A stretch of 45,130 bases of DNA from Treponema sp. GTDB taxonomy: Bacteria > Spirochaetota > Spirochaetia > Treponematales > Breznakiellaceae. Position numbers and translations under genes: made by a program. The stretch lies in contig WQSP01000002.1 of the NCBI GenBank assembly GCA_009787795.1, positions 1 through 45,130 on the forward strand. The letters are read 5' to 3'. The notes below the pieces were generated by a model. The model saw only the letters and a program-made list of their open reading frames with translations. It had not been told where the DNA came from and made no database searches. Below are positions 1 to 45,130 of the stretch, one piece after another. Every line of letters begins with the position of its first letter. Positions within the stretch are counted from its first letter, which is position 1.

Positions 1-638
1 ATTTTTCCCGCTCTTGCCATTGCGGTAAGGTCGCGCGAAAACGTATCTAAAATAGGCGTTAACACAGGATATGTTGCAGGCTTAATCCGCGGCTGACGTT
101 CGGTTTCTACTGTTGTCTTTTGGTTGTATCTTTCTCTGTGAACATAAAACGGCTGATACCTTTCTGTTGCCGAAACAAAATCTTCGTTTCTGGAAGCAGG
201 CTGATTGAAAGTTGTTTGAATTATAACCCTCATCATGTCGGTGTCAACCGCGCGCTGATTCAAATAGACCTGCACGCTTGAATCCTGTTCGCGCATTGCG
301 GCAAAAAGAATATGCTCTGTGCCAAGATAATCGCTGCCCATCGCTCTTGCTTCTTCTGTTGCGACATCCAACATGTTTTTTGTCCGTCTGGACGGAGGCA
401 CTTCGCCTTTTATTATAAGACCCGGGATTCTCGGAATGGAACTTTCAAGGATATGGCGAAACTCGGGGATGTCGATTCTTAAAAAAATCAATGCTTTGCA
501 GGCGGTTCCTCCGCCTTCTTTTAACATTGCAATTATTATATGTTCAGGCAAAAGCTGATCGGAGTTAAAACGTTTTGCCTCTTCCTGTGCGTGTGTAGAT
601 AAAAGTCTTTGTACCCTGTTTGTAAGTCCCTTAAACAA
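1..638 (-). CDS. clpC: Clp-family AAA+ ATPase, N-terminal part (partial)
   Basis: This is the N-terminal end of a Clp protease ATP-binding subunit or disaggregase. It is absent from the ORF track because it runs off the left edge. Reading the minus strand from a TTG at 638 gives a protein beginning MFKGLTNRVQRLLSTHAQEE, followed by LLPEHIIIAML and YLGTEHILFAAMREQ. These are the two halves of the Clp N-domain repeat, residues about 1-150. A linker rich in Arg, Thr and Pro leads toward the first AAA module, which lies outside the window. The TTG start is supported by GAGGTG about 5 nt upstream and by the domain beginning exactly there. ClpC/ClpA/ClpB cannot be separated without the rest of the gene. 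A housekeeping promoter sits just upstream and overlaps the stop codon of the preceding gene. Confidence 0.85.
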   Translation of the reverse strand, partial: MFKGLTNRVQRLLSTHAQEEAKRFNSDQLLPEHIIIAMLKEGGGTACKALIFLRIDIPEFRHILESSIPRIPGLIIKGEVPPSRRTKNMLDVATEEARAMGSDYLGTEHILFAAMREQDSSVQVYLNQRAVDTDMMRVIIQTTFNQPASRNEDFVSATERYQPFYVHRERYNQKTTVETERQPRIKPATYPVLTPILDTFSRDLTAMARAGK

Positions 639-655
639 AATTGCACCTCGTATTA

Positions 656-684
656 ATTATAATTTAATTTTGCATTTTTCTCAA
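656..684 (-). promoter_or_regulatory. Promoter of the Clp ATPase gene
   Basis: On the minus strand, TTGAGA is followed after exactly 17 nt by a perfect TATAAT, and a GAGG ribosome-binding site and TTG start follow. The -35 box overlaps the TGA stop codon of the DUF192 gene, so the Clp gene can be transcribed apart from its upstream neighbours. No CIRCE-like or HrcA-type inverted repeat was seen. Confidence 0.7.
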
Positions 685-1199
685 CGAATGGAGCTCAAAT
701 TAATCCTGTCGCCTTCCCTTATCCCTGTTTTTAAAAACCACCCTTGAGGCACTTCCAATGCATAGCGTACAGAACGGCTGGATGCAATTGAACTTAAATC
801 GTTGGGATGCATATCCTTTATGTCGATAATCCTTCCGTCGCTTGAAATAAACGCGATGGAAAGCGGGATAAGCGTGTTCTTCATCCAAAACGACAAAATT
901 TCGTCTTTTTCAAAAACGAAAAACATACCCTGCCCTTCGGGAAGATTTTGTCTGTGCATTAAACCTTTCGCTCTTTCTTCAGGCGTGCGCGCAATCTCAG
1001 TCTTTACCGTTGCAAGCACAACCCCGTCTCTTTCGATTGGAAATTCATGTATATCCAGCTTCTGCGAATTACAAGAAACCAAGAAAAAAATTAAGATTAT
1101 TAACCACAAACCACACGAACTTATACTTCGATTTCCTTTTCGCTCTCCGTGAAAATCCGTGAAAATCCGTGGACTATATCTTTTATCTCTAGAATTCAT
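681..1199 (-). CDS. DUF192 family lipoprotein
   Basis: The mature part matches DUF192 (YbcO-like, PF02643 type): KGLMHRQNLPEGQGMFFVF, then FWMKNTLIPLSIAFI and ALEVPQGWFLKTGI, in the usual order. A hydrophobic stretch ending LVSC at about residues 30-43 is a lipobox, so it is probably an exported lipoprotein. The function of DUF192 is unknown. The ATG at 1199 overlaps the end of the upstream gene by 11 bp, which suggests translational coupling. The first ~28 residues before the hydrophobic stretch are odd: residues 7-20 (RYSPRIFTDFHGER) are the translation of a dispersed repeat. Either the signal peptide is preceded by a repeat-derived extension, or a non-ATG start lies further in, such as the TTG before WLIILIFF. 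Confidence 0.8.
   Translation of the reverse strand: MNSRDKRYSPRIFTDFHGERKGNRSISSCGLWLIILIFFLVSCNSQKLDIHEFPIERDGVVLATVKTEIARTPEERAKGLMHRQNLPEGQGMFFVFEKDEILSFWMKNTLIPLSIAFISSDGRIIDIKDMHPNDLSSIASSRSVRYALEVPQGWFLKTGIREGDRINLSSIR
1145..1180. repeat. Dispersed AATCCGTG-type repeat, copy inside the DUF192 gene
   Basis: Three 10-bp units of the form AATCCGTG+NN occur in a row, followed by GGACTATAT. The same element occurs at 1796-1936, 7900-7927, 8095-8118 and 27671-27703. Read on the minus strand it is translated in frame as YSPRIFTDFHG at the N-terminus of the DUF192 lipoprotein. Confidence 0.85.
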
Positions 1200-1749
1200 T
1201 TACAAATTCCTGGCGCATGCGGACCTGACCCGATTCTATTAAACCGGATTCTTCCAGAATATCGTTAAAGACTACCCTGTCTATATATTTGACCGTAAGC
1301 GGACGTTCTATAGCAATACGGGTTTCTTCAGTTTCCCAGACTGCGATACGGGGATCAAGATAATTCGGCTCTCCGTACTGTTCCACAAACCGCATAAAAA
1401 TCGAGTAATGATCGATAATCGCGGTATTCATGGTAAACGACATGATAAAAACATTGCCGTCCCTTAATTGAAAAAAAGCGCGGCTTATAAACGATACGCC
1501 TGTTGTCTCTACAAGGCTTTGCTCTCTTGCAGGCAGAAAGGATACGTCCCTGTCGCCTCTAAAGAGAAACAGCGAATCCTGTATCAATTTTTCCTTTAAA
1601 TCGTCAAGACTCATTCCAAGAGTAAGTTCCCTAAACTGCCTTGGCAGAGACGTTTCTTCTTCATTTGAAGAAGCTGCAGGCGCTTCCTGCGCCCACAAAT
1701 TAACATGAAGAAATATTATTAATATTACCGCAAACCATTTTTTTACCAT
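1189..1749 (-). CDS. Secreted hypothetical protein
   Basis: I do not recognise this 186-residue protein. It begins with a clear signal peptide, MVKKWFAVILIIFLHVNLWAQ, with a likely cut after WAQ. A Ser/Glu-rich linker and an alpha/beta-looking domain follow, with LTLGMSLDDLKEKL, a phrase seen in small periplasmic proteins that track a helix-turn unit. It is followed by the DUF192 lipoprotein with an 11-bp overlap, so the two are likely co-transcribed. There is no Shine-Dalgarno sequence before the ATG. A GATAAT hexamer lies 8 nt upstream, the same geometry as several other unit-leading genes here, so the message may be leaderless. The protein probably works in the periplasm. Confidence 0.75.
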   Translation of the reverse strand: MVKKWFAVILIIFLHVNLWAQEAPAASSNEEETSLPRQFRELTLGMSLDDLKEKLIQDSLFLFRGDRDVSFLPAREQSLVETTGVSFISRAFFQLRDGNVFIMSFTMNTAIIDHYSIFMRFVEQYGEPNYLDPRIAVWETEETRIAIERPLTVKYIDRVVFNDILEESGLIESGQVRMRQEFVNEF

Positions 1750-1795
1750 ATTAGTATATTATCGGAGGATCGCTGTTTTAATAAAGATAAGAGGG

Positions 1796-1936
1796 TCCAC
1801 GAATTTACACGGATTTTCACGAAGCAAAATTCCATTGTCCACGAATTTACACGGATTTTCACGAAAAACCTTAGTACTAATCCGTGGCAATCCGTGCTAA
1901 TCCGTGGACCATCCTCTTAATTTTAATCCGTGGACC
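1796..1936. repeat. Cluster of four dispersed AATCCGTG-type repeats
   Basis: Two direct 28-bp copies beginning TCCACGAATTTACACGGATT lie at 1796-1823 and 1838-1865. An inverted copy with three 10-bp AATCCGTG units is at 1878-1910, and a short inverted copy is at 1924-1936. The second direct copy and the inverted copy can fold into a long imperfect hairpin. This cluster fills most of the 199-bp gap between the signal-peptide gene and the cyclic-nucleotide-binding gene. No gene is visible in the gap. Confidence 0.9.
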
Positions 1937-1948
1937 ATATATATAGAG

Positions 1949-3181
1949 TTAGGCTATCGGTTTGTTTTCCAGGCGGACCTTTTCCAAGTGCTGCATTTTG
2001 CGGTAGTAGGCGATTTGTTTGGGTATTTCCTTGACGTCTTTGATGAAGAGCTTTTCGTTCATTATCTGGAAGGCGTGGTTTTCCATCAGTTTTTTGCCGT
2101 AAATCGAGGCATCTCCCTGAGAAAGACCAACCATGTTGATAAGCTCCTTAAGGCCGAAATCGAATGAATAATTGGTGGAAGACATTATGTCAACCTTTTT
2201 TTTGTCCAACTGGATTTGAAGCATGTCGTACATTCTGCCCAAAGGCTCGCTTATTTGGGTGTTGATTATTTGCCTGTAAATAAGCCAAATGCGCTCGGAC
2301 AAAAGGGTCGTAAGACGCGAGATAAGCTGAGGTTGAGTTGAAATCATTTTTTGAAAGTTTTCCTTGTTAACTGCCATAAGCTGACAGTCTTCGTAGGCGA
2401 CGGCTCCTGCGGCTCTTGGTTTTGATTCCAAAAGGGCCATTTCGCCGAAAATATCGCCCGTTTTCAATACGGCAAGCAGAATCTCGTTGTTCTCTGTCAC
2501 TTTGATGATTTTTACGGAACCCTTTTGAATGACAAAAAGCTCGTCGCCCGGTTCGCCTTCGCAAAAAACAATCTGGCCTTTGGTATATGTGCGGTTGTTT
2601 TCGCCGGGCGGAAACGACTTTTGAACGTTCTTAACGTAGGGAGCGATTTTTTTTAAACGTTCAATGGCAGTTTGCGTATTTTCGTCTTTTGGACAGCATT
2701 TAACAAATTTCTGATATGCGTAAAAAGCCTGATCAAACTGATTTTGTTTTGCATAATACTCGGCGACTTCGAATATGTGGCTTGCATCTTCTGCGGCGTT
2801 GTTTTTCAGGGTAAGCCGCGTAAGAGCTTCGTCAAGGTATCGCATTCTCTTTGAGAATTGCAGTATGATCTTCAAGGCTACAGGGGCGTTATTTTGAATC
2901 AGTTGGCTGAACTGTTCTTTTTGGACAGAAATGAGAGTAACGTCGGTAAGAGCCCTTGCGGTCTCGATATGACTGTTGCCGGACATGGTGGAAACAACGC
3001 CGAAAAAATCGCCGGGGCCCAATGTATCGCCCTGCTCTTCGGCGACAATTTGAACTTCCTTGGAAAGCCTTACCTTTCCTGTGCGAATAATGAAAAACTT
3101 GTCTGCATTCCTTTTGCCTTCGACAATTATATACGAATTTTCGGCAAAATTAACGAATGACAGTTGAAGCGGCGCGGCCAT
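1949..3181 (-). CDS. Regulator with two cyclic-nucleotide-binding domains
   Basis: Two CNB (Crp-type) beta-roll domains are visible. The first is at residues ~10-120 (IIRTGKVRLSKE, LGPGDFFG). The second is at ~200-305 (GEPGDELFVIQKGSVKII, LKTGDIFGEMALLESKPRAAGAVA) and carries the canonical GEMALL...RAA phosphate-binding cassette. The first has only a degenerate cassette. A short TPR-like helical pair (AEYYAKQNQFDQAFYAYQKFVKCCP) lies between them. The C-terminal ~100 residues look like a Crp-type winged helix (FGLKELINMVGLSQGDASIYGKKL), so it may bind DNA. The ORF track starts at 3193. I prefer the ATG at 3181 because GAGG lies 6 nt upstream. It is transcribed alone from a strong promoter. The ligand is unknown. 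Confidence 0.85.
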   Translation of the reverse strand: MAAPLQLSFVNFAENSYIIVEGKRNADKFFIIRTGKVRLSKEVQIVAEEQGDTLGPGDFFGVVSTMSGNSHIETARALTDVTLISVQKEQFSQLIQNNAPVALKIILQFSKRMRYLDEALTRLTLKNNAAEDASHIFEVAEYYAKQNQFDQAFYAYQKFVKCCPKDENTQTAIERLKKIAPYVKNVQKSFPPGENNRTYTKGQIVFCEGEPGDELFVIQKGSVKIIKVTENNEILLAVLKTGDIFGEMALLESKPRAAGAVAYEDCQLMAVNKENFQKMISTQPQLISRLTTLLSERIWLIYRQIINTQISEPLGRMYDMLQIQLDKKKVDIMSSTNYSFDFGLKELINMVGLSQGDASIYGKKLMENHAFQIMNEKLFIKDVKEIPKQIAYYRKMQHLEKVRLENKPIA

Positions 3182-3204
3182 GTCCCCCCTCATCTCCCGG
3201 TCTC

Positions 3205-3234
3205 AGTATAGGAATTATATCGACATCTTGTCAA
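3205..3234 (-). promoter_or_regulatory. Promoter of the double CNB regulator
   Basis: On the minus strand a perfect TTGACA is followed after 18 nt by TATACT. The expected start site is about 15-20 nt before the preferred ATG at 3181. The gap is shared with the divergent plus-strand gene, for which no convincing promoter was found. Confidence 0.65.
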
Positions 3235-3341
3235 CAGCCCTTAAACCGCGCAGTTATCCCTGCCTTTCGCGGCGCAAACCGGGATTTTTGAATTAATGAT
3301 TTTATTTGCTTGCTTTTTTGCCCGTTTCAAGCCGATAATAA

Positions 3342-3794
3342 ATGAAAGCCATGAACAAACGTATTAATTTTGAAGATACAATTTTTATTCTCAATGTAAG
3401 GATCCGCATGATTCGGGACCTTATGCAGCTTGATACGGATGCCGAGGTTTTCTACAAACAAACAGCAGGCGACATCGAATTCATAAGTTCCTGCCTTGAT
3501 ATGCTCTCCGACAAATTTGTCGCAAATCTCAAATTCCTTGACCGCGAAACCGAAGCCGACAATATCCTGGATGCCGAATGGCAGTTCGGTCAGCTTTTAA
3601 ACGAAGTTACCAACAACTCAAGTCCTTTTTCGCCGAGCCTTTTTCCCGAACTTCCCATTATTGTCGCAAAACTGAGAACAGACAGTCAGAAACGCAAGAA
3701 ACTGATTGAGGATTCATACGTTCCCTCGGAACAAGCCTCCAACGAACCTGTAGTAAGCCATGCCGAGTTAAACGGTCTTTTGGGAAGCGCCTGA
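3342..3794 (+). CDS. Conserved hypothetical protein
   Basis: This 150-residue soluble protein is not recognised. It has no signal peptide or membrane segment. The N-terminal ~90 residues are predicted helical (IRMIRDLMQLDTDAEVFYKQTAGDIEFISSCLDML) with a heptad-like look, and the C-terminus is Ser/Pro-rich and probably flexible. Two starts are possible, ATG at 3342 or ATG at 3351 (MNKRIN). Neither has a good ribosome-binding site. It ends 5 bp before rsmD, so the two form an operon. The length and helical content would suit a small regulator or adaptor, but no function can be claimed. Confidence 0.7.
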   Translation: MKAMNKRINFEDTIFILNVRIRMIRDLMQLDTDAEVFYKQTAGDIEFISSCLDMLSDKFVANLKFLDRETEADNILDAEWQFGQLLNEVTNNSSPFSPSLFPELPIIVAKLRTDSQKRKKLIEDSYVPSEQASNEPVVSHAELNGLLGSA

Positions 3795-3799
3795 AATTA

Positions 3800-4339
3800 G
3801 TGAGAATAACAGGCGGCGTACTTGGCGGAAGAAAGGTTAATGTCCCCAAAGGCACAGAAGAAATAAGACCCAGTATGGACAGAATGCGCGAATCCGTGTT
3901 TGCGTCTTTGGGAGAAATTGCGAGCCTTTCGTTTCTTGACATTTTTTCGGGCTCCGGAATTATAGCCCTTGAAGCGGCTTCACGGGGAGCTTCAATTGTC
4001 GAAGCCGTTGAGCAGGACAGGCAAAAAAGCAAAGTCCTTCTGGAAAATGTTTCCATGTCTCCCGTCAGGATAAACTGCCGTTTTTTGCCTGCGGAGCTTT
4101 ATGTCAAAAGGGCAAAATCGCCGTTTGACATAATTTTCCTTGACCCGCCGTTTCCGTATCAGTTCAAATGGGAATTAACAGAAAATATTTCAATGTCAAA
4201 TCTTGTCAAAAACGGAACGAGGATTCTGATTCACAGACCAAGACCGGAATTTTTAAAAACGGATATTGCGAATCTTGAAAGAACGGATTCAAGAGAATAC
4301 GGAAGATCGGTAGTTGATTTTTTCTTGTTTTTTAAGTAA
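3800..4339 (+). CDS. rsmD: 16S rRNA (guanine966-N2)-methyltransferase RsmD
   Basis: This is a class I SAM-dependent methyltransferase of the RsmD family, which methylates G966 of 16S rRNA in the assembled small subunit. The family signature MRITGGVLGGRKVNVPKG is at the start, RPSMDRMRESVFASL follows, then the SAM-binding loop LDIFSGSGIIALEAASRGA (residues ~45-63) and the catalytic motif IV FLDPPFPY (~113-120). At 179 residues it is the normal length. The start codon is GTG, placed 5 bp after the upstream stop. It is likely cytoplasmic and constitutive. Confidence 0.93.
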   Translation: MRITGGVLGGRKVNVPKGTEEIRPSMDRMRESVFASLGEIASLSFLDIFSGSGIIALEAASRGASIVEAVEQDRQKSKVLLENVSMSPVRINCRFLPAELYVKRAKSPFDIIFLDPPFPYQFKWELTENISMSNLVKNGTRILIHRPRPEFLKTDIANLERTDSREYGRSVVDFFLFFK

Positions 4340-4353
4340 AATATGCCTATAAT
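4325..4353 (+). promoter_or_regulatory. Promoter of the TPR/rlmN operon
   Basis: TTGTTT is followed after exactly 17 nt by a perfect TATAAT. The predicted start is near 4360, about 12 nt before the ATG at 4372. The -35 box lies inside the last codons of rsmD. Confidence 0.6.
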
Positions 4354-4371
4354 ACAATAATAAAGAAAAAA

Positions 4372-4728
4372 ATGGATTTTATGGATAAAAAAATACTGGA
4401 AAAGTTCGATGACAAAAACGCATTTATAAAAGTTACATCATCTGCCCCCGGAGTGGAGGGGTCCTCGAAAGCGGCATTAAACCGGAAAGGCAATCAAAAG
4501 TTCAACGAAGGCGACATCGAGGCTGCAAGAAGAATCTTCATGACAACAAATTATTCGGACGGCCTTTCAAGAGTCGGCGACAATTACAGTTCAAAGGCAA
4601 GACCTCTTGAGGCTCTTCGCATGTTCTGGATGGCGCATGACAGAAAAAAAGCCGATCCTTTGATTGAAAGGGTTGCCTGGCTTTTACAGGACATAATGAA
4701 TGAAAAACAGGAAGTAAAAAATGAATGA
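4372..4728 (+). CDS. Short helical hypothetical protein upstream of TPR gene
   Basis: This 118-residue soluble protein carries a single degenerate TPR-like pair (ALNRKGNQKFNEGDIEAARRIFMTTNYSDGLSRVGDNYSSKARPLEALRMFWMAHD), roughly residues 35-90. The first 30 residues look disordered. Its last codons overlap the start of the TPR gene by 8 bp, so translation is coupled and the two products may act together. A second ATG at 4381 is possible. No enzyme motif is visible and the role is unknown. Confidence 0.7.
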   Translation: MDFMDKKILEKFDDKNAFIKVTSSAPGVEGSSKAALNRKGNQKFNEGDIEAARRIFMTTNYSDGLSRVGDNYSSKARPLEALRMFWMAHDRKKADPLIERVAWLLQDIMNEKQEVKNE

Positions 4729-5830
4729 AACCCAATTTGCGGAAGATGCCAACCGATCGCCCGAATCAGGACGAATAACCGATATTTCCAAAAACGGATA
4801 TCAGCTTTTAAAGGAAAACAAGGTAAGCGATGCCATTGACTGCTTTACAAAAATACTCCTTATGGACGAGAACAACAATTATGCCCTTGTCGGCATGGGA
4901 GACGCAACCCGAAAATCGGGCTCAACGCGTGATGCGATAAAATATTACCAAAGATGCCTTGTTCATCACCCGGGAAACAATTACGCGCTTTTCGGTCTTG
5001 CCGACTGCTACAAGGTGCTTAACCAATATCAAAAAGCGATTGAAATTTGGGAGCAGTACCTTCTTCATGACGACAAAAACATTACGGTTCTTACAAGAAT
5101 TGCGGACGCATACAGAAAAGTGCGCGATTTTGCAAATTCAAAAAATACCTATCTGAAAGTTTTGGAAATGGAAAGCTCGAATCCGTATGCGATTATCGGT
5201 CTTGGACATTTGCATTATGATTTCAAGGAATACAAGGACGCGCTTTGTTACTGGGAAAAAATGATGACTGCCGGCATGGATGATGTCGACATACGCGTTC
5301 TTACCTCGATTGGAAACTGTCACAGAAAATTAAAAACTTTTCAGGAAGGCATTCCGTTTTTTGAAACCGCGTTAAAAAGGGAACCTCATAATTTTTACGC
5401 GCTTTTTGGACTTGCCGACTGCTATAGGGGCTTGAATCAGATTGAAAACTCTCTTAAATATTGGAATCGAATTCTTGACAACGACCCCAGAAACAAAATG
5501 ATACTTACGCGCACAGGGGATGCCTACCGCAATTTGGGCGATTATGAAAATTCAAAATTGTTTTACGAAAAAGCGCTTAACATCGAGTTTGACACTTATG
5601 CCGTTATGGGTCTTGCGTTAATTTCAAAAGCCCAAGGAAAATACGAAGAGGCGGTGATTTCATTTAACAGATTGATTCAGCAGGACAATAAAAATTATCG
5701 TCTTTATGTCGAACTTGGCGAATGTTACATTAAAATGAACGACAGGAGAAAGGCAAGGGAAACGCTCGAAAATTTTCAAAAACTCGGCATAAAAAACCAA
5801 AAGGTTTGTGAAATGCTGGAAAGCCTTTAA
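4721..5830 (+). CDS. Tetratricopeptide repeat protein
   Basis: The 369 residues consist almost wholly of TPR units, about nine. The 34-residue phase is easy to see from recurring phrases such as NNYALVGMGDATRK, NNYALFGLADCYKVLNQYQKAI, NPYAIIGLGHLHYDFKEYKDAL and NFYALFGLADCYRGLNQ. There is no signal peptide, so it is cytoplasmic. TPR superhelices are protein-binding scaffolds, and nothing in the sequence names the partner. It overlaps its upstream neighbour by 8 bp and the rlmN start by 23 bp, a tight three-gene operon. Near-identical consecutive units suggest internal duplication. Confidence 0.88.
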   Translation: MNETQFAEDANRSPESGRITDISKNGYQLLKENKVSDAIDCFTKILLMDENNNYALVGMGDATRKSGSTRDAIKYYQRCLVHHPGNNYALFGLADCYKVLNQYQKAIEIWEQYLLHDDKNITVLTRIADAYRKVRDFANSKNTYLKVLEMESSNPYAIIGLGHLHYDFKEYKDALCYWEKMMTAGMDDVDIRVLTSIGNCHRKLKTFQEGIPFFETALKREPHNFYALFGLADCYRGLNQIENSLKYWNRILDNDPRNKMILTRTGDAYRNLGDYENSKLFYEKALNIEFDTYAVMGLALISKAQGKYEEAVISFNRLIQQDNKNYRLYVELGECYIKMNDRRKARETLENFQKLGIKNQKVCEMLESL

Positions 5831-6872
5831 CGTGACAAAAAATGCCGGGTTGGTGCCTCTTGCGGGAAAAAACATCAAGGAACTTGAAGAACTTCTCTCT
5901 CCCCTGCCCCGTTTCAGAAGCGCCCAAATATACGAATGGATTTTAAAAGGCGTTTTTTCCTTTGAAGAAATGACAAACATCCCTTCCGATTTAAAAAACG
6001 AATTGCCGCAAAAATTCCGTTTTTTTGACACGACGGTAAAAAGCTGTGAAGAAGACGGCAAAACAAAAAAAATTGCAGTTGAATTGAAAGACAATTCCAA
6101 AATCGAAGCCGTTTTGCTGGAAGACGGAAACGATCGCAAAACTGCATGCCTTTCCACACAGGTTGGATGTCCTGCAGGATGCGTATTTTGCAAAACAGGC
6201 TCTCTTGGGTTCAAACGAAATTTGGAATACCATGAAATTACGGAGCAATTTTTTCATTTGAAAAATTTAACAAATGAAGATGGCATCGGCAACATCGTAA
6301 TTATGGGAATGGGAGAGCCTTTATTAAACTATGACAATTTAAAAACTGCAATTGAAACATTTACAGACAAAAAGGGAATGAATTTTTCCAAAAGGCGCAT
6401 AACAGTATCCACCTGCGGCATAGTTGACGGCCTGAATAAAATCGCGCAAAACGGGCCTTATGTGCGATTGGCGCTTTCTCTTGCAACGGCGGATGAAGAT
6501 TTAAGAAACAAATTAATGCCCGTAACAAAAGCAAACCCTTTGGATAAAATAAAAGAAGCGCTTTTAATTTACCAAAAAAAATCCGGAAGCAGAATCACGC
6601 TTGAACTTCCATTGCTTGGCGGCATTAACACACGCGAAAAAGACGCACAAACGATCGCCAACTTTTCCAAAGGTTTGGACACTGTTATTAATTTAATACC
6701 ATGGAATCCTGTAGAAGGCCTTGGGTTCGAAGGAAAACAGATTTTGGAACCTTCCAAACCCGAGATCGAAAATTTTAAAAACATGCTTGAAAGAAAAAAG
6801 TTAAACGTAACATTGCGTCTTCATAAGGGGAAGAAAATAAACGGAGCATGCGGTCAATTGGGAAGCATCTAA
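5808..6872 (+). CDS. rlmN: 23S rRNA (adenine2503-C2)-methyltransferase RlmN
   Basis: This radical-SAM methyltransferase modifies A2503 of 23S rRNA and possibly A37 of some tRNAs. The iron-sulfur cluster cysteines are in VGCPAGCVFC (C121, C125, C128). The resolving cysteine of ACLSTQVG is at C114 and the methyl-carrying cysteine is in NGACGQL near the C-terminus (C348), so the full catalytic set is present. Other family phrases are GMGEPLLNYDN, RRITVSTCGIV and LALSLATADEDLR. The ATG at 5808 has AAGG 8 nt upstream. A GTG at 5832 just after the TPR stop is an alternative. Length (354) is normal. Confidence 0.95.
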   Translation: MKCWKAFNVTKNAGLVPLAGKNIKELEELLSPLPRFRSAQIYEWILKGVFSFEEMTNIPSDLKNELPQKFRFFDTTVKSCEEDGKTKKIAVELKDNSKIEAVLLEDGNDRKTACLSTQVGCPAGCVFCKTGSLGFKRNLEYHEITEQFFHLKNLTNEDGIGNIVIMGMGEPLLNYDNLKTAIETFTDKKGMNFSKRRITVSTCGIVDGLNKIAQNGPYVRLALSLATADEDLRNKLMPVTKANPLDKIKEALLIYQKKSGSRITLELPLLGGINTREKDAQTIANFSKGLDTVINLIPWNPVEGLGFEGKQILEPSKPEIENFKNMLERKKLNVTLRLHKGKKINGACGQLGSI

Positions 6873-6898
6873 AAATTTATTTTATTACTTAATTTTTA
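6870..6898. terminator. AT-only inverted repeat between convergent stops
   Basis: TAAAAATT and AATTTTTA form an 8-bp perfect stem with a 13-nt AT loop. It contains the TAA of rlmN on one arm and the TAA of the Rpn-type gene on the other. It could act as a weak bidirectional terminator, but it has no GC pairs. Confidence 0.4.
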
Positions 6899-7819
6899 AA
6901 GCCCTGCGATTTCTTCCAAAGAAAGCCCGGTGATTTCGCTGACGAAGTCCGGTGTATAACCTTTGGCGATTAGATTTCTGGCAATGGTTCTAGCGCCATT
7001 CTTCTCGCCGATTTTCTCACCTCTCTTTTCGCCTATTTTCTCACCCCTTCTTTCGCCTCTCTTTTCACCTTTTTCTTCGGCTTTGCGTATCGCGCAGGCT
7101 CTGTCCATTGCGAATAACTTTTTTCTGAACCAATAGTCTATATCGTCTCCGGTCATTGTTGCGAGATTGAATGCTTTTTCATCTGCCGTTTTTATCGCCG
7201 TATCCATCCTGACTACCTCCTCACGAAGTTCTCTTGGGCTGTTCTTGTCGAACCATGCAAGCCACCTGTTTAACGGATCGTTTAAATCCAAATGCTTTTT
7301 CTGCTTCCTGTACTTTACCATGTTTATGTAGTGTATTTCCAGCGCATTCGACAGTATTATATCATGCTCCGTATCTTCACGTAAATGAAAACAACTGTGA
7401 AAATGCCTGGTATTCGGGTAATTGTAATTAACTATGTTTATTCCTATCAAATCGGGCAGTTCAATGTAATCCTCTCCTGCTTTAAGGCTTCTTGAGTATT
7501 CACGGGTCAGATAAAAGAGGCTTCGCCTGTTCATGTTATGTTCGTCATCAATCTGCACCTCGATATTAACCATGGCTCCGGTTGGCAACATGGCTCTTAC
7601 GTCCAGAGTACAGGACTTTCCGTCCATAATTTCCGCCATGTAGGTAGTGTTTTCCAGGATTTCTACAGAAGTGAACATTTCATTCCCTGTTCTTCCCAGA
7701 ACCGCATTGATAAAACCCAGAAGTTGGATTTCATCTCCCTTTTCCCCAAAAATTTTGAAGAAAAGATAATTGTTTAGAGGGTCGTACAAAAACGATCCAG
7801 GTTCAATTAAATTTTTCAT
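6896..7819 (-). CDS. Rpn-family / PD-(D/E)XK nuclease-like protein
   Basis: The protein matches the family of putative transposases and recombination-promoting nucleases (Rpn, PF12784 type). It has PLNNYLFFKIFGE at the start, TLDVRAMLPTGAMVNIEVQ with the D...EVQ core of the PD-(D/E)XK fold at about residues 85-105, and YYLTREY-like RRSLFYLTREYSRSL. Family members promote RecA-independent recombination or are accessory domesticated genes. The ORF track starts at 7924, but its first 30 residues translate a dispersed repeat. The ATG at 7819 (MKNLIEPGSF) fits the family's usual N-terminus, and 7834 is also possible. Near the C-terminus lies a run of seven 4-residue units, GEKRGEKIGEK-like, followed by the usual family C-terminal helix pair. 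Confidence 0.8.
   Translation of the reverse strand: MKNLIEPGSFLYDPLNNYLFFKIFGEKGDEIQLLGFINAVLGRTGNEMFTSVEILENTTYMAEIMDGKSCTLDVRAMLPTGAMVNIEVQIDDEHNMNRRSLFYLTREYSRSLKAGEDYIELPDLIGINIVNYNYPNTRHFHSCFHLREDTEHDIILSNALEIHYINMVKYRKQKKHLDLNDPLNRWLAWFDKNSPRELREEVVRMDTAIKTADEKAFNLATMTGDDIDYWFRKKLFAMDRACAIRKAEEKGEKRGERRGEKIGEKRGEKIGEKNGARTIARNLIAKGYTPDFVSEITGLSLEEIAGL
6995..7078 (-). repeat. 12-bp tandem repeat (seven units) inside the Rpn-like gene
   Basis: Seven in-frame 12-bp units of the form GAR-AAR-ADA-GGY encode E-(E/K/R)-(K/R/I/N)-G four-residue units. Such charged tails are common in this family. The copy number is likely to vary by slippage without breaking the frame. Confidence 0.8.
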
Positions 7820-7899
7820 ACCCTTATATGGCATGAGAGTGCCGTTTTGCTTTAGTGAAAACGAATAAATTTTGAAAAAAATGAGAAATATTTTCTTTG

Positions 7900-8118
7900 T
7901 CCACGAATTTCCACAGATTTTCACGAAGAGGGAAGAAGACCTTTATCACAAACCACACCAACAAGCTCGCAAGCTCGCTTACCCGAACATAGTCCGCAGT
8001 CTCTTTCTTAAACCTTTCCTCTTTCCTTGGCGTTCTTTGCGATCTTGGCTTTTAAATTGCTGCGGGAGCAGCTTGGCGAGAGGTCTTTTGCTTTTAATCC
8101 GTGTAAATCCGTGGACCC
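7900..8118. repeat. Second dispersed-repeat cluster
   Basis: This fills most of the ~300-bp gap between the Rpn-like gene and DUF445. A TCCACGAATTTCCACAG copy at 7900-7927 faces an inverted AATCCGTGTAAATCCGTGG copy at 8095-8118, so together they flank about 170 bp. Inside lie CCTTGGCGTTCTTTGCGATC, which resembles another widespread bacterial repeat type, and a short ..CTCGCAAGCTCGC.. palindrome. No credible gene was seen in the gap. Confidence 0.8.
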
Positions 8119-8155
8119 TCTTGGACCCTCTTCCTTGGCTTTTCAATTGCTGCGG
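8044..8155. repeat. 22-bp direct repeat pair next to DUF445
   Basis: CTTGGCTTTTAAATTGCTGC and its near copy with one change occur at 8044-8065 and 8134-8155, 90 bp apart. Between them a tandem GGACCCTCTT occurs twice. The second copy ends 2 bp from the stop codon of the DUF445 gene, so repeat sequence abuts the coding end. Confidence 0.75.
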
Positions 8156-8157
8156 AT

Positions 8158-8862
8158 TTATCGTAACAGATATGTAAGACCCGCCTGAAAAATGCCAATA
8201 AAAAATCCGATAATTCCGCCGAAGATTTCCACCCACTTTAATTGATTTGACAAAACATCCAAGATGATGCGCTCCACGCGAAGCATGTCCAATGAATCGA
8301 TCCTGTCGGAGACAAGCGTTTTTACATCGATGGAAGAAAGAATGTTCTCTACCTGATTGTCTACAGCTCCCATCAGTTTTTTTCTTATGTCTTCCTGTTT
8401 TAAAAGATTTTCGAGATTGCAGACAAGATCGTCGATAATTTGCGGCATTTTGTCTTCCAGCGTTTGATCGTACTGCCCTGCGGATAATACAAGTCTTTGT
8501 ACCGTGTTCAACTTGAACATGGCGTTTCTTAAAAACATCCTGCCTTTGGATTCCAGTTCCAATCTTATGTCTTCCCTTCGCAGAAATGCACAAACAATGT
8601 GCGCAAAATTTTCCAAATCGACATTCTCAAGCCGCTTTCTTAAAACCTCGGCTGTTAAAAGTTCGCGTTCCACCATTTCGCCGATATTTACTGCAAGCTT
8701 TTTACGCTGACGCGGAAGAATGCCGGGAGTAAAAGGAAGTCTTATTCCAAGTAAACGAATTTCTTTTAATGGCCTAAAAAGCATTTTAATCGCAAGAACA
8801 TTGGTAAGATAACCTATCAAAAAACCTGCAATCGGAGGAACGACAAACAGCAAAACATTCAC
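8158..8862 (-). CDS. DUF445 family membrane protein
   Basis: This 234-residue protein has the DUF445 (YheB/YtxA-like) signature: an N-terminal membrane segment with PPIAGFLIGYLTNVLAIKMLFRP and then LPFTPGILPRQRKKLAVNIGEMVE. A long helical region (~70-205) is followed by a C-terminal membrane helix, FGGIIGFFIGIFQAGLTYLL. The family is found in many bacteria and has no established activity. A two-ended membrane anchor with a helical domain between is typical. Its start overlaps the stop of the upstream lipoprotein gene by 4 bp (ATGA), so the two are co-translated. Repeat DNA abuts its stop codon. Confidence 0.88.
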   Translation of the reverse strand: MNVLLFVVPPIAGFLIGYLTNVLAIKMLFRPLKEIRLLGIRLPFTPGILPRQRKKLAVNIGEMVERELLTAEVLRKRLENVDLENFAHIVCAFLRREDIRLELESKGRMFLRNAMFKLNTVQRLVLSAGQYDQTLEDKMPQIIDDLVCNLENLLKQEDIRKKLMGAVDNQVENILSSIDVKTLVSDRIDSLDMLRVERIILDVLSNQLKWVEIFGGIIGFFIGIFQAGLTYLLR

Positions 8863-9251
8863 TTGTTCAGCTCCGAAGCGGTTCTTGCCTGACTTTCGTT
8901 ATTGTAAATTTCCATGACATCTTCCCTAAGCCAACCCTGCTGCTCTCCATCCGTCAAAACCCAGGAGATGAATCCTTCTTGGGTTCTTATCACCTGTCTC
9001 CTTATTATTTTAACCAATGTGCCGCGCCTGAGGTAGCCGAGAGAATCGCTGTTTTCCGCAGGGTCTGCGTTTACATGGGTAAAAGAAGCGGTAATCACAC
9101 CAAAGCCGATGTAATCCCTTGTAAGGGGCGAAGTTAAAGGCGGAACGACCGGGACATCTTCCTTGTTTCCGGTACAGGATGAAAATGCGGCTATCGATAA
9201 AATTGCGAAAATGACAGATAATTGACTTAAAGACCTTCTTTGCGCTATCAT
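8859..9251 (-). CDS. Lipoprotein with SH3-like domain
   Basis: The protein starts MIAQRRSLSQLSVIFAILSIAAFSSC, a signal peptide with lipobox FSSC, if the ATG at 9251 is used. The ORF-track start at 9320 would place an implausible extension before the signal peptide and would cover the divergent gene's promoter. The mature part resembles a bacterial SH3 fold (residues ~50-115: ASFTHVNADPAENSDSLGYLRRGTLVKIIRR...GWLREDVMEIY), the type that binds cell-wall peptides or proteins. This is inferred from pattern only. It overlaps DUF445 by 4 bp. It is probably anchored in the periplasmic leaflet. Confidence 0.7.
   Translation of the reverse strand: MIAQRRSLSQLSVIFAILSIAAFSSCTGNKEDVPVVPPLTSPLTRDYIGFGVITASFTHVNADPAENSDSLGYLRRGTLVKIIRRQVIRTQEGFISWVLTDGEQQGWLREDVMEIYNNESQARTASELNK
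9222..9251 (+). promoter_or_regulatory. Promoter of the omptin gene
   Basis: TTGACT is followed after 18 nt by TATCAT. The ATG at 9259 lies 7 nt downstream of the -10 box and has no Shine-Dalgarno sequence, so the transcript may be leaderless. The -10 box covers the start codon of the divergent lipoprotein gene. Confidence 0.5.
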
Positions 9252-9258
9252 GATTCCA

Positions 9259-10230
9259 ATGCCAAATATACCTTTTTTGCCTGTTTTAGTCATCATTATA
9301 TCCACATTATCGGCAATCAAACCGGTTTACTGTCATTCTCAGACGAACGATTACAACAATTTTTCATTGGGAACTTTCTTTGGAGCCGTTTACGGTCACA
9401 GTGAGGAATTGGTCTATCCTACAAACACTCCTGCAGAACTTTACAGCGAACTGTTGTATGACATGAAACCCGTTTTGTATGCGGGGATTCAGGTTGAGTA
9501 CGGCAGAACCAACCTGATGAGAAACCCGGGGGTTTTTGCCTCTCTTGTCTTTAAGGCGGGCATTCCGGGAGACAGCGGTATCATGGAGGATCGCGATTGG
9601 CTGTCAACCGCAAGCACCGATCTTACCAATTATTCAAGGCACACAAATATGACCAGAAGTTTTTATTGGCTCGATCTTCATGTCGGAGCCGTAATTCCGT
9701 TTCAATTTTTTTATATAAAACCTTTTTTAAGCGGTTCATGGATGCACTTTGCCTTTACGGCAAGAGACGGATACAAGCAATATGCCAATGAATCGGGCGG
9801 CGTTTACTCTCCCATAGAAGACGCTCCAATAGAACCGATGTTTGGCGATGTAATCCGTTATCAGCAGGACTGGCTTGTGCCTGCCGCGGGAATTTCTGCA
9901 GGCACCGATATTTTGGCGCCGTTTTATATCGATCTGTCATTTCAAATAAGTCCTTTGGCGTATTGTTCGGCAATTGACGAACATTTGAAAATAAACAAGA
10001 CATTTTTGGATTTTTCAAGCTTTGGTTTTTTCATCGAACCGAAAATCAATTTGTTGTTTTGTCTTGACAGGTTCGATTTGTCCCTTGAAGCGTCTTACCG
10101 CAGCATTGGAAGAACAAGAGGAGAATCGTTTTCCAGATACGGCAATTCCGGCGCGTATGCCAGAAACGGCGAAGCGGGCGCCGCCCTTTCATTGTTAAGC
10201 GCGCGATTTCTTGTAAGGATTTGGTTTTAG
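9259..10230 (+). CDS. Omptin-family outer-membrane protease
   Basis: Omptins are ten-stranded outer-membrane barrels that cut between basic residues using an Asp-Asp/Asp-His site. The signature MEDRDW supplies the first pair (D114, D116 counted from the ATG at 9250). SRH follows at 129-131, FTARDG at 169-174, and DEH at 243-245 supplies the second pair (D243, H245). From memory these match OmpT MEDQDW, ESRH, FTARGG and NDEH with almost the same spacing, so the active site appears complete. A signal peptide (PFLPVLVIIISTLSAIKPVYC) is present and the chain ends in aromatic IWF, as outer-membrane barrels do. Start: 9259 is preferred, 9250 is possible. It is followed 37 bp later by a lipoprotein gene. 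An omptin in a spirochete-like genome is unusual. Confidence 0.88.
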   Translation: MPNIPFLPVLVIIISTLSAIKPVYCHSQTNDYNNFSLGTFFGAVYGHSEELVYPTNTPAELYSELLYDMKPVLYAGIQVEYGRTNLMRNPGVFASLVFKAGIPGDSGIMEDRDWLSTASTDLTNYSRHTNMTRSFYWLDLHVGAVIPFQFFYIKPFLSGSWMHFAFTARDGYKQYANESGGVYSPIEDAPIEPMFGDVIRYQQDWLVPAAGISAGTDILAPFYIDLSFQISPLAYCSAIDEHLKINKTFLDFSSFGFFIEPKINLLFCLDRFDLSLEASYRSIGRTRGESFSRYGNSGAYARNGEAGAALSLLSARFLVRIWF

Positions 10231-10267
10231 GCAAGGTTGACAAAACGCAAAAAAAGAAGGACTTTGA

Positions 10268-11491
10268 ATGAATATGAAAGTTTTATTTAAGATGCCGGCA
10301 TTAATCGCTGTTTTGCTTCTCTTCAACTCGTGTTTTAACTCCTGTTTGAGCGACGAGAATGCGTCCATAGAAAGGGAAGATCGCTTTACGCTTGAAATAG
10401 GTCCAATGGAAAATCAGATTGGGCTTTACAGGCTGGACGGCAGCTTGGGCGTAAAGCGCATCGGTTTTACCATGCGCGACGGCATTTTTTACATAGCGGA
10501 CGGATTCAGCGGAAAAATTGTGCGTTACAATTCGTACGGCAATGTGATTTTCATGATTTACAACGAAGAAACAAACCCCGAGCCTGTCACCTTAAGAACA
10601 AACATTTCCGAAGACGAACATGCGATGCGCTGGGCGTATTCATACCCTCTTGAAGAACCGGGCTGGATAACGGTTGACTCGCGAAGGCATATCTTTGCAG
10701 AAGACAGGCTTCCCCAGCAGCACAGAATTTATGATCCCGAAACAAGATCGCTTCTTGACGGTATAATCCTTCACTTTGATCAGGACGGACGCTTTATCAA
10801 TTATCTTGGAAGGGAAGGAATAGGCGGAAGTCCTTTTCCAAGAATCATCGGGCTTTCCACATCCGCAAGAGACGAAATTGTAGTCATATGCAGAATTGCG
10901 GACGGCTGGGAAGTATACTGGTTCAACTCAAACGGAAGCCTTCTTTACCTTATAAAAATTTCCATTAATGAAATTCCGATGCTTCGCGATTGGCCCGAAG
11001 CGCTTGCATTTATAGACAGCATTACGCCTTCTGTCGATTCCAGAAATCTTTTTATTAAGGTAAATTACAGCCGCGATAAAATAGATCAATCGACTCATAC
11101 CAGAACAGGAATCGAACCTGTCGCCTCCGTTATATGGACGCTAAACGCGGAAAACGGCACATATACGGGTTCTGTGGAAATACCTCTCCACGAAGTAACC
11201 GAAAACGGCCGCCCAACAGGCTCAAGCGTATTTTATTCCGTCCTTGGAGCTGCGCGTAACGGAAAACTGATACTGTATTCCCCTGTTGACACAGGCGGCT
11301 ACTCTCTTCTGTACGTTGACACAAATTCGCGCGAACAGCGGAGAGGTTTTATAAACTTTTCCAATGAAGAATTGAGATTCAACGATTTTTATCTTTCTGC
11401 GGAAGGAATCCTTTCCGCAATGCTTGCAGACAACACTCATGTAAAACTCGTTTGGTGGCGTACGGACAGATTCATAGGAGAGGGATTGTAA
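10268..11491 (+). CDS. Beta-propeller-like lipoprotein
   Basis: The 407-residue protein starts with a signal peptide and lipobox-like Cys (LLLFNSCFNSC, residues ~16-26). Repeated units of about 40-60 residues follow, with blade-like phrases such as DGIFYIADGFSGKIVRYNSYGN, WITVDSRRHIFAED and ILHFDQDGRFINYLGREG, suggesting an NHL/six-bladed propeller. Proteins of this layout are conserved in treponemes and leptospires, but I cannot name a function. AAGGA lies 9 nt before the ATG. It is followed with no gap by a membrane protein gene (stop TAA then ATG). It is expected to be membrane-anchored and to act in the periplasm or at the surface. Confidence 0.8.
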   Translation: MNMKVLFKMPALIAVLLLFNSCFNSCLSDENASIEREDRFTLEIGPMENQIGLYRLDGSLGVKRIGFTMRDGIFYIADGFSGKIVRYNSYGNVIFMIYNEETNPEPVTLRTNISEDEHAMRWAYSYPLEEPGWITVDSRRHIFAEDRLPQQHRIYDPETRSLLDGIILHFDQDGRFINYLGREGIGGSPFPRIIGLSTSARDEIVVICRIADGWEVYWFNSNGSLLYLIKISINEIPMLRDWPEALAFIDSITPSVDSRNLFIKVNYSRDKIDQSTHTRTGIEPVASVIWTLNAENGTYTGSVEIPLHEVTENGRPTGSSVFYSVLGAARNGKLILYSPVDTGGYSLLYVDTNSREQRRGFINFSNEELRFNDFYLSAEGILSAMLADNTHVKLVWWRTDRFIGEGL

Positions 11492-12094
11492 ATGAGCGAC
11501 GATTCCACGGAAGAGGCAAAACGGCCTAACGCGAATTACAATCTGAGCAGGGATCGGGATACGGCAGGACAGGAAGGGCTGACCTTTTATTACAACAGGG
11601 AACATCGTCTTGCAAAAGCTCCAAAGGAAGTACAGGACCTTTACAGGGAAACCAAACATTCCAAGTTCGGTCTTTTGGGCGCTCTTGTCGCCGACAAACC
11701 GAGAAGAGCCCTTTTTGCTGTCATTGTTTTGCTTTGCGTTGTTATCATTCTGTTGTCAAGAATAGGATTTTTTGACATTTCCCATATTCTTGACGACAAT
11801 AAAATCGAAATTGCAAGAGCCGCCCATTTTGAGGATACAACCATCATTATCCTGAAGAAAACCGCAAGAAACGAATCGGCGTTTACAGGAGCCGTCGATA
11901 TCGTTGTTACAATTCCCCTTCCCGCCCGGGAAGAATACGATTTTTCGCAAAATCACTTTTCCCATCGCGTTTATTTCACAAGGGAAAAGGAAGAAGTGTA
12001 CCGTTTTGCAGTGCCTTTAAACGAACCGGAACTTCTGATGGTGCTTCAAAATGACAGGGATTCGCGAGTTGAAATAAAATTCAAACCCGAATAA
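11492..12094 (+). CDS. Single-pass membrane protein, conserved hypothetical
   Basis: The 200-residue protein has a ~65-residue cytoplasmic-looking, charged N-terminus. One clear transmembrane helix follows (ALFAVIVLLCVVIILLSRIGFF, residues ~73-94), and then a beta-rich extracytoplasmic domain of ~100 residues (IEIARAAHFEDTTIIILKK, VDIVVTIPL). There is no enzyme motif. It abuts the propeller lipoprotein gene, so the two probably work in the same envelope complex. Confidence 0.75.
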   Translation: MSDDSTEEAKRPNANYNLSRDRDTAGQEGLTFYYNREHRLAKAPKEVQDLYRETKHSKFGLLGALVADKPRRALFAVIVLLCVVIILLSRIGFFDISHILDDNKIEIARAAHFEDTTIIILKKTARNESAFTGAVDIVVTIPLPAREEYDFSQNHFSHRVYFTREKEEVYRFAVPLNEPELLMVLQNDRDSRVEIKFKPE

Positions 12095-12102
12095 AACTCC
12101 CC

Positions 12103-12131
12103 TTGACAAAATGCAAATTTTTGGTTATTAA
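12103..12131 (+). promoter_or_regulatory. Promoter within the operon, before the small membrane protein
   Basis: A perfect TTGACA is followed after 17 nt by TATTAA. The next ATG (12138) is 6 nt after the -10 box and has no ribosome-binding site, so the predicted transcript starts at or next to the start codon. Confidence 0.6.
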
Positions 12132-12137
12132 TTATAT

Positions 12138-12539
12138 ATGCCGCAGTTGTATTTTTTGTCCATTCTGTGCAATGGATTAGCCGGTTATATACTCTTTTCC
12201 GACAATGACAGAGACGGCGAAAATTCACAATTTTCCATTAGAAGCCCAACTTTTCTCCTTGTTCTGGGAATTATTGGCGCCGTTACAGGGGTGTTAAAGC
12301 TTCTTTCCCCGTCGATTGGAGAAGGAATTCCCATTCTGAGCGATTTGATACCTGCCGCATTCGGTTTGGTTGCGGGTCTTATGTTGATTTTTGGCATTTA
12401 CAGGCAGGACGTGTCCTCAAAAGCCGGCGAGCTTGACCGTCTTGGTGTCAGTCTTCTCGCTTTCAGAAAACCGATTGGCATTGCCCTGATGGTTTGCGCC
12501 CTTATACATTTCCTCTTTCCGGAAGCCCTTTTCCTTTAA
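12138..12539 (+). CDS. Small integral membrane protein
   Basis: The 133 residues contain four hydrophobic segments: LYFLSILCNGLAGYILF at the N-terminus, FLLVLGIIGAVTGVLKLL, LIPAAFGLVAGLMLIFGIY and IGIALMVCALIHFLF. This is a small polytopic inner-membrane protein, not recognised as a known family. The only charged loop is SDNDRDGENSQF after the first helix. It may be expressed apart from the genes upstream, because a promoter directly precedes it. It is followed 19 bp later by a well-spaced AAGGAGG and the first barrel-like gene. Confidence 0.72.
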   Translation: MPQLYFLSILCNGLAGYILFSDNDRDGENSQFSIRSPTFLLVLGIIGAVTGVLKLLSPSIGEGIPILSDLIPAAFGLVAGLMLIFGIYRQDVSSKAGELDRLGVSLLAFRKPIGIALMVCALIHFLFPEALFL

Positions 12540-12558
12540 CCGGAATTAAGGAGGAAAG

Positions 12559-13269
12559 ATGAAAAGAAGCATTCTTGCAGCTGTTCTTTTTCTTTCCTTC
12601 GCAGTATGTTTCCCAAGGCAACCGCAAAGAATCGATTTGGAATTTCCGACTCTGGCGTCACTTGAATATCTAAAACTCAATAACGATGAATATTTGACAT
12701 ACGGAATACCTTTGGGCATAAAAGCCGTCATATTCAATGAAAATTCCCTTAACGGAATGGAAATAGGCTTTAATTTTTATTTTAATTTGGGAATGGGCAT
12801 AAATAACGGAAATCATACTAGAGAAATATCCGTTTTTGAATACAACAATTCATTGACATCTTTTGATTTTTATATCGGAGCATTGTTCAATCTGTACAGA
12901 GAACACAGACTCAGCGTTCCTTTTTCCATTGGTTTGAGGGTGAATTTTGTTTTTAACGATTATATTTACGATGTTCCGATTTCTTACAGACCGCCATACG
13001 GTTTTATAACAATCAGCCAAAATACCGAAGTTGATTATTCCGCAATTGTTTATGGAATAGGATTCAATATCGGGATGCAAGCTTATTTTAACAGACGCGA
13101 ATCCGTCTATATTTTTTTAAAGTTATACGGAGCAATAGATTTTTTGGTTTCGTATTTTAAAATTTCGAAAATTCCCGGGCATGATGAAGGCTATGCGGAC
13201 AGAAACACCCAATTTGCTTTTGGCTTTATGGCAAATCCGCAGATTGGAATCGGGTTTAGGGTTCAATAA
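12559..13269 (+). CDS. Putative outer-membrane barrel protein, paralogue 1
   Basis: The 236-residue protein has a signal peptide (MKRSILAAVLFLSFAVCF) and then alternating aromatic and hydrophobic strands typical of a small beta-barrel, such as MEIGFNFYFNLGMGI, SFDFYIGALFNLY and SVYIFLKLYGAIDFLV. The chain ends GIGFRVQ. It aligns with the next gene: both have NDEY...YGIPL near residue 45, a FLKLYGAIDF-like segment and a GIGF ending. AAGGAGG is 7 nt before the ATG. The role is unknown. A surface or periplasmic-facing barrel is inferred from composition only. Confidence 0.72.
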   Translation: MKRSILAAVLFLSFAVCFPRQPQRIDLEFPTLASLEYLKLNNDEYLTYGIPLGIKAVIFNENSLNGMEIGFNFYFNLGMGINNGNHTREISVFEYNNSLTSFDFYIGALFNLYREHRLSVPFSIGLRVNFVFNDYIYDVPISYRPPYGFITISQNTEVDYSAIVYGIGFNIGMQAYFNRRESVYIFLKLYGAIDFLVSYFKISKIPGHDEGYADRNTQFAFGFMANPQIGIGFRVQ

Positions 13270-13290
13270 AACAAAAGGAGAACAAAAAAA

Positions 13291-13989
13291 ATGAATGAAA
13301 GAAAATGTTTTTTTACGATTTTATTTTTACTTGTTTTCGTCTTTTGTTTTGGAGAATCGGAAATCGAGACTGCAACGGAAGCACAGTCTCATTCGGACGA
13401 GCAAAGACAAGAAACCGAATTCGGTTTTGAGATCTCATCCGGCAGTTCGTTTTATGCTTCAAGGATAAATGACGAATATTCTTCATATTACGGCATTCCG
13501 CTTCAATTGCATGCAAATCGTTTTGATAAAAGCAAAATCGTTTACGAGTTATGCGTGGGTATTATTTTGATTACCGACGCTGCAAGCGTCTCTCCTGAGG
13601 GCGGTTTGCTTCTTAAATCCGGTTCGGATGTCCTGATTCTGGGATTGGATGCCTATGCCGGTTTTGGCTCTTATGTTTTTTTCAATGACAAATGGAAAAT
13701 ACCCTTTACCGCAGGCATTCATTTCAGGATGAATGCGATTGGATTCGGATCGGGGAACAATTTTATCGAATATTACGATTATAATTTCGGTGTTGGCTTT
13801 TGCCTGACTTTGCAGTATCATTTTAATTGCAATATTTATTTTTTTATGAAAGTACAGGGAACGTTTGATTTTATAAGCCATTATGAGGAAATTATGACAG
13901 TTAACGGCATTGAATACGGCTCAAGAGGAACCGAGTTCGGCGCTTCTTGGGGTTTAAGCCCACTTTTGGGTATCGGTTTTAAAATATGA
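13291..13989 (+). CDS. Putative outer-membrane barrel protein, paralogue 2
   Basis: The 232-residue protein has a signal peptide (KCFFTILFLLVFVFCFGES) and then an acidic, Gln/Glu-rich linker of ~20 residues that paralogue 1 lacks. The barrel-like body follows (FGFEISSGSSFYAS, LDAYAGFGSYVFFND, YFFMKVQGTFDF) and ends GIGFKI. AAAGGAG is 10 nt before the ATG. Its stop overlaps the start of the TPR lipoprotein gene by 4 bp (ATGA). The tandem arrangement with the previous gene points to duplication followed by divergence. Confidence 0.72.
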   Translation: MNERKCFFTILFLLVFVFCFGESEIETATEAQSHSDEQRQETEFGFEISSGSSFYASRINDEYSSYYGIPLQLHANRFDKSKIVYELCVGIILITDAASVSPEGGLLLKSGSDVLILGLDAYAGFGSYVFFNDKWKIPFTAGIHFRMNAIGFGSGNNFIEYYDYNFGVGFCLTLQYHFNCNIYFFMKVQGTFDFISHYEEIMTVNGIEYGSRGTEFGASWGLSPLLGIGFKI

Positions 13990-14897
13990 AGAAAGTTGTC
14001 TTTTTACCGCTAATTTTCATCTCATGTTTTTTTCTTGGCGGCTGCGCAGGTTCTGCGGCTTCTGCGGAAGAATACTTCGCTATAGGCATGGCTTACTTTG
14101 AGCTTGGAAAATACGAGGAAGCGGAAAAATGGCTTACAAGGGCAAGACAGTCAAACAGGACAATGGTTGCTTCCACATACAACCTTGGTCGTCTTGCGTT
14201 CGAAATGGGAAGATATGAGGATGCCGCAAGACATTTTGAAAGCATTTTAAGAAGGGACAGGGAAAATGTTCTTGCCCTTAAAGCCGCAGCATATTCAAGA
14301 ATAATGACAGGCGACATGGAAAATGCGGAAAGGCATTATGCGAAACTTTTGGAACTTGTCCCGGAAAGCGCGGACTCGGGCTACAATCACGCGCTTGTGT
14401 TATTCGCAATGGAAAGATACGCAGACGCGGAAACTGTCCTTGAAAGATACCCTGTTGCCCTTCTTGAAAACAACGACAACCTTTTGCTTTATGCGAGAGT
14501 CAGGGCGGCATTGAACAAAGTTGAAGCCATCGATCATTTTGCGGCATGGCTGGAAACGAATTCAAATCCAAAAGTGCGCTACGAATTCGGGCAATCCCTG
14601 GAAAAACACAATTTTTACGCAAGAGCGCTTGGCGAATACAGAAAAGCGTATGCCGATTCCACTGCCGCTTCCGTCGACCCGAAAAGAAGCGACGTGCGTT
14701 TTGCAATTGCAAGAGTTCTCCTGATTGCCGACGGCTCTTCGGGCGAAGGAATCACGGAGCTGCAGGGAGCGATTACGGAAGGTTTTAACAACATTGCATC
14801 TGTCGAAGGATTGGTTTCCAGAGTGTCAGGCTCCAACAGGGAAACAATAAGAAACATCATTAACAGTTTGCGGCAGGCATCAGAAACTAATCCTTAA
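13986..14897 (+). CDS. TPR lipoprotein
   Basis: The 303-residue protein has a lipoprotein signal peptide (MKKVVFLPLIFISCFFLGGCAG, lipobox LGGC) and then about six TPR-like units: EEYFAIGMAYFELGKYEEAEKWL, ASTYNLGRLAFEMGRYEDAARHF and ALKAAAYSRIMTGDMENAERHY. Membrane-anchored TPR proteins usually serve as assembly or transport adaptors in the periplasm. Here it ends the barrel-gene operon, and its 3' end overlaps the convergent giant outer-membrane protein gene by 18 bp. The link with those barrels is inference. Confidence 0.82.
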   Translation: MKKVVFLPLIFISCFFLGGCAGSAASAEEYFAIGMAYFELGKYEEAEKWLTRARQSNRTMVASTYNLGRLAFEMGRYEDAARHFESILRRDRENVLALKAAAYSRIMTGDMENAERHYAKLLELVPESADSGYNHALVLFAMERYADAETVLERYPVALLENNDNLLLYARVRAALNKVEAIDHFAAWLETNSNPKVRYEFGQSLEKHNFYARALGEYRKAYADSTAASVDPKRSDVRFAIARVLLIADGSSGEGITELQGAITEGFNNIASVEGLVSRVSGSNRETIRNIINSLRQASETNP

Positions 14898-17800
14898 CGA
14901 TGTACCAAGCTGTATGTCAAAAACAATTAAATCCGTATATTGATTCTCGTTGTATCTCAACTTGATAAATGTCGTAAAATTCATCCTTCCCAAAATTCTG
15001 ATTGTTTCTTCATGTCCAAGTATAATGCTCCATCTTAAATCGTCTTGTGTTTTGTCAAAAATAATTTCCAGTGTTTCTTTTCTTAGCTGTTCGTAACTTG
15101 AATTGAAAAAAAGCGTAAACCCGTTCCAATTTTGATTTTCATCGATTAGCGAAGAAACCCAGTTGTAAAAAACGCTTAAAAGGCTTTTTTTGGTTGGCGC
15201 TTCCCATCCTGCGACAAAACTTTCAAGCCAATAACCGTCTGTGCGTATTGTAAAAGTGTTTGCAAATCCAAGAACGCCTCCCGTAAATCCCCTGAAACCT
15301 GCATTTAACGAAGATTGCACCCTCCAAACAGGCGTTGCGTCTTTTGGAATTATTACCGCAGCTTCGATGCCGTGCGAAAACTCGTCTGTTTGGTAAAATG
15401 CAAAAATCGGCGTATTTCCCATAGCGCCGAACATGTTAATCGAAGAAAAGCCAAGGCTTCCTGCAATGTTCAAATTGTCCGCTCTTGTATCCAATTTTTG
15501 CTCCAAAATTCTTTCGATGCGAAAATTGATTCGTGAAGGAACAAAAAACGAAGCCAAATTGTACATTGAAGGAAGATTGATCCTTACGCTAAAATGATCG
15601 TTAAAAGACGTATATTGGGAAATATTTGCAGACGGCGAATTCATTATCGCCTCGTCCATTGCGGTTTCAAGGTCGGGAGAAAAAAGCGAATAAAAGGGAA
15701 ACACTTTCCAAAGAGCAAACGAATCTGTGACCAATTCAAAAAACTTGTCCGCATCATCCGTTACATCGTATCCCGAAAAAAAGACGTTCTTTTTAAAAAA
15801 GCGTCCCGCCCTGAAATTTACGCCGGTTCTTTCAAAAACAACCGGAACATCAAGAAACAGCGAATATTCGGATAACGTAAGATTGTTGGCGCCGGTAAAA
15901 TTTGTCATGCCCTGAAACGCAAGAACGGCTCCCACCGGTTTTGTCCTTTGCGTTATTACAACCTGCGATATTGTCCTTCTTGCATCGGTGCCTGTTCCCG
16001 AATCCGGAACAAGCGGCGCAAAAGTTCTTAGCCACAGTTCGCCGTAATTTTCATTTTCCTCAATTCTGTTTTGTTTTGTCCATAAAGCCTCGCCCGAAAC
16101 CAAAAATGAGGGGATATGTTCGTTTTTGGGAATGAAGCCCGTACTGGCATTCCATCTTTGTCTGAGTCTTCCAAGTTCATAAAGAGCGTCTGCGTCAAAT
16201 TTCGCATGAAAATCGGAAGCAAAACCGATATTAAAAGAGTGACGCGCCTCTTCTGTTCCGGGCGATGCAAAAAACGTCTCTCTCGCATAAAACGCTCCCA
16301 TTGTTTTTGATATTTCATGATCCGCGTTCCACAAAAAAGCGTCGTCTGCCGCAGTAAAACCAAGATTGCCCGAAACATTTATGCCAATCAGGGTAACTTG
16401 CGCGCCTGTTCTGGAAATCGCGCTGCCTGAAAATTGCGCGCCGCTTTGCGCATTCGCTTCCGATTCAAATGCGGAACTTATCGAAAAATTTTCCAAAACG
16501 GAAATGTTTCCCAAAGAAAGGATAACGCCCGGTTTTGAATAATTGACAAAAGCTCCCGCATTTGCCCTGTAAAGCATAACAGGGTCTTCCAAAATAATTT
16601 CATCGATAAAAACGGAACCCGCATCCAGAGACTGCGCCTGATTCAGGGGATCTATAAAAATTGCAATGTAGCTTGTCCTTCTTTCGTTGTCGGGGTTTGC
16701 CCTTACTCTTCTGTAAACGGGAGGAGCAATGTCTTCGTTAAATCCGTCCACAAAAACGGATGCATTTTCTCCCTGATACCTGACGGTTACTTTTTTCCAC
16801 ATGTTCGGATTGTTATGCGTAAACGCCCTGATTGGAATTTTGGCTTCCAACTGCGGATTGGACAACGAAGCGTCTCCTGTCAGCACAATGAAACTAAGGA
16901 TTGCGTTTTCGTTTGACGTGTTTGGCACTCTTGCAAAAAAAGACAGTTCCCTGTAATCGCCAAGAGGCACTTCCCGAATCCTTCCGTCGACACCCGCGCT
17001 TGCTCCCGGAGGCATATTCTGCCAGCGGATTTCCAAAACTCTCTGCGTGTTTTCAAACGGGTGCAGTCTGTTTACAATCGACGGATATGCGGATTCCAAA
17101 TTGTTTGCTCCAATCTCTCTTGTTTCAGAAGCTGTAACAAGATTTGTAACTGGATTTATTTCATTGTTTTCTTTTGCAACAGCCCTGAAGATCGAACTTC
17201 TTACAACAGGAGGAGCAAGAATTACGCGCATAAAAATGCTGCCTGTGCCGTTGTAAACTGCGGCTATTCTCAGGTATTTTGCATCTGCAAGTCTTCTTCT
17301 TTCTTCGTCGTTAATTTTAAACCGCGCAACAGTGTAATCGCCCGAAGCAAAATAAAACGCATTTGCATCTGTTTCATTCGGAAGAAGGGATTTTTCCCAT
17401 ATAAGGTTACTGTTTTCCGATATTTCAAAATCGCCCGTTCCAAGAGAGCCTATTTGCACAATGATCCTGAAATTGCCGGGAGGAAGGGCGTCATACAATC
17501 TGAAAGGAATTTCAATTTCCGAAGCCCGCGATAAAATTTCCGCATTCAATCCCAAAGGAACCTGATAACCGCTCCATTCGCCGTCACTTAACGAAATCTC
17601 CGCCGTTAACGCTTGAGCGTTTCCAAGCTGCGAATCCCTGACAGGGTAAGGCCTGTTTATCCCCGAAACAACAGGAGCGTTCCATTCTATCGTCATTAAA
17701 TTGCTGCCAAGCACATTGTTGTTAAAATAATTGCGGTAAACCAAATCAACGCGGTTTGCGGCATTCAGGCGCATTCCGTCCGCCAAATTAAAAGGATGCG

Positions 17801-19625
17801 ATATGAAAGAGGTTTCATGCGGCAAAGGAAGCGTTGTTTCGTATCCTTCCATTCCCGCAGCGCGGTAGAGACCTGTTGTATCCGCTTCAACTGCCGAGAA
17901 TCCCGCGCTTAAATGAGCATTGAAATTTTCAAATTTCCATGCGGCTTTTGCGCCAAGACCTACGGTTCCCGCGCTTCTTGAATCTTCCTGCGAAAACGAA
18001 TCGTCTGTCAGGTTCCATCTGACACCGAGCGCAGCTTGCGCGGTAAAATATTCCGCGCTGTTTTGATAAACCGCGCCAAGACCTGCCGCAATGCTTCCAA
18101 AACGCAATCCGTCGGTTTTTTTAAGATACGTTATGCGAATAGTTTCATTTTGACCTGCGGGGCTTTGGATTGACACTTCGCCCGACGACAAATTGTAATT
18201 GAAATTCGAATCCTGAATACCGCTTCGCCAAACCTGTATGGAACCGGGGATTGCATCGGTACCGATAAAATATCCGCTTGCGGAATTGAAATTTGCAAAC
18301 CTTAGCGCAATGTCTCCCGAAAATACGGATCCCGAAGGAACATAGATTTCAAACGCTTCGCCAGCCAACGGCCATCTGCTTTGCGGATCCCGTCTTGAAG
18401 CGCCGTTTCCAATCTTTGCAAGTTCAAATAACGCCCTGCCCCTTGTCTGCGTTAACGAAAGAACGTTATCCGCAAACAGGGAAGCGTCAATCTCCACAAG
18501 TTCAAAACCTTCGATTTCCCTGCCTGTAGAAAGTCTTATAAGGGACGCCCTTTCTGTCGAGCTGGAAGGCGCGTCATAAACATTACGCCGTTCAAACGGA
18601 GAAAAAGTTCCCGGTTGAAAAATTATCAAAACAGAATTGCCCGCGATTGTAAAATCCCAAGGGTTCTGCGAATCCGTTTCATAACACTGCGGATAATCCG
18701 CCAAATCGACATTCACATTTCCCGAATCAAACCAATCCTGAACATCGCGCAAAAACCCCGAGCCAGAATAGCTTCCCAAACCGATTTTATTCCCCGCATA
18801 GTGAACAGCAATCATTCCCGAAGGTCTTATGCTCATTTCCAAAAGACCATGCTCCCTTGAAAACGCGTATTCGCCTGAAGGCGCAATTCTCCATCGTCTT
18901 CCGTTTGATTCGGTTATTTCACCCCTTTCATCCTCGATATAAACCGTAATATCCGATTCGATGTTGGTGTCAGGCAAAACAAACGAAATGCCGTGAATTG
19001 CACCGGCAGGCGAAATGTCGGTGTATGTTCTTTCCCTGCTTCCCGTAAAAACACGCTCCTCCCTGGAAGCCGCATCGTATCTTAGCAACGCGTGAATGTT
19101 CAGTTTGTCCAAACCGAAGCGTCCGTAAAAACCGAATGAAGCAGGCGAATCTCCGCCAAGGTCCATGTACGGAAATGACGGAAAATCAAGCCCCGTGTTT
19201 CCGATTCCGGCATACTGAACGAACTCTCCCGGTTTTCCCCGGTATCCCGCCCTGTATGCATTTTGACTTGAATCGTCAAGGAAACTTGCCTCTACAAACC
19301 ATCTGTCGTTTATCCAAAGAGCCATTGTCAAATCGACTTCCTGTTTGAAAAGAAGGGGCGTGTCAGGCGATATGAAGCCCGTACCGACAGGAGATGCAAA
19401 AAACCCGAGGTTTCCCAAAAGCTCACCTTTCCACGAACCTGTCAAAAAAAGAACAACGTCGGAATCTCCAAGCGAATACCTCATGAATTCCCTTGGGTCT
19501 TCGTTTAGTATGCGACGGCGCAAATCGTTCATGTCGAGTTCGTGCGCAGGCTCGTCATCTGCAAAAATCGCATGATTGCAAATTACAATGAGGATGACTA
19601 TTAGAGCCTTACGCAGAACATGCAT
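14880..19625 (-). CDS. Giant outer-membrane protein with SprA-like layout
   Basis: The protein has ~1581 residues from the ATG at 19625. The ORF track offers a longer start at 19724, but the signal peptide MHVLRKALIVILIVICNHAIFA begins at 19625. Much of the chain alternates beta-strands and aromatic ends, finishing SLRISF like an outer-membrane barrel. Inside are phrases that recall SprA, the huge type IX translocon barrel of Bacteroidota: SGEVSIQSPAGQNETIRITY, and FIDEIILEDP followed by a restart of strands (NAGAFVNYSKPGVILSLGNI). The middle (~700-1080) resembles a carbohydrate-binding or jelly-roll-like segment (RVLEIRWQNMPPGASAGVDG, ...GSVFIDEI). Most likely it is a surface or outer-membrane assembly protein. 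The SprA link is pattern recognition only. Confidence 0.7.
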   Translation of the reverse strand: MHVLRKALIVILIVICNHAIFADDEPAHELDMNDLRRRILNEDPREFMRYSLGDSDVVLFLTGSWKGELLGNLGFFASPVGTGFISPDTPLLFKQEVDLTMALWINDRWFVEASFLDDSSQNAYRAGYRGKPGEFVQYAGIGNTGLDFPSFPYMDLGGDSPASFGFYGRFGLDKLNIHALLRYDAASREERVFTGSRERTYTDISPAGAIHGISFVLPDTNIESDITVYIEDERGEITESNGRRWRIAPSGEYAFSREHGLLEMSIRPSGMIAVHYAGNKIGLGSYSGSGFLRDVQDWFDSGNVNVDLADYPQCYETDSQNPWDFTIAGNSVLIIFQPGTFSPFERRNVYDAPSSSTERASLIRLSTGREIEGFELVEIDASLFADNVLSLTQTRGRALFELAKIGNGASRRDPQSRWPLAGEAFEIYVPSGSVFSGDIALRFANFNSASGYFIGTDAIPGSIQVWRSGIQDSNFNYNLSSGEVSIQSPAGQNETIRITYLKKTDGLRFGSIAAGLGAVYQNSAEYFTAQAALGVRWNLTDDSFSQEDSRSAGTVGLGAKAAWKFENFNAHLSAGFSAVEADTTGLYRAAGMEGYETTLPLPHETSFISHPFNLADGMRLNAANRVDLVYRNYFNNNVLGSNLMTIEWNAPVVSGINRPYPVRDSQLGNAQALTAEISLSDGEWSGYQVPLGLNAEILSRASEIEIPFRLYDALPPGNFRIIVQIGSLGTGDFEISENSNLIWEKSLLPNETDANAFYFASGDYTVARFKINDEERRRLADAKYLRIAAVYNGTGSIFMRVILAPPVVRSSIFRAVAKENNEINPVTNLVTASETREIGANNLESAYPSIVNRLHPFENTQRVLEIRWQNMPPGASAGVDGRIREVPLGDYRELSFFARVPNTSNENAILSFIVLTGDASLSNPQLEAKIPIRAFTHNNPNMWKKVTVRYQGENASVFVDGFNEDIAPPVYRRVRANPDNERRTSYIAIFIDPLNQAQSLDAGSVFIDEIILEDPVMLYRANAGAFVNYSKPGVILSLGNISVLENFSISSAFESEANAQSGAQFSGSAISRTGAQVTLIGINVSGNLGFTAADDAFLWNADHEISKTMGAFYARETFFASPGTEEARHSFNIGFASDFHAKFDADALYELGRLRQRWNASTGFIPKNEHIPSFLVSGEALWTKQNRIEENENYGELWLRTFAPLVPDSGTGTDARRTISQVVITQRTKPVGAVLAFQGMTNFTGANNLTLSEYSLFLDVPVVFERTGVNFRAGRFFKKNVFFSGYDVTDDADKFFELVTDSFALWKVFPFYSLFSPDLETAMDEAIMNSPSANISQYTSFNDHFSVRINLPSMYNLASFFVPSRINFRIERILEQKLDTRADNLNIAGSLGFSSINMFGAMGNTPIFAFYQTDEFSHGIEAAVIIPKDATPVWRVQSSLNAGFRGFTGGVLGFANTFTIRTDGYWLESFVAGWEAPTKKSLLSVFYNWVSSLIDENQNWNGFTLFFNSSYEQLRKETLEIIFDKTQDDLRWSIILGHEETIRILGRMNFTTFIKLRYNENQYTDLIVFDIQLGTSLRISF

Positions 19626-19632
19626 CTTATGA

Positions 19633-19663
19633 TATAATAGCTTTAATTTCATGGTTGTTTCAA
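19633..19663. promoter_or_regulatory. Overlapping divergent promoters
   Basis: On the minus strand TTGAAA (19663-19658) is followed after 18 nt by TATTAT (19639-19634), 8 nt before the giant gene's ATG at 19625. On the plus strand TATAAT (19633-19638) lies 12 nt before the DUF503 ATG at 19651, with only a poor -35. The two -10 boxes share the same base pairs, so only one can be occupied at a time. Confidence 0.5.
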
Positions 19664-19938
19664 TGATACAGATAATATTCGAGGTTCCCGATTCCGTAAA
19701 CATAAAGGAAAAAAGACGCGTCATAAAGTCGATAATCGAAAAAATGAAACGGCGTTTCCAATTGAGCGCAGCCGAGGTTGATCTTCAGGATTCTCTTGCT
19801 TTCTGCCAAATAGGAGGGGCTCTTGTTTCAAACTCGCGCACATTCGGAGAGTCGGTTCTTCAAAAGGCGTTTGCCATGATAGAAAACGAAACATCTGTCC
19901 GCATTCAGGACATGAAAATACATTCGGAGGAATTTTAA
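19651..19938 (+). CDS. DUF503 (YlxP-like) protein
   Basis: This small 95-residue protein matches DUF503: MVVSMIQIIFEVPDSVNIKEKRRVIKSI, then AAEVDLQDSLAFCQIGGALVSN. It follows the family pattern of a ferredoxin-like fold with the invariant KEKRR helix. Members are often next to rbfA/infB and are suspected to act in ribosome or RNA biology, but no function is proven. The next gene begins with a 1-bp overlap (TAATG). Confidence 0.85.
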   Translation: MVVSMIQIIFEVPDSVNIKEKRRVIKSIIEKMKRRFQLSAAEVDLQDSLAFCQIGGALVSNSRTFGESVLQKAFAMIENETSVRIQDMKIHSEEF

Positions 19939-20579
19939 TGAAGATTCGGTTGGTTCTTTTGCCTGCAATTGCAATATTGCTTAATTCATGCCTTGGCGTT
20001 TCTTTGTCCATTCATCTTAACAGGGACGGCTCCGGAAGACTTGCAATGGAATACCGCATTTCGCGCACGCTTATGGAAATGGGACAGTTGGACGGCAATG
20101 AAGCGCAGGCAATTATTCCCGCAATGCGCGGCGAAATGGAAAGCCTGGCAGGCGGAGTTCCGGGCGCAAGGCTTGCGTCTTTTTCAAGCAGGGAAACCGC
20201 GCAGGATATTATCATCAGCGCAAACATCGAATTTGCAAATACGGATGCTCTTGCCGCCTTATTGACAACAAGCTCGGGCGAAAACATATCGATTTCCAAT
20301 AACGGCCAGTCGGGAAATATAATTATGACTGTTACAAACGAAAGTGAAGACTATGACGCAGACATGATGAAACTGATGAGAAGCGCTTTTGACGGTTACA
20401 ATTTTACAATCAGTTTGGATTCTTATGCGCCTTCTTCAGTTTCTGTTTCAAACAGGGAAGGAGCTTCGGTTTCTCCTTCGTCTGCGTCAATATCTCAGGG
20501 AAGAAGATCAGCATTTACAATGAGCATGCTGGAACTTTTGGAGCAGTCAAACGGCATAAGGTTGAATTTCAGCTGGTAG
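19938..20579 (+). CDS. Lipoprotein, conserved hypothetical
   Basis: The 213-residue protein has a lipoprotein signal (MKIRLVLLPAIAILLNSC, lipobox LNSC) and then an alpha/beta domain with VSLSIHLNRDGSGRLAMEYRIS, a phrase seen in small lipid- or ligand-binding lipoproteins of the LppM type. No catalytic motif is visible and the match is weak. A Ser-rich flexible stretch (SVSVSNREGASVSPSSASIS) lies near residues 165-185. The gene is translationally coupled to DUF503. Its 3' end overlaps the convergent HAD phosphatase gene by 11 bp. Confidence 0.72.
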   Translation: MKIRLVLLPAIAILLNSCLGVSLSIHLNRDGSGRLAMEYRISRTLMEMGQLDGNEAQAIIPAMRGEMESLAGGVPGARLASFSSRETAQDIIISANIEFANTDALAALLTTSSGENISISNNGQSGNIIMTVTNESEDYDADMMKLMRSAFDGYNFTISLDSYAPSSVSVSNREGASVSPSSASISQGRRSAFTMSMLELLEQSNGIRLNFSW

Positions 20580-20601
20580 CGCCCAGCACTTCCCTGAATT
20601 C
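20564..20601. terminator. Bidirectional hairpin over two convergent stops
   Basis: GAATTTCAG and CTGAATTC (one bulge) enclose an inner stem GCTGG/CCAGC. The hairpin covers the TAG of the lipoprotein gene and the TGA of the HAD gene, which overlap by 11 bp. There is no T-run on either side, so it may serve as a processing or pausing site more than a classic terminator. Confidence 0.35.
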
Positions 20602-21237
20602 CAGAATCTTCCATCCCCTTTTTACAGCTTCTTTAAAAAGAATGCGATCGGGGTTTACCGCGACAGGATTGCCGCAATATTCCAAAAGCGGAATATCCGT
20701 GTACGAATCGGAATAAAAACTTGCATCTTTTGCCTTTACATTGTTTTTTTCCATCCATTCACAGGCGCCAATTTTCTTTTTATTTCCAAAAAAACTGAAA
20801 CCGTCCGTTTTCCCGGATGTTTTTCCGTCAATATATTCCATTTTTGTCGCAAGAGAACCTGTAATGTTAAAATGATTTTCCAACGGTTTTATGATAAAAT
20901 CAAAAGAGGATGTCGCAAATATGACCTTCTCGTTTTTTTTGATTGCTTCGTTGATAAGGGTTTCCATTCCCTTATAAATGTTTCTTTTAATGTATTTGTC
21001 AAAACAAATACCGGAAATTTCTTCCAGATCGCTTTTATCGATTCCCTTAAGCCTTAAAACGGCATTTTCTATAAAATCCATATCAGGGGTTGCCATTTTG
21101 TATTTTGCCAAATCGACAAGAAGATGGCTAACTTGCGAAAATTTTATTATTTTCCTTTTAAGGGCTACCTTGATAAAATATTCCGCTGTCGTTTTTCTTA
21201 CTATTGTTTTGTCCACGTCGAATAAATGTGTTTTCAT
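20569..21237 (-). CDS. HAD-IB family phosphatase
   Basis: This is a haloacid-dehalogenase superfamily hydrolase of subfamily IB, phosphoserine-phosphatase-like. Motif I is LFDVDKTIV (nucleophile Asp), motif II ATSS, and motif IV YSDSYTDIPLLEY. The insertion between motif I and II is the small helical cap seen in IB members. The gene follows a PlsC-like acyltransferase with a 4-bp overlap, which in turn follows a diacylglycerol-kinase-like gene. This order suggests a phospholipid role, such as lysophosphatidate or phosphatidyl-phosphate dephosphorylation, but the substrate cannot be read from the sequence. It is cytoplasmic, with no signal peptide. Confidence 0.87.
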   Translation of the reverse strand: MKTHLFDVDKTIVRKTTAEYFIKVALKRKIIKFSQVSHLLVDLAKYKMATPDMDFIENAVLRLKGIDKSDLEEISGICFDKYIKRNIYKGMETLINEAIKKNEKVIFATSSFDFIIKPLENHFNITGSLATKMEYIDGKTSGKTDGFSFFGNKKKIGACEWMEKNNVKAKDASFYSDSYTDIPLLEYCGNPVAVNPDRILFKEAVKRGWKILEFREVLGATS

Positions 21238-21920
21238 ATAAATTCCAAATATTTATTTTCTTTTTTTGCCTGATCGGCATAAATGCCCCGCATGTCTTCA
21301 GGCAGTAAAACCGCAAGCTGTCCCATCACTTCACCCAAAATCATTTCGCGCTCTTCCTTGTTCGGCATTCCCCCGAATTTTATCCTGAAAGGACGGCCTG
21401 CCCTGAAATGAAATGGAGTGCGTTTGAATCTTTTTATGTTTTTCCAGACATTCTCCCCTCCGTGATGCGCAACGGGAAGAATCGGCACATTTGCTTCCAT
21501 TGCAAGCAGGACAATTCCCGCTTTTCCCCTGCCCAAGACGCCGTTTTTGCTTCGTGTGCCTTCCGGAGCCACGCACATGTGGTAGCCGTCATTTATCATT
21601 CCGCAAACATGTTTGAACGATTCGGTAAAAGCGCCTTTTCTGTCAATGGGAACCGCTTTGTACGTATTGAACAAAAAAGCGAACAGCGGATTTTTCCACG
21701 TTTCGGATTTTACAAGCCCTGAAACATGCAAAGGATAGCTGTGCGAAACCAAAATCGGCACTTCCAAAAAATTAATATGATTAAAAATCACGATAAGCGG
21801 TTTGTTTGCAGAAAGGGCTTTTACAAATTCACCGCAGTCAATTTTACAGATGGCGTTTAAAATTCCCTTTAAGAAAAAATTGACTGCCGCTTTCCTGAAA
21901 CCCATATCAAAAACCTGCAA
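21234..21920 (-). CDS. plsC: PlsC-like acyltransferase with HX4E motif
   Basis: Four acyltransferase blocks are present: I FNHINFLEVP (residues ~46-55), II FNTYKAVPIDRKG, III VAPEGTRSKNG and IV ANVPILPVAHHG. This family moves acyl chains onto 1-acylglycerol-3-phosphate at the inner membrane. Block I is unusual: the catalytic HX4D reads HX4E, with Glu where Asp is nearly universal. The gene overlaps the upstream kinase-like gene by 14 bp and the downstream HAD gene by 4 bp, one tight unit. Either the Glu still works as a base or the enzyme has changed substrate. Confidence 0.85.
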   Translation of the reverse strand: MQVFDMGFRKAAVNFFLKGILNAICKIDCGEFVKALSANKPLIVIFNHINFLEVPILVSHSYPLHVSGLVKSETWKNPLFAFLFNTYKAVPIDRKGAFTESFKHVCGMINDGYHMCVAPEGTRSKNGVLGRGKAGIVLLAMEANVPILPVAHHGGENVWKNIKRFKRTPFHFRAGRPFRIKFGGMPNKEEREMILGEVMGQLAVLLPEDMRGIYADQAKKENKYLEFI

Positions 21921-22833
21921 ACCTTAATGCGCCCGGAATGCATTCAATTTCGAGTTCCTTGCCTTCGAAACATACCGTTTCTCCGTCGCAGTGAACCGCC
22001 ATTGAACCTTCCAGCGCCCTTAATTTGAATTTCAAGCCTCTTGACATAAATACGCCATCGCATTGGCTTTGGGTTCCTTTTGTATAATGAGAAAATATTT
22101 TTAACAAATACGATCTTTTTGCGGGATGTTTCACATAACAAATGTCCAAAAGACCGTCGTCCAGAATCGCATTCGGTCCCATATAGAAACTTCCTCCCAT
22201 TCGCCTTCCGTTTACAACGGAAACAAGAATTGCATGAAGGGTTTCTTCCCGATTGTCATATTTGATTTGAATCAGTGGAGACATTTCAAAACGCGCAAGC
22301 ATTTTAAGGGCTCCTATCATGTATGAAAAACCGCTTTTTATTTTCATTTTGGCGGCTTCAAATCCAACTTTTGTATCAAAACCGATTCCAACGCCGTTGA
22401 TAAAATATCTGCCGTCCGGGAAAAATCCTCCTTTCACAATACCTGCGTCAAGCGGACGGATATTGCCGTTTAGTATTATTTTTATGGCATCGTCGATATT
22501 CAAGGGAAGATTTGGCGTTGAGGAAAAATCGTTTCCCCTGCCTATCGGGAGCAATCCAAAAACAGGCGGCTTTGAAAATTTTTCCTTCCTGGAAAGAAGA
22601 CCGTTTACAACTTCGTTGCATGTTCCGTCTCCGCCCGCCGCAACTACAATGTCGTTTTCATCAATCGAAAGATTGCGAATCAATTCTATCGCATGACCGG
22701 GCGATTGCGTTTGTATTATTTGATATTTGCGTCCGCTTTCTTTTAGAATTTTATCAATTTTTGGGCACTGCTTTTTTGCTTTTCCCTTACCCGCAGTGGG
22801 ATTTAAGATAACCCAAATATTCCCCTGTTCCAT
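21907..22833 (-). CDS. Diacylglycerol/lipid kinase family protein
   Basis: The protein matches the DagK/YegS/BmrU family of lipid kinases. It opens IWVILNPTAGKGKAKKQ, then AAGGDGTCNEVVNGLL (the GGDGT nucleotide loop, residues ~65-80) and LPIGRGNDFSSTPNLPLN. The C-terminal beta-rich domain ends GDG/CDGETVCFEGKELEIECIP. It likely phosphorylates diacylglycerol or a related lipid and feeds the acyltransferase next to it. The ATG at 22833 (MEQGN) is preferred over 22851: TACAAT lies 6 nt upstream of it, so the transcript may be leaderless. Confidence 0.87.
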   Translation of the reverse strand: MEQGNIWVILNPTAGKGKAKKQCPKIDKILKESGRKYQIIQTQSPGHAIELIRNLSIDENDIVVAAGGDGTCNEVVNGLLSRKEKFSKPPVFGLLPIGRGNDFSSTPNLPLNIDDAIKIILNGNIRPLDAGIVKGGFFPDGRYFINGVGIGFDTKVGFEAAKMKIKSGFSYMIGALKMLARFEMSPLIQIKYDNREETLHAILVSVVNGRRMGGSFYMGPNAILDDGLLDICYVKHPAKRSYLLKIFSHYTKGTQSQCDGVFMSRGLKFKLRALEGSMAVHCDGETVCFEGKELEIECIPGALRFAGF

Positions 22834-22873
22834 TGGAACATTGTAACACATTTATCGGAAAAAGTGGATTTTT

Positions 22874-24868
22874 TTAAGGGAAAATCTTTCTGTTTTTATT
22901 ATCCGGGATGCCCGTTTTTCTAAAAAAATACGTGTTTATCTGATCCCGCCATTCCTTTGCGTTAATTAACTGCATTTCAAAACGCGAAAGCACGGATTCA
23001 TACACTTCTTTTTGGAGCGAATCCTTAAGGCTTTTCCAGTCTTCCGCCATTTTAAAGGTTTCATCGTATCCTTCAAAATGAGTGTCGTAAATGTTTTGCA
23101 AAAGCGTATTTCCGTTTTTCATTTTAAAATCGTAGCGCAATCTGTGAAAGAACAATATCAGGTTCTCGGGGCATCTTGATGCGTCCCTAAAAATTGCCGC
23201 GTTTTCATTTGAATACTGCTCTGTATACCCTGTTCCCGAAGGCGTGCGATCTATGCCGATTGCATTTGCATCCGCCCTGTGATACGTTCCCCATCTTGAA
23301 AACTCGTAACCCTCGATATTCGGTCCGTAATGGGAATTGGGAGTTACCATAAAGCAAACGCCGAAGGGCGCATTGTATTTTTCGTATGCGGGATATGAAT
23401 TTAAAAGTATGTCTTCGATTTTTTTTGCGGTCTCCCCTTCTCCGAATGAAAGAGCGCACCATTCTTGCGCAATTTCCTTTGCGCTTAATTGCGGGTTCCA
23501 TGTCAATCTTCCGTAGCCGTAAAGATTTGCCTGCGCCAAAGTATGCCCTGTCCAATTGTTGTCAAGACCGACATTTACAACAGAGGCAAACCCTTCGATG
23601 TTTGACAATCCTTCCTTGTATTTTCCGATTAAATCCATAATGCGGAATTTTCTTTCCGTATTTTCATTGTTGACAATGTCAAACCTTGCAATATCCTGCC
23701 AAACATGCGGAAGGAAACACAAATCTATCTGATGCCCCGTATATTCCTGCGTTATCTGCAATTCCATTACATGACGCGTTTTTAAAAGAGCGCCGAAAAG
23801 AGGCGTTACAGGTTCCCTTACCTGAAAATCGTAAGGCCCGAATTTAATCTGAAGAATAACGTTTTCCAAAAATGCGCCGTCCAACGGCATAAAGTGATCG
23901 TATGCCGCCCTTGCGCGATCGAAACTATGATCACGCCAATCCTGCTGACAGTTGTAAACAAAGCAGCGCCAGACAATTTCGCCGCCAAAGGGTTTAACTG
24001 CTTTTGCAAGCATATTTGCCCCGTCTGCATGAGTTCTTTCATACTGAAACGGACCCGGTTCGCCTTCGGAATCTGCTTTTACAAGGAAACCTGCCAAGTC
24101 GGGGATATATTTATAAATAATCGAAGCTCTTTCTTTCCACCATGCAAAGACTCTTTCGTCCAGCGGATCTGCCGTTTCAAGCTTTCCTAGCGACCACGGC
24201 GCACCAAAATTAATGCTTATAAAAAGTCTAATGCCGTATCTTCTGAAAATTGCCGCCAATTTTGCGGCTTCCCTTAAATATTTTTCTGTAATCAACAATT
24301 TTGCGTTTGCCCTGACATTTACATTGTTAATGGAAAGCCTGTTGATTCCCGTGCTTGCCAAAAGACGCGCGTAATCTTCGATACGCTTGTTGTCAAAATC
24401 AAAATTGCCATCTTTGTAAAAAAGAGAGCCGCCTGCGTATCCGCGCTCTATTGTGCCGTCAAAATTGTCCCAGTGATTTATCATTCTTAGGGGAGACGCG
24501 GGCGTTTCGTTTATCTGAAGCCCGTGTGTTATTTTTCCCTGCGCAAGCAGAAAAAGAAAACGAAACACGCCGTATAAAAGACCGTTGTCGTCTGCCGCGC
24601 AAATTAAAATCTGGTTTTCCGTTATGCTTATGGAAAAGCTTTCCGGTTTTAAATACGAATCAAATTCAAGAAAGACACCCGAATTTTTCAAGTCCGCCTT
24701 TTTTTGCACTTTTGGAACAAATCCCAAAAGACGATTAATTCCGCTTGAAAGTTCCCTTACGGCAGTTGCGCACACTTCGCCGCCTTTTTGTGCATATATG
24801 ACTTCGGGAACCTTGATTTTCGCAGTTACTTTTCTTTCCTGCAGCCAGCAGTCGTATTCTTTTAACAT
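22874..24868 (-). CDS. aguA: GH67 alpha-glucuronidase
   Basis: This 664-residue enzyme removes (4-O-methyl-)glucuronic acid from the end of xylo-oligosaccharides. It has the GH67 landmark NHWDNFDGTIERGYAGGSLF, the acid residue in KADSEGEPGP (E268), and the base pair in KFGPYDFQVREP (D347) and QITQEYTG (E375). It has no signal peptide, so it works on imported aldouronic acids, as in other bacteria. It lies 9 bp behind uxuA, with GH2 before that, giving the order GH2-uxuA-GH67 in one operon. AGG lies about 8 nt before the ATG. Catalytic residues are complete. Confidence 0.95.
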   Translation of the reverse strand: MLKEYDCWLQERKVTAKIKVPEVIYAQKGGEVCATAVRELSSGINRLLGFVPKVQKKADLKNSGVFLEFDSYLKPESFSISITENQILICAADDNGLLYGVFRFLFLLAQGKITHGLQINETPASPLRMINHWDNFDGTIERGYAGGSLFYKDGNFDFDNKRIEDYARLLASTGINRLSINNVNVRANAKLLITEKYLREAAKLAAIFRRYGIRLFISINFGAPWSLGKLETADPLDERVFAWWKERASIIYKYIPDLAGFLVKADSEGEPGPFQYERTHADGANMLAKAVKPFGGEIVWRCFVYNCQQDWRDHSFDRARAAYDHFMPLDGAFLENVILQIKFGPYDFQVREPVTPLFGALLKTRHVMELQITQEYTGHQIDLCFLPHVWQDIARFDIVNNENTERKFRIMDLIGKYKEGLSNIEGFASVVNVGLDNNWTGHTLAQANLYGYGRLTWNPQLSAKEIAQEWCALSFGEGETAKKIEDILLNSYPAYEKYNAPFGVCFMVTPNSHYGPNIEGYEFSRWGTYHRADANAIGIDRTPSGTGYTEQYSNENAAIFRDASRCPENLILFFHRLRYDFKMKNGNTLLQNIYDTHFEGYDETFKMAEDWKSLKDSLQKEVYESVLSRFEMQLINAKEWRDQINTYFFRKTGIPDNKNRKIFP

Positions 24869-24877
24869 AATTAAAAC

Positions 24878-25942
24878 CTAACCTTTCTTTTTAATCGCTT
24901 CCCACAAACCCTGCAAGTAACTGAGTCCTATTGCCCTGTCATAAAGACCGTAACCGGGAACAGAAACCTCTCCCCATATTTGCCTTCCGTGATCCGGGCG
25001 CAAAGGACCGTCAAAACCGATGTCGTATAACGCTTTCATTATTTCGTACATGTCCAAAGAGCCGTCGCTTGACAAATGCGCGGATTCTTCAAAATCGCCC
25101 GGTGCATTGTGTTTAACGTTTCTTACATGCGCAAAGGAAATGCGTCCTTTTAAATTTCTTATAATGTCAGGGATATCGTTGTCGGGGTTTGTTCCAAGGC
25201 TTCCCGAGCATAATGTAACGCCGTTATACGGACTGTCGACAAGTTTTACAAGCCTTAACAAATCTTTTTTGTTTTTCATGATTCTTGGAAGACCAAAAAC
25301 TGACCATCCGGGATCATCAGGGTGCATGCCCATTTTTATTCCGTATTTTTCGCATGCGGGAATTACCGCCTTTAAAAAATATTCCAGATTTTTAAAAAGG
25401 GATTCTTCGTCAATATCATGATACATTTTAAAAAGTTCTTTTATGCGCGCCATTCGCTCAGGTTCCCATCCGGGAAGAAGGCATCCACCGGCTTTTTCCT
25501 GCATTACTTCAAACATATTGTCGGGGTTTATTTTTTCTATAAGTTTGTGATCATAAGACATGACAGTAGCGCCGTCGGGACGCATTTTTGCAAGGTCGGA
25601 TCTTGTCCAGTCGAAAACCGCCATAAAATTATAGCAGACAAGATTGATTCCCGCTTCATGAATTATTTTTAATGTATCGATATATCTTTCGATATGCATG
25701 TCGCGTTCGCTTGAACCTGTCTTGATTGAATCGTGGACATTTACGCTTTCAATTCCCGCAATGCTCAAACCTTCGTCTTCCACGATTTTTTTAAGCACAA
25801 AAACCTCTTCTTTTTTCCATTCTTCGCCCGGCTGTTTTCCGTACAAAGTTGTAATTACCCCGTTAATGCCGGGTACCTGACGTATTTTATCGAGAGTAAC
25901 AGGATCGTAGCCGGGTCCAAACCAGCGCATTGTCATTTTCAT
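24878..25942 (-). CDS. uxuA: Mannonate dehydratase
   Basis: UxuA converts D-mannonate to 2-keto-3-deoxygluconate in the glucuronate pathway. The 354-residue chain has MTMRWFGPGYDPVTLDKIRQVPGINGVITTLY at the start, then the metal- and substrate-binding phrases CSGSLGTNPDND, SFAHVRNVK and GPLRPDHGRQIWGE. It is normal length, cytoplasmic, and overlaps the GH2 stop by 4 bp. It sits directly before the GH67 gene that releases glucuronate, so the operon couples release and catabolism. UxaC, UxuB and KDG kinase are not in this window. Confidence 0.95.
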   Translation of the reverse strand: MKMTMRWFGPGYDPVTLDKIRQVPGINGVITTLYGKQPGEEWKKEEVFVLKKIVEDEGLSIAGIESVNVHDSIKTGSSERDMHIERYIDTLKIIHEAGINLVCYNFMAVFDWTRSDLAKMRPDGATVMSYDHKLIEKINPDNMFEVMQEKAGGCLLPGWEPERMARIKELFKMYHDIDEESLFKNLEYFLKAVIPACEKYGIKMGMHPDDPGWSVFGLPRIMKNKKDLLRLVKLVDSPYNGVTLCSGSLGTNPDNDIPDIIRNLKGRISFAHVRNVKHNAPGDFEESAHLSSDGSLDMYEIMKALYDIGFDGPLRPDHGRQIWGEVSVPGYGLYDRAIGLSYLQGLWEAIKKKG

Positions 25943-28269
25943 TTTTTACTCGCTTTAAAGCTTAAAAAGCTTTCTTTTAAATTTTCGCTGTACGCGCGAA
26001 GAATGATTTCTTTTCCGGACTGCCCCGCCCTGATTAAAACAAGCGCTTTTCCGCATGATGTGACAACTTTAGAATTTGCAAACCCGAGATTTTGATTCAA
26101 ATCCGAAGAACACGCGCCAAGAATTTTTGCGTCCCCTTCCAATGCAAACTCGACCAACACTTCTTCGTTTGGGCATAATTCCCCGTTCTTGTCGGTTATG
26201 TTAATCTCTACATGAGCGACTGCGCCATTTTCAATTTCTTTTTTATCGGGAATCAATTTTATTTTTTGCGCCTCTTTTAATGAAGTTTTTAGTTCATAAG
26301 AGCATACTTCCTTGTTATTGTTTATTCCTTTTATTTCGATTTTTCCGTAAACATATTCAATCGGAAATTCGATAATTCCGTTTGCAAACTCACTTTTTTT
26401 TCTTCTGCCCATTTTTTTGTCGTTAATGAAAAGCTGCGCTTCTTCGCAATTTGTAAAAACCGCCAATTTAACGTTTTGCCTTTCAAAATACGAATGATTC
26501 AAATGCGAAGAAAGTTTCGGGAAAGACCAGCGTCCCCTTGAATAATCGGGTTTAATATGCTGGTCGTAAAAAGCCATGTAGATCATTGGCTCTTCTGTCC
26601 AAATGCTCTTTCTGAAATATGCATTCGGCTTTAAAAAACCGCAGATGTCTATTATGGAGCCTGACCATCCTTTTGCAGGCCAGGGACATTCGCCAAGGTA
26701 ATCGATTCCCGCCCAGATAAACTGCCCTATTACATTGTCGTTTTCCAAAACAAACTGCCACGGATTTTTTTCGCTGACATCTTCAAAGTTTGTGCCGACG
26801 CTTGAATAAAACTCGTAACATTCGGTGCCGACAATCGGTTTTTCTATTCCCTTTGTATAATGTTCGTATAACGGTTCGTGGTAATTAAACCCGAGAACAT
26901 CCACATCTTTTGCCATTTTTTTTGTGAGCTTTACAAGTTCCCCGGGAGCTGCTCCCACAAGGGTTCTGGGATTTGCATGAGGAGCAAGCGCGCACGTTAC
27001 GGGACGATCGTCAAGGGAGCGCACAATATCGCAAAGCGTTTTTTGAATCGCAATCATGCTGTCCTGCCCCTGATTTTCAACTTCGTTTCCCACGCTCCAC
27101 ATGAACACGCACGGATGATTTATATCGCGCAAAATAAAATCGGTCAAATCGCGCTTGGCGTCTTCGTCAAAATGATCCTTATAATAGCCGCTTTTCCATT
27201 TGTCAAAACATTCGTCTATAACGTAAAAACCCATTTCGTCGCAAAGATCCAAAAACTCTTGTGCGGGCGGATTGTGACTTGTCCTTATCGCATTGCACCC
27301 GATGCTTTTTAATATGTTCAAACGCCGCCGCCATACATCATCGTAATATGCGCTGCCTGCGATTCCCGCATCATGATGAAGACACACGCCTTTTAATTTT
27401 ACCTTTTCGCCGTTAACTGTCATGCCCTTGTTGTAATTAATTTCTATTGTGCGAATGCCGAAAGTAACTTGTACAGGAACCGAAGATTCATTGTCACCCA
27501 AAATTTCCAAAACGGCGCGGTACAAATTCGGATTTTCTGCCGACCACAATGCAGGATTGTCAATTTTTAAACTTTGATTTATTTTAATTTCGTTTTTACC
27601 GTTAAAATTGACTGGCACTTTTTCTTCTGCAACTAACTTATTGTCATGAGTCAATATTTTTAAATTCAATTCGTGTAAATTCGTGTTAATCCGTGGACTA
27701 TATGAATTAATGTCCGCAGTTATTTTTACATCGGCTTGTTTTTTGTCTTTTGACAATTGGGTCTTTACTTTTACGCCCCAAGTTTTAACATGAACAGGCG
27801 GAAGGACTTTAAGTTCGACATTGCGGTAGAGACCGCTTCCCGAATACCAGCGATCGGGTTCTTCGCAGCCATTGTCAAGACGAACGGCGACAAGGTTTTT
27901 CCCTTCTTTTGCAAAGCCTGTAATATCAACTTCGAAGCTGACATATCCGTTTGCGCGTTTAGCCGCTTCCTTTCCGTTTATAAAGATTGTGCTGTTCCTG
28001 TATGCGCCGCCAAAATAAATGAAAATCGTCTTTTCGTTAATATTTGGAAGCAAAAACTCTTTTCTGTACCAGCAAACGCCTTTCCAGTCAAAGAAACCCT
28101 GCATGTTTTGGGGTGTCCAGCCGCCTGTCTCTCCCTTAAAAAAAGGCCTTGAAATGACCCAATCATGGGGAAGATCGACGTTTTCCCATGTTCTGTCGTT
28201 AAAACCTTCACTTTGGGCGTTTTTTTCGTCTCCAAGAATAAATTTCCAATTATGGTTAAAACTGTTCAT
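25939..28269 (-). CDS. GH2 glycoside hydrolase (beta-galactosidase-like)
   Basis: The 776-residue chain has GH2 domains in order: sugar-binding jelly roll (~1-155; NVDLPHDWVISRPF, RWYSGSGLYRNVEL), Ig-like (~160-275), TIM barrel (~280-560) and C-terminal Ig/DUF4982-type domains. The acid/base Glu is in WSVGNEVEN (E396) and the nucleophile in IVGTECYE (E483). It has no signal peptide and so is cytoplasmic. In this locus it may strip side sugars from xylan oligomers, but the sequence does not fix the substrate. Residues ~190-200 (YSPRINTNLHE) are the in-frame translation of a dispersed repeat inserted in the Ig-like domain. The start has TATAAT 7 nt upstream and no ribosome-binding site. Confidence 0.92.
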   Translation of the reverse strand: MNSFNHNWKFILGDEKNAQSEGFNDRTWENVDLPHDWVISRPFFKGETGGWTPQNMQGFFDWKGVCWYRKEFLLPNINEKTIFIYFGGAYRNSTIFINGKEAAKRANGYVSFEVDITGFAKEGKNLVAVRLDNGCEEPDRWYSGSGLYRNVELKVLPPVHVKTWGVKVKTQLSKDKKQADVKITADINSYSPRINTNLHELNLKILTHDNKLVAEEKVPVNFNGKNEIKINQSLKIDNPALWSAENPNLYRAVLEILGDNESSVPVQVTFGIRTIEINYNKGMTVNGEKVKLKGVCLHHDAGIAGSAYYDDVWRRRLNILKSIGCNAIRTSHNPPAQEFLDLCDEMGFYVIDECFDKWKSGYYKDHFDEDAKRDLTDFILRDINHPCVFMWSVGNEVENQGQDSMIAIQKTLCDIVRSLDDRPVTCALAPHANPRTLVGAAPGELVKLTKKMAKDVDVLGFNYHEPLYEHYTKGIEKPIVGTECYEFYSSVGTNFEDVSEKNPWQFVLENDNVIGQFIWAGIDYLGECPWPAKGWSGSIIDICGFLKPNAYFRKSIWTEEPMIYMAFYDQHIKPDYSRGRWSFPKLSSHLNHSYFERQNVKLAVFTNCEEAQLFINDKKMGRRKKSEFANGIIEFPIEYVYGKIEIKGINNNKEVCSYELKTSLKEAQKIKLIPDKKEIENGAVAHVEINITDKNGELCPNEEVLVEFALEGDAKILGACSSDLNQNLGFANSKVVTSCGKALVLIRAGQSGKEIILRAYSENLKESFLSFKASKK
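27671..27703. repeat. Dispersed AATCCGTG-type repeat inside the GH2 gene
   Basis: This repeat copy has three 10-bp units, TTCGTGTAAATTCGTGTTAATCC-like, ending CCGTGGACTATAT, as in the copy at 1145-1180. It is translated in frame as YSPRINTNLHE. The GH2 reading frame is intact on both sides, so the insertion is tolerated. Confidence 0.85.
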
Positions 28270-28276
28270 TGCATGG

Positions 28277-28282
28277 ATTATA
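28277..28282 (-). promoter_or_regulatory. -10 box before the GH2-uxuA-GH67 operon
   Basis: A perfect TATAAT lies 7 nt before the GH2 ATG, with no Shine-Dalgarno between. No good -35 box is placed 16-18 nt upstream, so an activator may be needed. The 75-bp gap is shared with the divergent GH10 promoter. Confidence 0.45.
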
Positions 28283-28297
28283 TCATATATAAAATAG

Positions 28298-28326
28298 TTG
28301 ATAAATACGCCATACGATGGTATTAT
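28298..28326 (+). promoter_or_regulatory. Promoter of the secreted GH10-GH30 operon
   Basis: TTGATA is followed after exactly 17 nt by TATTAT. The predicted start (~28333) is at the AGAGG ribosome-binding site of the GH10 gene, giving a leader of about 12 nt. Its -35 lies 15 bp from the -10 box of the divergent GH2 operon. Confidence 0.6.
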
Positions 28327-28344
28327 GAAACAAGAGGTAACTGT

Positions 28345-29502
28345 ATGAAAATTAAATTGTTGTCTGTTTTAATTCTGGCATTTGTTCTTTTTGGCTGCGA
28401 ATCAAGCGGCTCATCGGGTACGCAAAGGGCATCTGCGGGAAATCAGGCGCCAAATCACTTTAATACTCCGTTAAAAACCGTTTATCAGGATTATTTTCCA
28501 ATAGGCAATATCGTCAATAACAATTATTTAAGAGGCGATTTTTTTGAAATCCTAAAAACGCATTTTAGTGTCGTCACAAGCGAAAACAACATGAAGCCCG
28601 ATCATTTGGGCCCGCGCGAAAGGGGCGGCAATTACAATTTTGCTCCTGCGGACAATCAAATCAGGATAATGGCGGAAAACGGCATTCGCATGCACGGTCA
28701 CACTCTTATCTGGCACAGTCAGACTCACAGATGGATGACAGAAGGAACTCCCGAACAAGTCAGGGAAAATTTGGTCAATCATATCAATACGGTAATGGCT
28801 CACTTTAAGGGAAGAGTTACATCATGGGATGTTGTAAACGAAGCCGTAAGGGAAAGGGTCAACCCGGGCGAAAATTACGAGCTTTGGAGAAATCATTTAA
28901 GACAGGAAAGCGGCTGGTTCAAAGCGCTCGGTGCCGATTATATCGATCTTGCATTCAGAACGGCAAGAGCCGCAGACCCGGCCGTCACGCTTTATTACAA
29001 CGATTATAATCTGGACAATTCAAGAAAAGCCCAGGTAGTCGCCAACATGGTCAGAGAAATTAACGCAAGATACAGATCGGAAGGCAATACAAGAAACCTT
29101 ATCGAAGGTGTCGGAATGCAGGCGCATTACGGACTTACAACAAGCGTTCCCAATGTGCGCGCCAGCATAGAAAGATTCATCGCTTTGGGAATCGAAGTTT
29201 CCATAAGCGAACTTGACGTTGAGGTAAGAAGCGTTGGAAGCGGATCATTCGGCATCGGTCATTCCAGACGTTTAAGCGATATGGAACAAAGACAGCAGGC
29301 AATCAAATATGCGGAACTCTTTTCGCTTTTCAAACAATACAAGGATCATATTGCGCGCGTAACGTTATGGGGCATCGATGACGAACACAGTTGGAAATCG
29401 CTTGGCAATCCCTGCCTTTGGGACGCAAGATTGCAGCCAAAACAGGCGTTCTTCGCAGTCGCAAACCCGACCGAAGCATTGGGTATCGATGAGAATCATT
29501 AA
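28345..29502 (+). CDS. GH10 endo-beta-1,4-xylanase, lipoprotein
   Basis: The true start is the ATG at 28345 behind AGAGG, not the ORF-track start at 28165, which runs back into the GH2 gene. A signal peptide and lipobox (LLSVLILAFVLFGCESS, Cys18) anchor it to a membrane, presumably the outer one, facing out. The GH10 barrel follows at ~45-375: MHGHTLIWHSQTH, acid/base in WDVVNEAV (E166), LYYNDYNLD, and nucleophile in ISELDVEV (E289). There is no carbohydrate-binding module. The stop overlaps the GH30 start by 14 bp. A Ser-rich linker joins lipid anchor and barrel. Confidence 0.95.
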   Translation: MKIKLLSVLILAFVLFGCESSGSSGTQRASAGNQAPNHFNTPLKTVYQDYFPIGNIVNNNYLRGDFFEILKTHFSVVTSENNMKPDHLGPRERGGNYNFAPADNQIRIMAENGIRMHGHTLIWHSQTHRWMTEGTPEQVRENLVNHINTVMAHFKGRVTSWDVVNEAVRERVNPGENYELWRNHLRQESGWFKALGADYIDLAFRTARAADPAVTLYYNDYNLDNSRKAQVVANMVREINARYRSEGNTRNLIEGVGMQAHYGLTTSVPNVRASIERFIALGIEVSISELDVEVRSVGSGSFGIGHSRRLSDMEQRQQAIKYAELFSLFKQYKDHIARVTLWGIDDEHSWKSLGNPCLWDARLQPKQAFFAVANPTEALGIDENH

Positions 29503-31060
29503 TATAGCTGCATTTATAACCGTATTATTGACATTATGCGCATGCAGTTCGAGCGGCAGCATAAACAAATTGTCTGATACCAATACCGATAACGAAATCG
29601 AAGAAACGTTAAACATAAACTTTAACGAAATGCGGCAGGAAATTGACGGTTTCGGCGGCTCGAACGCGTGGACAAGACTTCCCGACAATCCGCAGGTTGC
29701 AGCCAATGTTGTAAGGCTTTTGTATTCAAGAACCGAAGGAATGGGCTTTACGATTTTGCGTAACAGAATTCCTTTTCGCGAACGCCTTCCCGGGGATAAC
29801 AGCCCCGGTCTCAATGACGGGTTCATGGTAAGAAAAAGCGATCATACTTATTCGTATACGGAAAATCCAAACGGAACAAAAACATTCGATTTAAACTGGA
29901 ACAGCTGGGATTTGTCCGCAACCAGAAATCTTATTAGAATGATAAAAAATCTTGGAAGGGACGGCCCCGAGGAACTTGTATTAATGAGCACGCCGTGGAC
30001 GCCGCCAAGCAATCGCGTAACGCAATGGAAAGAAGATGTAACGGGTTTAAGGGGCAATCTTAATTATGCAATGGACTGGTCAAAGCCCGATGTCTGGGGA
30101 CGGTTAAAAAGGGAACACTACAACGACTATGCGGACCTTCTTGCGGATTATGCCGCCAATTTTCAATCGCAAATGGGACATCCGCTCTCGATTCTTTCCG
30201 TTCAAAACGAACCAAACTGGAAAGTAGATTATGAATCCGCATACTGGAGCGGAACCGATTTAAGGGATTTTATCAAGGTAATTGCAAATCGTTTCCCCAT
30301 GAAAAACGTTGCAGTGGGCGAAAGCGGTCTTGGCATAATGATGCCCGAGTTTGAAAATTTTAACATTAATTTCAACGAAATGATTCTTCCGTCATTGGAT
30401 GATCCTGTTTCGCGCAGGGTTATCACTCACATCGGTCTTCATCAATACAATGGAGCCAGCGATCCTTCCATGAGAGCCGGCGCAATTGAATTCCCCGGCA
30501 TCATTGAATCGGGCAAACGTTTCTGGCAAACCGAAGTGTCGGGATCGGGCGCGCATCTTCCGCGCGGAACAGGAATTGACAACGCCCTTTATTACGCAAG
30601 AATGATCCATTGGGATATGACTTTGTCGCAGACAAACGCATTTCTTTTTTGGTGGCTTTGGACAAACAATTCAAGCAATACTACAGGCAGTTTGATAATT
30701 GCAGACGGAAACAGGGTAACCGCCCATCACAGGCTTTACGCGATGGGGCAATTTTCCCGATTCGTCCGCCCGGGATGGCGCAGAATCGAATGCGACGCAT
30801 CTTCCTTGTGGGGCGTATTTTTAAGCGCCTACAGAAATCCAAAAACAAAAGAAATTGCAATCGTAATAATAAATGACAGATATGCAGAATCGACGATTTC
30901 CTTGAATTTGCCGGGCGGCGAATTCGACAGGCTTGATGTCTGGCGCACATCGGAAAGCGAAAAACTTGAACCGCTTGGAAGACAGAGAACAACAGGCGGG
31001 AAAACGGACATTTTGCTTATGCCGAAGACGATGATTACATTGTACGGAAGGGTAAAGTAA
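29489..31060 (+). CDS. GH30 glucuronoxylanase-like lipoprotein
   Basis: The ATG at 29489 begins a lipoprotein signal (AAFITVLLTLCACSSS). The ORF-track start at 29378 lies inside GH10. The 523-residue enzyme has the GH30 layout of a TIM barrel plus beta-rich side domain: FGGSNAWTRLPDN at the start, STPWTPPSNRVTQW, acid/base in SVQNEPNW (E241), nucleophile in FWQTEVSGSG (E349) and WWLWTNNSSNT. GH30 subfamily 8 cuts glucuronoxylan next to MeGlcA side groups, which suits the GH67 gene in the same locus. The subfamily is inferred from that context and length and was not confirmed. It is coupled to GH10 by a 14-bp overlap. Confidence 0.9.
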   Translation: MRIINIAAFITVLLTLCACSSSGSINKLSDTNTDNEIEETLNINFNEMRQEIDGFGGSNAWTRLPDNPQVAANVVRLLYSRTEGMGFTILRNRIPFRERLPGDNSPGLNDGFMVRKSDHTYSYTENPNGTKTFDLNWNSWDLSATRNLIRMIKNLGRDGPEELVLMSTPWTPPSNRVTQWKEDVTGLRGNLNYAMDWSKPDVWGRLKREHYNDYADLLADYAANFQSQMGHPLSILSVQNEPNWKVDYESAYWSGTDLRDFIKVIANRFPMKNVAVGESGLGIMMPEFENFNINFNEMILPSLDDPVSRRVITHIGLHQYNGASDPSMRAGAIEFPGIIESGKRFWQTEVSGSGAHLPRGTGIDNALYYARMIHWDMTLSQTNAFLFWWLWTNNSSNTTGSLIIADGNRVTAHHRLYAMGQFSRFVRPGWRRIECDASSLWGVFLSAYRNPKTKEIAIVIINDRYAESTISLNLPGGEFDRLDVWRTSESEKLEPLGRQRTTGGKTDILLMPKTMITLYGRVK

Positions 31061-31076
31061 AAAAGACTTTTACTTT
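31054..31076. terminator. AT-rich inverted repeat between convergent GH30 and GH10 genes
   Basis: AAAGTAAAA and TTTTACTTT form a perfect 9-bp stem around AAGAC. It covers the GH30 stop codon and the stop of the intracellular GH10 gene. It has one GC pair, so it would be a weak bidirectional terminator at best. A short T-run follows on the plus side. Confidence 0.45.
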
Positions 31077-32092
31077 TTATCCCGCTTCTGTCCTTCTTCG
31101 ATTAATGAACCTACAACCGGTTTTTCCTTTTTGTTTTCGTCGAAAAGGAGCGGCCAGTTTTTTCGTTTCGGCACAGGGAAATCGTCAAGCCATGTATAAC
31201 AGTCCGCGATGCCCCATGTTGTAATGTTCTTTACCGCAGAAGAGGTGGAAGCCGCGCGAAAAAGATTCTTATATGTTTCTGCCTGTTTTACAATTCTTTC
31301 TTCGGGTCTTGATTTGAAAAATTGCGATGATTCCCTTTTTTCGTCCCATTCATAAATGGAAATGTCAACTTCCGTAAATTCTATTTCCAGCCCCAACTTT
31401 GAATATTTTTCTATCGCGTTAACGATAATTTCTTCTTTCGGAAAATTGTAATACCAATGCGCCTGAATGCCCACTCCGTTAATCGGAACGCCCTTGTCAA
31501 GAAGCCTTGAAAGAAATTCCAATGAAACGTCCATTTTTTTCCCCGATTCGTTGTTGTAATCGTTGTAAAAAAGTTTTGCTTTTGGACAAATCTCCCTCAT
31601 TCTTTTAAAGGCAAATTCGTAAACATCATTGCCGCAAATTTTATACCAATCGCTTAATCTAAAACCGTTTTCATCGCCCTTGTCAACATCGATAACTTCG
31701 TTTAGCACGTCCCACGAATACACCACATCGCCATATCGGTTTGCAACTTCTGCCATGTGGTCTTCCAGTCTTTTGTACAGTTTGTTTTTTGAAACAGTTT
31801 CGCCGTTGTCCAAAAAAAGCCACGAAGGATTCTGATTGTGCCAAAGCATGACATGACCGCGCATCGGCATATTGTTTTTTCTTGCGTAATTAGCTACCAG
31901 ATCACTGTCATCCCATTTATACATGTTTTCTTCGGGATGAACAGGACCGAATTTCATTCCGTTTTCCACTGTCAAAGTCGAAAAATGCTTTTTTATAAGC
32001 GCATCATATTCCGGGTCGTTCATCATTTTGCCGCATACAGCAGCCCCTACATGGAATGAATGTTTCCACGCGTCTTTTAAACCAATGCTCAT
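31070..32092 (-). CDS. GH10 endo-beta-1,4-xylanase, intracellular
   Basis: The 340-residue GH10 enzyme has no signal peptide, so it probably cuts imported xylo-oligosaccharides. It starts MSIGLKDAWKHSFHVGAAV, and carries the substrate loop MRGHVMLWHNQNP, the acid/base in SWDVLNEVID (E132), FYNDYN and the nucleophile in EIEFTEVDIS (E241). The WGIADCYTWLDD and WPLLFDENKKEKP tail is typical of the intracellular GH10 (IXT6-like) group. It is convergent with the secreted GH30 gene and divergent from the regulator gene, so it is regulated apart from the secreted xylanases. Confidence 0.95.
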   Translation of the reverse strand: MSIGLKDAWKHSFHVGAAVCGKMMNDPEYDALIKKHFSTLTVENGMKFGPVHPEENMYKWDDSDLVANYARKNNMPMRGHVMLWHNQNPSWLFLDNGETVSKNKLYKRLEDHMAEVANRYGDVVYSWDVLNEVIDVDKGDENGFRLSDWYKICGNDVYEFAFKRMREICPKAKLFYNDYNNESGKKMDVSLEFLSRLLDKGVPINGVGIQAHWYYNFPKEEIIVNAIEKYSKLGLEIEFTEVDISIYEWDEKRESSQFFKSRPEERIVKQAETYKNLFRAASTSSAVKNITTWGIADCYTWLDDFPVPKRKNWPLLFDENKKEKPVVGSLIEEGQKRDKK

Positions 32093-32138
32093 GTTCCTAT
32101 TATTAGAATAATTTTACAGTATGAATATAGGTAAATTG

Positions 32139-32172
32139 TACTATAGTATATATAAGAAAAACATTGTATCAT
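32139..32172 (+). promoter_or_regulatory. Regulator promoter with 10-bp palindrome in place of -35
   Basis: The perfect palindrome TACTATAGTA (32139-32148) is centred about 36 nt before the ATG at 32179. The -10 box TATCAT (32167-32172) lies 6 nt before that ATG. There is no TTGACA-like box at the right place, so the palindrome occupies the -35 zone as a class II activator site would. It also lies upstream of the divergent intracellular GH10 gene. Confidence 0.4.
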
Positions 32173-32178
32173 GTTTTA

Positions 32179-32853
32179 ATGGGTAGAACCGGGTATACGA
32201 GGGTTTTAATCGTAGACAATCAGCCGCTTTACAGCGAAGGACTGTCTTCCGTTTTGGAGAAAGCGGGAAAATTCAGCGTTATAGGCATTGAAAGCGAAAT
32301 GGAAAACGCGTTGAGATTGGCGGAAAAGGAAAAGCCTCATCTTGTAATAATGGAAATTTTTCCCGGAAGGGAAAACGGACTTGACCTTATATCCAAATTG
32401 AAATCGGCAAGTCCCGAAATATCGATTCTTGTAATATCGGCAAACGAGGAACGCTTTTATTCCGAGAGGGTTTTGCGTCTTGGAGCGCGGGGATATGTCA
32501 TGAAAACGGCATCCGCCGAGCTTGTTATGGACGCAATTTCCACCGTTTTGGGCGGAAAAGTTTTTTTAAGCGAAAACGAGAGGGAAAGAATTTTTCAGGC
32601 ACTGACGGACGAAAGCGCGCGGGGGGCAAAAGATTGGCCGATATCGATTCAAAAACTTTCCAACCGCGAACTTGAAGTGTTCTCCCTGATTGGAAAGGGA
32701 TTCAGCACAATCGAAATTGCCACGCGTCTTAACCTTAGCACAAAAACAATCGATACCCACAAGGAACATATCAAGCTGAAACTGCATTGCATGACTTCCC
32801 ATGAACTTCGCCAGCAGGCAATTGAATGGTCCAATCATTCTTTGCCGGTCTAG
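32179..32853 (+). CDS. NarL/LuxR-type response regulator with Glu at phospho-site
   Basis: The receiver domain (~8-125) is followed by a LuxR-type helix-turn-helix (LSNRELEVFSLIGKGFSTIEIATRLNLSTKTIDTHKEHIKLKLHC). The receiver has the metal-binding Asp (LIVDNQPLY), the Ser of VISAN and the Lys of YVMKT. The phospho-acceptor position in HLVIMEIFPGRENG is Glu instead of Asp. Glu can mimic a phosphorylated Asp, so the regulator may be constitutively active or respond by other means. The ATG at 32179 is preferred over the track's TTG at 32164 because TATCAT lies 6 nt upstream. No sensor kinase is nearby. Position amid xylanase genes suggests control of this locus. Confidence 0.85.
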   Translation: MGRTGYTRVLIVDNQPLYSEGLSSVLEKAGKFSVIGIESEMENALRLAEKEKPHLVIMEIFPGRENGLDLISKLKSASPEISILVISANEERFYSERVLRLGARGYVMKTASAELVMDAISTVLGGKVFLSENERERIFQALTDESARGAKDWPISIQKLSNRELEVFSLIGKGFSTIEIATRLNLSTKTIDTHKEHIKLKLHCMTSHELRQQAIEWSNHSLPV

Positions 32854-32907
32854 CCCTTTTTGTTTTTTTTGCTTCTTTTATTTGCACATTAATGCTATTA
32901 TTGTATT

Positions 32908-34524
32908 ATGACAATCAAATATCGCAATCCGATTTTAAGCGGTTTTTACCCCGATCCTTCCATTGTAAGGGTAAACTGCGATTATTATCTTGTGACATCG
33001 ACTTTTGCCTATTTCCCCGGCATACCCGTTTTTCACAGCAGGGATCTGCTTAATTGGAGCCAGATTGGAAATGCGATTGATCGTCCCGGTCAGCTTTGTT
33101 TTGACGAAAACCAAATTTCTCAAGGGTTGTTCGCTCCGACAATTCGGTACAATGAAGGAACATTTTACATCCTTTGCACTTTGGTAAAAAACGGCGGCAA
33201 TTTCATAATTACCGCAGATGATCCCAAAGGCCCCTGGTCCGATCCGATTTGGCTTGAAGGCGCAGACGGCATTGATCCTTCCATTTTTTTTGATACAGAC
33301 GGAAAGGCGTGGTATCATGGAACTCATCCCGCTCCCGAAGGCGAAGCGTATCCCGGCAATTACGAAATTTATATCCGCGAAATCGATTTGAAACTTTTAA
33401 AGGAACGAAAGAATCCTCTGTCAGGTGATAATATCGGCATCTGGAGAGGCGCTCTTCGCAACGTAATTTGGCCTGAAGGGCCCCACATTTACAAAATAGA
33501 CAACGAGTATTTTCTTTTGCATGCCGAGGGTGGAACGGGTTTGGATCATGCCGTTTGCATCGCGAAAGCAAAAGACATTAAAGGCCCGTGGGAAGGAAAA
33601 AAAAGCAATCCTGTTGCAACTCACAGGCATCTTGGGAAAAGGGTGGGCATTATCAATGTTGGACACGCGGATTTGGTTGATGATGCAAACGGAAACTGGT
33701 ATATGGTTCTTTTGGCATCGCGTCAAATTGAAGGTGTCTGCCCTCTTGGACGCGAAACTTTTTTGATACCCGTTTTTTGGGAAGACGGCTGGCCGTTTAT
33801 AGGCACAGAATCCGGAATGATCGAAGAAGAAATCGAATTGGAAACAAACAGCGAAGAAAACAGGTCAAGAAGCGAAAACAAAAACGAATGTCTTACGGAA
33901 AAAGTCTGCGATCATTTCAAGGGGGTTATTCCCCTTAATTGGCTTACGCTTCGTCTTCCTTCAAACGAAAAAGATTTTGCCTTTTGCGTAAATGCAAGAT
34001 CCGACGCGCTTCGTCTTTTTGCAAAAAAAGCTACAATGAGAAGCATGGAACACCCTGCATTTGCAGGAAGAAGAATACGTCACATCAATTGGGAATTCAG
34101 CGCAGAAATCGAATTCATTCCAAAAAAAGAAAATGAATGCGCAGGAATTGTTATCCTTCAAAGCGAGGATTTCCAGTACAGACTTGAAATATTTTTATCG
34201 GAAAAGGGATATATGAGTTTGCGTCTGATTAAGGCGGCAGGCAAAAACACCGACGAGGAAACTGTCGCCGTTTGCGAACTTCATGCCGTGCAAAAATTCA
34301 TTATTTTAAAGGCAAACTGCATTGATATGGAACTTTCGTTTTTTTACGAGACGGACAACAAGCACATGATAAAAGTCTCGGGCGGACAGGACGCGCGCAT
34401 TTTAAGCACCGAATATGCGGGCGGATTCGTCGGTTCTCTTGCGGGGGTTTTCGCATCCGGAAACGGAACGGATACACAAAATTATGCGGATGTCCTATGG
34501 GCGGAATACAAGGAACTTGAATGA
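32908..34524 (+). CDS. GH43 beta-xylosidase / arabinofuranosidase
   Basis: The 538-residue enzyme has the five-bladed GH43 propeller at ~1-310. The base Asp is in SGFYPDPSIV (D16), the pKa-tuning Asp in GADGIDPSIFF (D123) and the acid Glu in IWPEGPHIYK (E190). A C-terminal beta-sandwich (~340-535) of the GH43 XynB-type completes the two-domain layout. It has no signal peptide and so is cytoplasmic, releasing xylose or arabinose from short oligomers. It starts 54 bp behind the regulator gene. TATTAT lies 6 nt before the ATG and no ribosome-binding site is present. The next gene overlaps by 4 bp. Confidence 0.93.
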   Translation: MTIKYRNPILSGFYPDPSIVRVNCDYYLVTSTFAYFPGIPVFHSRDLLNWSQIGNAIDRPGQLCFDENQISQGLFAPTIRYNEGTFYILCTLVKNGGNFIITADDPKGPWSDPIWLEGADGIDPSIFFDTDGKAWYHGTHPAPEGEAYPGNYEIYIREIDLKLLKERKNPLSGDNIGIWRGALRNVIWPEGPHIYKIDNEYFLLHAEGGTGLDHAVCIAKAKDIKGPWEGKKSNPVATHRHLGKRVGIINVGHADLVDDANGNWYMVLLASRQIEGVCPLGRETFLIPVFWEDGWPFIGTESGMIEEEIELETNSEENRSRSENKNECLTEKVCDHFKGVIPLNWLTLRLPSNEKDFAFCVNARSDALRLFAKKATMRSMEHPAFAGRRIRHINWEFSAEIEFIPKKENECAGIVILQSEDFQYRLEIFLSEKGYMSLRLIKAAGKNTDEETVAVCELHAVQKFIILKANCIDMELSFFYETDNKHMIKVSGGQDARILSTEYAGGFVGSLAGVFASGNGTDTQNYADVLWAEYKELE

Positions 34525-36380
34525 GTGGAATTGTTTTATCTCCGCTAATTGGCGACGGAATGATAATTCAGAGAGGATCCGCGTTTCCGATATGGTCGCA
34601 TAACGAACTTTCCGTTTCGTTTTTGGGAAAAACATACAAATCGCAAAAAAAAGACGGAAAATGTCTCATAACGCTTGATCCTGTCGTTTCCGGTTACGGC
34701 CCTTTTGACATGGAAATTTCTTCCAAAGACGCTTCTGTTACAATAAAAGACATTTACGCGGGAGACGTGTGGTTATGCTCCGGGCAGAGCAACATGGAAA
34801 TGCAAATGCAGCGCCTGAAAGACGATTTTGGCGAAGAGTGGAAAACGGATACCTGCAATTTGACAATCAGGCAGTTTAAGGTTTCGCAGGAATGGGATTT
34901 TTCGTACATGCGCGACGAATTGGGCGACGGAAAATGGCTTGTTCTTTCCAAAGAAACGCTTCATGATTTTTCCGCTGTAGCGTACTTTTTTGCAAAAAAC
35001 CTTTATCTGAAATACGGCGTTCCAATCGGACTTATTGCAACCGCATGGGGCGGCACTCCTGTAGAATCATGGATGAGCGAAGACGCGCTTTTAAAACATC
35101 CAAAAAAAATCGCCGAAGGAAAAAAGCATGCAAACGCCGGTTACAGAAACGAATTAACAAAAAGCAATTCGGCAGAAATCGGGGAATGGTATGCAAACCT
35201 TTCGCGCGAAGATTCAGGTCTTGCAAAAGACTGGAAAAGTCCCGACACCGATTTGTCTTTGTGGGACGAAATGACTCTCCCGGGCGATTTTTCCCAATTC
35301 GGGCTAACCGGTTTTTGCGGATCGATATGGCTTTGCAGGGATTTTGAAGCTTCCGCCGAATTTGCATCAAAGGAAATAAAAATATGGCTTGGAACAATTG
35401 TTGATGCCGACACAGTATACATAAACGGAAAAGAAACGGGGAATACAACATACCGCTACCCTCCCCGCAAATACATTCCTTCCGGTTTGATAAAGACAGG
35501 AAAAAACCGCATTGCAATCAGAGTTACGTGCAACACAGGCGAAGGCGGAGTTACATGCGACAAGCCTTTCCGCATTTTTACGGACAACGAATCCATAGAA
35601 CTTTCGGGAACATGGAAATACAAAATAGGCGCAAAGACAAAACCGCACCCGGAAGAAATTTTCTTTCAGCGTAAACCTATGGGAAACTTTAACGCCATGA
35701 TTGCTCCCGTTTTGAAATTCCCGTTGAAAGGCGTTATCTGGTATCAGGGCGAATCGAACGAATCCAATGCAAACGAATATGAAGAACTTTTCAGGCTTAT
35801 GATCGAAGACTGGCGAAACAAATATCTTGAAGATCGCATTCTTCCGTTTTTGTTTGTTCAACTGCCGGTATTCTGCCGTGAATCCGACAATGACGAAAAC
35901 GCCCGTTGGGCAATTTTGCGCCAGGCGCAGGAAGCCTGTCTTTCCATTCCATGCACGGGGATGGCGGCAGCATTGGAACTTGGCGAATGGAATGACATTC
36001 ACCCGATAAACAAAAAAGACGTTGGGTATCGTTTGTTTTTGGCAGCCGAAAAAATTCTTTTTGGCGTGACGAATACTTCGCCTGGACCCATGCTGAAAAA
36101 GGAATCGGGTGTCAAAGGTGAGAGGCCTGGCAAAATTTGTCTTTACTTTGACAACTGCGGCGACGGGTTAACGGCAAAAGAATGTTTTGTATCCGTTATC
36201 GCAGACGAAGGACAGATTCGTTTGCCGGCAAAAATCGAAGCGAAGGATTGCATAAGTATTGATGTGTCATCCGTAAAAAATCCCAAAAAAATACTTTATG
36301 CATGGGCCGACAACCCGCGCGACAGGCAGCTTTTTAACAGCGAATCTCTTCCTATGCTTCCGTTTAAAATTGTACTTTAA
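34521..36380 (+). CDS. SASA-family (sialate O-acetylesterase-like) esterase
   Basis: The 619-residue chain has the SGNH-hydrolase-type esterase domain (PF03629 type). The nucleophile is in WLCSGQSNMEM (Ser90), the mid block is LIATAWGGTPVESW and GVIWYQGESN (~403-413), and the His block is in GEWNDIHPINK (D492, H494). A jelly-roll-like insert (~240-370; GSIWLCRDFEASAEF, GTWKYKIG) sits inside. The family contains sialate O-acetylesterases, but in xylan loci members act as acetylxylan esterases. It has no signal peptide and so is intracellular. It overlaps GH43 by 4 bp (ATGA) and precedes nadE by 10 bp. Confidence 0.88.
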   Translation: MSGIVLSPLIGDGMIIQRGSAFPIWSHNELSVSFLGKTYKSQKKDGKCLITLDPVVSGYGPFDMEISSKDASVTIKDIYAGDVWLCSGQSNMEMQMQRLKDDFGEEWKTDTCNLTIRQFKVSQEWDFSYMRDELGDGKWLVLSKETLHDFSAVAYFFAKNLYLKYGVPIGLIATAWGGTPVESWMSEDALLKHPKKIAEGKKHANAGYRNELTKSNSAEIGEWYANLSREDSGLAKDWKSPDTDLSLWDEMTLPGDFSQFGLTGFCGSIWLCRDFEASAEFASKEIKIWLGTIVDADTVYINGKETGNTTYRYPPRKYIPSGLIKTGKNRIAIRVTCNTGEGGVTCDKPFRIFTDNESIELSGTWKYKIGAKTKPHPEEIFFQRKPMGNFNAMIAPVLKFPLKGVIWYQGESNESNANEYEELFRLMIEDWRNKYLEDRILPFLFVQLPVFCRESDNDENARWAILRQAQEACLSIPCTGMAAALELGEWNDIHPINKKDVGYRLFLAAEKILFGVTNTSPGPMLKKESGVKGERPGKICLYFDNCGDGLTAKECFVSVIADEGQIRLPAKIEAKDCISIDVSSVKNPKKILYAWADNPRDRQLFNSESLPMLPFKIVL

Positions 36381-36390
36381 GGAGACTGTA

Positions 36391-37116
36391 ATGTTTGTTC
36401 CCTATAAAACCAAAGACGACATAATCAAATGGATAAAAGACTATTTTGCAGCTAACGGTCCCGATTGCAATGCTGTTGTCGGCATCTCGGGCGGCAAGGA
36501 CAGCTCCGTTACGGCGGCTCTTTGCGCGACGGCTTTAGGCGCAGAAAAAGTTTACGGCGTTTTGATGCCGCAAGGCGATCAGCATGACATAGGCTATTCG
36601 CGCGATCTTGTTTCCCATCTAGGCATTAAAAACTTTACCGTCAACATTAAAAACACGGTTGATTCGCTGATAAAAGAAATTGAACAAAGCGGCGTATCCT
36701 TAAACAAACAGGCTGTCATCAACATTCCCGCAAGGGTCAGAATGACAACGCTTTATGCCGTATCGGCAGCCGTTAACGGGCGAGTGGCAAACACATGCAA
36801 CCTTAGCGAAGATCATGTCGGCTACTCCACCAAATTCGGCGACAGCGCGGGCGATTTTAGCCCCCTCTCCCGTTTGACGGCAAGCGAAGTGAAAATATTG
36901 GGAATGGAGCTTTCACTCCCCTCCAAATTTACGGAAAAAGTTCCGGAGGACGGTCTTTCCGGCTTAAGCGACGAAGAAAATCTGGGGTTTACCTATAATG
37001 TACTGGACAAATACATCCGCGAAGGGGTCTGCGAAGACATTTCCGTAAAGGAAAAAATCGACAGGCTCCATAAGATCAATATGCACAAAATATTATTGAT
37101 GCCCTGTTTCGGATAA
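36391..37116 (+). CDS. nadE: NH3-dependent NAD+ synthase
   Basis: The 241-residue enzyme makes NAD+ from nicotinate adenine dinucleotide. The ATP-binding PP-loop is AVVGISGGKDSSV (~28-40). INIPARVRMTTLYAVSAAVNGRVANTCNLSEDHVGYSTKFGDSAGDFSPL gives the substrate and metal site. It has no N-terminal glutaminase domain, so it is the ammonia-using form. The ATG at 36391 has AAGGAGA 6 nt upstream. The ORF-track start at 36298 lies inside the esterase gene. It lies 10 bp after the esterase gene, so it is probably on the same transcript. Whether that link to xylan use means anything is unclear. Confidence 0.93.
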   Translation: MFVPYKTKDDIIKWIKDYFAANGPDCNAVVGISGGKDSSVTAALCATALGAEKVYGVLMPQGDQHDIGYSRDLVSHLGIKNFTVNIKNTVDSLIKEIEQSGVSLNKQAVINIPARVRMTTLYAVSAAVNGRVANTCNLSEDHVGYSTKFGDSAGDFSPLSRLTASEVKILGMELSLPSKFTEKVPEDGLSGLSDEENLGFTYNVLDKYIREGVCEDISVKEKIDRLHKINMHKILLMPCFG

Positions 37117-37132
37117 AACCCAAAAAAGGCTA

Positions 37133-37161
37133 TTGACATTTTTTTTTGATTTTTATATATT
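37133..37161 (+). promoter_or_regulatory. tRNA-Glu promoter
   Basis: A perfect TTGACA is followed after exactly 17 nt by TATATT. The predicted start is about 9 nt before the mature tRNA 5' end. This is the best sigma-70-type match in the window. Confidence 0.8.
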
Positions 37162-37176
37162 AACCGTATATCGCAG

Positions 37177-37248
37177 GTCTCCATCGTCTAGCGGTTAGGA
37201 CACCGGGTTTTCATCCCGGCAACCGGGGTTCGATTCCCCGTGGAGATG
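37177..37248 (+). tRNA. tRNA-Glu (UUC anticodon)
   Basis: The cloverleaf folds with a GTCTCCA/TGGAGAT acceptor (closing G-U), anticodon stem CCGGG/CCCGG with loop TTTTCAT (anticodon TTC), T-arm CGGGG/CCCCG around TTCGATT, and discriminator G. It reads GAA and GAG Glu codons. The CCA tail is not encoded (GTTAAA follows), so it is added later. A near-consensus promoter is directly upstream and no clear terminator is downstream. Confidence 0.96.
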
Positions 37249-37268
37249 TTAAAAAAAAAACTGTAAGA

Positions 37269-37287
37269 CGATTCCCCGTGGAGATGT
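37269..37287. repeat. 19-bp copy of the tRNA-Glu 3' end
   Basis: CGATTCCCCGTGGAGATGT repeats exactly the T-arm/acceptor end of tRNA-Glu plus one base (37231-37249), 38 bp downstream. It lacks the rest of the cloverleaf and so is not a tRNA. It looks like an attachment-site-type duplication or a small tandem slip. Confidence 0.85.
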
Positions 37288-37298
37288 ATCTTGGATTC

Positions 37299-37601
37299 CT
37301 ATCTGTTGCCAAAAAAATCTTTGCGTTTTTCTTCGATTTTTTCCAATTTTTCCCGCTGTTCTTCGTTAAAATCGGCAAATCTGATTTGCTCTTTTAAATC
37401 GGTGCCCAATTCGCTGAGCATTCCTATGTTTTTATAAGCTTCCAAATCGCCTGTGTCCGTTTTTTTGTATTCGGCAATCATATCGTCAACATATTTTTCA
37501 TAAGCTATAAGAATCCTGTCTTCGGGCGAAACGGACGGACTGCAGCAAATAAATGCCATTACTGTCAAACATGAAAATATTAAAAAAATGCTTTTGTTCA
37601 T
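37299..37601 (-). CDS. Small lipoprotein, hypothetical
   Basis: The 100-residue protein has a signal peptide with lipobox (IFLIFSCLTVMAFICC, two Cys near residue 19) and then an all-helical, charged body (YEKYVDDMIAEYKKTDTGD, NEEQREKLEKIEEKRKDFF). It is reminiscent of small periplasmic helical-hairpin lipoproteins, but no family is recognised. GGAGGG lies about 5 nt before the ATG and a promoter with perfect TATAAT lies just upstream. It is expressed as a single gene. It is convergent with the tRNA-Glu gene, whose copied 3' end lies 12 bp beyond its stop. Confidence 0.72.
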   Translation of the reverse strand: MNKSIFLIFSCLTVMAFICCSPSVSPEDRILIAYEKYVDDMIAEYKKTDTGDLEAYKNIGMLSELGTDLKEQIRFADFNEEQREKLEKIEEKRKDFFGNR

Positions 37602-37618
37602 TTTTACCCTCCATCCGC

Positions 37619-37647
37619 ATTATAAAACAATAATAATTCATTGTAAA
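37619..37647 (-). promoter_or_regulatory. Promoter of the small lipoprotein
   Basis: On the minus strand TTTACA is followed after 17 nt by a perfect TATAAT. The terminator of the giant lipoprotein gene ends directly before its -35 box, so the two units are insulated. Confidence 0.7.
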
Positions 37648-37680
37648 CAAAAAAAGCAGCCCTTCATAAGAAAGGCTGCC
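37648..37680 (-). terminator. Intrinsic terminator of the giant lipoprotein gene
   Basis: On the minus strand GGCAGCC and GGCTGC form a GC-rich stem around TTTCTTATGAAG, followed by a run of seven T. It begins 24 bp after the giant gene's stop. Confidence 0.85.
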
Positions 37681-37703
37681 TTTAATGAATCGATATGCGC
37701 GTA

Positions 37704-40700
37704 TTAATACATATCCGCTCTCAGCATTGCGCCTTCGTAATTTGTATCGGTCAAATAACCGACAATCATGGTTTTCGTCAAGCTGTTATGGAAACCGGCT
37801 GTAGCAGTCCCTGAAGGTGTGCCGCTTGTCGGTACGCCGCTAGAAATAATCTGACCCGATGCAGGCGTATTTATAGCAGGAACGGTCATTACTTCCCATG
37901 CGCCTGTAAGTCTGTCGTTTTCATCCGAACCTGCTTTTAACGATGAGAAATCTTTTCGCCACGCTACTCTTATTGAATTTTTGGTTTCATCAAACGATGC
38001 GTGGAAATAAGAAATGTATGGAACATACCTTGTCTCTGTACCATGTGTTTCCTGACGAACATTAAGCATAATCCTTGTTCCTGCGGAAAGATATGTATCC
38101 ACCTTTACATATTCGGCCGCTGTAAATCTTGTAGCATTGGAAGCCGGTATCGATTGCCCTGACGGTACGGGTATTCTGCAATAGAAAAGTCCGCCGTTTA
38201 ACGAATCATAGTATGCAAGATGTATTGTGTTTTCCGCGTCTACCACCATATCAACATGCGATCCTGCAAGAGCATGCACTACTCTTGCTCTTGATTGCCA
38301 GTCGGCTGTAGTCGGTGTTTGAGGAACATTGGTATACGATGACGGTAAATCTCCGTAAGACATGACAAGGTTCTGGTTTGTTCTGTCGTACCATGCAATA
38401 ACGGGGCGTCCTGCATTTGAAGCTGACATAGCAGAACCTGTTGTATTCAAGAAACCTACGGCGGTAAACTGACTGCCTTGATGCGTTTGGCTGTTATTGG
38501 CAATTACATGGTTTGCACCGGTTGTATTAGTTGTACCAAATGTAGCAGTTGTTGTAGCGCCTGTTGTTAACCCGACACGAAGTCTAAGAGCGTTTGTGGC
38601 AGGAGTTAATGAGTCATAGTAACTTAAGAGTATTCGTACAGGATTGTTTGTCCCTGTAGTACCTGTAGTTTGTGTTGCAATTCTTGGTATTTGGAAACGA
38701 TCGCCGCCTGCCGCATCCAGAGTAGCAACAGCAGTACGCGCCCATGTGCCATTTCCTGTGTTTCCCGGGTTTCTGTGACCAAACCTGTATCCCGTTGAAC
38801 CTGCGGTCTGATCCGCAGCTACAGTATAAATCCACCCGTTTGAATCATACGCGACTGTAGTATGGCGCCACCTGTTTTGCGCGCTGAATACCCAGTTTGC
38901 AGTACCGTTAGCATCGGCAGTGGAGGCTGTCCATGCTCCCGTTCCGTTTTTTGTAGCCCATAACTCTCCTTGCGAAGTTGTGCTTCCACCGAAAGCCATA
39001 TACCAGTTGGAAGCAGGATCCATGCGCATAACAGGGTTAAGGAACGGGAATTCGGCTGAGGCTGTAGCTGTAGTACTGCCCATGAAAGGTCCAACCCGCC
39101 ATACATACAAGTTTCTGTCGTCTGTGAGGTTGTTATTGTTAAGATTGTTCGGTTCCTTGTTGTAATGCGCTGATGTATTGTTGCTGTTGTTAATCGCTTC
39201 GTACCATACAGGCGTTCCCGCTCCATTGCTTACGCGAACCCTCAATGCGCCGGAACTAAGAGTACCAATATTCGCGTTTATATTTGTTTTGGATCTTGCA
39301 GGAAGTCCTGTTGTTCCGCCGCCTGCCTCAAGAGTAAGACTGTTATTGGCAACAGTTCCGCCTATGTGAACGGTTGTTCTGTCGCCTTCATGGAAATTAA
39401 AACCCTTAATTTCTATAACTTCATTTTCCCTTACAGGATACCAGCCTGTGGCGGACCTGTTAAATGCCGACGGATTTGCCCTGAATGCATTGCTTAACAC
39501 AGTCTTTATTTCCGAAATATACGGAACAATATCGAAATTTGAAGTTACATTGGGGGATTTGCCAAGTTCCGATGCAAGACCGGCTGCATCATAAACAGTA
39601 AAGGTAATGGTTACATTGCTCGCCACTAGATTTGAATGCAAAGAGCTGTCCCATGCAAAATTCCAGTTTAATACATTGCCGTATTCGCCCGTGCTGCTGG
39701 TATCCGTAACTTCAAATCCCCACGGATTGGTTCCGTTTTTCATGTTTGCCATTGTGTAGCCTGTGGTTCCGTTGGCTGTACTTCCCGGCACCAATTGATT
39801 ATCATGCCATGTAGCAATATCAAAAGGATTGTTACTGTTATAACCCGGAATCGTTGCGGTAATCCTTCGGATACTGTTATTGTCCATTGCCTTACCCTTA
39901 AAGATGACCATTCCGCTTATATCCGCTCTTGCAGTGCCTGCTGCATGCTTTCGATATTGCACATAACCCATTCTCTTCCCGCTTGTATCCGTTACGACAT
40001 TCTGGTTGTATCCTGCCGCAGTTTCAGGAAGATCTCTTGCAACCCTGTCCAAATAATTTCTGAATGTGGGGAAAGGATTGGAAACGGTTTCATCCGCCAA
40101 ATCATAAAGCTGTCCTATAGGCAAAACCTCAAGCCGCGGGTTTAACGAATCGCCGTTTGTAATGCCAATGTTTATAAGTGCAACATGGGAAAGCTGATCC
40201 GCTCTGTGCGCATCGGTATCCGCGAAAGTTCCTACAGTATTGTCATATACATGAATAAGATAATATCTTGCCGCAGTTCCGTCCCTGTCCCATTCAATTT
40301 TTCCCGTATTGTCGTCAATACGAACATTGAGGGAATCTTCGGGGAAACCTGTTGTAAAATTAATCGCGTTGGTTACTGCATTACCGGTAAAATTTCCGGT
40401 TGCAAGAGTACTGCCTGTGCCGTCCGAATATTGCCAGGCTGAAGCTCCGCCTGTCAGTGAAACTGTTTTTGTAGCCATGAAAGTAACGCCTGCATATCCT
40501 GCGGCGTTTGCATGAGCTTCGGGAGCGCCATAATTAAACCACTCAAATGCTCCGGGAACATTAATTGTATATACCTTTCCTGCCTGTAAAGCGGTAGCAG
40601 CATTTCGCGTTGCATAATATACCCTGAAACGTTTTAGGCCATTTCCTTTCTCCGCATTTATGTCAAGGCGGAATCTTTGGTTAATTACCCTGAAATACGG

Positions 40701-43700
40701 CTGGTTTTCCCTGTATCCTATCGGGTCGGGACTGGTTACAGCCGGGAATAACATCAACTCATCGCTTCCGACGCTGCCGTTGCTGTCATTGTCCGTGCCA
40801 AGAGAAACAGTTTTAATTAAAGGCCGGTTATTGGCAACATAAATATTCGTCTGATAATGCGTTGCGTTCATTGCATGATCAAAAATCACATAATGCAGTA
40901 TGTATTTCCCGTCGGGGAGTTTTGTCGAATCGTATATAACAGACCAGTTTTTGACCGATCCTCCCGAAAATCCTGTGCCGCTTCCCGCAACATCCAAAGA
41001 ATTTTCGTCAATTACAATACCGTTGTTGTTTGAAAGCCATATACGTCTTCCCTTGTCGTCAAAATTAACTGTCTCAAGACCAATCGGGAAACGAATCAAA
41101 TGAGCAGGTGTTGTACCTTCTAAAGTAACAGTGCTTTGAGTTTCGGCTGTCGGCACTGTTCCTGTACGGTCTCTTCTTACATGGAATGCGGATTGCCTGA
41201 AGTCCACTCCGTCTGTTGCCAAAGCCCCATTGTTAAGGTACACAAACCGCCCCATACCGTTATTCGATGCGTTTGTCGGTTGACCTGCCGCTGCCGTATT
41301 GTCATCTCTTGCAAAGAATACAACCACTCTTTCAACATTTTGTACCCTTGTTTTGCCCACAGCGGAATCCCATGCCCTTCCCATTATTTCAAAATTGCCG
41401 TTTGCGGTCAAATAGCCTTCGTAAACCGCCATTGGATAGAAATTGTCAGCCTGCAATTGGATGACATAGTTTCCCTTAAACTTCCCGTCCGAATTGTCTG
41501 TACAGTCAACTCCTATCTGCAAAATATTTGGCGTTCCTGTCGGCAAATATGAATTCTGACCCGCATTAACATCATTTGTGTCAACAGGGATGTAAAGCGT
41601 ATATTCGTTGTTTTGCGTTTGGCCGGCAGGCGAATTGCGCACAATCCATGGAAGATTAAAATCAACCGGATTTGTCCGCTGAATGTACTCTGTCCATGCT
41701 CCGTTCATGTTAACCCTTATGCTTGTCAGATCCGAACTTGTTGTAAGCTTGGTAATTATAACAATATTTTTTGCCACCTTGTTTTCGCCAAAAGCGTATG
41801 CCTCGGTCATTAATGCCTTGTTTTGAGCATCCGCAGCAAGGTATTCATCCCATGTTCCCTTAATAATTGTCGGATCGCCTATGCGCGGAACATCAGGGCT
41901 GAACCAAAGGGTTATTTTTTCCGAGTAACCCGGAATCGGTTTCATGTTATGCGTGTCCGAAATGTACGAGTCTCTTGCGCGAATTTCAACTTCAACTTCC
42001 TGCAACACGCCGCTTGCAAACGTATTGTCGGGATTTTTTGGGGTTAACGGTTCATTGCTTTCCGTATTGAGATTCAAGAACCAGCTGACCGTAGAACCTC
42101 TGGTTCCGACACTTCCTCTTGGTTCGTTTATTGCCACAAAACCGCCATTTGCATCCGAATCGGGACCTCCAATATACCAGCCTTCTTTTGTTCTGTTATC
42201 CGATCCTTTAATCATTCTTACGCGCATTTCCATGGTGTGTATGTATTCATTGTCGTTGGCAAGACCTGTTACACGAACCTGTCCGCCTACAACCGCTCCG
42301 TTTGCAGGAGTATTGATAATTGTTTCCGGCATGTCCGCGTTTGGATCCAAAATCAAATTGGATTTTACAACCCTGACATTGCCCGCCATATCAACAATCT
42401 TAAACCAAATCGGTAAATTCCAAAGTTCCCTGCCCCTGTTATTCACAGTCACATAATAATTGGCAACAGTGCCGGCAACCGCATTTTCGGGAATGCTTCC
42501 GGGAAGACCTACGCAAAAATCGTAAATGTCATCGAACACCCATGTCCATGCAGGCAAAATTCCAATTATGTTCGGATCCTTCATCCATGATGAACGAATG
42601 GGAAGACCCGAAGGAAGAAGGTCAATTCCGTTTCCGGGATGATTCGTTATGGGCAAATGAATCGCACAATTCGGCAAACAGGATGAAATGCAATCATTAT
42701 CGCCCAAGCCTGTATTTATCCATCCTGTGAAATTCTCATTTTCTGCATCGGTTCCAAGTGTTGCAATTCTTGCTGTTTCTGTATGTCCAAGAACGTAGTA
42801 CATGCTGTGTACAATTTGATTGTCGAGCGTGGAACCCCTGATTGTCACAGTACTTGTTACAGTAGGTCCCGTATTCGGGGTTGTTTCATGTTTCATTCCC
42901 TGAGGCTGTATAAAATTTATATACGGCGGAGTTGAGTCAAACACAACAGGCTGTCTTGTTTCTGCAGTTTGTTCATCGCCGCCTTCCACTTTTATAAGCC
43001 AGTATTTTGTTCCCGAAAAATTGCCGCTTTGAATATCACTTTTAACTTTTTCCGGAGTCATTGTTATTCTGTATCCGTTTCCAGCCAAAGGTTCTCCATT
43101 TGACAGATTGGTGGCAGTCTCAATTGTAATATCGGACGAGCCTCCAAATACACCTGCAAGATCTTCCAGTCTAATAAGACTGGTATTGTCTATATCCGAG
43201 AATCTGGCGGATATGCCTTGTAACGTCATGCCCGGAATCGGCATTTCAACGGTTATTATTCCCGCAAATTCCTTGTTTGGATTATGGTAAGAAGGAGTTT
43301 CCCTTATCCTGACAATGGGATTTGTAGCTGCCGTAATCCCGATTGTCATGAATTTTATCGGGTTTTCTGCGGGAGTATAATTTGGATTTTCCACACGATT
43401 CGGATAATAATTGTAATTCGGATTTGCAAAAGAATCCTTTGTAATGATCATAACATTATAAGAACCGGGTTTTAACGAATCAAGCATCGCATGCGATTCG
43501 GATTTTAATGTTCCGTCATTGTGCAATTCAACCAAAGGCCAGCGGAACTGCATTGCGGTAATGTTATCCAATGGATTCATATTCAAAGGTCTGTACATGG
43601 AATCGACAACAGTATGCCATTTTCCCCATTTTTCATCCAAATGATCCCCTTCCAATTCGGAAGGCAATCCTGTATTGGGATTAATTTTGACAGGCAGTTT

Positions 43701-44366
43701 TGTAACGGAATCGATATTAGGCTCTCCGTAAAAATCATTGCCTTCGGCGGGCCATATCATTACTTTGGGATACCCTATCGCAATTCCTTTTGCGTCAAAT
43801 GCCGTACCCATCAAGTCCGTACCCACATAAATTTTATTTTCAGCCAAATCCTGCGTAAGGTTATGACTGTCAAACTGCTCTCCCCTTAATCTTGGAATGC
43901 TTAATTCAATCTGAGGAGGCGTGTTTTTTACAAAGTAAATCATGTCGGTTGTGGTTGTTGTATTTCCGCCCCTGTCTATTGCTGTTACCGTTGCCCTGAA
44001 TTCGCCGTCGCGCATATTCAACGCCACTGTATCGATATTCACTTCATAAAGTCCGTCGGCGTTTTTAACAGCCGGAACTCTTGCCGTTTGAGGATTGCCG
44101 TCAAGATCGGTAAAGCTGATATCCATAAAAACTTCATCGATGCCAAACGGCTGTTCGATATCAAGAATGATGGTGTTTGAATTTCCGAACAAAAATGCGC
44201 CGGGCGCGGCGGCACCTTCATCTTCCGGCATGCCGATAATCGGTCTGTCCGTATTTACTCTCATGCCCAAACCGACATCGCAGGCAGCCAACATAAGAAC
44301 CGCCATTACGGCAAAAATCGGCGCTCCCGCAAAGAGGATAACCCTATTTTTCGTCAATTTAAACAT
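37704..44366 (-). CDS. Giant Ig-like/IPT domain lipoprotein
   Basis: The protein is about 2220 residues from the ATG at 44366, which has GGAGG 5 nt upstream. The track start at 44378 reads the ribosome-binding site as codons. The signal peptide has lipobox LAAC (FAVMAVLMLAAC). The body is a string of Ig-like modules marked by recurring V.G.A.D......I phrases (VTIRGSTLDNQIVHSMYYV, VRVTGLANDNEYIHTMEM, VIFKGKAMDNNSIRRITA). An IPT/TIG-like module (NEVIEIKGFNFHEGDRTTVHIGG) follows at about three-quarters. The last ~400 residues look like a propeller (NWYMAFGG, GWIYTVAAD, HVDMVVDAENTIHLAYYD) interrupted by a Thr/Ala/Gly stretch. It is probably a long surface fibre or adhesin. Confidence 0.8.
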   Translation of the reverse strand: MFKLTKNRVILFAGAPIFAVMAVLMLAACDVGLGMRVNTDRPIIGMPEDEGAAAPGAFLFGNSNTIILDIEQPFGIDEVFMDISFTDLDGNPQTARVPAVKNADGLYEVNIDTVALNMRDGEFRATVTAIDRGGNTTTTTDMIYFVKNTPPQIELSIPRLRGEQFDSHNLTQDLAENKIYVGTDLMGTAFDAKGIAIGYPKVMIWPAEGNDFYGEPNIDSVTKLPVKINPNTGLPSELEGDHLDEKWGKWHTVVDSMYRPLNMNPLDNITAMQFRWPLVELHNDGTLKSESHAMLDSLKPGSYNVMIITKDSFANPNYNYYPNRVENPNYTPAENPIKFMTIGITAATNPIVRIRETPSYHNPNKEFAGIITVEMPIPGMTLQGISARFSDIDNTSLIRLEDLAGVFGGSSDITIETATNLSNGEPLAGNGYRITMTPEKVKSDIQSGNFSGTKYWLIKVEGGDEQTAETRQPVVFDSTPPYINFIQPQGMKHETTPNTGPTVTSTVTIRGSTLDNQIVHSMYYVLGHTETARIATLGTDAENENFTGWINTGLGDNDCISSCLPNCAIHLPITNHPGNGIDLLPSGLPIRSSWMKDPNIIGILPAWTWVFDDIYDFCVGLPGSIPENAVAGTVANYYVTVNNRGRELWNLPIWFKIVDMAGNVRVVKSNLILDPNADMPETIINTPANGAVVGGQVRVTGLANDNEYIHTMEMRVRMIKGSDNRTKEGWYIGGPDSDANGGFVAINEPRGSVGTRGSTVSWFLNLNTESNEPLTPKNPDNTFASGVLQEVEVEIRARDSYISDTHNMKPIPGYSEKITLWFSPDVPRIGDPTIIKGTWDEYLAADAQNKALMTEAYAFGENKVAKNIVIITKLTTSSDLTSIRVNMNGAWTEYIQRTNPVDFNLPWIVRNSPAGQTQNNEYTLYIPVDTNDVNAGQNSYLPTGTPNILQIGVDCTDNSDGKFKGNYVIQLQADNFYPMAVYEGYLTANGNFEIMGRAWDSAVGKTRVQNVERVVVFFARDDNTAAAGQPTNASNNGMGRFVYLNNGALATDGVDFRQSAFHVRRDRTGTVPTAETQSTVTLEGTTPAHLIRFPIGLETVNFDDKGRRIWLSNNNGIVIDENSLDVAGSGTGFSGGSVKNWSVIYDSTKLPDGKYILHYVIFDHAMNATHYQTNIYVANNRPLIKTVSLGTDNDSNGSVGSDELMLFPAVTSPDPIGYRENQPYFRVINQRFRLDINAEKGNGLKRFRVYYATRNAATALQAGKVYTINVPGAFEWFNYGAPEAHANAAGYAGVTFMATKTVSLTGGASAWQYSDGTGSTLATGNFTGNAVTNAINFTTGFPEDSLNVRIDDNTGKIEWDRDGTAARYYLIHVYDNTVGTFADTDAHRADQLSHVALINIGITNGDSLNPRLEVLPIGQLYDLADETVSNPFPTFRNYLDRVARDLPETAAGYNQNVVTDTSGKRMGYVQYRKHAAGTARADISGMVIFKGKAMDNNSIRRITATIPGYNSNNPFDIATWHDNQLVPGSTANGTTGYTMANMKNGTNPWGFEVTDTSSTGEYGNVLNWNFAWDSSLHSNLVASNVTITFTVYDAAGLASELGKSPNVTSNFDIVPYISEIKTVLSNAFRANPSAFNRSATGWYPVRENEVIEIKGFNFHEGDRTTVHIGGTVANNSLTLEAGGGTTGLPARSKTNINANIGTLSSGALRVRVSNGAGTPVWYEAINNSNNTSAHYNKEPNNLNNNNLTDDRNLYVWRVGPFMGSTTATASAEFPFLNPVMRMDPASNWYMAFGGSTTSQGELWATKNGTGAWTASTADANGTANWVFSAQNRWRHTTVAYDSNGWIYTVAADQTAGSTGYRFGHRNPGNTGNGTWARTAVATLDAAGGDRFQIPRIATQTTGTTGTNNPVRILLSYYDSLTPATNALRLRVGLTTGATTTATFGTTNTTGANHVIANNSQTHQGSQFTAVGFLNTTGSAMSASNAGRPVIAWYDRTNQNLVMSYGDLPSSYTNVPQTPTTADWQSRARVVHALAGSHVDMVVDAENTIHLAYYDSLNGGLFYCRIPVPSGQSIPASNATRFTAAEYVKVDTYLSAGTRIMLNVRQETHGTETRYVPYISYFHASFDETKNSIRVAWRKDFSSLKAGSDENDRLTGAWEVMTVPAINTPASGQIISSGVPTSGTPSGTATAGFHNSLTKTMIVGYLTDTNYEGAMLRADMY

Positions 44367-44460
44367 ACAAACCTCCATATATTCCCATGAATATCGCCAG
44401 AAATTTCAAAATATGCAAATTTGGACACACTTTTCCAAAATATGCATAACTAATACCTTC

Positions 44461-44490
44461 AATATAATATATTTCGGCTGCAATTGCCAA
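44461..44490 (-). promoter_or_regulatory. Promoter of the giant lipoprotein gene
   Basis: On the minus strand TTGGCA is followed after 18 nt by TATATT. The predicted start is near 44453, giving a leader of about 87 nt that contains two copies of TGCATATTTTG and then GGAGG. More A/T-rich ATGCA motifs lie upstream of the promoter. Confidence 0.5.
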
Positions 44491-44578
44491 TTTTTGAAAA
44501 TAAAAATGCATGATTTCGAGAAAAATGCAAAATTTGACTTGCTTTTTAATTTAAAATTTATTACTTGCGGATTAGGCA

Positions 44579-44613
44579 GTTATGGTAGCAACTTTATTAA
44601 TTGCTACCATAAC
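44579..44613. terminator. 13-bp perfect stem-loop between the last two minus genes
   Basis: GTTATGGTAGCAA and TTGCTACCATAAC form a perfect 13-bp stem with a 9-nt loop. It starts 10 bp after the stop codon of the right-edge gene. It has no T-run on the minus strand, so it may be a processing or regulatory hairpin more than a classic terminator. The rest of 44379-44623 holds the giant gene's promoter and no gene. Confidence 0.55.
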
Positions 44614-44623
44614 CCATAACTAA

Positions 44624-45130
44624 CTACGGTGTAAATGTGACAGCAGGCGTATCCCTTACATTTATCTGGTTTGTCCAATTTGTGATACCGCCTGGAGAGT
44701 GGTTATCGCCGCCTGTTAGACGCAACCAGCGGTGCCTGCCGGGATATAAGGTGTAAATGTCCTTACTTGCTGTCCAGCCGCCGCGCTGATATCTCCATAC
44801 ACGGGGACCATATTGCATGGCATCATTAACATTTGCGGTAGAAGGCGTTCCTGTGTTTGTAGCATTAAAATTAGAGCCAAGTACGACATCATGCCATGTT
44901 CTTACGTTTATTTCCCATGTAATCCATCTCCAAATAGAAGCATCAGCGGCAGCCTCTCCTCCATGAGGAGAGTCTCCGCTAATTCTCTGCATTGCTCTTA
45001 TGCCGGCTCTAGTTCCGTTGGCGCGAAGTGTTTCATAATTGTCAGTCCATGTAAGAGGGAACCCGGGAACAGAAGAAGAGCTTAAAGCGTCCCCTCCCCT
45101 AATCCATAATGTTTCGCCGACTTCGGGTCT
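44624..45130 (-). CDS. C-terminal fragment of secreted hypothetical protein (partial)
   Basis: The ORF track shows an internal ATG (44992), but the frame stays open to the right edge of the window, so this is the 3' end of a longer gene. The visible ~168 residues are rich in Trp, Gly, Arg and Thr (PEVGETLWIRGGDALSSSS, SIWRWITWEINVRTWHDV, RVWRYQRGGWTASKDIYTLYPGRHRW, GGITNWTNQINVRD). They look like a beta-rich extracellular domain. I do not recognise a family. The gene is read in the same direction as the giant lipoprotein behind it and is separated from it by a hairpin. Confidence 0.65.
   Translation of the reverse strand, partial: RPEVGETLWIRGGDALSSSSVPGFPLTWTDNYETLRANGTRAGIRAMQRISGDSPHGGEAAADASIWRWITWEINVRTWHDVVLGSNFNATNTGTPSTANVNDAMQYGPRVWRYQRGGWTASKDIYTLYPGRHRWLRLTGGDNHSPGGITNWTNQINVRDTPAVTFTP

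Follow-up and report, generated by a model that had tools for sequence, protein, structure and literature searches.

The NarL/FixJ family of response regulators (NarL, VraR, LiaR, RcsB and DesR) includes the closest described counterparts of the regulator analysed here, with which they have domain order, length, fold and the active-site Ser and Lys in common. Among its PDB matches NarL is best by sequence, and VraR and LiaR are best by fold. It is unlike them in carrying Glu at the acceptor position and Asn in the acidic pair, and in having no partner kinase. Glu is the commonest acceptor replacement, found in 26% of aspartate-less receivers (PMC4395418). Most characterised receivers of this kind are orphans, in which a change of DD2 to Asn is a common co-change, and the origin and activation of pseudo-receivers have been described as largely unknown (PMC12632262). 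Many receivers are activated by substitution with Glu, though some are not, and Glu is often insufficient alone (PMC4395418, PMC12632262). In ChxR of Chlamydia, which also has an acceptor Glu, this residue is dispensable for DNA binding (PMC4395418). ChxR is of the OmpR/PhoB type whereas the present regulator is of the NarL type and, unlike ChxR, has kinase-bearing sister lineages and an operator that can be traced. The same substitution at the same position has been made in the laboratory in NtrC (cited in PMC4395418) and in RcsB (D56E; PMC6394985). Here, in contrast, it has arisen naturally and become fixed in a clade.

A further point of comparison is a LacI-type HisKA_3 kinase paired with a NarL-type regulator, which is widespread in Treponema (including T. 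bryantii). This pair shares with our locus the regulator family, the operator and, often, neighbouring GH10 or sugar-transporter genes; the difference is that the genus studied here is without the kinase. We found no published account of the pair in Treponema and, in the open literature, no two-component system for xylan from a spirochaete in which the kinase is of the LacI type.

The window, that is, the whole stretch of 45,130 nucleotides that was analysed, forms a single contig in a Treponema assembly of 1.83 Mb (205 contigs, 71% complete). Its close relatives that bear names are Treponema MAGs and, judging by their isolate codes, are probably termite-gut organisms. The regulator lies in a glucuronoxylan locus with genes for GH2, UxuA, GH67, two GH10, GH30, GH43 and a SASA esterase. 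The genes next to it and the relevant parts of the protein are:

31070-32092, minus strand: divergent GH10 gene (Pfam PF00331), 340 aa, signal peptide not evident
32179-32853, plus strand: NarL-type regulator of 224 aa, receiver and GerE helix-turn-helix (HTH) (Pfam PF00072 and PF00196)
32203-32538, plus strand: receiver domain (Pfam PF00072)
32215-32220, plus strand: acidic pair Asp13-Asn14, in which Asn replaces the second acid
32353-32355, plus strand: codon of Glu59, the phospho-acceptor position (alignment to NarL Asp59)
32437-32439, plus strand: Ser87, the switch Ser/Thr, invariant in 82 family members
32503-32505, plus strand: Lys109, invariant in 82 family members
32653-32793, plus strand: GerE (LuxR-type) DNA-binding domain, residues 159-205 (Pfam PF00196)
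32908-34524, plus strand: GH43 gene (Pfam PF04616), 54 nt 3' of the regulator
34521-36380, plus strand: SASA-type esterase gene (Pfam PF03629), overlapping the end of the GH43 gene

With its N-terminal receiver and C-terminal LuxR/GerE HTH, the protein has the NarL/FixJ architecture, yet by its sequence it is non-canonical as a response regulator: the phosphorylatable Asp is replaced by Glu59, which makes it a receiver fold without acceptor Asp. The original prediction had placed Glu at this site, and phmmer agrees, pairing LVIMEI of the regulator with LILLDL of NarL so that Glu59 falls on NarL Asp59; no better alignment therefore restores an Asp. The prediction had also described the metal Asp, the Ser and the Lys as retained. 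This holds (Asp13, Ser87 and Lys109), but the acidic pair is broken at its second position (Asn14). In an AlphaFold2 model (mean pLDDT 85.5), residue 59, Ser87 and Lys109 lie where beta3, beta4 and beta5 end, the positions they have in receivers of the NarL type. The top PDB folds for the model are VraR and beryllofluoride-activated LiaR, and active and inactive receiver states are indistinguishable in it. In the DNA-binding domain, Cys204 (KLHC; 32788-32790) is invariant across a 42-member family alignment.

Glu at the acceptor site is rare. The 67 receivers read from the genome of the window have Asp in 65 cases, Gly in one and Glu only in this regulator. The Gly receiver (L333, G000:C76:4122-4421) is atypical and a weak match (43.9 bits). 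In a family of 82 members drawn from Treponema and other Spirochaetales, Asp occupies the site in 76 and Glu in six, with Ser and Lys invariant; about 80 more regulators read across the order revealed no further Glu. Glu is conserved in orthologues: it is found in all five members of one clade (the window, G006, G027, G014 and G032:C44; support 100/95), which share 65 to 69% identity with the window regulator and in all of which the reading frame is intact. Related regulators of the same genus (G018, G013, G009 and G032:C16) retain Asp, so that G032 holds one copy of each form. The sixth Glu, in L076, is a separate Asp-to-Glu change, since a single clade for all six is rejected (p-AU 0.0025). 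L076 (5703-6368) is from Spirochaetaceae Cf509_bin31, a genome without the partner kinase.

A kinase gene encoding about 700 aa is found near the regulator in 60 of the 82 loci compared (immediately divergent in 49) but in none of the Glu loci. It adjoins or lies near the regulator at L056, L058, L065, L072, L077 and L125. The protein combines Peripla_BP_3 (a LacI-like sugar-binding domain) with HisKA_3 and HATPase_c and, as it has no leader, is presumably cytoplasmic. This fusion of a LacI-type sensor of sugars with a HisKA_3 kinase is taken to be the ancestral partner of the regulator.

No partner kinase gene accompanies the regulator. Pfam identified no kinase among the scanned window proteins, and when 40 genomes from the genus (some of them 94 to 100% complete) were searched with a profile, no full-length homologue emerged; relocation of the gene was rejected on this ground. 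A second search showed the kinase to be absent from the genome of L076 and present in 16 other genomes tested, including those of its sister L071 and of the nearest outgroups, L056 and L058. Both Glu lineages are therefore kinase-less, and two losses are enough to explain the tree. Kinase loss is nevertheless insufficient as the sole explanation of Glu, which does not follow automatically from it, because four kinase-less relatives hold Asp. With only two Asp-to-Glu events, and hence two independent pairs, a formal correlation between kinase loss and Glu has no power and cannot reach significance.

We then compared conservation along the protein. Three regions (helix 1, the end of beta4 and the beta5-alpha5 loop) were taken, from general knowledge of kinase-receiver complexes, as kinase-facing, and the controls were 2000 sets of five kinase-bearing relatives with divergence similar to that of the Glu clade. 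Mean identity at these positions is 49% in the Glu clade, whereas no control set falls below 67%; the comparison is descriptive, because the control sets are phylogenetically non-independent. HTH identity, in contrast, is 85%, above nearly all controls, and the linker is also better kept (70% versus 36% in controls). The kinase-less Asp relatives are not eroded in this way: their kinase-facing identity is 71% and its ratio to that of the HTH is 0.96, compared with 0.58 in the Glu clade. Four regulators (L047 1501-2148, which is G032:C16, L055, L057 and L066) combine absence of the kinase with Asp and an uneroded surface. Such regulators may therefore receive phosphate from another source, for example some other kinase. 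For the Glu regulator, the lack of the ancestral kinase in the genus, the clade-wide Glu and the eroded surface agree with the prediction, and its status as an orphan acting independently of a kinase is well supported by the comparative data.

The intergenic region contains the following features:

32099-32105, minus strand: TAATAAT, -10-like box of the GH10 gene (direct reading)
32126-32145, no strand: interrupted dyad TATAGGTAAATTGTACTATA, 20 bp, probable operator of the regulator and GH10 genes (orthologue conservation)
32139-32148, no strand: palindrome TACTATAGTA, overlapping the dyad, with a GTA arm that is not conserved
32167-32172, plus strand: TATCAT, -10-like box of the regulator (position shared with boxes in orthologues)

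The palindrome TACTATAGTA is perfect and present as predicted, and a genome search does find it, albeit at a single place in the 1.83-Mb assembly. The further claim that it also lies upstream of the divergent GH10 gene does not describe a second copy: both genes share one 86-bp intergenic region, and it is one and the same site that is seen from either side. Of 100 shuffled versions of the window, 13 contain a match with at most one mismatch. We do not consider TACTATAGTA to be the operator, as orthologues retain TACTATA but lose the GTA arm. What they have in common is the 20-bp dyad, which begins 13 bp further upstream (orthologue consensus CATAGGGAAATTGTACTATA). In all five Glu members it occupies exactly -53 to -34 relative to the ATG, and a matrix derived from them recovers the dyad in held-out upstream regions of the family (20/77 at p <= 0.01 and 34/77 at p <= 0.05, against dinucleotide shuffles); it was not found upstream of the L076 regulator.

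In the window the dyad centre is equidistant from the regulator and GH10 genes, 43.5 nt away from either start codon. The same layout is seen in L084, L058, L056 and L073 which, together with the window, have a regulator-GH10 intergenic region of 86 to 88 bp (GH10 by Pfam) and 42.5 to 46.5 nt between the dyad centre and both ATGs. L058, L056 and L073 are Asp forms from genomes with the kinase, and the operator and its layout thus predate Glu. That Glu is needed for association with GH10 can be rejected, as these Asp types also have the divergent GH10.

The predicted TATCAT, 6 nt before the regulator ATG, is in place (orthologues carry TAGTAA or TAGGAA at the same position, -12 to -7) and implies a transcript start at or adjoining the ATG. 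An intergenic consensus scan revealed no sigma-70 hexamer pair directed toward the regulator ATG, in line with the missing -35 hexamer of the prediction, and because of this absence the promoters look activator-dependent. The arrangement of dyad and -10 boxes suggests class II activation at two promoters, for which an autoregulator would be expected to have its site around -41 of the promoter driving its gene. The conserved putative operator at a fixed distance from the gene's own start codon makes the proposed self-control well supported. Rfam detects only a tRNA (37177-37248), and an RNA element between the regulator and GH10 genes was rejected.

The reach of the regulator seems to be short. 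The exact dyad occurs once in the genome, where there is no second strong dyad, and matches with one to three mismatches are no commoner than those to a reversed-pattern control. When the window is scanned with the matrix, the best score is 29.8 bits and the next best is 7.7, below the 15.4 reached by shuffles. A genome-wide xylan regulon is rejected on these grounds, and the single strong site points to local control of the regulator itself and GH10. Of the proposed switch for xylan genes, the divergent GH10 is thus retained while the wider set of genes, lacking a second strong site in window or genome, is not. The GH43 gene is possibly co-transcribed with the regulator in this genome, and GH43 and the esterase gene are perhaps reached through read-through.

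Our preferred reading, to which we give a probability of about 0.62, is that this is a former two-component NarL-type regulator, now free of its kinase, which would bind the dyad as a dimer and switch on both its own gene and GH10, and in which Glu59 probably biases the receiver toward activity. It builds on what can be read from the sequences: the Glu and its fixation, the absence of the kinase, the eroded surface, the conserved candidate operator and the symmetric layout. The ancestor would have had as its partner a histidine kinase that sensed sugar through a LacI-type domain; this kinase would then have been lost from this Treponema genus and the acceptor Asp changed to Glu in one clade. 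A dimer bound midway between the two promoters would replace the missing -35 contacts and activate both genes, a positive autoregulation. We infer binding to the dyad, and activation rather than repression. By this reading the protein is a kinase-independent pseudo-receiver regulator that is probably self-activating. Mimicry of phosphorylation by Glu59, which would push the receiver toward an active-like state, is a plausible hypothesis. Asn14 and the other relaxed positions could indicate instead that the receiver is degenerating.

It is possible, if unlikely, that the regulator is constitutive and independent of a kinase through other changes in receiver or linker, Glu59 being simply tolerated. 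ChxR with Asp or Ala at this position still binds DNA (PMC4395418), many other receiver positions are relaxed (including Asn14) and the linker is unusually well kept in the Glu clade. However, of 20 possible residues it is Glu that every one of the five clade members carries and that recurs in L076, and the pocket Ser and Lys are invariant. Rather less probable is an autorepressor, which would sit over the -35 position to block its own promoter and that of GH10 until relieved by some ligand or modification. On the regulator side as on the GH10 side, the operator lies across the position of the promoter core, which would fit, but the absent -35 hexamer speaks for dependence on an activator, and NarL-type relatives with such operator geometry usually activate. 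We regard as very improbable a decaying remnant, with Glu, Asn14 and the eroded surface reflecting neutral drift after loss of the kinase. Erosion of that surface, and retention of Asp by four kinase-less relatives, would fit; an HTH more conserved than in nearly all controls, and the Ser87, Lys109, operator, -53 to -34 spacing and open frame kept in 5/5, would not. Continued control by an unrelated kinase or a small phosphodonor, at Glu or another residue, is equally improbable: other HisKA_3-type kinases do occur in the genome, but the acceptor has changed and the docking surface is eroded past all controls.

As a NarL-type aspartate-less receiver, the regulator stands out by its traceable evolutionary series and central operator. 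Kinase-bearing Asp, kinase-less Asp and kinase-less Glu states coexist (G032 with both copies), several of them sharing the operator, and this makes the order of events and natural phosphomimicry by Glu testable. More tentatively, and with the odds somewhat against it, selection after kinase loss may have twice changed Asp to Glu and, in the termite-gut clade, converted an inducible two-component system for xylan into a constitutive, self-amplifying single-protein switch that acts from the central dyad on the regulator and GH10 genes. Where wood is constantly supplied, gut spirochaetes may have given up the sensing of substrate for some of their xylan machinery.

Elsewhere in the window, two very large ORFs on the minus strand (37704-44378 and 14880-19724; 2224 and 1614 aa) have no Pfam match, and an Omptin-family outer-membrane protein of this gut spirochaete is encoded at 9250-10230 on the plus strand.
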